From positions 1 to 64,000 of the forward strand of contig DS990603.1 in NCBI GenBank assembly GCA_000155715.1: a DNA stretch of 64,000 nt. The letters are read 5' to 3'. The stretch is from a gamma proteobacterium HTCC5015 (GTDB lineage Bacteria; Pseudomonadota; Gammaproteobacteria; HTCC5015). Made by a program: the position numbers and the translations under genes. Positions 1 through 64,000 of this stretch are shown here, piece after piece. The notes beneath the pieces were generated by a model that had not been told where the DNA came from, ran no database searches, and saw only the letters and a program-made list of their open reading frames with translations. Position 1 is the first letter of the stretch. Each line of letters opens with the position of its first letter.

Positions 1-32
1 TTTCCAAGGCCATGGAGCACAGGAGTAATCCC

Positions 33-161
33 ATGGCTCATCGTAAAAACGATGGCTACAAGATTATTTTTCGCGCTTACATTCGCAAGAATGGGAAGAT
101 CATTCGCCCCAAGAAGGGCAAAGCTTTTCCCATTAAAGTGCGTGTTAAGCAAAAGCGTTAA
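33..161 (+). CDS. small, very basic hypothetical protein (42 aa)
   Basis: This short ORF begins with ATG at 33, eight bases after an AGGAG Shine-Dalgarno (21-25); an in-frame ATG at 12 has no such site. The 42-residue product has 16 Lys/Arg and a repeated basic/hydrophobic pattern (IRKNGKIIRPKKGK), which suggests binding to nucleic acid or ribosome. That role is inference; I do not recognise the family. It ends just before a strong hairpin terminator and converges on the TIR gene, so it is not part of the hsd operon. Upstream sequence is outside the window, so I cannot say what it is transcribed with. Confidence 0.6.
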   Translation: MAHRKNDGYKIIFRAYIRKNGKIIRPKKGKAFPIKVRVKQKR

Positions 162-174
162 ATAATGGCCAAGG

Positions 175-708
175 CTAAGAGGGGGCACTGCCCCCTCTTT
201 TATTTCCCGGGCCAGGCTTAAAGTTCTTATCCAGCTTCTCTTCAATTTTTTTGAACAACTCTAAAGCAAATGTATCGCGTCTTTTTGGTTTACAGTCCCC
301 GTATGGCCTTGGCTCTTTAAACCCGTCGTAATCCAATCGGAAAATTTGTTTCTTCTCAAGACCTTTTAAATCATGTCTAGCAAAATCAATAGGCTGCATC
401 ATAACGGGAATACAAGCCTTATTGCCTGAAATAAAACTAGGCAACTCACTCTCTTCAATATATTTTGAGCCCAAAAATGCAGGACTCACTAGAAGTAGAC
501 CGAAGTCACAACTTTTGATAGCTGTTTGAATTTCTTCGCTCCATTCCTCACCAATTTCAATAGCTCGATCATCCCACATTTCATATTTGTATCGTGCAGA
601 AGCGGAAAAATGATCCTTCATTTTTTCAAGGAACTGGAACACGGTCTTTTTGTTTCGATGCGCATAGGAGACAAAAAAATTGACCTTGACCTTTTTACGA
701 GCACTCAT
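175..708 (-). CDS. TIR-domain protein linked to a type I methyltransferase
   Basis: The 177-residue protein is almost entirely one TIR domain. It shows the N-terminal strand motif FFVSYAH (11-17), WDDRAIEIGEEW (45-56) and the SPAFLGSKYIEESELP block (75-90), in which Glu88 aligns with the catalytic Glu of NAD-hydrolysing TIR enzymes. No transmembrane segment or second domain is visible. It starts 10 nt after the hsdS stop, so it is the third gene of the hsdM-hsdS operon. Bacterial TIR proteins often act as NADase effectors in anti-phage defence; a defensive role here is inferred from that and from context. Its composition is more AT-rich than the housekeeping genes to the right, consistent with transfer. 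The C-terminus (RGGSAPS) is translated through the terminator hairpin and is probably not functional. Confidence 0.85.
   Translation of the reverse strand: MSARKKVKVNFFVSYAHRNKKTVFQFLEKMKDHFSASARYKYEMWDDRAIEIGEEWSEEIQTAIKSCDFGLLLVSPAFLGSKYIEESELPSFISGNKACIPVMMQPIDFARHDLKGLEKKQIFRLDYDGFKEPRPYGDCKPKRRDTFALELFKKIEEKLDKNFKPGPGNKRGGSAPS
178..204. terminator. bidirectional hairpin terminator between the small basic ORF and the TIR gene
   Basis: A 9-bp GC-rich stem (AGAGGGGGC / GCCCCCTCT) with a 3-nt loop is followed by TTTATTT on the plus strand and lies between two convergent genes. The last codons of the TIR gene are encoded inside the hairpin. Confidence 0.85.
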
Positions 709-718
709 CTTTTTCGCC

Positions 719-1969
719 TTAATTATCTCTGGTGTTGACTCTGACCTTGCCGGTAAGCAGATCCTGCATTAGAGCTTGTTTCATAATTACATATGCGTCT
801 AGTTGAGCTGCTTTAGCTCTAATTCTATTTCCAACAGCTTCGACCGCTAGAGCAATTTTTTCCTGCTCCTCCAGTGGCGGGCATGGAATTAAGTAATCTG
901 AAAAAACCTTAAAATCTATACTTTCAACTGTATTTCCCGCCTTCAAAGTTGCCCTGAGTACCTTATGGTTGTTCGCCTGAAGGTATTGAAAGACAAATCT
1001 CTCAGAATGGTCAGAATTAACACTCAAAGCTCTCATATCCTGATTGAGCGCCAAATCGCAAGATGCCAAGGCCACAGGCAATGTATGCTTTAAAATTCCA
1101 CTACGCACCACTACTAAGACAGAATCACGACTGACTAGATTCGTTGATGACTCTGAAATGGCTTCCTCTGTGATTTGATCAGATGTTTGGGTAATGAACT
1201 CTGACTTCATGTCCTTTGGTGACACCCAAGGTATATTGCCATTCCAATAATCTTTATTGGACTTGCTAGGGGTTCCTCCGCCTTTCCATTTGCCAAGGTC
1301 ACCAAGCGCAACAACATCCCACCCCTCCGGAATCCGCCCCACGGGCGAATCCTTGAACGCGGCATGCCCAATGCCTTTGGTCAATAGCTCCTGCATCATG
1401 CCGGTTTTCAGGTCTTTCAGCTTGTCGATCTGTGCGCGTGTTTTTTCGATTACTTCATCGACGGAGGACAGGATGGCTGCGATTTTTTGTTGTTCGGGGA
1501 GAGGGGGAAGCACGAAGTCCAGATCAAAAAAATCACCAACACCTACATTGAGAAGCCCGTGATTTCTGGCCCCTTCCTTGGCAATTTCGTTGATCTCCTC
1601 GATAAACCAGTGACTATCAAAGAAATAGGCTGCGAATTTATCGTCAACGCCTTCTCCTTTCATGGAGAAGCAAATATACAGGGGGGAAAGAACTCCCTCA
1701 TCGTACATTTCAAGCCTACGAACAACGCCTACCGGGTAGCCGTGTGAGTAGCTTTTGTTGTATGCAAAATCGCCCTTCTTAAGATGAAAGTAGTTGGAGA
1801 GGTTATCGCTGGCGACAATCTTGTTAAAGAAGTCTTTCTGATTAACTAGCCCGTGCACAGCTGAGATGGTAAGCACATTGGTATTACCAGCAGAGTTTCG
1901 CCGTTTCATTCTTTCCGAAACTGAAGATAGGGGCACACGTTTCCAGTCTTTAGGTATTGAACTAAACAT
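719..1969 (-). CDS. hsdS: type I restriction-modification specificity subunit HsdS
   Basis: The 416-residue protein has the two-half plan of HsdS. Each half starts with a target-recognition domain ([10 protein letters not shown] near residue 4; [14 protein letters not shown] near 215) and ends with the conserved PLPEQQKIA / PLEEQEKIA element followed by a long helix (about 155-205 and 360-412). These helices form the coiled coil that spaces the two half-sites of the DNA target and docks HsdM. The start ATG overlaps the hsdM stop by 8 nt, so translation is coupled. Both recognition domains look intact. The recognition sequence cannot be read from the protein. Parts of the gene are AT-rich, which is usual for swapped recognition domains. 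Confidence 0.95.
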
Positions 1970-3704
1970 ACCCCAGCTCCTGCAGATACCCTTTCATCAC
2001 GCTTTCCGCTTCCGCCACCTTCGCATCCAGCTCGCTCAGTGATACCCGATACTTGTCCCACCAGCGCTCAAGCTGGGCAATGACCTTGGCATCCACCTCA
2101 CCCACGGCATCCCGAATGGCTTCTTTGCTGTCGATCTCCGGCTTGAAGTCGTAATACCCTTCATCCGCTGAGGGCTCTTCATCCCGCTTCACAAACACCA
2201 CAGACACATCAAAGCCTTCCAGTATCTCTTCGCGGATATACTCGTTTTCCACTTCCCGTACCGGGATGCCGCCGTGGAGGATAGCGCGTACATCGTAGAT
2301 TTCCGGGGGTGGGCTGGTGTCGGCGTAGCGGCGGATGTTGAGGTTGAAGTCGTTTTCCTCGATTTCTTCCAGCGGGACGACTTTTGAGTAGCGCTTGATG
2401 TCGGCGAAGTTCTCGAAGGTGTTTACGATCTTTTCGATATCCTGCTGGCGCAGTTTGTTCTGGTTTTTGCCCTCTTCGTATTCCAGTTCGCTGTTGATAA
2501 ACAGCACCTTGCCCTTGCGCTCTTGGGGTTTGTTTTTGTTGATAATGAGCAGGCAGGCGGGAATGCCGGTACCGTAAAACAACGCTGCGGGCAGGCCCAC
2601 TACGGCTTCCAGCAAGTCATCTTCAAGAATGCCTTTACGGATGGCCTTTTCACTGGCGCCCCGGAACAAGACACCGTGAGGCATCACCACGCCCATCATG
2701 CCCTCGGCATTGAGGCTGGCGATCATGTGCTGGACGAAGGCCAGATCGCCGGCGTCCTTGGGCGGGGTGCCATAAGGGAAGCGGCCATAGGGGTCGTTCT
2801 CGGCCTCTTCCTTACCCCATTTTTTGAGACTGAAGGGGGGATTGGCGATCACCCGGTCGAAAGTCATCAATGAGCCGCCCTGGGTATGCTGCGGGTCGCG
2901 CAGGGTGTCGCCCTTGCGGATGTCCGCGCTGTAAACCCCGTGGAGGAACATGTTCATCTTGCAGATCGCCCAGGTGTTCAGGTTCATCTCCTGGCCGTAG
3001 AGTGACAAGTTGGACGGATTCTCGCCGTGTGTGGCCAGATGGTTGCGGGTTTGTACTAGCATCCCCCCTGACCCCGCAGTCGGGTCGTAAATCCGCATGC
3101 CGGCGTGGGGCTTGAGCAGGGACACCAGCAACTGCACCACCTCTGAGGGCGTGTAGAACTCCCCGCCCTTTTTGCCGGCGCTGTCGGCGAACATCTTGAT
3201 CAGGTATTCGTAGGCGGTGCCCAGCAGATCCGGGCGCTCGAAGTCTTCGTTGCGCAGGCGGTGGCGACTGAAGTGACTGAGCAAATCCTGGAGTTTTTTG
3301 TCCGACAGCTTGTTTTTGATATTGAAATCAATGGAAACCAGTACGCCTTCCAGGGAACCGTTGTGCTCTTCAATTGCTTCGGTAGCCTTGTTCAGTTCTG
3401 CACCGATGTCGTGCTTCAGGTCTTTGATGGCACCCCAGCGGGCAACGGGCGGTATATAGAAAGTCTTGTCGTATTCGTCTTCATCGTCCGCCAACTCGCG
3501 GGCCTGATCTTCGGACTTGCCCTTACCCATGTAGTACTGAACAACACTTTCCTGTGCCTCTTCAAAGGCATCGGACAAGCGCTTGAGAAACATCATGCCG
3601 AAGATGTAATCCTTGTACTCCGAGGCATCCATATTGCCCCGGAGAATGTCGGCGGCTTCCCAGAGAAAGGATTCGAGTTGTTGCAGGGTAATGGTCTGGC
3701 TCAT
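1962..3704 (-). CDS. hsdM: type I restriction-modification methyltransferase subunit HsdM
   Basis: The 580-residue N6-adenine methyltransferase has the HsdM N-terminal helical domain ([14 protein letters not shown] onward), the FYTPSEVV signature, SAM-binding motif I (DPTAGSGG, about 206-213) and catalytic motif IV NPPF (about 287-290). All key residues are present, so methylation should be active. The C-terminal part (about 460-580) ends in a helical region of the kind that meets HsdS. It is the first gene of an operon with hsdS and a TIR gene. No hsdR lies on either side within the window: upstream is a gene-free gap and then a glutathione peroxidase gene, and downstream the operon ends at a terminator. 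Confidence 0.96.
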
Positions 3705-4085
3705 TTTGAGTGTTCTGCGTTCAGTTGTGGTTTTAATCGCGTGACAACGCTCAGCACCACGGCCAAGCTGAAATAGGAGTCAATCTTACAATGGATCACT
3801 GTTTATTAAGGCTCATTTGCATCCAAAACAAAGCTTACGCCGTTGAGCTTATAAAAATCTAGGGCAATGGTGTACACCTTTGCCTGTAGATGAACAGGCA
3901 AGATACGCGACCATTGCGACAGTTTGAGTCGCAAAAATCTTGGGTATTTTTAAGCCTGTTCAACCAAGGCCCAACTCGGCATTCGCTGTTGACATTGATC
4001 CGTCTTGCAGAGGCTGCCCCCGTCGCGCAGCTTAAAACGGTTAGCGATGTTTTACGGCGGTTCGGTTCTAGTTGTTCTGTTTATC
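3705..4085. other. gene-free stretch upstream of hsdM
   Basis: I see no supportable gene in these ~380 bases; the one plus-strand reading frame here has no ribosome site and no recognisable product. The part nearest 3705-3800 must hold the hsdM promoter, but I could not pick a convincing -35/-10 pair. Confidence 0.4.
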
Positions 4086-4108
4086 CCCTCTCCCTAAAAG
4101 AGAGGGGT
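4086..4108 (-). terminator. possible hairpin terminator after the glutathione peroxidase gene
   Basis: A perfect 8-bp stem (CCCCTCTC / GAGAGGGG) with a 7-nt loop lies 8 nt downstream of the peroxidase stop. There is no good T-tract on the minus strand, so termination is uncertain. Confidence 0.4.
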
Positions 4109-4115
4109 GTTGTGT

Positions 4116-4598
4116 TTAGGCTTCTAGCAGTTTGATGATGTCTGCTTCGATTTTTTCGGGTTTGGTGGTGGAGGCGTAGCGTTTGACGGGCTTGCCGTTG
4201 CGGTCGAGTAGGAACTTGGTGAAGTTCCACTTGATGCCCTTGCCGAGGGTGCCCGGCAGTTCTTCCTTTAGATACTGAAACACGGGGTGGGCTTGGTCGC
4301 CGTTGACGTCGACTTTTTCAAACATGGGAAAAGACACGCCGTAGTTCAACTGGCAGAACTCGGAGATATCGTCGCTGCCGCCCGGTTCTTGCTTGCCAAA
4401 TTGATTGCAGGGAAAGCCCAGAATCGCCAGCCCTTTATCGGCGTATTTCTCGTGCAGTTTTTCCAAGCCTTCATACTGTGGTGTAAAACCGCACTTGCTC
4501 GCTGTGTTCACCACCAAGGTGACCTTGCCTTGGTAGTCTTTCATTTCAATGTCGGCTCCTTTTAAAGAGCGCGCACTCAGGGTGTAAAATTCACTCAT
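4116..4598 (-). CDS. glutathione peroxidase family protein (BtuE/Gpo-like thiol peroxidase)
   Basis: This 160-residue cytoplasmic peroxidase has the family's three signatures: [12 protein letters not shown] with the peroxidatic Cys, [12 protein letters not shown] with the second Cys and the Gln, and WNFTKFLLD with the catalytic Trp/Asn. The active-site residue is Cys, not selenocysteine. Bacterial members usually reduce hydrogen or lipid peroxides with thioredoxin rather than glutathione (family knowledge). I chose the ATG at 4598 because AAAGGA lies about six bases before it; an upstream in-frame ATG at 4613 lacks this. The start overlaps the end of the DUF454 gene, so the two are co-translated. 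Confidence 0.93.
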
Positions 4599-4995
4599 CA
4601 TCTGTCCTTTCATCGCGATTGAAATAACGGTGTGGGGCAGCCACGGTCTCGGGGCGCATCCACAACCAAACGGCCACTGCGATCAGCAGCACACTTAAGC
4701 CACACTGTACGCCAATGGGCCAAGATAAATTGAAAAAAACCGCTATCGAAATGGCCATCGTTATCGTCGCCAGCCACTTGGCGCGCCTCGGTACGCTGCG
4801 GTGCTGCCGCCAAGCCAATACATAGGGGCCGTAGTGCGGGTGATCGAGCACTTTTTGCTCAAGCTCGGGCCAGCCGTGGCTCGCCGCCCAGGCGGCGACA
4901 ATCCAAAAAATCACCGTGGGCAATCCAGGCAGGGCGATACCGACAACGCCTAGAGCAAAAAAACACACGGCCAAGGCCGCCCACAGCCAGCGCAT
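4591..4995 (-). CDS. DUF454 (YbaN-like) small inner-membrane protein
   Basis: The 134-residue protein has the YbaN/DUF454 pattern: an N-terminal hydrophobic helix with [16 protein letters not shown], a short soluble segment with [21 protein letters not shown], then two more hydrophobic helices (about 80-120). It is predicted to sit in the inner membrane; its function is not established. The ATG at 4995 overlaps the previous stop as TAATG, which supports this start over an upstream in-frame GTG. It is co-transcribed with the methylthioinosine phosphorylase and hpt genes. Confidence 0.85.
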
Positions 4996-5723
4996 TAGGC
5001 GGCCACCCAAGCCGCGAGCACATGGCGCACGCGCTGCATGCTACGAGCCAAGGTTTGGTAGATTTCATCCAGCGATAATTCGCTGTCGGCGATGCCCGCC
5101 CCCCAGTTGGCGACCACCGCAAGACAGGCGTAATCGAGCTCGGCCTCGCGCGCCAGTGCCGCCTCGGGCATGCCCGTCATCCCGACCAAGTGTGCGCCGT
5201 CGCGAATCAACCGCTGCACTTCCGCCGCCGTTTCTAAGCGCGGCCCCTGCGTCGCCGCGTAGACGCCGCCGTCCACCGCGGGCTCGCCCGCAGTTTGCGC
5301 AGCTTCGAGAAGCGATTGGCGCAGCGCAGGCGTGTAGGGCTGAGAAAAGTCGATGTGCTCCACGCCCTGCCCGTCATCGTAAAAGCTCTGGGGGCGCCCC
5401 CAAGTGTAATCGAGGATTTGATCGGGCACGTTCAGTGCGCCGGGGCCATTGGGCTCGACAAGACCTCCCACGGCGGCCACCGCCACTATCTGCTGGGCGC
5501 CCAGTTGTTTTAATGCATGGATGTTGGCGCGGTAATTGACGCGGTGGGGCGGCCATTGGTGGCGCTCGCCGTGGCGCGACAAAAACAGCAGCGACTGACC
5601 TTCGTAGCGACCTTGGATAACCGGCGCCGATGGCTCACCGTAAGGCGTATCGACCTGATGGCGGTGCTCGATGACCAAGCCATCCAGCTGCTCCAAGCCC
5701 GATCCACCAATGACGGCTCGCAT
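4995..5723 (-). CDS. S-methyl-5'-thioinosine phosphorylase (PNP/MTAP family)
   Basis: The 242-residue nucleoside phosphorylase has the MTAP-branch signatures: phosphate-binding GGSG at the N-terminus, FLSRHGERHQWPPHRVNYRAN, the GVYAATQGPRLET loop and the VGMTGMPEAALARE substrate motif. In Pseudomonas this branch cleaves methylthioinosine to hypoxanthine and methylthioribose-1-phosphate. The choice of methylthioinosine over methylthioadenosine rests on that homology and on the neighbour: the gene starts 2 nt after the stop of hpt, which salvages hypoxanthine. The open frame extends upstream, but GGSG directly after the ATG at 5723 fixes the start. Confidence 0.85.
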   Translation of the reverse strand: MRAVIGGSGLEQLDGLVIEHRHQVDTPYGEPSAPVIQGRYEGQSLLFLSRHGERHQWPPHRVNYRANIHALKQLGAQQIVAVAAVGGLVEPNGPGALNVPDQILDYTWGRPQSFYDDGQGVEHIDFSQPYTPALRQSLLEAAQTAGEPAVDGGVYAATQGPRLETAAEVQRLIRDGAHLVGMTGMPEAALAREAELDYACLAVVANWGAGIADSELSLDEIYQTLARSMQRVRHVLAAWVAA

Positions 5724-5725
5724 AC

Positions 5726-6277
5726 TTAAATGCCTTCGATTCCGTAGATGGCGCGCAAATTGCGGAAGTAACCTTTGTAGTCCATTCCACAGCCGAATAC
5801 GAAGCGGTCTGGCAGCTGTAAACCCACGTATTTGGCGTTGACGCCCTCGCAGCGGCGATCGTGCTGCTTTTCCGTCAGCACGGCCATGCGAACGCTGGCG
5901 GCCCCCTGCTCTTGCAAGGCGTTTTGAATGGCGGCCAAGGTGTAGCCCTCGTCGAGAATATCGTCGAGCACCAATACATGGCGGCCCGCCACCTCTGCTT
6001 GGGGCATCGCTTTCCACACCACCTCTTTGCCCACGCTGTCGTCGCCATAGCGAGTGGCGTGCAGGTAATCCACTTGCATGGGAAACTCTAGGCGCTTAGT
6101 CAGCTCGGCAGTGAAGTACAAACCGCCGTTCATCACACACAGCACCAGCGGGTCTAGGCCCGTGTAGTCCAGCGTAATCTTGCCCGCCATCTTGTCCAAA
6201 CACTCCGCAATTGTGGCCTCGTCGTGAAGCACTTGTGCGGTGTGATAGATCTTCATGGCATTGTTCAAATCGCTCAT
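5726..6277 (-). CDS. hpt: hypoxanthine-guanine phosphoribosyltransferase
   Basis: The 183-residue cytoplasmic purine-salvage enzyme has the PRPP-binding signature VLVLDDILDEGYTL, the MNGGLYF loop near residue 50 and a C-terminal DRFVFGCGMDYKGYFRNL purine-binding segment. It converts hypoxanthine or guanine plus PRPP to IMP or GMP. The ATG at 6277 overlaps the stop of the MscS-type gene as ATGA, indicating coupling. Together with the next gene it would recycle the purine of methylthioadenosine made by polyamine synthesis, after deamination to methylthioinosine (inference from pairing). Confidence 0.93.
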   Translation of the reverse strand: MSDLNNAMKIYHTAQVLHDEATIAECLDKMAGKITLDYTGLDPLVLCVMNGGLYFTAELTKRLEFPMQVDYLHATRYGDDSVGKEVVWKAMPQAEVAGRHVLVLDDILDEGYTLAAIQNALQEQGAASVRMAVLTEKQHDRRCEGVNAKYVGLQLPDRFVFGCGMDYKGYFRNLRAIYGIEGI

Positions 6278-7428
6278 TCGGCGCTTTCCTGTTTTTCTGT
6301 GTTGTGTTTCGCCGCGTCGGCAAAGGACTGAAACTGAAGCCCGTCGGGCATGTGCAGCGTGCGCGTGGGGAAGGCGATCTCGGCGCCGTATTCTTCGATA
6401 ATATCCGCGATTGCCAGCAGCACCGCTTGGCGCACTTTGTGGTACTCCACCCAATTCGTGGTTTTGGTAAAGGTGTACAACATGATGTCCAGCGAGGAGC
6501 TGTTAAATTTATCAAAATTCACGATCAACGTTTCCTCTTGATCGATGTCCTCGTGGTTTTCCAGCATAGAGCGTATGTCGGCGACAATGTTTTTGACATG
6601 GCTTAAATCGTCGTAGCGCACGCCGATGCTCTCGCTGATGCGGCGGTTGAACATGCGGGAGGGGTTTTCCACCACGATATTGGTGAAAATGGCGTTGGGT
6701 ACATACAGCGGGCGCTTGTCGAAAGTGCGTATGCGCGTAATGCGCAAGCCGATGTCCTCAACCGTGCCCTCGATATTGCGATCGGGGGAGCGCACCCACT
6801 CGCCAACGGAGAACGGGCGATCCAAGTAAATCATCAAGCCGCCAAAGAAGTTGGCCAGCATATCGCGGGCGGCAAAACCCACGGCGATGCCGCCCACCCC
6901 GCCAAAGGCGAGCACCCCAGACACCGAGACGCCGAGACTTTCCAAACCGACCAAGCTGCCGGTAATGACCAGCGACAAGCGGCCCAGCTTACTCATGGCC
7001 ACCGCCGTGGTCGGATCGTAGGCGGGATCGGCGCGGCGCCCCGCTTCAATCACATTGAGCTCGGTGTTTTTTACCCCGCGCACCAAAAACCAAATAATGC
7101 AGACCACTAAACCAATGCGGCGCATGGGGTCGGCAATGTCGTAGAGTGCTTCGCCGGTTTTGCTGTGCAAGATTTCAATTGCCAAACTTAAACCGATAAT
7201 CCAAACCAACAGCGATATCGGTTTCGACAAGGCGTGCACAAAGGCGTCGTCCCACTTGTTTTCTGTTTTGGTTAAACCATTGGCGATATGGTGAATGACG
7301 AGGCGCAGCACAAAATTAAACAGCACCGTGCCTAACACCAAGGCGAAGATGGTCAGGCGCCAATCGTCAAAAAAGCCATTAAAGCCTTCGATATCAAACC
7401 AACCTTTTAACTGTAAAAAATCCAGCAT
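6274..7428 (-). CDS. MscS-family small-conductance mechanosensitive channel
   Basis: The 384-residue inner-membrane protein has four to five hydrophobic helices in the first ~180 residues, the glycine/alanine-rich pore helix with LAFGGVGGIAVGFAARDMLANFFGG, and the following beta domain (LDRPFSVGEWV...GTVEDIGLRITRIRTFDKRPLYVPNAIF). This matches the MscS family; the extra N-terminal helices and length resemble YbdG-like members. Such channels release solutes on hypo-osmotic shock (family knowledge). It lies 3 nt after nagZ and overlaps hpt by 4 nt. Confidence 0.92.
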   Translation of the reverse strand: MLDFLQLKGWFDIEGFNGFFDDWRLTIFALVLGTVLFNFVLRLVIHHIANGLTKTENKWDDAFVHALSKPISLLVWIIGLSLAIEILHSKTGEALYDIADPMRRIGLVVCIIWFLVRGVKNTELNVIEAGRRADPAYDPTTAVAMSKLGRLSLVITGSLVGLESLGVSVSGVLAFGGVGGIAVGFAARDMLANFFGGLMIYLDRPFSVGEWVRSPDRNIEGTVEDIGLRITRIRTFDKRPLYVPNAIFTNIVVENPSRMFNRRISESIGVRYDDLSHVKNIVADIRSMLENHEDIDQEETLIVNFDKFNSSSLDIMLYTFTKTTNWVEYHKVRQAVLLAIADIIEEYGAEIAFPTRTLHMPDGLQFQSFADAAKHNTEKQESAE

Positions 7429-7431
7429 TGC

Positions 7432-8478
7432 TTACTCCTCCAATAAACGGGCGGCCCAATCGCGCCCGTTTTGCCACTGTAGCGAATCGGCTAACTGCGC
7501 GCCCTGTGGTGCGCTAAAACTCCCTTGCATACGGGCTAGGCGATCGGCGCGCCAATCTTCAGGGGGGCGCAACTGCTCTACCACGCGCTCGGCGATATCG
7601 GGGTGGTTGCACACCAACACCATATCGCAGCCCGCATTGAGGGCGAAGTCGGCGCGCTCGACATAGCCAATGCCCAAATCGGCGCCATCCATACTGAGAT
7701 CGTCGCTAAACACCACACCATCGAAGCCCAGATCGCCGCGCAATATCTCGCGCACCCAGCGCCGAGAAAAGCCCGCGGGCTTATCGTCGACCTGCGGATA
7801 CAGCACATGGGCGGGCATGACCGCGTCCATGCCCTGCTGCGCCAACTGGGCAAAGGGCATCAAATCCGTCTCTTTGATTGCGGCTAAGCTGCGATCATCA
7901 ACGGGTTTCTCGGTGTGAGAATCGCCCGCTACAAAGCCGTGACCGGGAAAGTGCTTACCCGTGGCGGCCATACCCGCCGCCTTCATGCCACGGATAAAGG
8001 CACCACCCAGTTCGACAATCTGCTCTGTGGCGCTGTGGAAGGCGCGATCGCCAATCACCTCCGAGCCGCCGTAGTCGACGTCGAGTACGGGGGCAAAGCT
8101 AAAATCCACGCCTACCGATTGCACCTCGGCGGCCATGAGCCAGCCCAAGGCCTCGGCGGCTTGATCGGCCTGCTTGGGGGCTCGCTGCCACAGTTGGCCC
8201 AACTGGCGCATGGGGGGAAGCCGTGTAAAACCCTCGCGAAAACGCTGAACGCGCCCCCCCTCTTGATCCACGGCAATGAGCAGATCGGGGCGGATCGAGC
8301 GAACTTCTCGCGTGAGCTCGGCAATCTGCTGGGGGCTTTGATAATGGCGAGCAAAGTAGATCAAGCCGCCCGTGTTGGGATGGCGCAACACTTCGCGCTC
8401 CACAGCATCAATCTCTGGGCCGCGCAAATCCAGCATCACCGCACCTGGCGGTAAGCGTGTGGGCTGCTGAGCACTCAT
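7432..8478 (-). CDS. nagZ: beta-N-acetylglucosaminidase NagZ (GH3)
   Basis: The 348-residue cytoplasmic GH3 enzyme is of standard length and carries [20 protein letters not shown] and the flexible loop GDSHTEKP with the general acid His. The nucleophile Asp is in [11 protein letters not shown]. It removes GlcNAc from anhydro-muropeptides during peptidoglycan recycling, which in relatives also affects AmpR signalling. The ATG overlaps the ispF stop by 4 nt. Confidence 0.95.
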
Positions 8479-8951
8479 AGGCTTTCCACGAGTACGCTGG
8501 CGTGGGCGGCAATACCCTCTTCTCGCCCGGTAAAGCCGAGCTTTTCCGATGTGGTCGCTTTGACGCTGACACAGTCCACCGCAATGTCCATTGTCTCGGC
8601 AATGCGCTCGCGCATGCTGACAATGTGGGGCGCCAGCTTGGGTTTTTGCGCAATCACGGTCATGTCCGCATTGTTAACGCGAACATCGCGATCGCGCAGC
8701 TGGCGCATGACGGCGCTCAACAACTCGCGGGAGTCGGCGCCTTTAAACTCGGGATCGTCGTCGGGGAAAAAGTGGCCGATATCGCCCAGCGCCATAGCGC
8801 CGAGCAAGGCGTCGCACAGAGCGTGAATCACCACATCGCCATCGGAGTGCGCGATCAAGCCTCGGCTGTGCTCAATGCGCACCCCTCCGAGCATGACGTG
8901 GTCGCCTTCACCAAAGGCGTGAACATCGTAACCGTGACCAATTCGAATCAT
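8475..8951 (-). CDS. ispF: 2-C-methyl-D-erythritol 2,4-cyclodiphosphate synthase
   Basis: The 158-residue MEP-pathway enzyme shows the metal-binding GHGYDVHAF at the N-terminus, [27 protein letters not shown] and the C-terminal [16 protein letters not shown]. It cyclises CDP-methylerythritol phosphate with loss of CMP. It follows ispD by 3 nt, the usual gammaproteobacterial order. Confidence 0.97.
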
Positions 8952-8954
8952 CTG

Positions 8955-9680
8955 TTAAACCTTTGTCTCGCGCTCTTGCGCCTGCCAGTACAATTCCGCC
9001 AGTGCCAAATCTTCGGGGCGGGTGATTTTGATGTTGTCGGCGCGCCCCTCTACTAGGGCGACATGGCCACCCGCGCTCTCCACGGCCATGGCTTCATCGG
9101 TAATCGGCAAGCCATTGGCGATGCCGTCTTTAAGCGCCGCATACAAAGTGCCGTAGTGAAAAACCTGAGGCGTCAATGCATGCCAGAGGTGCTCGCGCTC
9201 GACCGTCTCCTGCACATTGCCGTTTTGGTCTGAGCGCTTCATGGTGTCTTTCACTGGCGAGGCCAGTAAGCCACCGTGCCCTTTGGCTTCAACCGCGTCG
9301 ATGAGCGCTGCGATATCGCTGCTGCGCACACAGGGCCGCGCGGCGTCGTGCACCAGCACCCAGTCGCTGTCGCTCGCTTGGCCTTCTAACGACTTCAACG
9401 CATTTAGTACGGAATCTCGGCGCTCTTCTCCGCCGGGCGCTTGGCGTATTTTGTTGTTCAGCGACTCCGGCAAACGCGCTTTCACAGCGGGCCAGTGGCT
9501 GTCTTGTGAGGAAATCGAAAGGCTTAATACGGCCTCTGGCAGCGCTTGGTGTAAACGCATCAAGGTGGCTTCCATGATGGTGCGCTCGACAAAGGGGAGA
9601 TATTGTTTGGGGCAATCGGCACCCATGCGTTTGCCAACGCCAGCGGCGGGTATCACGACCCAAATAGGTGTTTTTGTCAT
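8955..9680 (-). CDS. ispD: 2-C-methyl-D-erythritol 4-phosphate cytidylyltransferase
   Basis: The 241-residue nucleotidyltransferase has the CTP-binding signature PAAGVGKRMGADCPKQYL near the start and VLVHDAARPCV in the middle. It makes CDP-methylerythritol in isoprenoid synthesis. The start overlaps ftsB by 4 nt; ftsB-ispD-ispF is a conserved order. Confidence 0.97.
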   Translation of the reverse strand: MTKTPIWVVIPAAGVGKRMGADCPKQYLPFVERTIMEATLMRLHQALPEAVLSLSISSQDSHWPAVKARLPESLNNKIRQAPGGEERRDSVLNALKSLEGQASDSDWVLVHDAARPCVRSSDIAALIDAVEAKGHGGLLASPVKDTMKRSDQNGNVQETVEREHLWHALTPQVFHYGTLYAALKDGIANGLPITDEAMAVESAGGHVALVEGRADNIKITRPEDLALAELYWQAQERETKV

Positions 9681-9988
9681 TGATCCCCCTCCTCTTTTGT
9701 CTCGCTCGTGGTGCTGCCTATGACCTGATAAAAGACCTCGTCTTCGGCAATCATGCCCAAGTCATCGCGAGCCCGCTCCTCGACCGCGTCGAGGCCGGTT
9801 TTGAGGTCTCGGACTTCGGCCTGCAGCGCTTGGTTGCGCGCTCTGAGCTCTTCGTTTTCCCGCTGCTGCTGGTTGAGCTCTTGTTTTAAATGCCACCACT
9901 CGGGCACGCCGCCCTCACCAAACCACAGCTTAAACTGCAGTACCAAAATACCGCAGCACAGTAGCCCGATTAGCAGATTCCTTTTCAC
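9677..9988 (-). CDS. ftsB: cell division protein FtsB
   Basis: The 103-residue bitopic protein has a short cytoplasmic N-terminus, one transmembrane helix (about 4-22), a periplasmic leucine-zipper coiled coil (about 32-70, LNQQQRENEELRARNQALQAEV) and the conserved ERARDDLGMIAEDEVFYQV tail. It joins FtsL and FtsQ at the division site and helps activate septal peptidoglycan synthesis. Position between eno and ispD is standard. Confidence 0.95.
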   Translation of the reverse strand: MKRNLLIGLLCCGILVLQFKLWFGEGGVPEWWHLKQELNQQQRENEELRARNQALQAEVRDLKTGLDAVEERARDDLGMIAEDEVFYQVIGSTTSETKEEGDQ

Positions 9989-10083
9989 GCCTTCCCACTC
10001 GTATCAGGGCGTCTTAATCTCATCCGTCGCCCCAACATCAATCGCCCCACCGCGGAGCGCCCCGTGTCGAAGCGCTTGAGGCA

Positions 10084-10105
10084 GCGCGCTGTCGTCACAG
10101 CGCGC
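10084..10105 (-). terminator. GC-rich hairpin downstream of eno
   Basis: A perfect 9-bp stem (GCGCGCTGT / ACAGCGCGC) with a 4-nt loop lies 5 nt after the eno stop. No T-tract follows on the minus strand, so it may stabilise the eno mRNA end or attenuate rather than terminate. Confidence 0.4.
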
Positions 10106-10110
10106 ACCGA

Positions 10111-11412
<1,302 letters not shown>

Positions 11413-11426
11413 TCAAAAAAGTAAAC

Positions 11427-12259
11427 TTACAGGCCTTGTTCGGCCAGAGGCTGTTGTTTGACGGTATCGTCAAGCACTTTCATTGTGTGCAACAGCGCTT
11501 TCATTTGATCGAGCGGCCAGGCATTGGGGCCGTCGCTAAAGGCATTGGCGGGATCGGGGTGGGTTTCCATAAACACGCCCGAGACACCAGCGGCGATAGC
11601 CGCGCGCGCTAACACGGGCACGAACTCGCGCTGTCCGCCCGAAGAGCTGCCCTGCCCGCCCGGCAGCTGAACCGAGTGCGTGGCATCGAACACAACGGGG
11701 CAACCCGTCTCGCGCATCACGGCCAAGCCGCGCATATCCGACACCAAGTTGTTGTAGCCAAACGAAGTGCCTCGATCGCACACCATGATTTGCTCGTTGC
11801 CTGTTGAGCGCGCTTTACTCACCACCTGTTGCATGTCCCAGGGGGCGAGAAATTGGCCTTTTTTGATGTTGACTGGCAATCCCGCCGAAGCCACTTTGAG
11901 AATGTAGTCCGTTTGGCGACATAAAAAGGCGGGCGTCTGCATCACATCGACCACTGAGGCGACTTCGTCAATCGGCGTGTACTCGTGAACATCGGTAATC
12001 ACGGGCAGATCGAACTCGCTTTTCACTTTGGCGAGAATTTCCAATCCTTTTTCGAGCCCCACGCCACGCGGGCTATCAATAGAGGAGCGGTTCGCCTTGT
12101 CGAAGGAAGACTTGTAAATAAATGGAATACCGAGATCCTGCGTCAGGCGCTTCAGCGTTTCCGCCGTGTGCATCGCCAGCGACTCGCCTTCAATCGCACA
12201 GGGACCTGCAATCAGGAAAAACGGCTGATCGAGCCCGACTTGATATCCACATAAATCCA

Positions 12260-12260
<1 letters not shown>
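11427..12260 (-). CDS. kdsA: 3-deoxy-8-phosphooctulonate synthase (KDO8P synthase)
   Basis: The 277-residue aldolase has [34 protein letters not shown], the [10 protein letters not shown] segment, [12 protein letters not shown] and [11 protein letters not shown], all typical of KdsA. It condenses arabinose-5-phosphate with PEP in the KDO branch of lipopolysaccharide synthesis, confirming a Gram-negative host. Its start overlaps the pyrG stop by one base (TAATG). Confidence 0.98.
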
Positions 12261-13915
<1,655 letters not shown>

Positions 13916-14126
13916 TCAAGTTGTGGGTTAACTCAAGTCTGTGAATTCTACCCGAAGCCCCCTGCGCCCACAATGTAAATTACCGCCGCAAAAACGCGTA
14001 AAGATCACGTCATCAGCGCCTTTTTATCGACTCTAGCGCCAATTGACAGCCGCGCCTGTACTGTCATCGCTATGACATGGATATCAATTTATACTGCTCG
14101 CTTTGTAAGAAACTCGCCGCAACGCC

Positions 14127-14852
14127 ATGAAAATCTGTGTTATTAGCCTGAAAAACAGTCAAGAACGGCGACAAGCCGTCAAGCAACAAATGGATATTCT
14201 GGGCATCGACTTTGAGTTTTTCGACGCCATCACCCCCGACGATCCCAGCTGCCGATTCTACCGTCGCCTCGACAGGCGCAAATACCTGATCAACACCGGC
14301 CGCCACCCCTCACCTACCGAAATAGCCTGCTACGCCAGTCACTACGCATTGTGGCTTGAGTGCATCCGCAGCAAATCGCCCATGCTGATCATGGAAGACG
14401 ATTTCACCTTAACGCCGGATTTCAAAAACGCCTTGGTCGCCTGTCAAAGTCTCGCCGACCAATACGGTTACATCCGCTTACAAGAAGAGTATCGCGCCCG
14501 CAGTAAAGCAATTTTAAAACACGGCGAATTTACCCTCTCGCGCTATACTCGCGTGCCCCACTGCATGATGGCGTACAGCATCAACCCCAGCACCGCCAAG
14601 GCCTTTGTTCGCCTGAGTGAAACCCTGTCGGCCCCCGTCGATGTCATGCTCAAAAAGCACTGGGAACACAAGCAAGCCATATACGGCCTGACCCCCTATT
14701 CCGTCATCGCCTCTCCACACAGTAGCGACAGCACAATCAAGGGGCGGCAGAAACACCGAAAACCGCTACATATTCAATTGCAGCGCTTCCTCACGAAAGC
14801 CACATGGCCTGTGAGAAATGCTTTGATCTACTTCACGTGGCGGTTTGGTTAG
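14127..14852 (+). CDS. glycosyltransferase family 25 protein
   Basis: The 241-residue protein has the GT25 plan: N-terminal ICVISLKNSQERR, the EIACYASHYALWLEC motif (about 68-82) and the LIMEDDF metal/nucleotide motif (about 89-95). Family members add galactose or other sugars to lipooligosaccharide. Donor and acceptor cannot be told from sequence. It is a single gene, divergent from pyrG, with a short leader and no cell-surface cluster around it. Confidence 0.88.
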   Translation: MKICVISLKNSQERRQAVKQQMDILGIDFEFFDAITPDDPSCRFYRRLDRRKYLINTGRHPSPTEIACYASHYALWLECIRSKSPMLIMEDDFTLTPDFKNALVACQSLADQYGYIRLQEEYRARSKAILKHGEFTLSRYTRVPHCMMAYSINPSTAKAFVRLSETLSAPVDVMLKKHWEHKQAIYGLTPYSVIASPHSSDSTIKGRQKHRKPLHIQLQRFLTKATWPVRNALIYFTWRFG

Positions 14853-14974
14853 CTGCCTACCTCCTTGTCCCGCCGCCGTCATTCTGTACCTACCGTCATC
14901 ATCCTGAACCCACCGCCGTCATCCTGAACTTGATTTGTCTATAGGGACGTCGGCCCGGGGGCGGGAGTTCTACC

Positions 14975-15045
14975 GTAGGAGCTTGCCCTGCAAGCGAACA
15001 GAACTCGAGCCGCGCTGGTCATTCGCCTGCAAGGCAGGCTCCTAC
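14975..15045. repeat. inverted pair of GTAG-type REP sequences (REPIN-like)
   Basis: Two 24-nt elements, 14975-14998 and the inverse at 15022-15045, each begin GTAGGAGC and contain their own small hairpin (GCTTGC/GCAAGC; GCCTGC/GCAGGC). They match each other at about 20 of 24 positions and are separated by 23 nt. The GTAG head and paired inverted layout are those of REP elements mobilised by RAYT transposases in Pseudomonas and relatives. No RAYT gene is in the window. Confidence 0.7.
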
Positions 15046-15046
15046 T

Positions 15047-15117
15047 AGGGCTTTTGCGCATAAAAAAGCCCGCAACAGGTGCGGGCTTTTAAGAATAATG
15101 GCGGAGAGCGAGGGATG
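15047..15117. repeat. copy 1 of a ~72-nt direct repeat carrying the tRNA-Ser 3' end
   Basis: This copy runs from CTAGGGCTTTTG through a hairpin terminator (about 15062-15090) to the last 18 nt of the tRNA-Ser sequence on the minus strand (15099-15116). The second copy is 15223-15297. The repeated tRNA segment includes CCA and the 3' side of the T-arm. Confidence 0.75.
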
Positions 15118-15197
15118 GTACCACCGCTGCGCGGTGCGCTTGCAAGCTCGCGCGGTCTCGCGGCAAAGCCGCTCGGCTCGAACCCGCCCATTTAAAA

Positions 15198-15221
15198 TCG
15201 AGGGTTCGCCTCCCTCGCTCT
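15198..15221 (+). pseudogene. tRNA-Ser T-arm/acceptor remnant on the plus strand
   Basis: The sequence reads as the T-arm and 3' acceptor strand of the adjacent tRNA-Ser in the opposite orientation, with AA replaced by CC in the T-loop and the GCCA end missing. With the minus-strand copy at 15099-15116 it forms an imperfect inverted pair around a GC-rich ~80-nt filler. Confidence 0.55.
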
Positions 15222-15222
15222 C

Positions 15223-15297
15223 TAGGGCTTTTGTGCATAAAAAAAGCCCGCAGCATCATGTGCGGGCTTTTAAGAATAATGGCGGAGAGCGAGGGAT
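15223..15297. repeat. copy 2 of the ~72-nt direct repeat, containing the true tRNA-Ser 3' end
   Basis: This copy differs from copy 1 by one substitution in the CTAGGGCTTTTG flank, one extra A and a changed hairpin loop. It joins directly to the intact tRNA-Ser, so it is the ancestral copy. Confidence 0.75.
15239..15271 (-). terminator. rho-independent terminator of tRNA-Ser
   Basis: An 11-bp stem (AAAAGCCCGCA / TGCGGGCTTTT) with an 8-nt loop is followed on the minus strand by a T run, 8 nt after the tRNA 3' end. Confidence 0.85.
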
Positions 15298-15369
15298 TCG
15301 AACCCTCGATAGAGTTACCCCTATACGCCCTTAGCAGGGGCGCGCCTTCAGCCACTCGGCCAGCTCTCC
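15280..15369 (-). tRNA. tRNA-Ser(GCU)
   Basis: The 90-nt gene on the minus strand folds as a class II tRNA. It has acceptor stem GGAGAGC/GCTCTCC, D-arm GGCCGAGTGGC, anticodon stem CGCCC/GGGCG around CTGCTAA (anticodon GCU), a long variable arm (TATAGGGGTAACTCTA) and T-arm GAGGG-TTCGAAT-CCCTC. CCA is encoded. It follows csrA, an order common in gammaproteobacteria. Confidence 0.96.
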
Positions 15370-15502
15370 GCGGGGTTGTGTTCTCGAGGTGCCTAGCACC
15401 AATCGAGAGGCACGCATTATATACAAACGGGCAGCCATTTAAAGGCCGCCCGTTGGATTTCGCCAAATTTTTCTTGGCGAATATTTTACTTTCTGCGAGT
15501 GC

Positions 15503-15697
15503 TTAGCGATTGCCAATAGAATCGGGATCGTCTTGCTCTCGCTTGATACGCTCGTAAATTTCCTCGCGGTGAACCGCAATCTCCTTAGGTGCGTTCACAC
15601 CAATTCGGACTTGGTTACCCTTTACGCCTAGCACGGTCACAGTAACATCGTCACCCACCATTAGGGTCTCACCAACACGACGAGTCAAAATCAACAT
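15503..15697 (-). CDS. csrA: carbon storage regulator CsrA (RsmA)
   Basis: The 64-residue protein starts [20 protein letters not shown] and contains [28 protein letters not shown], the RNA-binding core with the two key Arg residues (R7, and R44-equivalent in the AVHREEI strand). It binds GGA motifs in mRNA leaders to control translation. It lies downstream of lysC and upstream of tRNA-Ser, the conserved neighbourhood. Confidence 0.98.
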
Positions 15698-15842
15698 AGT
15701 TATATCCTCTTATCTTCCTTTATTTTCACATCACCTAGTTTGAAGTGCTCCTGAAAAAACACTCCCTTTCACCGATACCCATAAGCCAATAAGTTCACCA
15801 CTGCTCAATCGGTACCTTCAATGAAGAGTATAGCCAAGCTAA

Positions 15843-17063
15843 TTATTCTTGCTCCAAACCAAAACCGGCATGCAAAGCGCGAACTGCTAACTCGAGATAC
15901 TTTTCATCGATCACCACCGAAATTTTAATTTCTGAGGTGGAAATCATTCGGATATTGACACTTTCATCGGCCAAAATCTTGAACATTCTGCTTGCGATGC
16001 CCGCGTGAGAACGCATTCCCACGCCGACAAGCGACACTTTGACGATTTTTGCGTCGGCCACGACCGACTTGGCACCGAGTTCCGCTTGTACCGTTTCCAG
16101 CACGTCTACCGCTCTCTCGTAGTCGTTGCGATGCACTGTGAAAGTAAAATCGGTGAGCCCCTTCCCACCCATATTCTGAACAATCATGTCCACTTCAATA
16201 TTGGCGTCGGAGATGGGGCCTAGAATATTGGCGGCTACGCCGGGGTGGTCGGGCACCCCTTTAATAGTGACTTGGGCCTCGTCGCGGTTAAAGGCAATAC
16301 CCGAAATCAGGGCTTGTTCCATGGTGTCATCCTCATCAAGAGAAATAAGCGTGCCGGGGCCATCCTCGAAGGTCGACAGCACGCGCAGGGGTACATCGTA
16401 TTTTCCAGCGAACTCCACAGCGCGAATTTGCAACACTTTAGAGCCTAAGCTGGCCATTTCTAGCATTTCTTCAAAAGTGATTTTATCGAGTCGGCGCGCG
16501 TCTGGCTCGACTCTTGGATCGGTAGTGTAAACGCCGTCGACGTCCGTATAGATCTGACACTCGTCGGCTTTGAGAGCCGCCGCCAAGGCCACTGCGGTGG
16601 TGTCTGAGCCACCGCGCCCTAAGGTCGTAATATTGTTGTCACTGTCTACACCTTGGAATCCCGCGACCACCACAACCCGTCCCTGTTGCAGATCATTGGT
16701 GATGGCCTCGCTATCAATTTGCTCGATGCGGGCTTTTTGATGTGCGCTGTCGGTCAACATGCGCACTTGCCATCCAGTGTAGGAGCGCGCCGCTTGGCCA
16801 CGCGCTTCTAGTGCCATGGCCAACAGCGCAATCGTGACTTGCTCGCCGGTGGAAACGATGACATCCATCTCTCGTGCAGAGGGACGCTCCGATGCCGTTT
16901 TAGCCAACTCAATTAAGCGGTTTGTCTCACCGCTCATGGCAGAAACCGTCACCACAATGTCGTGACCCTGCTCACGCATTTTGATGACTTTATCGGCCAC
17001 ATTGCCAATGCGCTCTACCGTTCCCACGGAAGTGCCGCCGTATTTTTGTACGATCAATGCCAC
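15843..17063 (-). CDS. lysC: aspartokinase
   Basis: The 406-residue enzyme has the N-terminal kinase signature VQKYGGTSVGTVERI, GRGGSDTTAVALAAAL, TDVDGVYTTDPR and two C-terminal ACT domains (about 270-335 and 345-405) with GVGMRSHAGIASRMFKIL. It phosphorylates aspartate for Lys/Thr/Met and cell-wall diaminopimelate. The ACT pair suggests feedback by lysine and/or threonine. It is a monofunctional type with no homoserine dehydrogenase domain. Confidence 0.97.
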   Translation of the reverse strand: MALIVQKYGGTSVGTVERIGNVADKVIKMREQGHDIVVTVSAMSGETNRLIELAKTASERPSAREMDVIVSTGEQVTIALLAMALEARGQAARSYTGWQVRMLTDSAHQKARIEQIDSEAITNDLQQGRVVVVAGFQGVDSDNNITTLGRGGSDTTAVALAAALKADECQIYTDVDGVYTTDPRVEPDARRLDKITFEEMLEMASLGSKVLQIRAVEFAGKYDVPLRVLSTFEDGPGTLISLDEDDTMEQALISGIAFNRDEAQVTIKGVPDHPGVAANILGPISDANIEVDMIVQNMGGKGLTDFTFTVHRNDYERAVDVLETVQAELGAKSVVADAKIVKVSLVGVGMRSHAGIASRMFKILADESVNIRMISTSEIKISVVIDEKYLELAVRALHAGFGLEQE

Positions 17064-17176
17064 AACACACGCTCTCGCTTTGAATCATAAAAACGGCCGC
17101 CTAAAGCGGCCGAGGGCGGATTATAGAACCAAGAGTGCCAACTCGTATAGAGCGGCCAATCCGTACACGCGCCGAA

Positions 17177-19783
17177 TCAGCTCAGCTGCTCGCGCACCCA
17201 AGTTTCGACAGAGGCGAGAGCGCCCTCTAAGGCAGCGGGATCACTGCCCCCTGCCTGTGCCATATCGGGCCGGCCACCACCGCGACCGCCCACCTGCACA
17301 GCGACATGGTTGACGAGTTCTCCCGCTTTAATACGGCTCGTTTCGCTTTTGGTCACACCAGCCACCAAACGCACCTTATCGCCATCGGCTGCGCCGAGGA
17401 CAATCGCCGCCGCGCCGAGCTTATCTTTAAGCTGGTCGAGCGTGCTTCTCAGTACTTTGGTATCGGCCCCCTCTAGCGCCGTTGCCAGCACTTTAATGCC
17501 GTCGATCTCGACAGCCTGACTGGCAATGTCGCCACCAGCTTGAGACGCCAGTTTTGACTTTAGGCGCTCGAGCTCTTTTTCCAGCTGGCGATTTTTGTCC
17601 GCCAACTGTTCTACTTTATCAGCGACAGAGCCGCGATCTGTGCGCAGGCGCGCGGCCAATTGACGCACCGTGTCGTCGGTTTGTCGTACCCACTGCTGAG
17701 CCGCTATGCCTGTAATAGCCTCAACGCGGCGCACGCCCGAGGCGACACCGCCTTCACCGATCAGCTTAAACAGGCCGATATCCCCGGTGCGATCAACATG
17801 CGTGCCGCCACAGAGTTCAATCGAGTGATCGCCAATATTGAGCACGCGCACTTCATCGCCGTACTTTTCACCAAACAGGGCCATAGCACCTGCGGCCTTG
17901 GCGTCTTCCATCGTCATTAAACGCGTTTGCGTAGCGCGGTTTTTTAGAATCTCGGCATTCACCAAATCTTCGACTTGAGCCAACTCGCTGTCTGTCATAG
18001 GCTGAAAGTGGGAAAAGTCGAAACGCAAATACTCTTCGTTAACCAGCGAGCCCTTCTGCTGCACATGATCGCCCAACACTTCGCGCAGCGCCCAGTGCAT
18101 CAAGTGGGTTGCCGAGTGGTTGAGTTCCGTGGCGCGGCGCTTGGCCATGTCGACCTCGGCCAAAATATTATCGTTGAGCGACAGCTCGCCACACTCCAAG
18201 TGACCGATGTGGACAATCGCCCCGCCCTGCTTTTGCGTGTCATCGACGCGAAAGCGCACACCCTCGCTGACCAACACGCCGCGGTCGCCCACTTGGCCAC
18301 CCGACTCGGCGTAGAACGGTGTGCTATTGAGCACGACCATACCCTGCTGCCCCTCGGCGATACGCTCCACCTCCGAGCCATCGACGATCAAATGGCTGAT
18401 GACCGCCTCGTGGTTGAGGTGTTCGTAACCGGTAAACTCGGACTCCTCGGAAAACTCGATGCGCTCACTCAGATCAGCGCCAAACTGGCTCGCCGCGCGA
18501 GCGCGCTGGCGCTGCTCTTCCATGCAGGCCTCATAGCCTTCGAGATCGATATCTAACTCGTGCTCGCGGGCAATATCCGCCGTCAAATCGACGGGGAAAC
18601 CATAGGTATCGTAAAGCTGAAACACCGTTTCACCGGGAATGCGCTCCCCATCCAGCGAATCAATGGCTTGATTCAAAATCCCCATGCCCTGAGACAGGGT
18701 TTCTGCAAAACGCTCTTCCTCTTTTTTGAGCACTTGCTCAACGCGAGCTTGAGACTCGCTCAACTCGGGATAGGCCTCGCCCATTTGAGCCACCAGCTCC
18801 TCGACCAAGGTGTAGAAAAAGGGCTGGTTTTGACCGAGTTTATAGCCGTGGCGACAGGCGCGGCGGATGATGCGCCTCAATACATAGCCGCGCCCTTCGT
18901 TAGAAGGTAAAACGCCATCGACAACGAGAAAAGCACAAGAGCGAATATGGTCGGCGATGACATTAAGAGAACTGATCTCATGGCTGGGCTTTTCAACGCC
19001 CACCGCCTTGCCAGCCGCGTGAATCAGCGCCTGAAACAAATCAATTTCATAGTTGCTGTGAACACCCTGCAAAATGGCCGCCAAACGCTCCAGCCCCATG
19101 CCCGTATCCACCGAGGGTTTGGGCAGCGGTGTCAGCGTGCCGTCCTGACTGCGGTTGTACTGCATGAACACGAGGTTCCAAACCTCGATATAGCGATCGC
19201 CATCTTCCTCGGGTGTGCCGGGAGGGCCACCCCAAATGTGCTCGCCGTGGTCGTAAAAAATTTCGGTGCACGGACCACAGGGCCCCGTGTCACCCATTTG
19301 CCAAAAATTGTCTTTGGCGCCGATGCGCGACAAGCGATCGGGGTCGACACCAATCTCTTTTAGCCAAATGTCAGCCGCCTCGTCGTCCTCCTCAAAAACG
19401 GTCACCCACAGCTTTTCTTTGGGCAGGCCAACCACCTGAGTCAGAAATTCCCAGCCGTAGTGAATCGCGTCGCGCTTGAAGTAATCGCCAAAGCTAAAGT
19501 TACCCAGCATTTCAAAAAAGGTATGGTGGCGCGCTGTGTAACCCACATTTTCCAAATCGTTGTGTTTGCCGCCCGCACGCACGCAACGCTGAGACGAGGT
19601 TGCACGGTTGTAATCGCGCTGCTCCTGCCCGAGAAACACATGCTTAAACGGCACCATGCCCGCGTTGGTAAACAACAGGGTGTCGTCCCCTGCGGGCACC
19701 AGCGAACTCGAGGGCACAACGGCGTGGCCCTTGCTGGCAAAGTAGTCGAGGAACTGCTTTCGAATATTGGCGCTGCTGGTCAT
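17177..19783 (-). CDS. alaS: alanyl-tRNA synthetase
   Basis: The 868-residue enzyme has the class II catalytic core ([35 protein letters not shown]), the editing domain with zinc ligands HSATHLMH (about 555) and CGGTHVDR (about 657), and a C-terminal coiled coil plus DHHA1 domain ending [15 protein letters not shown]. All landmarks are intact. It sits between recX and lysC as in other gammaproteobacteria. Confidence 0.98.
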
Positions 19784-19846
19784 CTTTTCTCGTTTCCAGT
19801 CTCTGGAGTGTTATCTTGAGGATTTGTTGCTAAGCGTATGTAGATA

Positions 19847-20355
19847 CTACCATTGTTCGCCGCTTTGAGGCGCCGACAAGGCGTATTGAATATGCTCGGC
19901 GTAAAAGCCTCGGCCCTGTAAAAAGCGCATCCGCTTGGCGCGCTCATTGTAATCATCTATTGGCTGTGTGCCATATTTCTTTTGGTAGGCGAGACGAGCC
20001 GCCTCGAACCAATCTAAATCGCTGCGGCTCAACTGCGATTCAACCAAGCCGCCCTCAAGTTGGTGCTGAGACAACTCCGCACGCACTTTCATTGGCCCCT
20101 GCCCACGCCGATAGCGATTGTTGACCCAGTCCTCCACAAAGCGCTGGTCGCTTTGTAGATTCTCCTCGCGCAGCTGTTCCAACACCTTTTCGGCCAATGC
20201 CGTATCGGCTCCCTTGGCACACAGCTTGTTGATCAATTCGTAGCGCGAGTGCTCGCGTCGAGCAAGCGCGTCCATAGCGGCCAAACGAACAGCGGCGGAG
20301 TCAGCTTCGCTAAGCCGCCCCGCCGCCTGTTGACTCGCCTTTTTGCGACCGCCCA

Positions 20356-20356
<1 letters not shown>
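19847..20356 (-). CDS. recX: regulatory protein RecX
   Basis: The 169-residue helical protein contains AMDALARREHSRYELINKLCAKG, VEDWVNNRYRRGQGPMKVRAEL and RMRFLQGRGFYAEHIQYAL, the three-helix repeats of RecX. It modulates RecA filaments. It starts directly at the recA stop, so the two are co-transcribed under the LexA-type control usual for recA; I did not find a clear LexA box. Confidence 0.93.
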
Positions 20357-21402
<1,046 letters not shown>

Positions 21403-21536
21403 TGTCTATGACCTCATATTAAGGATGTAAAAACGGGCTGAATTATCACACAGCCCCCTTGAGCTTCATAGCCCGCATTGGGGCGTGGAAGCACTATATC
21501 TTGTGTTGCGTCATTCCGTGTCGCAATACACGATAT

Positions 21537-21764
21537 CTATTGATTTAATTTTGATTCGAGGGATTTCACCTTAGCTTCGCCTTGGCGAATCTTCAAATTA
21601 ACGGCTTTCAGTTGCTTTTTTAACGCTTTAATCTCTTTTTCAGCGTCGGCTTTGAGCTGCTTGGCCTCCGTAGAAGCTTGGCCCTGATCCGCTGTCTGTT
21701 CTTCATTGGCCCAGCCCGCGGTACAAATCATCGTCAAACTGGCTGCAAGCACTAAATATTTCAT
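21537..21764 (-). CDS. small periplasmic coiled-coil protein
   Basis: The 75-residue protein has a Sec signal peptide (KYLVLAASLTMICTAGWA, cleavage after A19) and then a Lys/Glu-rich heptad pattern to the end (about 32-75). I do not recognise the family. The ATG overlaps the pncC stop as ATGA, and GGGAGAG precedes it on the minus strand. It sits between pncC and recA, which are usually adjacent in gammaproteobacteria. A structural or envelope role is only a guess. Confidence 0.7.
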   Translation of the reverse strand: MKYLVLAASLTMICTAGWANEEQTADQGQASTEAKQLKADAEKEIKALKKQLKAVNLKIRQGEAKVKSLESKLNQ

Positions 21765-22294
21765 ATTGGGGTCTCTCCCTCATTTGGGTTCTGATGTGTC
21801 ATGTGCTCGAGCAGCAACTTAACGGCCTTGGCCGCGGATTGGTCGCGAATGGCCTGCCGGCTGCCCGAAAATTGATAGCGTCGAGCATAGCGAATGCCGT
21901 GGCGAGATGCTACGCCAAAGCACACCGTGCCCACGGGTTTTTCTTCAGAGCCACCGCTGGGCCCCGCAATGCCGGTAATCGACACGCCCCACTCGGCCTC
22001 GCTGGCCATCATGGCACCGTGCGCCATGGCGTCGGCGACCTCTTCCGATACCGCGCCGTGCGCATCGATTAGAGTAGCGGCCACCTGCAACTGTTCGATT
22101 TTAGCGGCGTTGCTATAGGTGACCCAGCCACGATCAAACCACGCGGAACTACCTGAGAACTGGGTAAATAGGGCCGACAGCAAACCGCCCGTGCAGGATT
22201 CCGCCGTCGCCACCTTTTGGTCACGTGCCAGCAGGCCGTCCGCCAAGCGCTGAACATCCGTTTCTAGAGAGCTGAAAAAAGTCGCGTCAAACAT
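21761..22294 (-). CDS. pncC: nicotinamide-nucleotide amidase (CinA C-terminal domain, PncC)
   Basis: The 177-residue protein is the stand-alone CinA C-terminal domain with KVATAESCTGGLLSALFTQFSGSSAWFDRGWVTYSN and GIAGPSGGSEEKPVGTVCFG. It deamidates NMN to nicotinic acid mononucleotide in NAD recycling; the N-terminal COG1058 domain is absent, as in PncC/YgaD. I chose the ATG at 22294 over the GTG one codon earlier. The pncC-recA order is conserved. Confidence 0.92.
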   Translation of the reverse strand: MFDATFFSSLETDVQRLADGLLARDQKVATAESCTGGLLSALFTQFSGSSAWFDRGWVTYSNAAKIEQLQVAATLIDAHGAVSEEVADAMAHGAMMASEAEWGVSITGIAGPSGGSEEKPVGTVCFGVASRHGIRYARRYQFSGSRQAIRDQSAAKAVKLLLEHMTHQNPNEGETPI

Positions 22295-22470
22295 CACACA
22301 GCATGATAGCTGCGGGATGCTGAATTGTCATTGCCGAGACGGCGTTTTACCGCAGCCGAACAGCCTGCATACCGCCACCACATTCGTTGGTTTTAAAGCT
22401 CCTAGCCCTCTCGTAGCGGACTCAATACCTTGCAGAGCGATCCAAAGTATCGACAGGAACGCGACAACGC

Positions 22471-23595
22471 TTAATCGCGCTCAAAGACAAAGTCGATATC
22501 GGCGTTATTCAGCGTCAAATTATCCGCCGTATAGGTCGCCGATACCGTCGTTTGGGTAGTGCCGCCGGCAAAAAAGCCCGCATCGCCATTGTCATCGCGA
22601 TCGGCCACCAACTCTAGCGTGCCTTGATCCAGCGTATAACGCCCTACTTCCAGACCCAGCGGGTCCGTCCCCGCTGCTTTAACCGCTACAAATCGCTCGG
22701 ACTCTAGCAGGCTCAGCACCAGCAGATCGTTGGAGCTGTCACTTTGCATGACCCAAGTATCAATGATGGAAGTGCTCGTATTGGCCTGCCTTGTATAACG
22801 ACTTTCAGAGTCGTTTAAAGACAGCTTCAAAGTGCTGGCATCAACATTCAACACCTGTAGCTCACTGCCATTGTTAAAGCCCGCGCTGCCGTTTTGATCG
22901 AGAGTGAGTTGCAAGGTAAAGCGCTGATTGGCCGAGTCGTGCGCATAGTTTCCGAACTCAAATCCCGCATCATTCACCCACAAAAAGCGCGACCCAGCCA
23001 AAAACATCACATGGGTCTTGCCACCATCAGCCGTCCAAGTGCCCCTTAGTCCAAGCTGGCGACTCAAGTGATCTACCACGTCGTCATAGCTGGGCATCAC
23101 ACCGCCCAAATAATTGAACGCCAAATTATCAACTGGGCCGCCTAAATCAATAAACTGCTGGAAAGGCACATTAAAGTTGATGGGCTCGGCAAAGCCCTCT
23201 ATTGCCGTCGTCACTTTAATCCCGTTATCCGGGTTTTGATCTTCATCAATCGCTTGCAGCAAAAAGGCGATGTTAATCACACGCTGATTGCCAATGTCGT
23301 TTGAATTCGCCAGCGTAAACGGTGTAATGACGGCTTGACCCGGCACTGTGGGAAAAGCCGTTTCGCCCACTTTGAAGGTGACATTCTCGCCTTCGAGGTA
23401 ACCAAATTCACCAAACTGATTGGTATAGGCGCGATCAATCGAGTCGGTACTATAGGGCAAGCCCTCCACCACGCTATCTACCAGGACACCCTTTTCCGTG
23501 TATTTGGGAAAATTATTGTCTCGGTTTTCCGAATCGCTGCAGGCGCTCAAGGCACCTGCAGCTACCATAGCCACTACTATTGCTTGTTTTTTCAT
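22471..23595 (-). CDS. lipoprotein, last gene of the secretin/tectonin cluster
   Basis: The 374-residue protein has a lipobox LSAC (Cys19), so it should be lipid-anchored; Asp does not follow Cys, so the outer membrane is likely. Residues ~35-90 (KGVLVDSVVEGLPYSTDS...GEFGYLEGENVTFKVG...VITPF) match a segment I know from secreted or surface gammaproteobacterial lipoproteins. The C-terminal half is beta-rich with two related stretches (LTLDQNGSAGFNNGS; ADRDDNGDAGFFAGG) resembling acidic, possibly calcium-binding loops. It starts 12 nt after the giant gene and is surely in the same transcript. Function unknown. Confidence 0.75.
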   Translation of the reverse strand: MKKQAIVVAMVAAGALSACSDSENRDNNFPKYTEKGVLVDSVVEGLPYSTDSIDRAYTNQFGEFGYLEGENVTFKVGETAFPTVPGQAVITPFTLANSNDIGNQRVINIAFLLQAIDEDQNPDNGIKVTTAIEGFAEPINFNVPFQQFIDLGGPVDNLAFNYLGGVMPSYDDVVDHLSRQLGLRGTWTADGGKTHVMFLAGSRFLWVNDAGFEFGNYAHDSANQRFTLQLTLDQNGSAGFNNGSELQVLNVDASTLKLSLNDSESRYTRQANTSTSIIDTWVMQSDSSNDLLVLSLLESERFVAVKAAGTDPLGLEVGRYTLDQGTLELVADRDDNGDAGFFAGGTTQTTVSATYTADNLTLNNADIDFVFERD

Positions 23596-23607
23596 AAAGC
23601 CGTCACT

Positions 23608-26600
23608 CTATTTATAAATCTTTATCGCCCGCTTGGTATCCATCTTGTCGCAAGCGTTGCCCGCGTTAACGGGGTTGGCGTTGCGCACATAGCCCGAGGG
23701 GCAGCTGACACAGTGACCAAACCAATCCCCCGGCACAGGCAGCAGATGCTGGAATTGGCCCGATGGGCAGCTCGTCTGGGGCTTGCTGTGAATCGTCGCA
23801 GCGCGTCGGCTGGTCGATGACCCTTTACAGTGATTGGGGTCATCAGGACTAATCGTCGGATCGCTGATCGTGCCTCTGGGGCATGAGAAGCAGTTGCCCG
23901 AGGGAATCCAAAGGAACTGACCGCTACCACAGTCGGTGCCAAAAATACCGTAACCCTTGCCGTGGTAAGTCGCTTTCGTGTTGCGGTTCGATGTTTTAAA
24001 ACAAGCTTTGCTGTTTGTTGGCTCGATCACCGCAATATCGCGTTTGTAACCACTGGGGCAACTAATACAGTAACCCGCCTTATCGCCCACCATCTGTTTT
24101 TCTTGGCCCGAGGGGCAGCTCGCGTCAAGCTTTCTATGGCGCGTGGCCTTGGCAAAAACTTGTTTCTCACAAGCATTAGAGGCCGACCAGTGGCGGGTAA
24201 TATTTTTATTGTAGCCATTGGGGCACGACCAGTGCTCCTTGGGCTGAACTCGATAGTGCTTATCGCCATCGTAGATCAGGTTCTGACGATTGAGCACCCA
24301 GGGGTAGCCATCGGGCGTCATCGCGACGCGGGTGGCTTGGCCAGTAATGCGCGTCCAGGTTTGACCTTTATCTTTTGAGAAGTAAATACCCTTACCTTTA
24401 TCGCCCACATCGCCCTTGCTCAGGTGGAAGACGGTGCCATCTTTGGCCACGGCGATATCAGAGGCGATGCCGGGAATAGACGTCCAGCTGCGACCCTTGT
24501 TGGTAGAGCGGTACATGGCTCCCGCATCGTTCATGTGATACGCAATGCCATCGCCCAGTGCCACTTTGGTGGCAGCACCTTGAACACCACTCCAGCCACT
24601 GCCGTTCCAGCGATACATGGCGTGATCCTGGCCGCGAGTTGTCGATTTACTCAAGTGCCAAATTTCGCCATCGGGGCCGGCGGCAATATCACTCGCACTG
24701 CCTGGCATTTTGCTCCAGCCGTTCATGTTGCCTTGGTAGATAGCGCCATTACTCGCTAGATGATAGGCCTTGTCGCCCACACCCGCGGCAATATGAGTGG
24801 CGTGACCGTCTACCTTAACCCAGCTGTTGCTCTGCACATTGCGGTAGAACATATCGCCCGGCACACCGACAATCCACACCACACCCGTGGAGCTAATCGA
24901 AATATCTTTGGCGTGACCCGGGATACGATTCCACGGATGCTCTTTAATTTCGGGTGGTGCATCACCCCAGGGAAAGACCCAGCTTCTGGGTTTATCGCCA
25001 TAACCAATACAGGCTTTAGTGGAATCGAGATCGCCTAAGAACGAGGGCTTGGTGTTATTGGGGCAGCCGTAGCACATGCCATTTTTGGCATTCCATACTT
25101 GGCCTTTTGGACAATCTGTGCCAATTAAACCCGTGCCCTTTTTATATTTGCGCGCCGATGTGTAGAACGGCTTGGGCTGTTTGACCGGATCAATACCATT
25201 GCCCGAAGCGGGTGCACTGACACCATCCCAATAGTGAGCGGCGTGATCTTTACAGTCTTGCAACTCCATCACCGTGCCCTCTTTTTTGTTGGCTCCTTGA
25301 ACCACCACACAGAGGTTGCTGTTCACTCGACTGCGGATACGACCCTTTTCATCTTGCGTCCAAAAAATGCGGGCATCCTTATCGTCACAGCGATACGTCT
25401 TCACCGCAGTGCCCTCGCCGACGCGGTGAGGCTCTCCTGAAAAGACCAGGCAATTGTTGGCATCGCTTTTAATTTTGCCCGACTGCAGAAGGTTCCAACG
25501 TTGATTGCGGCTGCCGAGGCAGGTTTGCAAAGTGGTCTGTTTCGCAGAGCCGTTATCGGTCGCACACAAGCTGTGCAGGCGCGATCTCAGAGCTACCGTC
25601 CCCAGAATCGATTCGTCTTTAGCCTGGTAGCGCTCTTCGAGCTTGGGCCCGAATGTCCACTGCTGAGTGGTTTGCTTGTCACGGCATTCCACCAACTTGG
25701 GCGAACCGTTGGCACGCGACTCCAAACAACTGTGGTCTTTTTTGTTGCGAATGCGTTGCTGTTCGTCCACATACCACTTTTGCTCGGCGTTGTGGTTGCA
25801 CTGCTCCAGTAACATTTGCGTCTGCTCGCCCGTTTTGGCTCCGGCAGGTTGAGCACACAGGGGAATATTTTTGCCTTCATCGACAAAGTTCACTTGCTGC
25901 AGAGGACGCAAGCGACCGGCGCTATCGAGGAACCAACTTTGTGAGCGGCTCTTCACACCTTGCAGACAAGCCTGGCTCTCAATTTTTCCGAGGCGCTTGA
26001 TATTGTCGTCACCGCCGACAACCCCCATACAGAGCTTTGAGGCTTTGTCGTGAATTTGACCGCGTGGCACCGCTGTACCCGAAGCGTGATTCACTGTGAC
26101 TTTTTCACAGGCTTGACTCGACTTCACAGAGAAGACCGTGCGGTTATAGCCTGTGGGACACTTCCAGAACTGGCCGAGGCCCACATCGAAGAAGGCGTTG
26201 GGATCGTTGGGCTTACCCTTGCGCACTAAACTCGCCTTGCTCTCTTTCAAGGAGATGTCTACGGCCACACAGGCTTCGCCAGAGGTGACAGGCGCTACGC
26301 CGCGGATGTAGTTTTTGGGACAGCTGTAGCAATTGCCATTGGGATCCCAGAACTGGCCCGAACCACAATCGGTCCCAAATATGCCATAGCCCTTACCGTG
26401 GTGATTAGCTCGCTTAAAGTTAGCCAGTTTCAATTGAGTACAGGCTTTGGGATGATCGACTGGGTTGGCGTTGCGACCAAATCCATTGGGGCATGACCAG
26501 CACTCGCCTTCATTGCGCGGGTCGTAGAAAGAACCCGAGGGGCAACCCCAAGGCAAGTTCGCGTCCTGTAAATAAGTCGCTTTTTGCTGCTGAACTGTAC

Positions 26601-29600
26601 GCTTAATACAAGCGTTACCCGCGGTTACAGGGGCCGCAGTGCGGCTGTAGCCCGAGGGGCAGCTCCAACACGAGGAGTGGCCGACATCAAAGAACGAACC
26701 TTTGGGGCAATTCCACTCCGCCGCCATCGCATCAATCGTTACTGAGCGGGCATCGTAATAAGTATTTTCGATCAACTCACCTAAGCCGCCCAACGACAGG
26801 CCTTCCGTCGTCAAGCGAATTTCAAATTTTTTGGTGGTATTGGGCACGCGCACCATGTCCCAAGTCCCCTTTGCATTGCGCACATAGACATCACCGGCAA
26901 TGGCGACGCCCATTTTTCCATTGAGCCCCGGGAATCCGGGTAACACGGCACCGGGCGTGGCGAAGAAGAGTTCCACATTGCGGAACTGCAAATCGTTAAT
27001 CGGGATAGGCGAGGCCTCCGCTGCCTGAATAAAGGCCTTGGACGCCGAGCGATCTTTGGCGCCCTGCTGAATGCCTCTCAAGGCATCTTTGACGGGCCCG
27101 TTGGGCAAGGGGTTGATGATGCCATTGGCCAAATCGCCCGTTACCACACCTGCAACGAGGATGTCGTTAATCTCCATAACGTCTTGCAAGCTAAGTCGAT
27201 CGGCCTCGTAGGAGAAGCCGACTTTTTTGGGTGTAGGAATCCCTGTACTCAACACCATGTTGATCACAAAGCCCGTGGCAATGTCGTTGCTGTTGTCGAC
27301 ATTGCCCGCCTGATAGCTCTGCAGCGATTGCAACTGGTCGGCTTGATAAGCCATCGCTTGATCGCCGCGCAAAGGCATTACGCGAGCCAAGTCTGGGTTA
27401 GACGTAATATCAAAGGCCACTTTCACACCGGCGCCAAACTCGACGGCGCCCTCGGTATCTACGCCAACGAGAATGGCACCGTTTTTAAAAGTCATTCCAT
27501 CGAAGCCGAGCGGCGCCTGCCAATCACCCATCATATAGCCCGAAACGCGAACGCCCGCGCCCGTCGCCTGCAAGCTGACATAGGTATCGCCAACGAGTAG
27601 CACTTCGTCGTGGCCGCCGCCACTCTTGGGCAGTTTGAGTACCATATTGCCCGACACACCCAGCTCAAAGGCTTTCTGCAACGTGTTCAAGCGCAAAAAG
27701 AAGCTCGCCGTGCCCTCTTTCATTGAGACCACATTGCCGACGTCATTTTTGCCTTCGGGGAAACTAAAGGTCGGCAGCTGTGCGGCAACGCCGAGCACTA
27801 AATTGCCCTTACTCATACCTTCGAGAGAAACAGCAACCAGTGCCTCTTTGCTCAGTTCAATGCCCAGCGCTTTTTGGGCATCTTTAAAAGTGGTATCGAC
27901 ATTGTCGAAATTCACTTTACCCACCACGGAAACCCCATCTTGTGAAATGGGAATCGAGGCACTCGTGCTGCTGACAATTTTCAGCATTTGGTTTTGTACT
28001 GGCGTAGGCAGGTCGCCAACTTCGACGCCCTGTTCCTTGCTGCTTGGGCGCGTTGACATGCCCAGCGCCACAATCACCTGTGGCATGACAATGGAATTCA
28101 TCACCTTGCGTTCTTGGGTGTTCTTTTTCAGCAAGTTGTCACCGGCAAAGGAGTCCACCACATCGGCGACGGACATTTGATTGGCCGTCATTAACACATA
28201 GGCCTGATTGCCCTCGGTAACGATTGAGACCTTGCCACCCACGGTATTGCTGAAATTGATACCCGCAGTGACATAGAGATCGGGGCGGGACGCGCCACTT
28301 TCAGGTGGCGCAATGCCAAAATACAAATCCGATAGCGACGCTTGGTACAGAGGATCACTCGATTTCAATCCCGCAATTTTGCCCAGTTTTAATTCGCCCG
28401 CGAGGCCAATCGATACATCGTTGATGTCGACTTTTCTACCCTGCGTCGTCGTGTTCAGCATCACGGCACCGCGAAGTTCTTCACCACCAATACTGACCGT
28501 AGCCCCCAAACCAAAGCCCAATTTTCTGGCTGCTTTTTCCTTGCCAACCCCATCGGCCTTGGCTGCTGCGGCCTCGGCTTCGGTCTGCTCTACATCGCCA
28601 CTGCGAGACACTTCAAACGTCGTCGTGCCTTTTAAATCGAGGCCCGTGATTGAAAAGTCGCGTGTACCAATGCCCGAAACGCTTACCCCGCCCGAGCCTG
28701 TTAGTGTCACTTCTTTTTTGCCCGCGACTTCTTTCTCTTCAATCGTGAGCTTGCCGTCAATTTCAAAATCTTTTCCCGCCAACCAAATTTTATTGGTTTG
28801 TGCACCGGACAGCTTTGTACTGCCATTGGCTTTATCAACATCGATAGAAAGTTTGGTGCTCAACAGCTGACTGTAGAGAATTTTCTTGGCGTCGCGCTCG
28901 TTCATCATGGCAAAAGGCGCGGGCGTCACTTCGGGGAAGGCAATACTCAGTGAGTAAGGCAGCGGATCTTTTTTCAGCCCCTGCTCTTTTTCTAAGATTT
29001 TTTGCTCTTCGGTTTTTACTTCTTTTTCTGAGAACAGCTTGTCGATCAAGTCATAGCCCAAATGACCACTGAGATCGAGGGTACCCGCCGTCACCTCGCC
29101 ACCGGCCAAAACAATGCGCTCCCACGTTTTAAGGGGGCCGTCTTTTGGCGTTTTAATTTTGGCAAATACATTAATGCCTTTTTTCAGTACCAATTTGCCT
29201 TTGTCGATGCCCTTCTTCTCTTCATAGCCCTTTACGGCGGACTGCAAATATTTCGACAGAACATTGGGCTTAACCTTGCCGTCGCCCTCACTGGTCACCA
29301 ATACCAAAGACTCGAATTCGGGCTGTCCCAGAATGTCCGCAAGTTGCTTGTACGCTTTGGTTAGCGGTTGTACTTGGTTCGCTGTTTTCGTGTCGACAAC
29401 CAAGGCGGCGTGCCACACCTCTTGCCCCGATGAACGCGAATAAAACGTGGTCGCCGTTAAATCGGTGCCCGGCACCGTAAAGTCGATACCTGTTGAGCCA
29501 CCGACCAAATTGGGCTTGTACAACACTTGGGGAGAGCTGCCCGGCGTTTTTGCCAACGCCAGAATTTGCATCAGCTTGGTCTGTGCTTTCTTTTCGTCGT

Positions 29601-29706
29601 CTGTTGCGGGTTCGTAGGGTTTGCTTGTTACGGCCTGCGCCATCAGCGACACGCTGAATAACGCCAGTAACAAAAGCACCTGCAAGCGGTGAACCATAGC
29701 CTTCAT
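23608..29706 (-). CDS. giant secreted protein: beta-rich N-half, Cys-rich modules, ricin-type lectin, tectonin propeller
   Basis: The 2032-residue protein has a Sec signal peptide (LQVLLLLALFSVSLMAQA). Residues ~30-990 are beta-rich with no recognised domain. From ~995 the order is: four Cys-rich modules (to ~1190), a ricin-B-like region with repeated Q-W motifs (QSWFLD, QKWYVD, QQWTFG, QRWNLL; ~1215-1490), one module (~1522-1558), five to six tectonin-type propeller repeats (GHAKDISIS.. GSASDIAAGPDGEIWHLS; ~1597-1805), and four modules to ~2020. Each module follows a CPxGxxxD...CxxCPxGYxR...AC plan. The ATG at 29706 has GGAG seven bases before it; the frame extends 15 codons upstream without support. 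Binding to sugars on a surface is inferred from the lectin and tectonin parts. Confidence 0.85.
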   Translation of the reverse strand: MKAMVHRLQVLLLLALFSVSLMAQAVTSKPYEPATDDEKKAQTKLMQILALAKTPGSSPQVLYKPNLVGGSTGIDFTVPGTDLTATTFYSRSSGQEVWHAALVVDTKTANQVQPLTKAYKQLADILGQPEFESLVLVTSEGDGKVKPNVLSKYLQSAVKGYEEKKGIDKGKLVLKKGINVFAKIKTPKDGPLKTWERIVLAGGEVTAGTLDLSGHLGYDLIDKLFSEKEVKTEEQKILEKEQGLKKDPLPYSLSIAFPEVTPAPFAMMNERDAKKILYSQLLSTKLSIDVDKANGSTKLSGAQTNKIWLAGKDFEIDGKLTIEEKEVAGKKEVTLTGSGGVSVSGIGTRDFSITGLDLKGTTTFEVSRSGDVEQTEAEAAAAKADGVGKEKAARKLGFGLGATVSIGGEELRGAVMLNTTTQGRKVDINDVSIGLAGELKLGKIAGLKSSDPLYQASLSDLYFGIAPPESGASRPDLYVTAGINFSNTVGGKVSIVTEGNQAYVLMTANQMSVADVVDSFAGDNLLKKNTQERKVMNSIVMPQVIVALGMSTRPSSKEQGVEVGDLPTPVQNQMLKIVSSTSASIPISQDGVSVVGKVNFDNVDTTFKDAQKALGIELSKEALVAVSLEGMSKGNLVLGVAAQLPTFSFPEGKNDVGNVVSMKEGTASFFLRLNTLQKAFELGVSGNMVLKLPKSGGGHDEVLLVGDTYVSLQATGAGVRVSGYMMGDWQAPLGFDGMTFKNGAILVGVDTEGAVEFGAGVKVAFDITSNPDLARVMPLRGDQAMAYQADQLQSLQSYQAGNVDNSNDIATGFVINMVLSTGIPTPKKVGFSYEADRLSLQDVMEINDILVAGVVTGDLANGIINPLPNGPVKDALRGIQQGAKDRSASKAFIQAAEASPIPINDLQFRNVELFFATPGAVLPGFPGLNGKMGVAIAGDVYVRNAKGTWDMVRVPNTTKKFEIRLTTEGLSLGGLGELIENTYYDARSVTIDAMAAEWNCPKGSFFDVGHSSCWSCPSGYSRTAAPVTAGNACIKRTVQQQKATYLQDANLPWGCPSGSFYDPRNEGECWSCPNGFGRNANPVDHPKACTQLKLANFKRANHHGKGYGIFGTDCGSGQFWDPNGNCYSCPKNYIRGVAPVTSGEACVAVDISLKESKASLVRKGKPNDPNAFFDVGLGQFWKCPTGYNRTVFSVKSSQACEKVTVNHASGTAVPRGQIHDKASKLCMGVVGGDDNIKRLGKIESQACLQGVKSRSQSWFLDSAGRLRPLQQVNFVDEGKNIPLCAQPAGAKTGEQTQMLLEQCNHNAEQKWYVDEQQRIRNKKDHSCLESRANGSPKLVECRDKQTTQQWTFGPKLEERYQAKDESILGTVALRSRLHSLCATDNGSAKQTTLQTCLGSRNQRWNLLQSGKIKSDANNCLVFSGEPHRVGEGTAVKTYRCDDKDARIFWTQDEKGRIRSRVNSNLCVVVQGANKKEGTVMELQDCKDHAAHYWDGVSAPASGNGIDPVKQPKPFYTSARKYKKGTGLIGTDCPKGQVWNAKNGMCYGCPNNTKPSFLGDLDSTKACIGYGDKPRSWVFPWGDAPPEIKEHPWNRIPGHAKDISISSTGVVWIVGVPGDMFYRNVQSNSWVKVDGHATHIAAGVGDKAYHLASNGAIYQGNMNGWSKMPGSASDIAAGPDGEIWHLSKSTTRGQDHAMYRWNGSGWSGVQGAATKVALGDGIAYHMNDAGAMYRSTNKGRSWTSIPGIASDIAVAKDGTVFHLSKGDVGDKGKGIYFSKDKGQTWTRITGQATRVAMTPDGYPWVLNRQNLIYDGDKHYRVQPKEHWSCPNGYNKNITRHWSASNACEKQVFAKATRHRKLDASCPSGQEKQMVGDKAGYCISCPSGYKRDIAVIEPTNSKACFKTSNRNTKATYHGKGYGIFGTDCGSGQFLWIPSGNCFSCPRGTISDPTISPDDPNHCKGSSTSRRAATIHSKPQTSCPSGQFQHLLPVPGDWFGHCVSCPSGYVRNANPVNAGNACDKMDTKRAIKIYK

Positions 29707-29769
29707 GTCATAACTCCATATGCCCATTGTTGTAAAAATCAGCCTCGGCAATCACCGCAGCTTAAAAAT

Positions 29770-29775
29770 ATTGTA
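29770..29775 (-). promoter_or_regulatory. -10-like hexamer TACAAT of the giant gene
   Basis: The hexamer TACAAT (minus strand, 5 of 6 matches to the sigma-70 consensus) begins 21 nt after the palindrome at 29797-29814. This places the palindrome centre near -42.5. No good -35 hexamer is present, as expected for an activator-dependent promoter. The distance to the ATG is about 64 nt. Confidence 0.55.
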
Positions 29776-29796
29776 GGTTTTTATAACCACTTGCCT

Positions 29797-29814
29797 ATCG
29801 CCCATACGGGTGAT
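29797..29814. promoter_or_regulatory. operator-like palindrome, copy A (upstream of the giant gene)
   Basis: ATCGCCCATACGGGTGAT is an imperfect dyad with 7-nt arms and a 4-nt centre, in the 128-nt gap upstream of the giant gene. The same arms occur at 35424-35441 and 38068-38085. Confidence 0.7.
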
Positions 29815-29834
29815 TTTCATCGCGCTAACAAGCC

Positions 29835-30575
29835 CTATAGCGCTCTTTTATAACGCCGTTTAACACAAGCCTTGGCGCCGTCCACCGCCTCACTGCTGCG
29901 CTCGTAACCCGACGGGCACGACACGCAGTGATCAAACCAACTCTCGGGGCCGAGTCGATGGTGAAACTGACCTCTCGGACAGCTCTGCGGCGCGCGTTTT
30001 TGGCGCTCTGCCGCCACCGTTTCAATCGCCGCTGTCACGCGTATACAGGCCTTTCTGCTGTCGGCGGGCGCCTCCGTTCGGGCAAACCCCGAGGGACAGG
30101 ACAGACAGTAGCCCTGCCACTTGTAGGGCAGCTCGGGCCAAGCGAGTAAAAATTGGGGATCGGGACAATCCTGACCAAACAATCCCTTGGCGCGCTCGTG
30201 TCTCTCGGCGGCCGCAAATCGGCCACGACCAGCCTCATTGCTGATACAGGCCTCTCGATCCATGGCATCTACGCGATCGTCGCGACGAAATCCCGTGGGA
30301 CAACTCACGCAGTAACCCTTCCAGCGGCCGCGCTCCGCACGGGTTTGCCCCTCGGGACAGTGCTCGGCGGGCCGCCCCTTGCGGGCGCGAGTGTACTGGC
30401 CTTTAAAACACGCCTCGGCAGAATCCGCCGCCGCGCCGTCATATCGCTCGTAACCCATAGGGCAGCGCACATCGTCCTCAGCCAGTATCGGCTGAGACCA
30501 AGCCCCCAAGCCCACCAGCGCCATGCATAAAAGCGCCCATGTTCGCCATTGATGTGTGTATCGCTTTAATGCCAT
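29835..30575 (-). CDS. secreted Cys-rich module protein
   Basis: The 246-residue protein has a signal peptide (WALLCMALVGLGAWSQPILA) and four Cys-rich modules covering the rest: a short CPMGYERY...AC unit, then three full units with GYCVSCPTGFRR, GYCLSCPSGFAR and DHCVSCPSGYER. These are the same module type as in the giant protein next door. The last unit (SCPRGQFHHRLGPESWFDHC) is very close to the giant's final unit (SCPSGQFQHLLPVPGDWFGHC), so one derives from the other by duplication. It starts 9 nt after the tectonin gene stop. Cys spacing suggests disulphide-bonded small domains outside the cytoplasm. Function unknown. Confidence 0.8.
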   Translation of the reverse strand: MALKRYTHQWRTWALLCMALVGLGAWSQPILAEDDVRCPMGYERYDGAAADSAEACFKGQYTRARKGRPAEHCPEGQTRAERGRWKGYCVSCPTGFRRDDRVDAMDREACISNEAGRGRFAAAERHERAKGLFGQDCPDPQFLLAWPELPYKWQGYCLSCPSGFARTEAPADSRKACIRVTAAIETVAAERQKRAPQSCPRGQFHHRLGPESWFDHCVSCPSGYERSSEAVDGAKACVKRRYKRAL

Positions 30576-30584
30576 GGCAGGTCC

Positions 30585-33422
30585 CTACTGCTGTTGATAA
30601 AGCTTGCCGTCTTGGCTCAGCAACCACAGTCTGCCGCGCTCGTCCGCAGCAGCGCTAAACACTTCGCCATAGCTGAATCGAATACTCTCAAAGCGCCGAC
30701 GATTGCTATTAAAGCGCAATAGCTCTCCCTCATTAACGATGTAAAGCTCACCGTTGTTGGCACTGCGTATGACTTCAGAAGCTTGGGGGATCGGTCGAGT
30801 CGCTTGGACAATGCGACCATTTTCTTCACGCATCACGGCATTGTTGCGCTCGAGCCACAACTGGCCTTGGTTATCGACACTCAAATCGCTGAAGACCAAG
30901 CCCGCGTACTCGCGTTCTAGTCGATCTCGACTCTCGTTGTAGACGAACAACTCACCGAGGTTATTCAGTACATAGACGGCATCACCGCCGGCGCTCACTT
31001 TAGGGCTAAACTCTACGGAGGAACCGGTCGCCATACCCAGTACGGGGCGATAGCGCTCACTATTTTCACGCGTTTCCCGCAGCACGCTACCGTCGGTGGT
31101 GACCCACCACATACGCCCCTCTTGGTCGCGACTTAACGCGACCGCATCATCGGGAATATTTCTCAATTCGACAAAGCGCTTACGGCTGGCTTCGTAGCGC
31201 CACACCGTGCCCAGTGTGCCGCCTGCGCTGCCGCCGGTTAAGTCATTGCCCACCTGCACGCAGACGTTGTGGATCTGGTTGCCTGGGTCCAAGCAATCGA
31301 CATTAGCGGCACTGCCACCGGGCTGCCCCGGCATCATGCAGTCGGGGTCTGCAGGGAAAAACAGACAGTAGCCATTGACGAAATCGCCCACGGGATTCGA
31401 TACCACCGTGCTCGCATCAATGGAGGCACAAGTCGAACCATCGAGCTGGTTTTGCGCATTGTTACAAGGCGCGCAGGCCCCAGTGGTATTGCCCCCACAA
31501 TCGGTGGGAGTGGTGCAATTGTTATCGCCCGGATTATCGAGACAAAGCTGGTTTACCCAAGTGGTGGTCGCCGCATTGCTCGATGCACTTGAGGCCCCAC
31601 TCGCGGAGAGTAAAAACAAATCGCCGTAGGCACTGCTGTCTAAGCTCAACCCCGCACCTGCTGAACGGGGTAGATTTTCTTGGGAAAAGCGGAGGTTGCG
31701 ACTAATCACAAAACCGCCCACTCGATTGTCTTGATCCACGGTGCTGCCCTGGATGTTGAGAGACAGCAGTAAATCTTGACCTTCATCGCGTTGGAACAAG
31801 GCACTGTAAGCAATGTTGCCCGAGGCTTCGATCACCCAGGGAAAACCCTCGGGGCCCACCGCTACTTGTTTGACGGGCCGGTGTATATAATCCCAGCGAC
31901 GGCTAGCGTCCTCGCCGTCACCCAGATAGCGATAAAGGCGGTTGTCATCGGACACGGCGAACAACGAGCCCTCAGGGCCAATATCAATCGACTTGGCTCG
32001 CAGTCCCGGCACCAGCTGACAGCGATACTCTGGGCAGTAGCGAATCCGACCATTGCTCTCCAAGACCCACAAGTTCCCCTGTGGGTCGACGGCGACATCT
32101 TGCCCAGAGAGTCCGTGAATGCGTTCGAAACGATTAAAAGTGGGACTAAACTGATAAATCGAGTCCGTCGGCGTTACAATCACCACACCGCCGCCAAAGC
32201 CGATATCAATACGCGTCGCCTCAATACCTTCGATCTTGTCCCAACGCTTGTTGTCGATGCGGTACACGTCACCCGCGGGGTTGATCCCCCACGGCAAACC
32301 AAAGGCATCGACCGCAACCTGCTTTAATACCCCGGGGAAATCCAAAAACTGACGACGCCCATTGCTCCAGCGCTGTAATTGTCCATCTGACGCTGCGCTG
32401 TAGACACTGCCGTCGGAGCCAATCGCCAGCGATTGCGACGCGCTGTCATCAATCTCGATAAAGCGATAGTTTTTGACCTCAGCGGTCGGCTCGGCGCGCT
32501 GTGAAATCACGGTAAAGCCCTCGCTGCGCACCGCTGCCTCGGTGGCCTCATCGCCCAAGTCCGAGACGCCCTCATCCGTGGCCGCAATAACCGAGGCCGA
32601 TTCCACCTTTTCTAGATCTTTGCTGTTTTGCAGTGTGCCCGCCACATAGATGCTGCCATCCTGACTGACAAACCACGGCACACCGTGTTTTCCCACACTC
32701 ACCAGCGAGGCGGGTTTGGGCGCTTCAACACTCAACCATGCCCGCTCACCGCGCAGCAGTAGTTCGCCGCTGCCTCCCACGGCAAACAATTCACCGCCCT
32801 GCCCCGACGCGATCGATTTAACGCTTTGATCATCGCTCTGCCAGCGCTGGCCATCGTAGTAAAACAAGGCCCCGCCTAGGCTGGCCAACCAAACGCGGTT
32901 TTGACTATCGACGGTTAGCGATTTCGCCAATACGGTACCGCTCAAGCCCTCGGGTTGACCGACACCCGCGTCCTCCCAGCGCTCTTCTTTCTCCTGCCAC
33001 TGAACGATCTCGCCTTGAGCCGTCAAAGCGTACACCTGTTCATTGCTGGGCGCGGCGGCGACGTCTAAAGGCGCATCGGAAAACTGCCCTTTCACATCCC
33101 ACCAAATCCCGTTAAAGCGGCGCACCTGCCCTTCGGAATCAATGGCCCAGGGCTTGTTCTGGGCATCGACCGAGATACGGCTGAAGGTGCCGGGCAACAA
33201 GCGCCAACCGCGATCCTGACGCCAGCGGTAGACGCGCTGGTCCTCGCCCACGGCATAAACCACATCGTCCACAGTACTGCTGATGTCGATGGCGTGGCCT
33301 TTAACGGCCTGCCACTGGAAGCCATCCGCCCAACGCTGCAAGGCCTTATCGCTTTTGTGCGGCGCCGCCCCTGCGACAAGGGGCAGGCAAATCAGGCAAA
33401 GAAGAGCGAAAGTTCCACGCAT
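30585..33422 (-). CDS. secreted tectonin-type beta-propeller protein
   Basis: The 945-residue protein has a signal peptide (MRGTFALLCLICLPLVAGA) and many repeats of ~35-45 residues of the form ..(G/A)xDISxxxxxxVYAVGxxxxVYRWxxxxGW. These are tectonin-type propeller blades, in two blocks (about 30-600 and 750-945). Between them (about 610-740) lies an insert with about a dozen Cys and low-complexity NTTGACAPCNNAQN-like stretches. The blades match those in the giant protein. Tectonin proteins in other organisms bind surface sugars or lipopolysaccharide (family knowledge); the target here is unknown. It begins 12 nt after the TPR-secretin stop. Confidence 0.8.
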   Translation of the reverse strand: MRGTFALLCLICLPLVAGAAPHKSDKALQRWADGFQWQAVKGHAIDISSTVDDVVYAVGEDQRVYRWRQDRGWRLLPGTFSRISVDAQNKPWAIDSEGQVRRFNGIWWDVKGQFSDAPLDVAAAPSNEQVYALTAQGEIVQWQEKEERWEDAGVGQPEGLSGTVLAKSLTVDSQNRVWLASLGGALFYYDGQRWQSDDQSVKSIASGQGGELFAVGGSGELLLRGERAWLSVEAPKPASLVSVGKHGVPWFVSQDGSIYVAGTLQNSKDLEKVESASVIAATDEGVSDLGDEATEAAVRSEGFTVISQRAEPTAEVKNYRFIEIDDSASQSLAIGSDGSVYSAASDGQLQRWSNGRRQFLDFPGVLKQVAVDAFGLPWGINPAGDVYRIDNKRWDKIEGIEATRIDIGFGGGVVIVTPTDSIYQFSPTFNRFERIHGLSGQDVAVDPQGNLWVLESNGRIRYCPEYRCQLVPGLRAKSIDIGPEGSLFAVSDDNRLYRYLGDGEDASRRWDYIHRPVKQVAVGPEGFPWVIEASGNIAYSALFQRDEGQDLLLSLNIQGSTVDQDNRVGGFVISRNLRFSQENLPRSAGAGLSLDSSAYGDLFLLSASGASSASSNAATTTWVNQLCLDNPGDNNCTTPTDCGGNTTGACAPCNNAQNQLDGSTCASIDASTVVSNPVGDFVNGYCLFFPADPDCMMPGQPGGSAANVDCLDPGNQIHNVCVQVGNDLTGGSAGGTLGTVWRYEASRKRFVELRNIPDDAVALSRDQEGRMWWVTTDGSVLRETRENSERYRPVLGMATGSSVEFSPKVSAGGDAVYVLNNLGELFVYNESRDRLEREYAGLVFSDLSVDNQGQLWLERNNAVMREENGRIVQATRPIPQASEVIRSANNGELYIVNEGELLRFNSNRRRFESIRFSYGEVFSAAADERGRLWLLSQDGKLYQQQ

Positions 33423-33434
33423 TGTTGACAGGCC

Positions 33435-35324
33435 CTAGAGCGGCGAACGCTCCAAAACGCGCTTCATACGAGCGGTATGGCTACCGCTGTCGTGCCAAGT
33501 ATTGGCTTTGATGTCACCACTTTGGAAGTTGCGATACAGCTCGCCCCCCTGAAGCTCGCGCATCACATGACGAATATTGGGCAATGGCTGAAACCACGTT
33601 TGGTAGCGATCTTGCAACTGTCCACGGATGGCTTCACTGCGCGCCTCAATGCTCGCTCTGCTCTCTTCCGGATCGGTATACATATAGGAGGCGGGGCGCG
33701 GTGTTAGCAGAATCATGACCGACTTTTTAAAGTCCCGCTGTGTTTTGCGCGAGAAGAACAGGTTAATCAATGGAATGTCGCGCAAAATGGGAACGCCATC
33801 CGAGTCGTTCTCCGTCTCGCGCTCGTTCAAACCACCCAAGATCAGCGTTTGACCATAGTTCATCGCCACATTGGCGTTGACGGTGGTCTTGGTTGTATCG
33901 AGACGGAACTCAAACAACACCGAACTGCTGGGTGTGGTCAAGAACGTCCGCTCGGCTTCGACTTGCAAAATAATCGAGCCGTCGGGCCCGAACTCGGGCG
34001 TCACGGCCAACTTCACCCCAATTTCTTTTTCCACGGAAATCGAGTCGCCCGCACCGCCCGAGACGGCCGCAGCGGAGACTTCTACCCCCGAGAAAAACTC
34101 GGACGTTTGCCCCGCCCGCGCCACCAAAGTGGGTCGAGCCAGAATTTCATTCACACCGTCTTTGGCGTTCAGAATGTTGAGGTTGTAATTGACCGCAGGC
34201 ACCGAAATAAAGTTGGTAATCGTCTCTTGATTCGTGTTCAAGCGCGGATCAAAAATATCGCCGTTGGCCGTATTGACGGGAGGGCGCTGATCCAGAGGAT
34301 CGAGGCGATCTCGTGTACGGATGTTGCCCTCGGTATAGGCCGGCGTGCCATCGAGAGGGTTGCCAAACTGGAATTGAAGCTGGCTCAGCAGGTTAACGCC
34401 TGTGGCACTGGAGACATCTTCTTCCGTGCGCACAATCACCACGTCGACGGCCACCATTTTGTTATCGACAAACTCGTCTTCCTGACTGTAGTAATCGTCG
34501 CTCTCCTCGCCGTAACCGTAGCCATAGTCGTCCTGAGCGCCATAGCCATCACTGTCGACCGAGTCGTAAACCATGCGCCAATCCTCGAGGCGACGCTTTA
34601 GCTTGTCGCTGTATTTGCCATTTTCCGAGGCCGCTAGGTAGCGATCCAGATATTCATGTGCCTCTTCGTCTTCACCCGCTGCGGCTTTGACCACGGTGAG
34701 CATGCGCAGAATCGCCTCGGGTGACACATCGGGCGCACCCACCTCGGCCGACACTTCCCACAGGCGGTTGGCTGCCGCGTGAGCGGCCTCCACATCACCA
34801 GAGTAGTAAGAGGCAAAGGCTAGATAGTAGAGCCCTTCCAAATCGCTATCGTCATGTAAAACATAGGCGCCAAGCTGGGTTTTTGCCTCGGCGTAGCGCT
34901 GCATATCGACATACAAAAGCCCCAGATAAAAACGCGCTTCCCAGTTGCTTCTGTCGGCTCGAATCGCCGTCAAATAACCCTGTTCGGCCAATTCGAAAAA
35001 AGCCGTTTCGCCGTTAAGGGCACGCAAGTGGTAGTTCAAAGCATTCAGCGTTTGCAGCGAGGAGCTGTTAAAGGTTTTGCTTAAGGCCTCGTTAAAAGCA
35101 TCCGTCGCATCCTGTAAATGCCCTTTGCGCATTTCCTTGATGCCATCCTTCACCTCCCCAGAGCTCACTGTTTCAAGTTGCAGGTCGAGACGGTGTGGCG
35201 CTGGATCTTTTCCAAAGCCCGGCATGTGTGAACAGCCTGCTATAAACACGAGTGCCGCCAATACAGAAGCACTCCGAACTCGTCGCATAGGATTTTTAGA
35301 CATGATGAATACCGAGTAGATCAT
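33435..35324 (-). CDS. lipoprotein with TPR repeats and a C-terminal secretin domain
   Basis: The 629-residue protein starts with a lipoprotein signal (VLAALVFIAGC, Cys31). It then has TPR-like helices (about 45-230), an acidic Tyr-rich linker (GYGAQDDYGYGYGEESDDYYSQED, partly quoted) and a secretin domain (about 270-570). The secretin part has VVIVRTEEDVS..., ILARPTLVARAGQ, the NVAMNYGQTLILGGL strand and VPILRDIPLINLFFSRKTQRDFKKSVMILLTPR, partly quoted. It lacks the N0-N3 domains of GspD and is unrelated in layout to the gspD in this window. A multimeric outer-membrane pore is inferred. The start may instead be ATG at 35303 or 35288. It heads the five-gene cluster. Confidence 0.82.
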   Translation of the reverse strand: MIYSVFIMSKNPMRRVRSASVLAALVFIAGCSHMPGFGKDPAPHRLDLQLETVSSGEVKDGIKEMRKGHLQDATDAFNEALSKTFNSSSLQTLNALNYHLRALNGETAFFELAEQGYLTAIRADRSNWEARFYLGLLYVDMQRYAEAKTQLGAYVLHDDSDLEGLYYLAFASYYSGDVEAAHAAANRLWEVSAEVGAPDVSPEAILRMLTVVKAAAGEDEEAHEYLDRYLAASENGKYSDKLKRRLEDWRMVYDSVDSDGYGAQDDYGYGYGEESDDYYSQEDEFVDNKMVAVDVVIVRTEEDVSSATGVNLLSQLQFQFGNPLDGTPAYTEGNIRTRDRLDPLDQRPPVNTANGDIFDPRLNTNQETITNFISVPAVNYNLNILNAKDGVNEILARPTLVARAGQTSEFFSGVEVSAAAVSGGAGDSISVEKEIGVKLAVTPEFGPDGSIILQVEAERTFLTTPSSSVLFEFRLDTTKTTVNANVAMNYGQTLILGGLNERETENDSDGVPILRDIPLINLFFSRKTQRDFKKSVMILLTPRPASYMYTDPEESRASIEARSEAIRGQLQDRYQTWFQPLPNIRHVMRELQGGELYRNFQSGDIKANTWHDSGSHTARMKRVLERSPL

Positions 35325-35396
35325 TTTTTATCCGCCCAGCATTCGGTTTCACATTTCCCTATTAGGTCAGAAACAGCCTAGGCAGCCCTCTGGGAC

Positions 35397-35402
35397 AATA
35401 TA
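35397..35402 (-). promoter_or_regulatory. -10-like hexamer TATATT of the secretin operon
   Basis: On the minus strand TATATT (5 of 6 matches) begins exactly 21 nt after the palindrome at 35424-35441, the same spacing as in front of the giant gene. On the other side, TAAAAC (35463-35468) begins 21 nt after the palindrome toward the kinase gene but matches the consensus less well. Confidence 0.55.
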
Positions 35403-35423
35403 GTGTTTCTGGCTCAAATTGGG

Positions 35424-35441
35424 ATCACCCAAACGGGTGAT
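35424..35441. promoter_or_regulatory. operator-like palindrome, copy B (between secretin operon and kinase gene)
   Basis: ATCACCCAAACGGGTGAT is a perfect 7-bp dyad with a 4-nt centre. It lies 100 nt from the secretin gene start and 66 nt from the kinase ATG in their divergent intergenic region, so it could serve both. Confidence 0.75.
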
Positions 35442-35506
35442 TTTTATTGTTGAGCCCCACGCTAAAACGGGCCAACATGGGCGCCAAGATTTATGGGAAA
35501 ACAACT

Positions 35507-37060
35507 ATGATCCGCTGGCTTGCGCCCCGCTTTCTTCGCTACACACAGGCTGATGACCCCCGCGTGCTGCGCGAGCTCTTCTTAGCTCAATACCGCCAAT
35601 TCACACTCAACACCACGGCCATTCTTTTCTTTCTTATTGCGCTGGCCATTATTTTTCACGATTTTCTGCGCACGCCGTCGGTACTGGCTTGGACCGTCGC
35701 CCATATGCTAACTGGCCCCTATTTCACCTATCTCTTTCGGCGCTTCTCCAACATACCGGAGCACAAGCGCGATTATTTTAAGTGGTATGTTATCTCGCTT
35801 CGCATGGAGTGCTTTTCCGGCTTTATGTGGGGCATCATGCCCCTGGCCTTTTTCCCGATATACGACAACCTAACACTGCCCATCATCATTTTAGGTAGCG
35901 TCATCGTCATTGCCGCCGCCATGGCACTGATGTTTTTGCCCGGCGGCTTTGCCGTCTACGGCCCCCCTGCCATCTTTTTACAAGCGACTACCATCATTTG
36001 GCTGCGCCCCGACCTCTTTATCATGGGCTTACTCGGCTACATGTATTTGGGGATGTCGGTGGTGACCAGCCTCAATGTCAATCGAGCCGTGGCCAGAGCC
36101 TCCCTCCTGCGCTTCAAAAACCAAGACATGCTGGAATCCGTCGAACAAGCCAATGTTGCCAAATCGCGCTTTCTCGCCTCGGCCAGCCACGACTTGCGCC
36201 AGCCTTTGCACGCCCTGTCTCTACTTCTAGGCGTGCTCAGTAACAAGCGGGAGTATCGCGAAGACATTGTTCAGCGTATGCAAAAAAGTGTCTCTAGCTT
36301 AGAAATGCTGTTTAACTCGCTACTCGATATTTCCAAACTCGACGCCAACGCCGTCGATGTCCATATTCAAGATGTGCCGCTCGGCGATGTATTGCATCAA
36401 CTTAAAGAAGATTACAGTGGAGCGGCCGTGCAAAAAGGCCTTGGCTTTCACATTGATATCAATCCACAACACGCGGTTCGATCCGACCCGATTCTTCTTA
36501 AGCGCATACTCTCTAACCTAATCTCCAACGCTTTTCGCTACACCCCAGCCGGTGGGCATATTGATGTAGCGGCTCGACAAGAAGGCGACAAGCTTGTCAT
36601 TGAAGTGCGCGATACAGGCCCCGGCATACCCGCCGACAAACACGAAGAGATTTTTGCCGAATTTGTCCAGCTCGATAATCCCGAGCGCGACCGAAATAAG
36701 GGATTGGGCCTGGGGCTCGCCATCGTGCGGCGTCTATGCCATCTACTGGCGCACGATGTTGATCTACATTCCACCGCCGATCCACTGAGCGGCCACACCG
36801 GCACAACCTTTTGTATTAGAGCACCGCTGGGCGCCGCGCCCAGCGCCAGCAGAGTGGCCATGCGTGATGCGCCCCCCGCTTCCAACTCAGAACACAGCGA
36901 CGAGACACAGGAAGGCATCGTCCTCGTGGTAGACGATGAAAAGATGTGCGCGACGCCATGCAGGATTTGCTCAATAGCTGGGGTTACACCGCACTCGCCG
37001 CGGACAGCGGCCAAAGCGCGCTCCAAGTCATCGACGAATGCGGTATCGCCCCGGATGTGA
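35507..37060 (+). CDS. membrane sensor histidine kinase (hybrid type, frameshifted before the receiver)
   Basis: The N-terminus has about six hydrophobic helices (about 20-190), then a HisKA dimerisation domain with the phospho-acceptor His in ASHDLRQPLHA (about 225). A complete ATPase domain follows: N-box ILSNLISNAFRYTP, G1 VRDTGPGIPADK, G2 GLGLGLAIVRR. After VLVVDDEKM the frame runs into about 43 unrelated residues and stops, while a complete receiver continues in the +1 frame. I take ATG 35507 as the start, with GGGAAAA upstream; ATG 35477 and TTG 35447 are in frame. It is divergent from the secretin operon and convergent with a response regulator, so it is the likely sensor of this system. 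Confidence 0.85.
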   Translation: MIRWLAPRFLRYTQADDPRVLRELFLAQYRQFTLNTTAILFFLIALAIIFHDFLRTPSVLAWTVAHMLTGPYFTYLFRRFSNIPEHKRDYFKWYVISLRMECFSGFMWGIMPLAFFPIYDNLTLPIIILGSVIVIAAAMALMFLPGGFAVYGPPAIFLQATTIIWLRPDLFIMGLLGYMYLGMSVVTSLNVNRAVARASLLRFKNQDMLESVEQANVAKSRFLASASHDLRQPLHALSLLLGVLSNKREYREDIVQRMQKSVSSLEMLFNSLLDISKLDANAVDVHIQDVPLGDVLHQLKEDYSGAAVQKGLGFHIDINPQHAVRSDPILLKRILSNLISNAFRYTPAGGHIDVAARQEGDKLVIEVRDTGPGIPADKHEEIFAEFVQLDNPERDRNKGLGLGLAIVRRLCHLLAHDVDLHSTADPLSGHTGTTFCIRAPLGAAPSASRVAMRDAPPASNSEHSDETQEGIVLVVDDEKMCATPCRICSIAGVTPHSPRTAAKARSKSSTNAVSPRM

Positions 37061-37296
37061 CGCTGAGCGACTTCCGCCTGCGCGAACACGAAACTGGCCT
37101 AGACGTCGCCCAGAATGTTGAACAATGGGCGGGGCATAAAGTGCCCGCCATTATCATTACAGGGGACACGCAGCCCCAACAAATCGAAGCCATTAAAAAC
37201 AGCCCCTACCAATTGATGCACAAGCCCATCGACACCGCGCTGCTGAAAAGAACTCTGCAAGCGCTCGTACAATCTTCAACACACACCGACCGCTAG
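36944..37296 (+). pseudogene. receiver domain of the hybrid kinase, out of frame
   Basis: This frame encodes the rest of a receiver domain: VRDAMQDLLNSWGYTALA, the phospho-Asp in VTLSDFRL, the Thr in AIIITGD and the Lys in LMHKPI. The N-terminal acidic pair (VVDDE) lies in the kinase frame just before it. Restoring one G in GAAAAGATGTG (36938-36948) would join the two as DDEKDVRDAMQDLL. The end is TAG at 37294-37296. Either a recent inactivating deletion or a sequencing error explains it. Confidence 0.8.
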
Positions 37297-37327
37297 GGCG
37301 GTGCATCAGTCCGGTTGAGAGTGAGTG

Positions 37328-37954
37328 CTATATCACGCCCATCAAGCGCGCCTGCTGGGCGCACTCCACGCGACTGTTTACCTTGAGCACAGAAAACAGC
37401 TTCGCGATATGCGTTTTCACCGTGTGCTCAGAAATATTTAACACCGCGGCAATTTCCTTATTCGTCGAGCCCTTGGCCATCTCTGCCAACACCTGCATCT
37501 GGCGCCCACTCAACTCACTAAACGCCGCGCGATCGACATCGTCGCTCTCCCAAGACGGATGCTGCGCAGTGGCCTCTAGTGCGGGGTGGTATAACTCCCC
37601 CGCCAGCACGCGCCGCAGTATGGCCAGCATCTCAGGCGCGGGCGTCGATTTGGGAATAAAACCACGCACTCCCGCCTCCATACAGGCGTTGACGTCCGCT
37701 TGGCTCTCCGTGGCCGAAATCACCACCACCGGCGTTTCCGGCACGCGATGTACCACGCCCGTCAAACTGCGCATGCCCTTCATGCCCGGCATGCGCAAAT
37801 CCATCACCAATAGATCAAATGGCTCCACCAATTGAGATTTGAGCTCTTCCAAGCTTCCCGCCGTGCTCACTCGAACATTCTCGACCAAATCTGCCATCAG
37901 CATCGTTATGCCATCTAAAAAGAGCTGATGATCGTCTGCTAAAAGAACCCGCAT
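37328..37954 (-). CDS. NarL/LuxR-type response regulator
   Basis: The 208-residue protein has a receiver domain (LLADDHQLFLDGI, phospho-Asp52 in VMDLRMPG, VISATES, FIPKSTP) and a C-terminal GerE helix-turn-helix (LSGRQMQVLAEMAKGSTNKEIAAVLNISEHTVKTHI, partly quoted; about 140-200). The open frame extends 37 codons upstream, but MRVLLADDHQ is the family start. A palindrome shared with the secretin operon lies 114 nt upstream, suggesting autoregulation. It is convergent with the hybrid kinase. Regulation of the secretin/tectonin cluster is inferred from the shared site. Confidence 0.92.
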   Translation of the reverse strand: MRVLLADDHQLFLDGITMLMADLVENVRVSTAGSLEELKSQLVEPFDLLVMDLRMPGMKGMRSLTGVVHRVPETPVVVISATESQADVNACMEAGVRGFIPKSTPAPEMLAILRRVLAGELYHPALEATAQHPSWESDDVDRAAFSELSGRQMQVLAEMAKGSTNKEIAAVLNISEHTVKTHIAKLFSVLKVNSRVECAQQARLMGVI

Positions 37955-38067
37955 CCCACTAACCGTTGATTGTGATTTTGGCTCATTAAACCGCGAATAC
38001 GCGGCAAAAAAAAGATTCTGCCCCCAGCAATAACGCGTTTTAAGACGCCCATCGCACAACCACAAAA

Positions 38068-38085
38068 ATCACCCGATCGGGCGAT
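38068..38085. promoter_or_regulatory. operator-like palindrome, copy C (between the response regulator and mutS)
   Basis: ATCACCCGATCGGGCGAT has the same arms as copies A and B. On the plus strand the next bases (AGCCAA) also resemble those after copy A on its minus strand (AGGCAA). No clear -10 sits exactly 21 nt away toward either gene; TTAAAA toward the regulator is about 3 nt off. Confidence 0.65.
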
Positions 38086-38214
38086 AGCCAATGCAAAGTA
38101 CTCTATGGGATAAATTTATTTCTCGGAGTTTCGACCTGAAGACATATCAACCGATTCATAGCATATCCAGTGTAAACATTGTCGGTTTTTATCGCCTCGG
38201 ATAAACTGCGCGCC

Positions 38215-40839
38215 ATGCCTAAGAAAGCCAGCGACGCCTCGTCTAAACCTCAGCACACGCCAATGATGCAGCAGTACTTGGCGATTAAAGCCGAGCACCC
38301 GCACCAGTTGGTGTTTTACCGCATGGGCGACTTCTACGAGCTGTTTTTTGAGGACGCTCAAAAAGCGGCCAAATTGATTGGCATTACACTGACGGCGCGG
38401 GGGCAATCTGCCGGCGAGCCGATTCCCATGGCGGGCGTGCCACACCACGCCGCCGAGGGTTATCTGGCACGCCTACTCAAGCTGGGCGAGTCGGTGGTGA
38501 TTTGCGAGCAGGTGGGCGATCCCGCCACCAGCAAGGGCCCCGTCGAGCGCAAGGTAACGCGCATCATCACCCCCGGTACGGTGACCGACGAAGCACTGCT
38601 CGAAGAGCGCCGCGAGCAGCTGTTGGCGGCGATGTACTCCCGCGAGCAGCAGCACGGCATTGCCTATATCGACACCAGCACAGGGGCGTTTCGGGTCATT
38701 GAGGTCGAGGGTGAGGCCAGCCTGATGGCGGAGCTAGAGCGCATTCGCCCCGCTGAATTGCTGCTCACAGAAACCGATATGGACGCCCCCGAACACCCTA
38801 CCCAGCGACTGCATGGCCGCGTATCTCGCCCCGCTTGGCACTTCGATCAAGACACCGCCGAGCGCCTTTTAAAAGAGCAGTTCGGCACTCAGGATTTAAG
38901 TGGCTTTGGCTGCGCTCATCTAAGCTTGGCGCTCAGCGCGGCAGGCTGCTTGCTGAACTATCTAAAGGATACGCAGCGCACCGCCCTGCCACACATTACG
39001 GGGTTGACCGTCGAACACCGCGACGACGCCATCCTGCTCGACGCCGCCAGCCGCCGCAATTTAGAGATCGATCGCAATCTCAGCGGCGGTGAAGACAACA
39101 CCCTGTTGTCGGTGCTCGACACCACGCGCTCGGCCATGGGCTCGCGCAATCTCCAGCGCTGGCTGCGCCGCCCCCTACGCCAACGCGAGGTACTGCGCCA
39201 GCGCCATGGCGCCGTCGAAGCCCTGCAAGATGTGTTGATTAACGCGTCGCTGGCCGACGGCCTAAAACAAATCGGCGACATCGAGCGGATTTGCTCGCGC
39301 CTCTCCTTAAAAAGTGCGCGACCGCGAGATTTAATTCAACTGCGCCAAACTCTCAGTGCCCTGCCCGAGCTGCGCCAGCCCCTCGCATCGCTGAATCTCG
39401 AGTCGGCCGACATCGCCCTATTGCAACGCATTCATCAAACGCTTGCGCCACAAGAGACACTGCAAGACTTACTCGAGCGCGCCGTCATTGATAATCCGCC
39501 CGTGCTCATTCGCGACGGCGGCGTTATTCGCGAAGGCTACGACGCGGAGCTCGACGAGCTGCGCGGCCTCTCGCAAAACGCCGACCAATTTCTCACCGAT
39601 CTCGAACAGCGCGAGCGCGAGCGCACCGGCATCAGCACACTGAAAGTGGCCTACAACCGCGTACACGGCTACTACATTGAAGTGGGGCGCACCCACAGCG
39701 ACAACATCCCCACCGAATATGTGCGCCGCCAAACCCTCAAAGCCGTCGAGCGCTACATCACACCCGAGCTCAAAGGTTTTGAGGACAAGGTACTCAGCGC
39801 CCGCGAGCGGGCACTGGCGCGGGAAAAAGCACTGTACGACGAGCTGCTCGACCAGTTATTAAATGAACTGCCCACCATTCAAACGCTGGCTCGCGCACTC
39901 GCCGATCTCGACACACTGAATTGTTTGGCCGAGCGCGCCACCGCCCTCAACTATTGCCGCCCCGAGATGGTGGACAGCCCGGGCGTTAACATCGAACAGG
40001 GTCGCCACCCCGTGGTGGAGACGCTGGTGGACGATCCCTTTACCCCCAACGACGCTGTGCTCGGTGATGATCAACGCATGCTCATGATCACCGGCCCCAA
40101 TATGGGCGGTAAATCCACCTATATGCGCCAGACAGCGCTGATCGTACTGCTCGCCCATGTCGGTAGTTTTGTGCCCGCCAGCGCCTGCCGCCTGGGCCCT
40201 ATCGATCAAATATTTACGCGCATCGGCGCCTCGGATGATCTCGCCGGCGGCCGCTCCACCTTTATGGTGGAGATGACCGAGGCGGCAAACATTTTGCACA
40301 ACGCCAGTGACAACAGCTTGGTGTTAATGGATGAAATTGGCCGCGGCACCAGCACCTACGACGGCCTGTCGCTAGCTTGGGCCTGCGCCGAACATCTGGC
40401 CGAAAAAACGCGGGCGCTGACCCTGTTCGCCACACACTACTTTGAGCTCACCAGCTTGCCCGACAGCATCGACGGCATTGCCAATGTGCATCTCGACGCC
40501 GTCGAACACGACAGCGGATTGGTCTTTATGCACAGCGTAAAAGACGGCCCCGCCAACCAGAGCTATGGCTTACAAGTGGCGCGATTGGCTGGCGTGCCAC
40601 CCGCCGTCGTCGCCAATGCCCGAAAACGTCTGGCGCTGCTCGAACAAGGCGCAGCTCAAGCCAGCGCGCAGCAAACGCCACAGCTGGGTCTGTTCGAAGC
40701 GCCACCCGCCGACGCGGGCAGCGATCAAAACCCACTTGAAGAGGCGCTAGCCGACCTCGACCCGGACGAGCTCAGCCCCAAGCAGGCACTGGAAGAAATC
40801 TACCACTTGAAAGCGCTGGCAAAAGCCCCCAATAACTAG
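38215..40839 (+). CDS. mutS: DNA mismatch repair protein MutS
   Basis: The 874-residue protein has the mismatch-recognition N-terminus ([28 protein letters not shown] with the Phe-x-Glu wedge), the lever/clamp helices, Walker [14 protein letters not shown] (about 625), [15 protein letters not shown] and the C-terminal tail. All motifs are intact. An upstream TTG at 38179 is in frame, but [11 protein letters not shown] at 38215 fits homologues. In related gammaproteobacteria mutS lies next to the pncC-recA block; here about 16 kb separates them. Confidence 0.97.
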
Positions 40840-40993
40840 TTGCTTTTTAAGAGTTCGAAGAACTCACAAATCGTTTTAAACCGATGTAAAACGATGGGAA
40901 CTCAAGCGGGCTTTGGGGCTCTATTGCCTCAATCAACAACCGCAAAAAACGGCGTTAAAACACTTCTAATCACCCGATAAAGACACAACAGCT

Positions 40994-41998
40994 ATGAGCA
41001 CGGATACAGCAGACAGCAACACCAACGACAACACCGCTTTGCAGTCTTCTCTGCAGCAACTTCAAGAACACATTGGGCAGCACATTATCGGCCAGCACCG
41101 CTTGGTCGAGCGCTTGTTGATTGCCTTGCTCGCCGACGGCCACTTACTCGTCGAAGGCGCGCCGGGGCTGGCAAAAACCCGCGCGATCAAGGTTCTCAGC
41201 GAGGGCATCGAAGGCGACTTTCAGCGTATCCAATTTACGCCCGATCTACTGCCCGGCGACATTACCGGCACCGACATCTACCGCCCGCAAGACGGCAGCT
41301 TTGCCTTTCAATCGGGACCTCTTTTCCACAACTTAGTCCTCGCCGATGAGATCAACCGCGCCCCTGCCAAAGTACAGTCGGCACTGCTCGAAGCCATGGC
41401 CGAGGGGCAGATTACCGTCGGCCGCCACACCTACCCGCTCCCCGAGTTGTTCTTGGTGATGGCGACGCAAAACCCCATTGAGCAGGAGGGCACCTACCCC
41501 CTGCCCGAGGCACAGCTCGATCGCTTTTTACTGCACGTTAAAGTCGACTACCCCAGCGCCGAGGAAGAACTCAAAATTTTGCGCCTAACCCGCGGTGAAG
41601 CCGTCGACAATGCGGCGCAGGCAGCGCCCGCCATCACACTCAAGCAAGCCGACCTGTTCGCCGCCCGCCAAGCCGCACTGGGGCTGCACATGAGCGAGAG
41701 CGTCGAGCGCTATTTGGTCGAACTGATTGCCGCCACTCGCCAGCCCGAGCGCTACGGCGACGATCTCGCCGGCTGGATCGACTACGGCGCCAGTCCCCGC
41801 GCCACACTGGCACTGGATCGCTGCGCGCGTGCGCTGGCTTGGCTACAGGGGCGCGACTACGTTTCCCCCGAGGATGTACAGGCCATCGCCCACGACGCGC
41901 TGCGCCACCGACTCGTGCTGAGTTTTGAAGCCGAGGCCGAGGGCATTGATGCCGATACGGTCATCACCGCACTGCTCGACCGCGTTCCCGTGGCCTAA
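40994..41998 (+). CDS. MoxR-family AAA+ ATPase
   Basis: The 334-residue protein has the MoxR signatures IIGQHRLVERLLIALLADGHLLVEGAPGLAKT (Walker A, partly quoted), RIQFTPDLLPGDITGTDIY, LADEINRAPAKVQSALLEAM (Walker B) and MATQNPIEQEGTYPLPEAQLDRF. It is the first gene of a MoxR-DUF58-DUF4381-VWA-VWA-BatD operon. Such ATPases act as chaperones that load or remodel the VWA partners, often under stress (family knowledge). Client unknown. Confidence 0.93.
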   Translation: MSTDTADSNTNDNTALQSSLQQLQEHIGQHIIGQHRLVERLLIALLADGHLLVEGAPGLAKTRAIKVLSEGIEGDFQRIQFTPDLLPGDITGTDIYRPQDGSFAFQSGPLFHNLVLADEINRAPAKVQSALLEAMAEGQITVGRHTYPLPELFLVMATQNPIEQEGTYPLPEAQLDRFLLHVKVDYPSAEEELKILRLTRGEAVDNAAQAAPAITLKQADLFAARQAALGLHMSESVERYLVELIAATRQPERYGDDLAGWIDYGASPRATLALDRCARALAWLQGRDYVSPEDVQAIAHDALRHRLVLSFEAEAEGIDADTVITALLDRVPVA

Positions 41999-42024
41999 AA
42001 CGCACATCGCTGTAGATTCACGCT

Positions 42025-42951
42025 ATGTCGAAACGGCCAACGCCCACACAAATTGAGGTGTCCGAGCTCGTCGCCCTGCGTCAGTCGGCCCAGCAACTGC
42101 GTCTCAAACACCGCCGCGTGCGCGCCGCCCACAACGGCGGCCACCTGTCGCGCTTGCGCGGCCGCGGCATGGAGTTCGACGATGTACGCGCCTATCAGGC
42201 GGGCGACGATGTGCGCCACATCGACTGGGGCATTACCGCCCGCACTGGCGAGCCACACACGAAACTCTATCGCGAGGAGCGCGAGCGCCCCGTTTTAATT
42301 GCCTGCGATTTCAGCGCCGACATGCAGTTTGCCACCCGCGGCGATTTTAAATCCGTGTGCGCCACGCGCATTGCCGCCCTGCTCGCTTGGGCAGCCCATT
42401 TAAACGGCGATCGCGTCGGCGCACTGCTGTTTGACGAGCACCAGCACCTCGCGCTCAAGCCCCAGCGCGGCGACTCTGGCGTTTTGCATTTATTTAATAA
42501 ATTCAAAGACTTTTGCAATAAACCTAATGCAAATTCACAGGTAAAAACCGGTTTTAATAACCACCAAATCCAACCATTAGATCGCCTGCGCCGCCTAGCC
42601 CCGACGGGCTCTTTGGTTTGTCTCATCAGCGATTTCAGCCGCTTTGATCGCAGTGTTCAAAAATCCCTACAAGCTGTAGCGCGGCACTGCGAGTTGATTT
42701 TAATTCAGGTGAACGACCCCATCGAAGCCGCTATCCCCGAGCGCGGCCGCCTGAAGCTGCTCGGCCCCGACGGGCCGTTTACACTCAACTGCACACCCGC
42801 ATTGGCCGACGCCCACCAGCGACAATTCGAGGCGCGCCAAGAGGCCTTGCAGAGCTGGGCGCGCCAGTATCGAGCGCACTACGCCCACTGTTTTACCCAC
42901 GAAGACGCCGCCGAGCGCCTGCGCCAACAACTGGAGGTGCGCCGCCTATGA
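42025..42951 (+). CDS. DUF58 domain protein
   Basis: The 308-residue protein contains the DUF58 hallmark RGRGMEFDDVRAYQAGDDVRHIDW (partly quoted, about 50-75) and a following VWA-like region (LIACDFSADMQFAT...; LVCLISDFSRFD). No transmembrane helix is seen. It is the second gene of the MoxR/Bat operon, the standard partner of MoxR ATPases. Confidence 0.92.
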   Translation: MSKRPTPTQIEVSELVALRQSAQQLRLKHRRVRAAHNGGHLSRLRGRGMEFDDVRAYQAGDDVRHIDWGITARTGEPHTKLYREERERPVLIACDFSADMQFATRGDFKSVCATRIAALLAWAAHLNGDRVGALLFDEHQHLALKPQRGDSGVLHLFNKFKDFCNKPNANSQVKTGFNNHQIQPLDRLRRLAPTGSLVCLISDFSRFDRSVQKSLQAVARHCELILIQVNDPIEAAIPERGRLKLLGPDGPFTLNCTPALADAHQRQFEARQEALQSWARQYRAHYAHCFTHEDAAERLRQQLEVRRL

Positions 42952-43496
42952 CGCCTTCCAACACCGCGCCATCGACCGCGCAACAGGATTTGCCCCTGCG
43001 CGATATTCACCTGCCCGACCCCGTCTCTTGGTGGCCACCCAGCCCGTGGCTGTGGCTGCTCCTCATCGGGGCGGCCCTGCTCGTGTTTGTCACGCTGCGC
43101 TGGGTTATTCCCTGGCTGTGGCGACGCTACCATCAACGCGCCATCAATTATCGTCCCGGCGCGCGCCGTGAATTCGCCAGCCTTGAACGCCAGTGGCAAG
43201 ACGGCGAGCTCGATCGCGCCCAATTGGCAGCGGCACTCAATCAGCTGCTGCGCCGTTTAATCGCCACCGAGCGGCCCCACGCCAGCATTGGCGACACCGG
43301 AGAAGCCTGGCTACAGCAACTGGCCGCTCACTTTGAGCTCGACGCCCAACCCAGCGGGGCCACGGCTTATGCACTTACCGAGGCGGCCTATCGTGCCGAT
43401 CCCGACTTTAATGCCGACGCCGCGCTCGCCGATATCAAACAGTGGCTAAGCGGTCGCTATAAACACTCACGGGGAGGCCGCCATGCTGGAGTTTGA
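42948..43496 (+). CDS. DUF4381 small membrane protein
   Basis: The 182-residue protein has LRDIHLPDPVSWWPPSPWLWLL leading into one transmembrane helix (about 26-52), then a basic helical domain with LAAALNQLLRRLIATE and YRADPDFNADAALADIKQWL. This is the DUF4381 pattern found in Bat operons. It overlaps the gene before by 4 nt and the gene after by 14 nt. Role unknown. Confidence 0.87.
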   Translation: MTPSNTAPSTAQQDLPLRDIHLPDPVSWWPPSPWLWLLLIGAALLVFVTLRWVIPWLWRRYHQRAINYRPGARREFASLERQWQDGELDRAQLAAALNQLLRRLIATERPHASIGDTGEAWLQQLAAHFELDAQPSGATAYALTEAAYRADPDFNADAALADIKQWLSGRYKHSRGGRHAGV

Positions 43497-44517
43497 ATGG
43501 CCGTGGTTGTGCCTCGCGCTGGTCTTACCTCTACTGGTGCACGCCCTGCCCGCTCGCCAACCGCGCGCCAAGGGGCGCGCGCTTAAAGTCCCCAATACCC
43601 GCTGGTTTGCGCACAGCGTGGATTCTCACAGCGGCGTCTCGCCATCGCCCCCACACAAGCGTTGGTACTGGCTGCTTGCCGCACTCGGCTATATTGCGCT
43701 GGTGGTCGCCGCTATGCGTCCCCTGTGGGTGGGCGAGCCCGTCGCCATGCCCCGCGAGGGCCGCGCACTGGTCGTCGCGCTGGATATTTCGGGCAGCATG
43801 GAAGAGCAAGACATGGACGACAATGGCCAGCGCCGCAGCCGCATCGCCGTCACCAAAGACGTCGCCATGGATTTTGTCAAACAGCGCGAAGGCGACCGCA
43901 TTGCACTGGTGTTGTTCGGCACGCACCCCTATTTACAAACGCCGCTAACCTTCGACCACCCCACGGTGATGCAGCACATCTACGAGGCACAGCTGACCAT
44001 GGCTGACGATCTACAGCGCGGCATTCACGCCACTGCCATTGGCGATGCCATCGGCTTGGCAGTCAAGCGCCTGCGCGACATCGACGCCCCCGATAAAACC
44101 TTAATTCTACTCACCGACGGCAGCGACAACGCCAGTCAGGTGGCGCCCCTCAAAGCCGCGCAAATTGCCGCCCGCGAGGGCCTAAAAATTTACACCATCG
44201 GCCTCGGCGCAGAGCAGCGTCAGGCCAGCTTGCTGGGCTTTGATTTTGGTTTTGGTAAAAATCGCGAGATTGACGAGAAAACACTCAAAGACATCGCCAA
44301 GGCCACCGATGGCCGCTACTTTCGCGCCCGCAATCCCGAGGAGCTGCGCGAGATTTATCAGCACATTGACCGCCTAGAGCCCAGTGAGGCCGAAGCCGAG
44401 TACTTCCGACCCGAGCGCAGTCTGTTCCACTGGCCGCTGAGTCTGTCTGTCGTGCTGTTCGCCCTGTGGGGAGCTGTGCGCTGGCGAGATGACATACAAC
44501 ACGGGGAGGCCGCCTGA
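43483..44517 (+). CDS. von Willebrand factor A membrane protein (BatA-like)
   Basis: The 344-residue protein has an N-terminal helix, a second helix near 65-85, a VWA domain with the MIDAS motif VALDISGSMEEQDMDD and TLILLTDGSDN, and a C-terminal transmembrane helix (about 310-328). The periplasmic or cytoplasmic VWA domain would bind a partner through a metal ion. It corresponds to BatA of the aerotolerance operon. Confidence 0.92.
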   Translation: MLEFEWPWLCLALVLPLLVHALPARQPRAKGRALKVPNTRWFAHSVDSHSGVSPSPPHKRWYWLLAALGYIALVVAAMRPLWVGEPVAMPREGRALVVALDISGSMEEQDMDDNGQRRSRIAVTKDVAMDFVKQREGDRIALVLFGTHPYLQTPLTFDHPTVMQHIYEAQLTMADDLQRGIHATAIGDAIGLAVKRLRDIDAPDKTLILLTDGSDNASQVAPLKAAQIAAREGLKIYTIGLGAEQRQASLLGFDFGFGKNREIDEKTLKDIAKATDGRYFRARNPEELREIYQHIDRLEPSEAEAEYFRPERSLFHWPLSLSVVLFALWGAVRWRDDIQHGEAA

Positions 44518-46409
44518 TGGAGACACTGCTACCCCACTTTGCCGACTTCCACTTTTTACGCCCCCACTGGCTGTGGCTGCTGTGTCTATTGGCCGTCCTG
44601 CCCGTAGCCCAGCGTTTTCGCCACAGCGCCATTGGCCTGTGGCGGCAATGGGTCGATCCCGAGCTACAGGCACACGTACTCAGTGAGGCGCCCAGCGACG
44701 CCAAAAGCTGGCACCAAGGCTTGGGGTCAAGCCTTGGCGTTGCCATATCGATTGCGCTCGCCGCCATCGCCTTGGCGGGCCCGAGCTGGGAGCGCAAACC
44801 CGTGCCCCTGTTCGATCAGGATCGCGCGCTGGTGATACTGCTCGATCTATCACGCTCGATGCTGTCCGAGGACATACGACCCAACCGCCTACATCGCGCG
44901 CGCCTCAAAGTGCTGGACATACTCAAGGCGCGCCCCGATGGTCGCACGGCGCTCATCGGCTATGCGGGCGACGCCTTTTTGGTCTCTCCCCTAACCCGTG
45001 ACAACCGCACCATCGCCCTGCTCACACCCGAGTTGAGCCCAGAACTCATGCCCGTCCAAGGCAGCCGCCTCGACCGCGCCATCGACAAAGCGGGCGAGGT
45101 ACTGCGCAACGCCAAGGCGGGCGACAGAGCACAGCTGCTGCTGCTCAGCGATGGCATTCCCGACGCCCAGCGCGAGCGCGCCATGGATCGAGCGCAAGCG
45201 CTGGGGCTGCCCATTTCAGTGATTGGCTTTGGCACCACCGAGGGTGCCCCGATTCCCGATCGCAGTGGATTTGTGAAAAATCGCAACGGCGATATCGTCA
45301 TCGCCCAGCTTGAACGCGACGCGCTACAGGCACTGGCCAACCTCAGTGGCGGGCACTACCGCGACATGAGCGCGGGCGAGCAAGATATTGAGGCCGTTCT
45401 CCCCAGCGAGCTCGATTCCGATTTTGAAAAGGCTCAACAGGACGGCACCGACACACTCTCCCAAGCCGACCGCTGGGACGACCAAGGCTATTGGCTGATT
45501 CTGCCACTGCTGTTGCTCGCCGCACTGGCTTTTCGTCGCCACTTGTTGGTACTGCCGTTGGCTCTTGCGCTCACACTGCCCGCACCGCCAGCCGAGGCGG
45601 CAGAGAACGGCTTTGACTGGCAACAACTGTGGTTGAATAACGACCAGCGCGCCGCGCAACACTTTGAAGCCCAGCGCTACGATCGAGCTCAAACGCTGTT
45701 TGAAGACGCCGAGTGGCGCGCCAGCGCCGCCTACCGCAACGGCGACTACACCAGCGCCGCCCAATCCCTAGAGGGCATCGACACCGCCCGCGCCCACTAC
45801 AACCGGGGCAACGCACTGGCTCGCAGCGGGCAACTAAACGCCGCGGCCGAGGCCTATCGCGCCGCTCTCGACATCGACCCCGAGCACGACGATGCTCAGT
45901 ACAACCTATCGCTCATCGAGCAGCAGCAAGAGCAACAACAGAATTCAAACGGCGACGCCTCAGAGCCGTCGGATAACAACTCCGAATCAAAGGGCGAAAA
46001 CCAGCAGGACAGCGATTCAAATCAAAACAACTCGGATCAAAATAACTCAGACCAAGACAGTTCCGACCCAGACCATTCGGAACAAAACAGCGCGGAGCAA
46101 GAGCCCCCATCCGAGTCTCAGTCGGATCAAAATACCGATGAAGAAAAGCAACAACAGCAGCAAAAATCCGAAGAGAAATCGGAGAGCAAGCCGTCTGACG
46201 CCGAGCCCGAAGTGACATCGGAAGAAAACGCCAGCACAGAACCCGAGCCACAACAGGCGGTTCCCGACGAGGAACAGCAAGCCACTGAACAATGGCTCAA
46301 GCAAGTCCCCGATCAACCCGGCAATTTGCTGCGCAATAAATTTCAGCTGCAATACCGAGGCCGCCAAAGCGGCGACCCGCCCGACGCAGGAGAGCAACAA
46401 CCGTGGTAA
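44517..46409 (+). CDS. VWA and TPR fusion membrane protein (BatB+BatC-like)
   Basis: The 630-residue protein combines a VWA domain (MIDAS VILLDLSRSMLSEDIRPNR, ALIGYAGDAFLVSPLTRD) flanked by transmembrane helices with TPR repeats (about 380-480; YNRGNALARSGQLNAAAEAY, ALDIDPEHDDAQYNLS). It ends in a long Gln/Asn/Ser/Glu/Asp-rich tail (about 480-590) and a short conserved WLKQVPDQPGNLLRNKFQLQY end. In many bacteria the two parts are separate genes, BatB and BatC. The start overlaps the previous stop (TGATG). Confidence 0.92.
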   Translation: METLLPHFADFHFLRPHWLWLLCLLAVLPVAQRFRHSAIGLWRQWVDPELQAHVLSEAPSDAKSWHQGLGSSLGVAISIALAAIALAGPSWERKPVPLFDQDRALVILLDLSRSMLSEDIRPNRLHRARLKVLDILKARPDGRTALIGYAGDAFLVSPLTRDNRTIALLTPELSPELMPVQGSRLDRAIDKAGEVLRNAKAGDRAQLLLLSDGIPDAQRERAMDRAQALGLPISVIGFGTTEGAPIPDRSGFVKNRNGDIVIAQLERDALQALANLSGGHYRDMSAGEQDIEAVLPSELDSDFEKAQQDGTDTLSQADRWDDQGYWLILPLLLLAALAFRRHLLVLPLALALTLPAPPAEAAENGFDWQQLWLNNDQRAAQHFEAQRYDRAQTLFEDAEWRASAAYRNGDYTSAAQSLEGIDTARAHYNRGNALARSGQLNAAAEAYRAALDIDPEHDDAQYNLSLIEQQQEQQQNSNGDASEPSDNNSESKGENQQDSDSNQNNSDQNNSDQDSSDPDHSEQNSAEQEPPSESQSDQNTDEEKQQQQQKSEEKSESKPSDAEPEVTSEENASTEPEPQQAVPDEEQQATEQWLKQVPDQPGNLLRNKFQLQYRGRQSGDPPDAGEQQPW

Positions 46410-48160
46410 ACCAACTATCTCGTTTCACTCGCTTTGCACAACAACTCACCGCCACACTGCTGGTGCTCGCCCTCTCTCTATCGAGTGCGTGGGCACAATT
46501 CACGGTCGAGCCAGAGCGCTTTACCACCTCGGCCAACAGCACGCTGCAACTCACCCTCAAAAATGAGGGTGACAGCGATGGCAGCCCCGACCTCGCTCCG
46601 CTGAAAAAAGACTTTGAATTGATGGGGCAAAATCAAAGCAGTAAAACCGAGTGCGTCAACTTCGACTGCACGCAATCGACAATCATTCGACTCACCGTAA
46701 TGCCCAAGCGCAGCGGGAAGATCACCATTCCCGCTCTAAACTGGGGCAAGAAACGCAGTGAGCCCGTTACCATCGCGGTTAAAAAGGGGGATGTTCAAAG
46801 CGCGGGCACACGGGTTGAATTGCTCGTCGATGAGTCAGCTCCCTATGTGCAATCACAAGTCATACTCACCCTGCGCGCCCTCTCCAACGAAAAATTTGTG
46901 CGCGGCCAATTCACCCATTTAAGCGTGCCCGACAGCGTGATTGTCGAAGCCATCGACAGCGAAGCGACAATGAGCCAAACCCGTATCAACGGTGTTCCAC
47001 ACTGGCAAATGGAGCGGCGCTTTGCCCTGTTTCCCCAGCGCAGCGGCAAGCTGGAGCTCAGCCCCGCGCGCTTTCAAGCCTACTTCGCCACTCAGCAGCG
47101 CGACATGTTTGGCCGAGCCCAGTACGCCATCAAACAATTTGCCTCGGACAGTCACACGCTGGACGTTCGCCCACAGCCATCCAATGCCGCGCAGCCCTGG
47201 CTGCCCGCCAAGCAACTGGCCCTCAGCCACTATTTGAGTGAAGAGACACTCACTGTGGGTGAGCCCGTTACGCTCAGCATTTCCGCCGTTAGCGATGGGC
47301 TATTAGCTCAGCACTTGCCCGAAATTGCCCTGCCCGAGATAGATGGCTTAAAAACCTATCCCGACCAACCCGTACTGGATGACAGCTTTAGCGCCGAGGG
47401 GGTTACCGCGAAACGCGTGGATAAAATTGCACTGATTCCCACGCGAGCGGGCCGCTTTGAAATTCCCGCCATCACCGTCAACTGGTGGAATACGCAAAAG
47501 GATAAAAACGAGCGCGTTGAAATAGGCCCGATTGCTCTAGAAGTCGCTCCCGCCGCCAGTGGCAGCGAGCAACAACCGCCCAAGACGGCGAACACGCCAT
47601 CGCCCCAAGATAGCAAGACCGACCAGACTGCGCCGCCGACTCAAGGCCCAGAGCCCGCTGCTGAAGTGGCATCGAGCCCACGCAAAGCCGCGGCGTCTTA
47701 CTGGCCCTACATCGCGTTAGCCTTTGCCCTGCTGTGGCTGGCGACATTGGCAATCGCCGTGGTGTTTTGGCGCAAACAAAAACGGGCAGCCGCACAAGAA
47801 AACTCTGCACCCGAAGCATCCGCCACAGGTATCAGCACCACGAGCCTTCGCCAGCGATTGCGCCACGGTTTAAGCGCGACCGAAGCCGCTCAGTGGATAA
47901 CGGATTGGGGCACACAGCTACCCGGCCAACCGCGCGGGCTCAGTGCCATTGCGCAAACACTGGAGGCGAGCTACCCCGACATTGCCGAAGCCATCTACGC
48001 ACTGCATCGGCATCTCTACAGCGGCACTCAACAACCGTGGGACGGCCAAACACTGGCCGAAGCCCTACAATCTTTTCAAGAAAAAACATTCGCGACAAAG
48101 GCGAACAAAAAGCCGCGCCAGCGCAAAACCCTGCCGCCGCTGTACCCCGACTCCAAGTAA
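46403..48160 (+). CDS. batD: BatD family protein
   Basis: The 585-residue protein has a signal peptide (ATLLVLALSLSSAWA), repeated immunoglobulin-like beta domains with FELMGQNQSSKTECVNFDCTQSTIIRLTVMPKRSGKITIP (partly quoted), a Pro/Gln-rich linker, one transmembrane helix (about 433-455) and a cytoplasmic tail. This is the BatD (oxygen tolerance) family. The start is GTG at 46403 with AGGAG ten bases before, overlapping the previous stop. It closes the operon. Confidence 0.9.
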   Translation: MVNQLSRFTRFAQQLTATLLVLALSLSSAWAQFTVEPERFTTSANSTLQLTLKNEGDSDGSPDLAPLKKDFELMGQNQSSKTECVNFDCTQSTIIRLTVMPKRSGKITIPALNWGKKRSEPVTIAVKKGDVQSAGTRVELLVDESAPYVQSQVILTLRALSNEKFVRGQFTHLSVPDSVIVEAIDSEATMSQTRINGVPHWQMERRFALFPQRSGKLELSPARFQAYFATQQRDMFGRAQYAIKQFASDSHTLDVRPQPSNAAQPWLPAKQLALSHYLSEETLTVGEPVTLSISAVSDGLLAQHLPEIALPEIDGLKTYPDQPVLDDSFSAEGVTAKRVDKIALIPTRAGRFEIPAITVNWWNTQKDKNERVEIGPIALEVAPAASGSEQQPPKTANTPSPQDSKTDQTAPPTQGPEPAAEVASSPRKAAASYWPYIALAFALLWLATLAIAVVFWRKQKRAAAQENSAPEASATGISTTSLRQRLRHGLSATEAAQWITDWGTQLPGQPRGLSAIAQTLEASYPDIAEAIYALHRHLYSGTQQPWDGQTLAEALQSFQEKTFATKANKKPRQRKTLPPLYPDSK

Positions 48161-48235
48161 AAGTGCACCTCAAACCGTTGGCCGTAGAGTGGGTTATGCC
48201 TAACGACTAACCCGCCCTTGTATCGCTCCCCGCCA

Positions 48236-48315
48236 CCGTCATCCTGAGCACGACTCAGGATCTCCCCTCCGAAGCCCCGTTCTGGAGATTCCAAATCAAG
48301 TTTGGAATGACGAGG
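48236..48315. repeat. dispersed hairpin repeat, copy at 48.2 kb
   Basis: It contains GTCATCCTGAGC, CCCCGTTCTGGAGATTCC and the hairpin ATTCCAAA-TCAAG-TTTGGAAT (48288-48308). Related copies are at 53371-53490 and 53655-53700, and a partial one near 14878-14945. Confidence 0.7.
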
Positions 48316-48374
48316 TGTGGGAGCTCATTTTGGATCATGGCAAGCGCACACTCTGTCAACTGAAGCCGATCGAG

Positions 48375-48751
48375 AAACGAGTCATTCCCGCGTAGGCGGG
48401 AATCCAGCGTCTTTGAATGAGTGGGGTCGTAAAGCCACTGGGCTCCCGCCTGCGCGGGAGCGACGTTAGGGGGCTGGGAGGCCGTCTTGATGCCCTTGGG
48501 TGCCCTGGCCGACGAACAAGTTTTATGCCTCGCTTGCTTTAAAAAACGAGTCATTCCCGCGTAGGCGGGAATCCAGCGTCTTTGAATGAGTGGGGTCGTA
48601 AAGCCACTGGGCTCCCGCCTGCGCGGGAGCGACGTTAGGGGGTGGGAGGCCGCCTTGATACCCTTAGGTGCCCGAGCCGACGAACAAGTTTTATGCCTTT
48701 CCTGCTTTAAAAAACGAGTCATTCCCGCGTAGGCGGGAATCCAGCGTCTTT
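48375..48751. repeat. 168/169-nt tandem repeat, about 2.2 copies
   Basis: Units start at 48375, 48544 and 48712 (periods 169 and 168); the third stops after about 40 nt. Each unit holds two hairpins: ATTCCCGC-GTA-GGCGGGAAT and GCTCCCGC-CTGC-GCGGGAGC. Copies 1 and 2 are nearly identical, so the duplication is recent. A related piece is at about 53245-53280. Confidence 0.85.
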
Positions 48752-48805
48752 AAGTGAGCGGCGGCCGCCCCCTCGCAACGACGAGTTTTGGGCCTTGTAC
48801 TTTGG

Positions 48806-49894
48806 CTAGAGCAAGCCCTGTGTAGCTTTGACGCGCAGGGCTTCAGTGTCGCTGAATTGGTGCTGCGACAACACGCGCTCCACAATCGCCTCGCGCTGGC
48901 TATCGTCGATGTCACCCGCGTCTTGTAACGCGCTATCGAGGTCATTGCGAAAGCGAGCAACGCGTTGATCCCAGGCGGCACGCTCTTCGTCTAGGGCGCC
49001 CAAACGCTCGGCAGCTTCCACACCCACCAGTTGGGCGCGCATTTGACGCAGCTCTTCAGCGCTAGCGCCTTCTTCCTTCATACTGGCAGTTCGATGATCC
49101 AGCTCGCGCTGCACCAAGCGCTCTTCCACTTGCTGGCGACGCTCAGGCGGCAACTGGGAGGCCAGTTGACGGGTGCGTTCGATGCGCTCCATTTCACTCA
49201 ACTCACCGCCGCGCTGCGTCAACTCCATCGTATTAAGATTAAACCGCGTATAGGCTTCTTTACTGGCAAACAGTGCATCGGCGTGCTCGGCACCAAACAC
49301 CTCGCGACGCAATTGTTTGAGTTGACTAAAGCTCTCGCGCAATCCCACCAAATCGGCACTGTTTCCATAACCCGCTTCGAGCAAGGCAGACTGTTGCTCG
49401 CGATAATCGAGGTATTGAGCTAGCAATAGCTTGGCGTCGTCCTGCGCCGTCACCGGCAAGGCGGCATCAATCAAGCGCCGCACGCGCTGCACTATGGTTT
49501 GTAAATCCTCTTCGCCGATGCCGGTCATAAAGTATTCAAACACCCGCAGCACTTGTGGCTCGATGATTAAATTACCCTGGTCGTCCAAGCGAAAACTGCC
49601 GTCGATCTCGGTGCCCTGCAAAGATTCGGGCAAGTCTTTCGCAGCCAAAGCATAGAGCGCCTCAGCATCGAGTGTTTGAGCCTCGCCCTCAAACGACGCC
49701 TCGTGTTGCTCGGCCTCTTGCGCCGAAGCCTGCGCGGTGCGATAGGCATCGTCGATGACGACTTCATTCGACGGTGTAGCCATCGACTCTGACGCCAGCG
49801 GCTCATCGCTTTGCAGCAAATACAGCCCCCAGCGCGCCGCTACCAAAATGGCGATCAAGCCAACAACCCCAAAAATCCAGTGCTTTGTTTTCAT
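48806..49894 (-). CDS. lifO: lipase-specific foldase (Lif/LifO)
   Basis: The 362-residue protein has an N-terminal inner-membrane anchor (WIFGVVGLIAILVAARWGLYLL), a variable Ala/Glu/Gln-rich linker (about 30-75), then the helical foldase domain. The first mini-domain carries LPESLQGTEIDGSFRLDDQGNLI and the Lif motif RVFEYFMTGIGEEDL (family RxxFDYFLxxxGE). The rest is long charged helices with YTRFNLNTMEL and the lipase-wrapping C-terminus. It folds family I lipases in the periplasm before export by type II secretion. It is divergent from the two lipase genes rather than downstream of one, as is usual. Confidence 0.92.
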   Translation of the reverse strand: MKTKHWIFGVVGLIAILVAARWGLYLLQSDEPLASESMATPSNEVVIDDAYRTAQASAQEAEQHEASFEGEAQTLDAEALYALAAKDLPESLQGTEIDGSFRLDDQGNLIIEPQVLRVFEYFMTGIGEEDLQTIVQRVRRLIDAALPVTAQDDAKLLLAQYLDYREQQSALLEAGYGNSADLVGLRESFSQLKQLRREVFGAEHADALFASKEAYTRFNLNTMELTQRGGELSEMERIERTRQLASQLPPERRQQVEERLVQRELDHRTASMKEEGASAEELRQMRAQLVGVEAAERLGALDEERAAWDQRVARFRNDLDSALQDAGDIDDSQREAIVERVLSQHQFSDTEALRVKATQGLL

Positions 49895-50258
49895 AGTGCC
49901 TCCCCGCTGAACAATGTACTCGCTCTTTTCCTGCCTGAAAAGCGTTCAACACCACGGCTCAAAAGCCGAGACCACCACAGATGCAGTCGATAGCGGTGTG
50001 AACAAGCGCCACCCGTCGGGCCATAGACGACAAACAAATTGATCGAAATAGATTTTTTTGAATATTTTTATAATGAATTTCAATGACTTATATAGATCCA
50101 CTACGACCAAATGAAAGAATGATACGAGTTTGACCCGCGCCCTATTTCGCGCAAAAAATCAACTGATTTAACGCAATAGCCCCGTGGGTGTATTCAAACG
50201 TCTCCACGGTACATCGCGTTACATGGCATAACCTTGGCGTAATACGCCACAATCCTTC
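49895..50258. other. non-coding region between lifO and a lipase remnant
   Basis: No gene is seen. An AT-rich stretch (50035-50110) includes TTCAATGACTTA (50079-50090), identical to a 12-mer in the upstream region of the intact lipase at 52050 (51907-51918) with similar flanks. I take it as the surviving promoter region of a deleted lipase gene. Confidence 0.5.
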
Positions 50259-50284
50259 CGGAGCCCTCGGGCTCCGAGCTTTTT
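50259..50284 (+). terminator. hairpin with T-tract upstream of the lipase remnant
   Basis: A stem (CGGAGCC / GGCTCCG) with a short loop is followed by AGCTTTTT. It sits just before the surviving lipase C-terminal coding stretch. Confidence 0.6.
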
Positions 50285-50381
50285 ACATGCCAAGTTCACA
50301 GGCCTGCGCGCGAAAGATTCGGCAGATCCCGTGCAACTGTTCCGCAACCACGCCAACCGTGTGAAGAACGCGGGGCTGTAA
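50282..50381 (+). pseudogene. C-terminal remnant of a third lipase
   Basis: In one plus-strand frame the end reads FTGLRAKDSADPVQ then LFRNHANRVKNAGL and stop, closely matching the end of the lipase at 50697-51632 (DPVQIIRNHANRMKNAGL). Only about 30 residues remain and no catalytic part is present. It is followed by a good terminator, as an intact gene would be. A large internal deletion of a lipase paralogue explains it. Confidence 0.8.
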
Positions 50382-50420
50382 CACAACACATCACCTTCGG
50401 GCTTGCACCCGAACTTTATC

Positions 50421-50447
50421 GAGGTCCCTCGCGGGCCTCTTTTTTTT
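50421..50447 (+). terminator. rho-independent terminator after the lipase remnant
   Basis: A 7-bp stem (GAGGTCC / GGGCCTC) is followed by eight T. Confidence 0.8.
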
Positions 50448-50528
50448 GCCTAGCCACTCCCTCAACAATCATCTAATTGAGCCAAACGAGTTGTAGATAA
50501 CACATAATTTTATGATTAAACGACATGA

Positions 50529-50557
50529 TTTAAACGGAAAAGCGACCGTTTAAACGG
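50529..50557. promoter_or_regulatory. palindromic site upstream of lipase 1
   Basis: TTTAAACGG, an 8-nt spacer, then CCGTTTAAACGG (itself a 12-bp palindrome) form a 9-bp inverted repeat about 140 nt before the lipase ATG. It could be an operator; no regulator is identified. Confidence 0.4.
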
Positions 50558-50696
50558 ATTTTAATACCGCTGATCAGGCACTTACCGCATTTATTAAAGG
50601 CTATTTGTGCCAATTTGGCGCATTTGTCACTGAATTCCCTTCTGTAGTAAAAAATCATTTGCTTTAATCACATAAGAAACAACACAGGACACGGTT

Positions 50697-51632
50697 ATGC
50701 TAAAAAAAATCGCAATTGTGGCGGTCGGCCTTTTTCTTTTTAACGGCCACGCCCAAGCCATGGGCGAAGAACCTGCCACCTATACCAAAACTGACGCTCC
50801 TATCGTTTTAGTCAACGGCCTGTTCGGCTTTGACGACATTCTCGGTGTCGATTATTGGTACGGCATCGTCGATGATCTACGCGACAATGGCGCCACCGTC
50901 TATGTAGTTAATGTTCAAGCCACCAACAGCATTGCCGCCCGTGGCGAACAACTGATTGCCAGCCTAGAGCAATTCAGAGCACTGGACGGACACAAGTCCT
51001 TTAACCTGATTGGTCACAGCTATGGCGCCCCCACCTCAAGATATGCGGCTGCCGTACGACCTGAACTGGTTAGCTCAGTGAGCACCGTAGGCGGTGTGAA
51101 CAAAGGTACCGACCTAGCCGACGGCCTTTACAACCTCGACCAATACCCCGTCATCGGCGATGCAGTTTGGGCACTCGGTGACCTGCTCGGCATCGTGATT
51201 GATGGCATCTCGGGCCAAGGCGACGCCACCAACCAAGACATCAAAGAGGCCGCTCGCCAAATGACCTACGCCGGCATGGCCGAATGGAATCAAAGCTTTC
51301 CCCAAGGCGTGCCTACTAGTGCTTGCGGCGAGGGCGACCACCAAGTCAACGGCATTCGCTACTACTCTTGGAGTGGCGTGGCTCAGCGTACGAATCTGGT
51401 CGACTTAACCGACTTGGTCGTCGACGTCACTTCACTGTTCTTTGATAATAAGGATCACGACGGCCTCGTGCCGCGCTGTTCTTCCCACTTAGGTGACGTG
51501 ATTCGCGACGACTACTATTTGAATCACCTCGACGAGGTCAATCAAATGACAGGGCTGAAATCCATTCGCTCGCCCGACCCTGTTCAAATAATCCGCAACC
51601 ACGCCAATCGCATGAAGAACGCGGGGCTGTAA
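50697..51632 (+). CDS. secreted family I triacylglycerol lipase, paralogue 1
   Basis: The 311-residue protein has a signal peptide (KKIAIVAVGLFLFNGHAQA) and an alpha/beta-hydrolase fold with the nucleophile elbow GHSYG (Ser108). The Asp is in DHDGLVPRC, the His in YLNHLDE, and the two Cys of the family I disulphide (SACGEG; VPRCSS) are present. The oxyanion-hole motif usually written HG reads NG (Asn40-Gly41), a change from the adjacent lipase. GHSYGAPTSRY also differs from the common GHSHGG. It should be folded by the divergent Lif and exported by the Gsp system (inference). A terminator follows. Confidence 0.9.
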   Translation: MLKKIAIVAVGLFLFNGHAQAMGEEPATYTKTDAPIVLVNGLFGFDDILGVDYWYGIVDDLRDNGATVYVVNVQATNSIAARGEQLIASLEQFRALDGHKSFNLIGHSYGAPTSRYAAAVRPELVSSVSTVGGVNKGTDLADGLYNLDQYPVIGDAVWALGDLLGIVIDGISGQGDATNQDIKEAARQMTYAGMAEWNQSFPQGVPTSACGEGDHQVNGIRYYSWSGVAQRTNLVDLTDLVVDVTSLFFDNKDHDGLVPRCSSHLGDVIRDDYYLNHLDEVNQMTGLKSIRSPDPVQIIRNHANRMKNAGL

Positions 51633-51658
51633 AAACACCGATTTCAACACTGGCACTT

Positions 51659-51685
51659 AACCGGGGGCAAACCCCGGTTTTTTTT
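51659..51685 (+). terminator. rho-independent terminator after lipase 1
   Basis: An 8-bp stem (AACCGGGG / CCCCGGTT) with a 5-nt loop is followed by eight T. Confidence 0.9.
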
Positions 51686-52049
51686 GTCTATCGAGAAAAT
51701 GCCTGTTTCCACTTCAAAGTGCAGACACTGGGCCACATCTCTCAGCTGGCTTCACCCTCCCCCTCAAAACCACCAGACTTGTCACCGTAGTGACACATTT
51801 TGAGCCATCGCGTCTCATTATGTCTGACAGCACTCACCCCGCTCGCTAAAAAGTACAAAATTATACTCCCTCACTTTTTGAGTTAAATTCAAAATTATTA
51901 TTTAAATTCAATGACTTAAATAAATATTAAGTGCTTTCCCATTTAAATCAAATCGTTTGATTTTATTTCTCAAGATGTGAATCATGCGATTTGTACAAAC
52001 CGTTTATCGGCAAAAAATAACCGTTAAATCACAGAAACAGGGGAATACC
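51686..52049. other. upstream region of lipase 2
   Basis: These 364 bases hold no gene. The 3' half is very AT-rich (51880-51970) and carries the TTCAATGACTTA element shared with 50079-50090 and an inverted repeat, AAATCAAA-TCG-TTTGATTT, at 51945-51963, 87 nt before the ATG. It is the likely promoter/operator region. Confidence 0.5.
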
Positions 52050-53003
52050 ATGAAACAATTGATCCAAAAAGGCTTTATCGCCATCGCCCTACTCGGCGTC
52101 TCTCTCACCAGCTTTGCCAGTGGTGGTTCACCCGCCGACACCTATACTAAAACCGACAAGCCCATCGTTTTGGTGCACGGCATCATCGGCTGGGACAAAA
52201 TCCTCGGCACAGTAGACTACTGGTACGGTATCGAAGATGCCTTGGAGCGCAGCGGCGCCACCGTTTACGTGGCCAACCTCCCTGCCCTCAACAACGACAC
52301 CGCCCGCGGCGAATCGCTGTTGAGCTTTTTGGAAAACCTACGCGCCCGTCACGGCCACCGTTCATTTAACCTCATCGCCCACTCACAAGGCGCTCTCACT
52401 TCACGCTACGTCGCTGGCGTTCGCCCCGACTTGGTCGACTCCGTCACTACCTTTGGTGGCGCACACGCGGGCTCTGGCTTGGCCGACTTGGTCTCGGGTA
52501 TTGAAAGCAATGTACCCTCGGCTCTCAGCAGCTTGGTCGCTGCCTTTGCCAACGCCTTCGGCACAGTTATCGACATGACTTCGGGCCAAACACATTCACA
52601 AGACGCGCTCGCCGCCATGGCACAGCTCAACAGCGAAGGCGCCGCCGAATGGGCCAACCTGTTCCCCAACGGCCGTCCCACCAGCAGCTGTGGCCAAGGC
52701 GCCGAAGTTGAAGGCGGCATCAACTGGTATTCACTGGGCGGCACATCGCCTGGCACTAATATCCTCGACCCCTTCGATCTTCTAGCCAACGCCGGTGGCT
52801 TGGTCTTCGCCTTCCGCGGTGAAAAAAGCGACGGCATCATCCAGCGCTGCTCAACTCACTGGGGCAAAGTCATTCGCGACGACTACCACCTCAACCACGC
52901 CGACCTAATCAACCATGTGCTCGGCATGAAAGGCTTGTTCTCACCCGACGTGAAAGAACTCTATCGCCAGCAGGCCAACCGTCTGAAAAACAAAGGCCTG
53001 TAA
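52050..53003 (+). CDS. secreted family I triacylglycerol lipase, paralogue 2
   Basis: The 317-residue protein has a signal peptide (KGFIAIALLGVSLTSFA), the normal oxyanion motif VHG (about 42-44) and nucleophile elbow AHSQG (Ser112), with Ala in the first position as in some family I lipases. The Asp is in SDGIIQRC, the His in HLNHADL, and both disulphide Cys are present. It is about 50% similar to paralogue 1 by eye. The open frame begins at 51984, but the ATG at 52050 has CAGGGGA nearby and starts the signal peptide. A terminator follows. Confidence 0.93.
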   Translation: MKQLIQKGFIAIALLGVSLTSFASGGSPADTYTKTDKPIVLVHGIIGWDKILGTVDYWYGIEDALERSGATVYVANLPALNNDTARGESLLSFLENLRARHGHRSFNLIAHSQGALTSRYVAGVRPDLVDSVTTFGGAHAGSGLADLVSGIESNVPSALSSLVAAFANAFGTVIDMTSGQTHSQDALAAMAQLNSEGAAEWANLFPNGRPTSSCGQGAEVEGGINWYSLGGTSPGTNILDPFDLLANAGGLVFAFRGEKSDGIIQRCSTHWGKVIRDDYHLNHADLINHVLGMKGLFSPDVKELYRQQANRLKNKGL

Positions 53004-53028
53004 GTTTTATCACTCAGCAGCCATTGCT

Positions 53029-53055
53029 ACGCCACCTTCGGGTGGCGTTTTTTTT
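53029..53055 (+). terminator. rho-independent terminator after lipase 2
   Basis: An 8-bp stem (ACGCCACC / GGTGGCGT) with a TTCG tetraloop is followed by T7. Confidence 0.92.
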
Positions 53056-53370
53056 GGCGTTGCAGAAGCAATAAAAAAGCACAGACATCGTAACGAGTTA
53101 GCTGTCATTACAATGACGACGCACTGTCGGCCCGAGCACCCAAGGGCATAAAGGCGGCCTCCCACAGGGGCTAATTGACGTAGCGTAATCCAAGGGGCGT
53201 AAAGGCACCCTCCTAATCGCTGCCCCCTCACCCTGCTTGGCACCATGTCGCTCCCGCGCAGGCGGGAGCCTAGCGTCTTTCTTAAAGAGCTAGATACAAC
53301 GCAAAGACCATCGAGCCTAAAATTGTTGCAGGCCAAAGTGACTCCACGCCATAATTCCAAGCACTCCCCC

Positions 53371-53490
53371 GTCATTCCAGACTTGATTCTGGAATCTCCA
53401 GAACGGGGCTTTGATAGGGAGATACTGAAGCTTCTGCTCACGCTCCTTACCTACATCCCTGTAGGCAAATCAAGTTCAGGATGACGGTGG
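53371..53490. repeat. dispersed hairpin repeat, copy at 53.4 kb
   Basis: It has the hairpin ATTCCAGA-CTTGA-TTCTGGAAT followed by CTCCAGAACGGGGCTT, the reverse of the order seen at 48270-48308, and ends in TTCAGGATGACGGTGG. Confidence 0.7.
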
Positions 53491-53654
53491 AGGGCAGTGG
53501 CGAAGCTGAAAGATCGTCATTGCGAGGAGGCGCAGCCGACGCGGCAATCTGTTTGGCGTATTCGATGGGCAGATTACTTCGCCTACGGCTCGTAATGACA
53601 GCATAGGCGTGGAAGTCAATTTAAGTGAGAAGCTGAATCTTAAAGGCCTCACCA

Positions 53655-53702
53655 CCGAAGCCCTAATGGGGAGATTCCAGATCAAATCTGTAATGACGAA
53701 CT
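53655..53702. repeat. dispersed hairpin repeat, partial copy
   Basis: GGGGAGATTCCAGATCAAATCTGTAATGAC matches the same repeat family with one mismatch in the stem (quoted in part: ATTCCAGATC / AATCTGTAAT). Confidence 0.55.
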
Positions 53703-53765
53703 GTGGCACTCATTGTGGGGTATTGCGGATGTCATCTCACTGCTCAGCAAACCACAGAGGTTCTT

Positions 53766-54533
53766 TTACAAACGCCCTTGGCGACGGAAGTGGTAGTTAC
53801 CTTGGTTGTCCGCGCGCAGGGCACTGTCTAGGGCACCTTGGGTGGCGCTGGTGATTTGCGCGGTCGGTTTAAGCGTAATGTTGGCGGTGTATTGTCGAGC
53901 CGCGTTTATGGTGGCCTTGCCGTCGATGGAGAGCTCGCCACCCTGATTACTCAGCGTAGCGACCAGTGGGCCATTGTTGCCATCGCCACCCGCTTGCTGC
54001 TGGAGTTCGATCGAAACATTACCAACACGCCCCGCCATCGGATAGCTAGCCCCCGCTTTTTGCCAGTAGACAAAGCCCTTGGCGTCTTCCACATACTGGC
54101 TGTTCAGTGGATAGGTGAGTTGATCAATTTGCAGTTCGACATCGCCCTCGAGGCCAAAAAAACCTTTGCCAAAGTGTTGGGCAAAATTATCCGCGGGAGC
54201 GCGGTAGCTCGCGTTTTCGATCTGCGCGGTTTGGCCGAGCGACACCGAGGCATCCAACGCGCCTTGGCCATCGAGGTAGTTAAATTGAATATGTGCCCGC
54301 GCTTGGCCGAGCAGCAAGTGCAGCGGCTTCACATCCCATGTGATGCTTTCGATGCGCTCGTCCTGAAATTGCACGCCCGCGGCGCGACCACTCCACACCG
54401 TGCCCTGTACATCGAACAACTGCACGGGCCCAATGCGACCCGAATCATTTAAAAAAAGGCCTATGGGCATTTTTAAAACCAGACCAGCGGCGAGCACCAC
54501 CACAAATAAAACAATACCGCGAAATAGTGTCAT
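53766..54533 (-). CDS. gspN: type II secretion system protein GspN
   Basis: The 255-residue protein has one N-terminal transmembrane helix (about 5-25), then a beta-rich periplasmic part with RIGPVQLFDVQGTVWSGRAAGVQF, the start of the GspN domain. It is the last gene of the gspG-N run and starts at the gspM stop. GspN is an accessory part of the inner-membrane platform and is missing in some systems. Confidence 0.9.
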   Translation of the reverse strand: MTLFRGIVLFVVVLAAGLVLKMPIGLFLNDSGRIGPVQLFDVQGTVWSGRAAGVQFQDERIESITWDVKPLHLLLGQARAHIQFNYLDGQGALDASVSLGQTAQIENASYRAPADNFAQHFGKGFFGLEGDVELQIDQLTYPLNSQYVEDAKGFVYWQKAGASYPMAGRVGNVSIELQQQAGGDGNNGPLVATLSNQGGELSIDGKATINAARQYTANITLKPTAQITSATQGALDSALRADNQGNYHFRRQGRL

Positions 54534-55015
54534 TACTGAGCGCGCTCCAATTCAAACTCAACGCTAGCCATACCCTTGCGCTCATCGCCTACAGCACTGG
54601 CTTGAAATTGAGCCAGTTGCAGACCTTGATCGAGCGTGAGTTTATCCAGTGTGTGCATCAGACGATCAAAAGCCACACTGTCGTAGCTAACCGACACGGC
54701 CTTTTGCCCTTTGGGCGCAATGCGCGTGGCCTTGGGAAGGCCCGATTGTTTTAGGGCATTTTCCACGGCCACCGCCACACTGCCGGAGCTTGCCACGGGC
54801 GCGCTCTGTGACCCGCCAATACTGCGGTACTCGGCCACCGCCTGAGCCATCCACTGATGCAATTCGCGGTGAGTTTCTAAGTCGGCCTTGCCCTGCTGAT
54901 GAAAGTCCACCAACGGCTCCAGCAACAGCATGTAAATTAAAAACACCGCGAGCACCGCGCCGCCGGCTAACAGCGTGCGCTGCTCGCGCTGAGAGTATCG
55001 ATGCCACCACTCCAT
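54533..55015 (-). CDS. gspM: type II secretion system protein GspM
   Basis: The 160-residue bitopic protein has WWHRYSQREQRTLLAGGAVLAVFLIYMLLLEPL (partly quoted), one transmembrane helix near 18-36, and a periplasmic ferredoxin-like domain. It partners GspL in the platform. Its start overlaps the gspL stop by one base. Confidence 0.93.
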   Translation of the reverse strand: MEWWHRYSQREQRTLLAGGAVLAVFLIYMLLLEPLVDFHQQGKADLETHRELHQWMAQAVAEYRSIGGSQSAPVASSGSVAVAVENALKQSGLPKATRIAPKGQKAVSVSYDSVAFDRLMHTLDKLTLDQGLQLAQFQASAVGDERKGMASVEFELERAQ

Positions 55016-56205
55016 TACTTCATCCTCAGTTCTGCGCGCACTTCGCCATCTTGTGAGGGCGCGCTTAAAATGTCTGCCTGAGCACCCGCCTGCTCAAGGG
55101 CTTGGCGCAGAGTTTCTATGCTTTCTAAATTCTCGGCAACCAATTCAAAATCGAGCGCATCGCGATTGAGGCTGACGCGGCTCAAACCCTGCGTTAAATC
55201 TTGATCTTGCAAGGCGCTGGCGAGGCGATTGAGGCGCTTAAGCGAAGCATCTGTCTCGCTATCGCCCCCCTGCTCCAAGCGGTCTAGACGATTTTGCATT
55301 TGCCGCTTCACCGTCATCACATTGACCTGTGCGCCGGGAGCGACGCTTTGGTACATAGCGATGATGTCATCGCGCAAGCGCTGGTTTTCCTGCTTGTATT
55401 GATAGGCCTGATAAAACATCGAACCCAGCCACACCAGCAGCACGACAACCGCCAACACCGCGGGCACTTGCCAGCGCTGCAAACTGCCCGAGCTTTGCGA
55501 CTTAATAACAAACTCGCCCTGCAATAAATTGACGCCACTCGCCGCGCCGCGCGACAGCAGCTCCAGCTCTTCGACCGTCTCTTGCTGATCAATCTCGACA
55601 AAAACCGGCCAGTCGGGCACGTCCCCTGCGGCGTGAAACACACTTAAATGCAGCTTGTCTTCATCATCGCTTTGCTCGCGATAAAGCTGCTGCAAGAAAA
55701 TGGGCAACTCCGCTCGTGTGCAATGCACAGAACCGTGAGCCCCGTGTAAACAGACATCATCCTCGCGCAGCATCACACTCCACACCGCTGCCTCTTGTGG
55801 CATGGGCAGCGCCTGAACGTCGGTGCGCAAGGCATCTACCGGCAAATTTGCCTCGATCAGCGAAGCGACGACAGCGTCCATTAGACGGCGTTCACAGACC
55901 ACTACCTCATAACTATCGCCAGACTTGGCGAGGGCAAAGTGCAGTAAATCAATATCTTGCGAGAGATTGTCTTCGAGCACATTGGGTGCGGCTTGGCGCG
56001 CCTTGGACAACTGTTTCACCGGCAGTGCGATGCGCGTGTGCAAGCACTCGTTGCCCGGCAGCAAGACCACGACGCGACGCGATCCCAGCGCTTGAGCGGC
56101 GTCGGCTAGAGAGCCGCGACCCACGCGCGCACGCTCGCCATCGTGAAAATACCAGCGGTGTTCGCGACCGCTTATATCGAATTGAAGAATTGCTTTATCT
56201 GCCAC
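55015..56205 (-). CDS. gspL: type II secretion system protein GspL
   Basis: The 396-residue protein has an N-terminal cytoplasmic actin-like domain that binds the GspE ATPase (about 1-230, with LPVKQLSKARQAAPNVLEDNL), one transmembrane helix (about 247-265) and a periplasmic ferredoxin-like domain. Length and order fit GspL. It overlaps gspK by one base. Confidence 0.94.
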   Translation of the reverse strand: MADKAILQFDISGREHRWYFHDGERARVGRGSLADAAQALGSRRVVVLLPGNECLHTRIALPVKQLSKARQAAPNVLEDNLSQDIDLLHFALAKSGDSYEVVVCERRLMDAVVASLIEANLPVDALRTDVQALPMPQEAAVWSVMLREDDVCLHGAHGSVHCTRAELPIFLQQLYREQSDDEDKLHLSVFHAAGDVPDWPVFVEIDQQETVEELELLSRGAASGVNLLQGEFVIKSQSSGSLQRWQVPAVLAVVVLLVWLGSMFYQAYQYKQENQRLRDDIIAMYQSVAPGAQVNVMTVKRQMQNRLDRLEQGGDSETDASLKRLNRLASALQDQDLTQGLSRVSLNRDALDFELVAENLESIETLRQALEQAGAQADILSAPSQDGEVRAELRMK

Positions 56206-57122
56206 TACTGTAAGCCTCGTCCACGGCGCACAATAGAGACATCGCCGCCGCTGTTTCGGTTGAGCACACTATATAAGCGCACTTCGGTTCCTCCAAGTAC
56301 TACGGTCATGTTGATGTCGAAGTACTGGCTCTGGACGCCCCACTGGGGGACTTCATCCCAGTCGAACGATCCCGCTTTTTGTTTAAATTGTTCTTCGTCT
56401 TCCGCCATGCTTTCACGCAACTCCTCCACCAGCTTACGCGCCGACGGCACCGCCATTTCGGGCAGGTAGGCCGCGAGTACTTCGGCACTGGCAAAATTGA
56501 CATTGAGCGGCGTGCCCGTGGGCAAAGCTGTGACGAAGGGCGCTAAACGCTCGTAGACCTCCTCCGTCACACCTTGAATCATGCGCAGCTCCTGCACACT
56601 GCGAAGCGGGCGATTGGCCGCCAAATAGGGCTTTTCTAGGGATTGATAGACACCGTCCTCGGCGCCATTGGGATTGACGGTTTGATCGCTGTCCATCCAG
56701 TCGATCAGGGCGGGCACCCACACTTTGGATACATTCAACACCGTCAGCAGACGCTCCAGCGCCGCTTGCTCATTGGGTTGCACTTTGCCGCTGGCATCGA
56801 GCAAATTGTTCAAGTTAAAGCGCCCTTGGGGTGTGCCAATCGCACCGCTCAACATGCCCTCATCCACGGGATATTGTTGGGGGGTTAGCCAGACTTCGCC
56901 ATAGCCGTCCGCCTCGCTGTTGTCGCTATCCCATTGCAGAGCCAGTGCCGCCATTTGTTCGCCACCCAAGCCATATTGCACAGCGGTATCGACCACAATG
57001 GTGTTTTGAATACGGCGCAGCAAAAAGGTTTGATCAGTGACCATGGCGATGGCAATCGCCGAAATAATCGCCACGGTCACCACGACCATCAACAGCGCCA
57101 CGCCGCGCTGCGTCTTTCCCAT
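56205..57122 (-). CDS. gspK: type II secretion minor pseudopilin GspK
   Basis: The 305-residue prepilin-like protein starts with the leader GKTQRGVALLMVVVTVAIIS (cleavage after Gly7), and has the large GspK insert domain with LDWMDSDQ-like IDWMDSDQTVNPNGAEDGVY. As in other GspK the residue at +5 is not Glu. It caps the pseudopilus tip with GspI and GspJ. The frame extends to 57155 but the ATG at 57122 gives a normal leader. Confidence 0.92.
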   Translation of the reverse strand: MGKTQRGVALLMVVVTVAIISAIAIAMVTDQTFLLRRIQNTIVVDTAVQYGLGGEQMAALALQWDSDNSEADGYGEVWLTPQQYPVDEGMLSGAIGTPQGRFNLNNLLDASGKVQPNEQAALERLLTVLNVSKVWVPALIDWMDSDQTVNPNGAEDGVYQSLEKPYLAANRPLRSVQELRMIQGVTEEVYERLAPFVTALPTGTPLNVNFASAEVLAAYLPEMAVPSARKLVEELRESMAEDEEQFKQKAGSFDWDEVPQWGVQSQYFDINMTVVLGGTEVRLYSVLNRNSGGDVSIVRRGRGLQ

Positions 57123-57132
57123 CACTCCCACC

Positions 57133-57828
57133 TTAAACACCGTGGGCCTCCACAACGCGGAACAGGCGTTTTATCTCACCAAAGGGCGCGAGATCGATGC
57201 GCACTTCCAGCGCTCGCGGCAAACCGGCGGCGGTTTGGTTTAAAGGTGGCCAGTCCTCTTGCCACTGGCGGTCCATGTCGAGATAGCGCACCTCAAAAGC
57301 GCGCACGCGTTGCAGCAGGCGGCGCTCGCGATCGGGTTCACGGCTGGCACTGTCGGGCGGGCGCCAGTAGACGCGGTAGAGATCAAACAGCGCTTCGCCC
57401 TCCTCGCTCTCTTCCTCGCTGGGCCTTAAGTGATATTCAACCCGCGCGGTGTTAGACAGCGGCAAACCCGCCGGATTGGGCCAGCCGCCTCGGGTCAGCC
57501 CCAGCGCCACTTCCATACCCTGCGACTCGTTGCGCAGGGCGGGATGCTCCGCGCCGTAGGCATCGCGAGCTGTGCGGTCGATAATTTGGCTAATGTCTTG
57601 TTCCAGCAAAACAAAGCTGCGCTGTAAATCCGTTAAGCGCTCGCCGTAATCGCTGACCTTTTCACGGGATTGAGTGGCTTCGCCAATCACACCAAAAACG
57701 ATCAAATACAACACCGCAATCACCGCAATGGCGACGAGGATTTCAATCAAAGTAAAACCGTTTTGAGGCCTTTTACAGTGCTTTGTGGCGACGGCTTCAG
57801 TGCCTAGTAAGATATTGGGGAGCCGCAC
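57133..57828 (-). CDS. gspJ: type II secretion minor pseudopilin GspJ
   Basis: The 231-residue protein has the prepilin signal NGFTLIEILVAIAVIAVLYL with Glu5, after a leader of 24 residues if the GTG at 57828 is used; the leader is longer than usual. The globular part has FVLLEQDISQIIDRTARDAYG, typical of GspJ. Its start overlaps the gspI stop by one base. Confidence 0.92.
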   Translation of the reverse strand: MRLPNILLGTEAVATKHCKRPQNGFTLIEILVAIAVIAVLYLIVFGVIGEATQSREKVSDYGERLTDLQRSFVLLEQDISQIIDRTARDAYGAEHPALRNESQGMEVALGLTRGGWPNPAGLPLSNTARVEYHLRPSEEESEEGEALFDLYRVYWRPPDSASREPDRERRLLQRVRAFEVRYLDMDRQWQEDWPPLNQTAAGLPRALEVRIDLAPFGEIKRLFRVVEAHGV

Positions 57829-58313
57829 TAGGTGAGCCCTCCTCGATTAAACGGCGAGTTGTTTTGTGAGGCTTCGCCGTCTTTTTGACGAATTTGGATG
57901 GCCTCGCTGGCGAAGGTCGTCAGCTTTGCCAGCGGTGCGCTGTCGTCATCGATATCTCGAGAGGCCGACCGCGATCCCTCCAGACCTAGGCGATACACGG
58001 AAATATCCACTCGACGCACCAGTGGATTGGGCGTTTCTGTGACCTCTCGCACCCAGCGCCACTCCAAGCCACCGAGGGTCTCGTCGCCCTCTTGCTTGCC
58101 TTTGGCGGGAAAGTTTGTGGTTAGCCACATTTGATTCACCGCGTTGCTGGCGACCCACTGGGCAAACAGCTTTTCACGCAAGTGCGCCGTATTTTTCGTG
58201 GTTTGACCCAGCGCAGTAACCAATGCCACCAGAGCAATCGCGGCAATGGCCATGGCCACGACCACCTCCACTAAAGTAAAGCCGCGCTGTTTCACAACTC
58301 GCGCTCCCGCCAT
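57828..58313 (-). CDS. gspI: type II secretion minor pseudopilin GspI
   Basis: The 161-residue protein has an 11-residue leader (MAGARVVKQRG) and FTLVEVVVAMAIAAIALVAL, then the GspI-type WVASNAVNQMWL segment. It overlaps the end of gspH by 22 nt. Confidence 0.93.
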   Translation of the reverse strand: MAGARVVKQRGFTLVEVVVAMAIAAIALVALVTALGQTTKNTAHLREKLFAQWVASNAVNQMWLTTNFPAKGKQEGDETLGGLEWRWVREVTETPNPLVRRVDISVYRLGLEGSRSASRDIDDDSAPLAKLTTFASEAIQIRQKDGEASQNNSPFNRGGLT

Positions 58314-58942
58314 TCCAGCTCGCCTTTGTTGTTTACTTCCAGTAAATAGCTCGGCGCGTCACGACCCGCTTGCGCCTTGCTGATCTCGATGCGAAACGAG
58401 GGATAGATTTCGCCGTCTGGCGTAATAAACAAATTGGGTTTCACGCGCTCAATGGATTCATCCAAAATATCCAACGAGGGCTCTTCCACCGTGACCGCCG
58501 CCCCATCGACACTGAGTTCCAGCTCCACGCCATCGGGTAACTCGCGCTCTTTTAAAAAGTCGTCTCCCTCGATCAACATCCAGCGCTTTTCGGTTTGAAG
58601 TTGCGCCACTTGCTGGCTATTACCCTGCGGCAAAAAGGGGTTGGTCGCCGTCAAACTGTCTTCTTCGTTTTCTATCGGCACTTCTTCAAGCCGATAGAAA
58701 GCGTAGCCCGCTTCATTGAATTTCAAACCGAGGGAGCGATTAAACAACACCGCCTCTTCCGAGGCGATGTGTAACAAGGCATTCAAACGGCGCACTTCTT
58801 CCTTGGTCGGGCGATCGCCCAAGCCGCCCGACACGCTCAAAACGGCCAAGGTCGCCATAATGGCGACAATCACCATCACCACCAACAATTCGATCAGCGT
58901 AAAGCCCGAACTGCGGTGGTGTTTTGTGCCGTGCCGCCAAAT
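58292..58942 (-). CDS. gspH: type II secretion minor pseudopilin GspH, probably with an ATT start
   Basis: The prepilin motif GFTLIELLVVMVIVAIMATL is encoded upstream of the first ordinary start codon (TTG at 58888, which lies inside the motif). Between the previous in-frame stop (near 58978) and GFTLIE there is no ATG, GTG or TTG. An ATT at 58942 has GGGAG eight bases before it, overlapping the gspG stop, and gives a 13-residue leader (MWRHGTKHHRSSG). I take it as the start, giving 216 residues. A rare ATT start or a G-to-T change of an ATG are the two explanations. The rest (LNALLHIASEEAVLFNRSLGLKF, partly quoted) is typical GspH. Confidence 0.85.
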   Translation of the reverse strand: MWRHGTKHHRSSGFTLIELLVVMVIVAIMATLAVLSVSGGLGDRPTKEEVRRLNALLHIASEEAVLFNRSLGLKFNEAGYAFYRLEEVPIENEEDSLTATNPFLPQGNSQQVAQLQTEKRWMLIEGDDFLKERELPDGVELELSVDGAAVTVEEPSLDILDESIERVKPNLFITPDGEIYPSFRIEISKAQAGRDAPSYLLEVNNKGELEWREREL

Positions 58943-58947
58943 AGCGC

Positions 58948-59385
58948 TTACTCCCAGCTCGTAATATCGGCATTTTCACCGTCGCCACCGGGGCGGCCGT
59001 CTTTACCCAGTGAGTAAAGGTCGTACTCGCCGTGCTCGCCGGGGCTGATGTACTGGTATTCGCGCTCCCAGGGGTCCATGGGTACTTTATCCAAAAATTG
59101 CTCCCAGCTACGCGGCTCGGGGCCAACGGTGGGCTTAGACACCAGTGCTCTCAAGCCTTGGTCGGTCGTGGGGTAGTCAAAGTTGTTGAGCTTGTAGAGA
59201 TCCAGCGCCGAACTGATCGCGGCGATGTCGTTCTGTGCTTTAGTGCGGCGCGCCTCATCGACTTTGCCAAAGAACTTGGGGGCGACGAAGCTGGCCATAA
59301 TACCCAAAATCACGATCACCACCATGATTTCAATCAGAGTAAAACCGCCTTGGTGTCGAGTGTTTAAACGCTGTGCAACTGCCAT
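58948..59385 (-). CDS. gspG: type II secretion major pseudopilin GspG
   Basis: The 145-residue protein has a 14-residue leader, GFTLIEIMVVIVILGIMASFV with Glu5, and the GspG core (KVDEARRTKAQNDIAAISSALDLYKLNNFDYPTTDQGL, partly quoted; PMDPWEREY and YDLYSLGKDGRPGGDGENADI with the calcium-site loop). It is the major subunit of the pseudopilus. It is the first gene of a gspG-N run that must have its own promoter, since the plus-strand rrtA separates it from gspF. Confidence 0.96.
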   Translation of the reverse strand: MAVAQRLNTRHQGGFTLIEIMVVIVILGIMASFVAPKFFGKVDEARRTKAQNDIAAISSALDLYKLNNFDYPTTDQGLRALVSKPTVGPEPRSWEQFLDKVPMDPWEREYQYISPGEHGEYDLYSLGKDGRPGGDGENADITSWE

Positions 59386-59459
59386 AATCTTCTCCTGTGG
59401 AATACGCGCAAATCTTGTATGCTTAAAACCGTTTTAATCGCTGCTTGGACACCGCTTTG

Positions 59460-60089
59460 ATGCCCGCGCCTCGTTCTTTGTTCCCGCGCCTCAGTGGCGC
59501 CGTTGTGCAATTTGTACAGCGCTACTATTTAGCGCTGCTGCTGTTTGTCGTCTGCGCCATCAGCCAGCTAGAACCACTCGCGGGCTGGATGCGCTACGAC
59601 CGCGCCCTAATTGTTCAAGGCGAGTACTGGCGCTGGCTGACCGCCAACTTCACTCACCTAGGCTGGAGCCACTACGCCATGAACATGGGCGCCCTCGGCC
59701 TGATGTGGCTGATGTTCTCCCGCCGCTTCAACAGCGGAGAGTGGCTGTTCATCATCGCGCTCGCCTCACTGGCCGTGAGCGCGGGCGTGCAAACCCTACT
59801 GCCCCATATGCACTGGTATGTCGGCCTATCGGGCACCTTGCACGGCATTTTGCTCGCCGGCTGCTGGCGCGAGTGGCGATACGACCGCCTCTTCTCGGCC
59901 AGCGTCGCCGCGCTGTGTGCGTTCAAGCTCGCCTACGAACTTCTCATCGGCCCCATGCCCGGCTCAGAGGCCACGGCGGGCGGCCATGTGATTGTCGAAG
60001 CCCACGCCTTTGGCGCCATTGGCGGCCTCGCCGCCGCCCTGCTGTTAGAGCTGTCGCCGCCGTGGCGACGCGCTCGCTTCAACGATTAG
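59460..60089 (+). CDS. rrtA: rhombosortase (rhomboid-family intramembrane protease RrtA)
   Basis: The 209-residue protein has about six hydrophobic helices and the rhombosortase landmarks: GEYWRWLTANFTHLGWSHYAMNM (partly quoted), GLSGTLHG with the catalytic Ser, and VIVEAHAFGAIGG with the catalytic His. Rhombosortases process proteins bearing a C-terminal GlyGly-CTERM tail, often type II secretion substrates (family knowledge). No GlyGly-CTERM tail is seen on proteins in this window. It lies on the plus strand between gspF and gspG, splitting the gsp genes. The frame opens at TTG 59445; I prefer ATG 59460. Confidence 0.88.
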   Translation: MPAPRSLFPRLSGAVVQFVQRYYLALLLFVVCAISQLEPLAGWMRYDRALIVQGEYWRWLTANFTHLGWSHYAMNMGALGLMWLMFSRRFNSGEWLFIIALASLAVSAGVQTLLPHMHWYVGLSGTLHGILLAGCWREWRYDRLFSASVAALCAFKLAYELLIGPMPGSEATAGGHVIVEAHAFGAIGGLAAALLLELSPPWRRARFND

Positions 60090-60097
60090 CCCTGACC

Positions 60098-61321
60098 CTA
60101 TTGGCTAATTAAATCCGTCATATCAAAGATGGGCAACAAAATACCCATCATGATCATCATCACGATGCCACCGAGAAAGACAATCACCAAGGGCTGTGAC
60201 ACCGCCATCATGGCCGAGGTTTTGGATTGCACTTCCATTTCTTGATACTCGGCGGCACTGATCAGCATTTCGTCGAGTGCACCGCTGTCCTCACCCGAGG
60301 AAATCAAATGCAGCATCATGCCGGGAAACTGCCCAGTTTTTTGTAGCGACTCCGCCACGCCCGAGCCCTCTTTCACCCGCACCGCCGCGGCTTCGATAGC
60401 GCGGCGCATGGGAATATTCGACACCACATCGCAAGCGATGCGCATGGCTTCGAGCACGGGCACGCTGCTGCCCGTCAAAATGCCCAGCGTGCGTGCAAAC
60501 GCACCCGCGTTGCGCCCGCGCACCAGCGCACCCAGCATCGGCAGGCGCAGTAAAAAGCCGTGGTACACCGCGCGACGTCCCTCATTAGCCATATACCAGC
60601 GCCAGGCAAACACCGCCGCCACGCACAGCAAAATAATCAACCACCAGTAGCCTTTCACACCATCGCTCAAACCGATAATCATCACGGTGAGCAGCGGTAA
60701 CTCGGCATCACTGGAGGCAAACACACTGGTGATTTGCGGCACGACCCACACCAGCAGTAGCGACAAAATCAAAACGGACATGACCACGACAACAATCGGA
60801 TACATCAAGCTCTCAAAGAGCTTTTTAGACATTTCGTGGCGACGCTCGGCGTAGTCAGCCAAACGCATTAACACCGTATCGAGATGCCCCGAGGCCTCCC
60901 CGGAGGCAATGGTCGAGCGGTAAATTTCGGGAAATACATTGGGGTAGGCAGAAAAGGCCTGTGCCAGCGATTGCCCCTCCAGCACTTTGCCGCGAATCGC
61001 CACCAACAGCGATTTCACATGATCTTTCTCGGTTTGTTGACTGACCGAGAACAGAGCCTTTTCAATCGGCTGCCCCGACTTCACCAGTGTCGCCAACTGC
61101 CGCGTGACCAGGGTGAGATCCGTGGCGCTCAAGCGCTTTTGACCGCCGCTGAGGCGCATGCCACTCAATGCCGAGGCGTGCGCTTTGGCCTCGTTGACCG
61201 AGAGCGGCGTTAACACTTTGGCTTTCAGCTGTTGGCGCACTTGGCGCGCGCTATCTCCTTCCAGCACGCCCTTAACGGTTTTGCCTCGACTGTCTAACGC
61301 GGTGTATTCAAAAGCGGCCAC
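60098..61321 (-). CDS. gspF: type II secretion inner-membrane platform protein GspF
   Basis: The 407-residue protein starts MAAFEYTALDSRGKTVKGVLEGDSARQVR, has two homologous GspF domains (about 70-195 and 270-395; LAQAFSAYPNVFPEIYRSTIASGEASGHLD, partly quoted) and three transmembrane helices. It starts 2 nt after gspE and ends convergent with rrtA. Confidence 0.96.
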   Translation of the reverse strand: MAAFEYTALDSRGKTVKGVLEGDSARQVRQQLKAKVLTPLSVNEAKAHASALSGMRLSGGQKRLSATDLTLVTRQLATLVKSGQPIEKALFSVSQQTEKDHVKSLLVAIRGKVLEGQSLAQAFSAYPNVFPEIYRSTIASGEASGHLDTVLMRLADYAERRHEMSKKLFESLMYPIVVVVMSVLILSLLLVWVVPQITSVFASSDAELPLLTVMIIGLSDGVKGYWWLIILLCVAAVFAWRWYMANEGRRAVYHGFLLRLPMLGALVRGRNAGAFARTLGILTGSSVPVLEAMRIACDVVSNIPMRRAIEAAAVRVKEGSGVAESLQKTGQFPGMMLHLISSGEDSGALDEMLISAAEYQEMEVQSKTSAMMAVSQPLVIVFLGGIVMMIMMGILLPIFDMTDLISQ

Positions 61322-61323
61322 GC

Positions 61324-62862
61324 TTACACCTCCTGTGTGACGCGCAGCACTTCGTCAAGTGTGGTTTTGCCCTCGAGCACCAGCTTGCGTCCATCGCTGT
61401 GAATACTGGGCGTGAGCTTGCGCGCCTCGCGTTCAATTTCACTCTCGCTGGCGCCATCGTGAATCATATCGCGCACCGCTTCGTTAATTTCGATCAACTC
61501 GTAGATACCACGGCGCCCCACATAACCCGAGTGGTTGCAGCGATCACAGCCTACGTGCGTATAAATCGTGGCCTTTTCTGCGCTGGGCATGCGCAGCAAT
61601 TCTAGCTCACCCTCGGTGGCCTCGTGGGGCGCACAGCACTCGGGACACAACACGCGTACGAGGCGCTGGGCCAATACGCCGATAATCGACGACGACAGCA
61701 GGAATGGCTCGACGCCCATGTCCCGCAAGCGCGTCACCGCGCCGACGGCGGTGTTGGTGTGCAAGGTAGAGAGCACTAAGTGCCCGGTTAAAGAGGCCTG
61801 CACGGCGATCTCGGCCGTCTCTAAGTCGCGGATCTCACCGACCATCACCACATCGGGGTCTTGGCGCAATATAGCGCGCAAGCCGCGGGCAAAAGTCATA
61901 TCGACCTTGGTGTTGACCTGCGTTTGGCCGATGCCATCGAGGTAGTACTCGATAGGATCTTCCACGGTGAGAATATTGCGCACCGAGCTGTTCAAGGCGC
62001 TCAGTGCCGAGTACAAGGTGGTCGTTTTACCCGAACCCGTGGGGCCCGTCACCAGCAAAATGCCGTGGGGCATCTGAATCAATCGGCGAAAGCGCTGTAG
62101 CACGTTGGGATCCATGCCGATCTCATCCAGATCGAGCTGCCCCGCTTGCTTATCCAAAATCCGCATCACGACGCGCTCGCCGTGGCCCGAGGGCAGCGTC
62201 GACACACGCACATCCACATTGCGCCCCGCTACCCGCAGCGAGATGCGGCCATCTTGCGGCACGCGCTTTTCAGCGATGTCCATATCCGACATCACCTTGA
62301 TGCGCGAAATGACTAGAGCGGCGATAGAGCGCGGCGGCGTCAGCACTTTTCGGAGTACGCCATCGACGCGCATACGCACCACGAGTTCTCGCTCAAAGGG
62401 CTCGATGTGAATATCGGAGGCGCCCGATTTAATGGCCTCGGTCAAAATGGCGTTGATCAAACGAATAATGGGCGCGTCGTCCTGAGACTCCAACAAATCT
62501 TCGGGCTCGGGCATGGAGCTGGCGACTTGGGAGAGATCGAGCGTGTCGCCCAAATCGTCCATCACCTCGCTGGCATTGTTATTGGCCTGCTCGTATTGAG
62601 CGGCGAGCTGGGCATCGAACAGCGAGGTTTCCAACTCTTCGTAGGATTCAATTCGATCGTAGCGACGGCGCAACTCCGCCAAAGCAGTCAGCCCCGCATC
62701 GGCGCGGTAGACCACATGGACACCGTGATCCTCATCCACGCGCACCAGCACACCTTGCGCTTTGGCGTAGGCGTAGGGCAGTGGCCTAGGCCGAGCGAGC
62801 AGCGCCTCTTCGCCTGCCAGCGCTTCGCTTACGTTTGGATTGTGGGCCTGATCACTGGCCAT
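61324..62862 (-). CDS. gspE: type II secretion ATPase GspE
   Basis: The 512-residue ATPase has the N1/N2 domains, Walker A GPTGSGKTTTLYSAL (about 272), the Asp box LTVEDPIEY, Walker B VMVGEIRDLETAEIA, the His box LSTLHTN and the zinc motif VLCPEC...CDRCNHSG near 406. It powers pseudopilus assembly. The frame opens much further up, but homologues and the ATG at 62862 (overlapping the gspD end by 11 nt) set the start. Confidence 0.97.
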   Translation of the reverse strand: MASDQAHNPNVSEALAGEEALLARPRPLPYAYAKAQGVLVRVDEDHGVHVVYRADAGLTALAELRRRYDRIESYEELETSLFDAQLAAQYEQANNNASEVMDDLGDTLDLSQVASSMPEPEDLLESQDDAPIIRLINAILTEAIKSGASDIHIEPFERELVVRMRVDGVLRKVLTPPRSIAALVISRIKVMSDMDIAEKRVPQDGRISLRVAGRNVDVRVSTLPSGHGERVVMRILDKQAGQLDLDEIGMDPNVLQRFRRLIQMPHGILLVTGPTGSGKTTTLYSALSALNSSVRNILTVEDPIEYYLDGIGQTQVNTKVDMTFARGLRAILRQDPDVVMVGEIRDLETAEIAVQASLTGHLVLSTLHTNTAVGAVTRLRDMGVEPFLLSSSIIGVLAQRLVRVLCPECCAPHEATEGELELLRMPSAEKATIYTHVGCDRCNHSGYVGRRGIYELIEINEAVRDMIHDGASESEIEREARKLTPSIHSDGRKLVLEGKTTLDEVLRVTQEV

Positions 62863-64000
62863 CCGCCGCGGCCTCCTGGCTTGTTTCGCTCTCTTGCGCT
62901 TCGCCGGAAATACGCTTGACTTCGCCTTGGTTCGAGCGCTTGCCGAGCGCCTCGCCATCGACGACCGAGCTGTCGTACACCGCAATGGGCGGCAGCGCGG
63001 CCGTGCTGACATTAAAAATGGGTTTGATGTCTCCCGCCTCGCGCTGGCGACCACGCATGAACTGGTATTTCTCTTGGCTGGTGGCATCCGCCGACAGGCG
63101 ATCGCGCAGGATTTTGGGGTGTAAAAACACCATTAGATTGCGCTTGTCGTTGCTGTTGGTGCGGTACTGAAACAAACGGCCCAGCAGCGGAATATCCCCT
63201 AACAAGGGCACCTTAAACAAAGATTTTCGAGTTTGATCGTCGATCAAGCCACCCAATACCAGCATTTGGCCATCTTCGATCATCACACTGGTTTTAATTT
63301 CACGCTTGTTGGTGATCAGCTGGCCCGAAGCCACGCTAGACTCCACCACGCTAGAGGCCTCTTGCTCAATATCGAGACGAATCACATCGCCCTCGTTAAT
63401 TTGCGGTGTGATTTTTAAAGTCACCCCCACATCTTGCCGTTCCACGGTTTGGAAAGGGTTGTTGGCACCCGAGCTGGCCGTCGTGTAGGAGCCCGTGACA
63501 AAGGGCACATTTTGCCCCACCACAATCTCGGCCTCTTCGTTATCGAGGGTGACGATACTCGGCGTCGACAGCAGGTTAGCTTCGGTATCGCTGGCCACAG
63601 CGCGCAGAATGCCAGCAAACACATTGCCGCTGTTGTCGCGGTCACCAAAACCAACCGTAAACCCGTTGGGCACCGACGCCCCACTGCCGTCTCCCGTTGA
63701 CGCCGCCGCAATGCCGTTAATTACATCGCCGCCTCCGCCGAGCAGCGCGCCGCCCACAGGATTGGTTTCGTTGTCAAAACCGTTTTCATTGGCGAACAAG
63801 TAGCTAAACCCCAGCTCGCGCGCGGCGGTATCGGAGACCTCGACAATAATCGCCTCGACATGCACTTGGGCGCGGCGAATATCCAACTGGCGCACCACCG
63901 ATTCGATATTCCGTAGGGCGTCGGGAGCGGCTGTAATAATCAGTGAGTTAGTACCGGGATCGGCTTGAATGTCGACCTCTTTATCCGATGAAACCGTCGC
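62852..64000 (-). CDS. gspD: type II secretion outer-membrane secretin GspD (5' end outside the window)
   Basis: The visible 382 C-terminal residues are open to the window edge. They begin in an N-domain (QADPGTNSLIITAAPDALRNIESVVRQLD, partly quoted; RAQVHVEAIIVEV) and continue with the secretin channel (LSTPSIVTLDNEEAEIVVGQNVPFVTG, VGVTLKITPQINEGDVIRLDIEQE, partly quoted; MLVLGGLIDDQ; VPLLGDIPLLGRLFQYR). After the channel comes a C-terminal extension (about 330-382) rich in Glu/Ser. It is the first visible gene of gspD-E-F; gspC would lie to the right. Confidence 0.95.
   Translation of the reverse strand, partial: ATVSSDKEVDIQADPGTNSLIITAAPDALRNIESVVRQLDIRRAQVHVEAIIVEVSDTAARELGFSYLFANENGFDNETNPVGGALLGGGGDVINGIAAASTGDGSGASVPNGFTVGFGDRDNSGNVFAGILRAVASDTEANLLSTPSIVTLDNEEAEIVVGQNVPFVTGSYTTASSGANNPFQTVERQDVGVTLKITPQINEGDVIRLDIEQEASSVVESSVASGQLITNKREIKTSVMIEDGQMLVLGGLIDDQTRKSLFKVPLLGDIPLLGRLFQYRTNSNDKRNLMVFLHPKILRDRLSADATSQEKYQFMRGRQREAGDIKPIFNVSTAALPPIAVYDSSVVDGEALGKRSNQGEVKRISGEAQESETSQEAAADGQ

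What the first reader, a model, noticed from the sequence alone, without database searches (positions are those of the whole stretch)
23608..30575. A shared Cys-rich module (CPxG...CxxCPxGYxR...AC) in two neighbouring proteins
Nine copies in the giant and four in the 246-residue protein follow one plan of about 35-45 residues ending in an N/KAC. The last module of each protein is nearly the same, so a duplication linked them. In the giant the modules separate the lectin and propeller blocks, like spacers. I do not recognise this as a named domain.
Basis: seen in the sequence. Interest (0 to 1): 0.62.

Follow-up and report, generated by a model that had tools for sequence, protein, structure and literature searches.

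The report
Disulphide-module lectins beside secretin operon
Two neighbouring exported bacterial proteins share a small cysteine-stapled repeat that is a distant bacterial cousin of a module known from animal receptors, and they sit in a gene cluster, found in many unrelated bacteria, that pairs such proteins with an outer-membrane channel and a propeller-type lectin protein; this cluster seems not to have been described.

Summary
A profile built only from other genomes finds nine modules in the 2047-aa protein and four in the 246-aa one (E 3e-92 and 1e-27; nothing in shuffles). Three of the 13 are half or damaged copies. The small protein is colinear with the giant's last four modules, so more than the last module was duplicated.

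The module is not an unnamed domain. It is a divergent bacterial branch of Pfam Ephrin_rec_like (PF07699, TNFR/GCC2-GCC3-like). The window copies fall below Pfam's cut-off, but 34 of 45 related arrays match (best 5e-10) and one relative passes it. The plan is two "CPxGxF...C" halves; the pairing C1-C2/C3-C4 is inferred.

The new part is the context. The module occurs in about 45 species of several phyla. In proteobacteria these proteins usually sit beside, or share a genome with, a TPR-secretin lipoprotein and a tectonin-propeller protein. The window has this locus, with the module genes between propeller and lipoprotein genes.

Most likely the modules are rigid disulphide spacers in secreted multivalent glycan-binding proteins. 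Export through the local secretin is plausible but not shown; a type II secretion operon in the same window is the main rival route.

The parts
23608..29751 (-). Giant secreted protein (2047 aa as read from TTG; likely start ATG at 29706): signal peptide, unique Cys-free N-terminal region, modules g1-g4, ricin-B, g5, tectonin, g6-g9
26755..29706 (-). N-terminal 984 residues of the giant, no cysteine, no relative found
26602..26745 (-). module g1 (giant 1003-1050)
   Evidence: E 4e-17
26434..26592 (-). module g2 (1054-1106)
   Evidence: E 4e-20
26263..26421 (-). module g3 (1111-1163)
   Evidence: E 9e-15
26101..26247 (-). module g4 (1169-1217), C1 and C2 both lost
25240..25833 (-). ricin-B lectin region (1307-1504)
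25006..25167 (-). module g5 (1529-1582)
   Evidence: E 3e-6
24289..24924 (-). tectonin propeller domain (about 1610-1821)
24163..24267 (-). half-module g6 (1829-1863), C3-C4 only
23995..24159 (-). module g7 (1865-1919)
   Evidence: E 5e-9
23824..23985 (-). module g8 (1923-1976)
   Evidence: E 3e-6
23644..23811 (-). module g9 (1981-2036)
   Evidence: E 8e-12
29835..30575 (-). 246-aa secreted protein, signal peptide plus four modules, colinear with g6-g9
30402..30470 (-). half-module s1 (36-58)
   Evidence: E 0.014
30243..30398 (-). module s2 (60-111)
   Evidence: E 5e-6
30039..30221 (-). module s3 (119-179)
   Evidence: E 2e-9
29859..30023 (-). module s4 (185-239)
   Evidence: E 4e-12
30585..33422 (-). 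tectonin-propeller protein (945 aa, signal peptide), core partner of the locus
33435..35324 (-). lipoprotein with TPR repeats and a secretin domain (629 aa), no N0/N1 secretin domains detected
22471..23595 (-). lipoprotein (374 aa), 38% identical to the lipoprotein that follows secretin-tectonin in a Thalassolituus MAG
35447..37060 (+). sensor histidine kinase, divergent from the operon; a kinase also flanks the Thalassolituus locus
37328..38065 (-). LuxR-type response regulator, counterpart in the Thalassolituus locus

Best explanation
The repeat is a disulphide-stapled, receptor-type module (a divergent bacterial Ephrin_rec_like/TNFR A1-like unit). Each full copy is two tandem halves, C1PxGxF...C2 and C3PxGYxR...AC4, with inferred pairing C1-C2 and C3-C4. 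Tandem arrays form stiff spacer rods in exported glycan-binding proteins. In the giant they hold a ricin-B lectin and a tectonin propeller apart so that the lectins can bind surface glycans together; the 246-aa protein is a duplicated stand-alone copy of the giant's C-terminal rod. Both belong to a conserved locus built on a TPR-secretin lipoprotein and a tectonin-propeller protein. Steps supported here: module identity, duplication, signal peptides (read from sequence) and conserved gene neighbourhood. Inferred: disulphide pairing, spacer role, glycan binding, and passage through or anchoring at the locus's own secretin.
For: Leave-window-out profile, E 3e-92 and 1e-27. 34 of 45 arrays match PF07699, best 5.2e-10; one relative scores 36.5 bits over a cut-off of 23.1 across the whole profile. 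214 of 235 modules keep all four Cys; the three clear losses, all in the window, drop C1 and C2 together and keep C3-C4. AlphaFold of the g1-g4 array, pLDDT 87.5, short beta-strand pairs in the half-modules; the best though non-significant fold matches include several EGF, TNFR2, DR5, HVEM, R-spondin and EphA2 ectodomains. DsbA-family protein present in the genome. Module proteins with lectin or tectonin ends in several relatives. Cys protein, TPR-secretin and tectonin gene together in 23 of 32 loci whose Cys protein has the helical domain; for six of the other nine the pair lies elsewhere in the same genome. The window secretin is 69% identical to its Thalassolituus counterpart, with the same secretin-tectonin-lipoprotein order.
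Against: The window's modules do not reach Pfam's cut-off, and a six-frame PF07699 search misses this genome. No significant fold match. The secretin family also occurs without Cys modules, for example followed by pentapeptide-repeat proteins, so it is not exclusive to them. Module proteins in Streptomyces, Nostoc and others lack the secretin. The window's giant lacks the helical domain typical of the linked family. The scan was seeded with triad-bearing sequences, which biases the linkage count.
Confidence: 0.6

Rival explanations
1. The giant and the 246-aa protein are ordinary type II secretion substrates: Sec export, disulphide folding in the periplasm, then export by the T2SS encoded 20 kb away; the TPR-secretin does something else.
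For: gspD, E, F, G, I, K and L equivalogs over their cut-offs at window 55015-64000. Folded, disulphide-bonded, lectin-bearing proteins are typical T2SS cargo (general knowledge).
Against: The conserved neighbour of these genes across classes is the TPR-secretin and tectonin pair. The T2SS neighbourhood was seen in this one genome only and not tested elsewhere.
Confidence: 0.35
2. The modules are themselves binding domains (for glycans or proteins, like TNFR or EGF modules that contact ligands) rather than passive spacers.
For: The 246-aa protein consists of modules alone, so a pure spacer would have nothing to separate. The stretch between C1 and C2 varies in length, with long insertions in the fifth module of some relatives.
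Against: Conserved positions look structural (Cys, Pro, Gly, aromatic, Arg); no conserved surface patch was tested. In the giant they lie between recognised lectin domains.
Confidence: 0.3
3. The module is an unrelated cysteine-rich fold that resembles Ephrin_rec_like only through the shared CPxG..CxxCPxGY motif.
For: Window copies are below the Pfam cut-off; no significant Foldseek match; short Cys-rich motifs can match by composition.
Against: 34 of 45 arrays hit this family, more than any other of 24,736 models, with one full-profile match at E 4e-9; 14 control genomes give no match.
Confidence: 0.15

Closest known systems
Pfam PF07699 Ephrin_rec_like (GCC2_GCC3, TNFR-like modules of Eph receptors and others)
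   Same: CPxGxF/Y...C, CxxCPxGxY...C plan, tandem repeats in extracellular multi-domain proteins; profile matches in relatives up to 5e-10
   Different: C1-C2 spacing is variable, the second half ends in an AC after a V-containing stretch, copies are separated by linkers; window copies score below the cut-off
Ilumatobacter coccineum YM304_37510, reported as Ephrin_rec_like plus HYR (PMC6993872)
   Same: A bacterial Ephrin_rec_like protein; one relative here (L027) also carries HYR domains
   Different: That paper reads it as a transfer by HGT; here the module is spread over several bacterial phyla and often sits in a conserved bacterial locus
Tectonin-2 of Laccaria bicolor (PDB 5fsb) and fish-egg lectin
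   Same: Tectonin propeller domain, E 8e-16 to the giant; Lb-Tec2 binds O-methylated glycans (PMC5238581)
   Different: Fungal and animal lectins; here fused to ricin-B and Cys modules
Secretins GspD/PilQ and lipoprotein secretins
   Same: PF00263 secretin core at 1.2e-28, lipobox at the N-terminus
   Different: TPR repeats in place of detectable N0/N1 domains; far below the GspD (77.6 of 351 bits) and PilQ (95 of 284) cut-offs

Membership tests
PF07699 Ephrin_rec_like | whole-protein score at or above the gathering cut-off (23.1 bits), window proteins | tested here: not met
   246-aa protein 20.3 bits; giant g1-g4 array 16.6 bits; six-frame search of the genome, no match
PF07699 Ephrin_rec_like | same score, for members of the same module family elsewhere | tested here: met
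   L062 module 36.5 bits over positions 2-48 of 48; 34 of 45 arrays at E<=0.01
PF07699 Ephrin_rec_like | disulphide pairing of TNFR A1-like halves (1-2, 3-4) | tested here: inconclusive
PF07699 Ephrin_rec_like | fold like EphA2/TNFR ectodomain modules | tested here: inconclusive
   confident model; several top Foldseek rows are such ectodomains but none has E<1e-3
Type II secretin GspD | TIGR02517 score over 351 bits for the 33435-35324 protein | tested here: not met
   77.6 bits; the window's true GspD is at 62852-64000
Secretin superfamily | PF00263 secretin domain | tested here: met
   100.3 bits, cut-off 27.5
Tectonin | PF19193 over 30 bits | tested here: met
   69.4 bits in the giant, 103.9 in the 945-aa protein

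The most novel reading that the evidence does not exclude
The locus is an undescribed, dedicated outer-membrane export or display system: a TPR-secretin lipoprotein lacking the usual inner-membrane docking domains, with a tectonin propeller partner, moving or anchoring Cys-module lectin proteins on the cell surface; a family of bacterial receptor-type modules is native to it rather than borrowed from animals.
Probability: 0.3. Interest if true: 0.75.

Novelty: new variant of a known kind. Interest (0 to 1): 0.52.

Why it matters
It replaces 'unknown domain' by a testable identity, and shows that receptor-type Ephrin_rec_like modules, said to have arisen in ancient eukaryotes with rare bacterial copies by transfer (PMC6993872), form a broad bacterial family. 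It also uncovers a conserved gene set (TPR-secretin, tectonin propeller, Cys-module lectin) for which I found no description and which may be a new route for exporting or displaying glycan-binding proteins.

Tried and rejected
Phage and plasmid collections: no relative of the 246-aa protein. IMG/VR viral contigs: none, so no sign of a phage origin. PHROGs: nothing for the module proteins. PDB sequence searches with the small protein and the array profile: nothing meaningful. VIA-align second look at the module model: only one row, Z 2.3. N-terminal 984 aa of the giant: no relative in the fetched loci or in 302 genomes of the class. A two-module alignment was too variable for the degenerate-pattern scans. 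Helical domain of relatives: model only pLDDT 62.6, no significant fold; the list holds some alpha-pore-forming proteins at E near 1 and above, which proves nothing. Zinc-ribbon reading rejected: only one CxxC per module, and the proteins carry export signals (inference). Exclusive one-to-one secretin link rejected: the secretin family also occurs with pentapeptide-repeat neighbours. Literature searches found no paper on a tectonin-secretin locus.

Full report
Observation. The two ORFs are intact and both start with what reads as a signal peptide. I built a module profile from 222 copies taken only from other genomes and searched the window's ORFs of 60 aa or more together with 100 shuffled copies. 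It reports just two proteins: the giant with nine modules (E 3.1e-92) and the 246-aa protein with four (E 1.1e-27). Two copies (g6, s1) are halves, and g4 lacks its first two cysteines. Every cysteine of the giant lies in a module or in the ricin-B region. The small protein aligns end to end with g6-g9: 78 of 214 columns identical, score 310, against a maximum of 60 in 200 shuffles. Module-by-module scores agree for s2-g7 and s4-g9, while s3 is closest to g3 and g9 and s1 is too short to tell.

Identity of the module. Pfam finds no module hit in the giant at E up to 1 and a sub-threshold Ephrin_rec_like hit in the small protein (20.3 bits, cut-off 23.1). In relatives the signal rises: a Gammaproteobacteria MAG protein (L062) matches the whole PF07699 profile at 36.5 bits, and 34 of 45 arrays match that family at E<=0.01, best 5.2e-10, more than any other model. 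NCD3G and ELAPOR1 TNFR-like models come next. A six-frame genome search with PF07699 finds nothing in this genome and nothing in 14 control genomes, so the copies here are too divergent for the curated model. The AlphaFold model of g1-g4 from 45 sequences is confident (pLDDT 87.5) and shows short strand pairs in the half-modules. Foldseek gives no match under E 1e-3, but several of its top rows are EGF, R-spondin, TNFR2, DR5, HVEM, EphA2 and ELAPOR1 ectodomains; this agrees in kind but is not proof. Of 235 modules, 214 keep all four cysteines. The other 21 are mostly alignments cut by insertions or ends; the three clear losses, all in the window, remove C1 and C2 together and keep C3-C4. That is a small natural hint for pairing C1-C2 and C3-C4, as in the A1 units of TNF receptors (my own knowledge).

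Distribution. Module proteins occur in about 45 species: Thalassospira, Magnetovibrio, Sneathiella, Thalassolituus, Curvibacter, Thiobacillus, Sulfuritalea, Elusimicrobia, Gemmatimonadaceae, Streptomyces, Nostoc and others. None was found in phages, plasmids or viral contigs. They are rare: 5 of 398 sampled genomes of the phylum. In the commonest type, four or five modules follow the signal peptide, then comes a helical domain of about 380 residues unknown to Pfam, with a hydrophobic segment in most members tested, and in several a tectonin or ricin-B end. The window's giant carries modules, ricin-B and tectonin but has its own N-terminal region, for which no relative was found.

Gene neighbourhood. 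In 23 of 32 loci with the helical-domain type, the module gene lies within 10 kb of, and usually directly beside, a lipoprotein with TPR repeats and a secretin domain and a tectonin-propeller protein. In alphaproteobacteria, and in a gammaproteobacterial MAG and a Curvibacter MAG, the order is AraC-type regulator, Cys protein, secretin, tectonin (AraC by Pfam in two Thalassospira loci). Six of the nine remaining loci lie in genomes (G748, G749, G751) that hold the secretin and tectonin pair elsewhere. One of the other three (G037) is a broken locus with frame-split remnants. In the window the order is secretin, tectonin, 246-aa, giant, 374-aa lipoprotein, with gaps of 12, 9, 128 (from the likely ATG) and 12 bases. 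A Thalassolituus MAG (L109) has secretin (69% identical), tectonin (37%) and lipoprotein (38%) in the same order without the Cys genes, beside a kinase and regulator that resemble those of the window, so the Cys genes of the window look inserted into, or lost there from, an otherwise conserved operon. The secretin family is wider than this: 12 of 398 genomes of the phylum have it, and in three loci checked by Pfam it is followed by a pentapeptide-repeat protein in place of the propeller. It lacks detectable N0/N1 domains at E up to 1 and is far from GspD and PilQ cut-offs.

How it most likely works. Shown or strongly supported: export signals, module identity, duplication, conserved locus. Inferred: the modules fold as disulphide rods after Sec export (a DsbA-family protein is present); they space the ricin-B and tectonin lectins for multivalent binding, possibly to O-methylated glycans as for Lb-Tec2 (PMC5238581); the TPR-secretin carries or anchors them at the outer membrane. 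The main rival for export is the T2SS encoded at 53766-64000.

Novelty. The module is a new bacterial variant of a known receptor-type domain. One bacterial Ephrin_rec_like protein, with HYR, is reported and read as horizontal transfer (PMC6993872); the breadth seen here makes that reading worth re-testing. I found no description of the secretin-tectonin-Cys-module locus in the held library, which holds open-licence papers only. Caveats: the genome scan was seeded with triad-bearing sequences, many loci are close Thalassospira relatives, and MAG contigs may be misassigned.

Noticed in passing
window 53766-64000: Type II secretion operon on the minus strand (gspD partial, E, F, G, I, K, L confirmed by NCBIfam), 20 kb from the finding.
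   Followed up: yes
window 30585-33422, residues 627-721: The tectonin-propeller protein has a Cys-rich insertion (10 Cys) also present in the Thalassolituus copy but apparently not in the two Thalassospira copies counted (3-4 Cys in all).
   Followed up: no
L091, L092, L110 (secretin loci): The same TPR-secretin family is directly followed by pentapeptide-repeat proteins in other genomes, so its partner slot seems to take different repeat proteins.
   Followed up: partly
L028 (G037) 5278-10266: A decayed copy of the locus: Cys-module/helical-domain gene split across frames, a ricin-B fragment and a secretin fragment.
   Followed up: partly
L027 112-4482: Cys modules fused to HYR domains, the same pairing reported for Ilumatobacter YM304_37510.
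   Followed up: no
window 26755-29706: 984-residue Cys-free N-terminal region of the giant with no relative found in the loci and genomes searched.
   Followed up: partly
L025, L026, L049 and others, after the modules: A conserved helical domain of about 380 aa unknown to Pfam, with a hydrophobic segment in most members tested, followed in several by lectin or tectonin ends; it could insert into membranes.
   Followed up: partly
window 40994-48160: MoxR-DUF58-VWA-BatD cluster.
   Followed up: no
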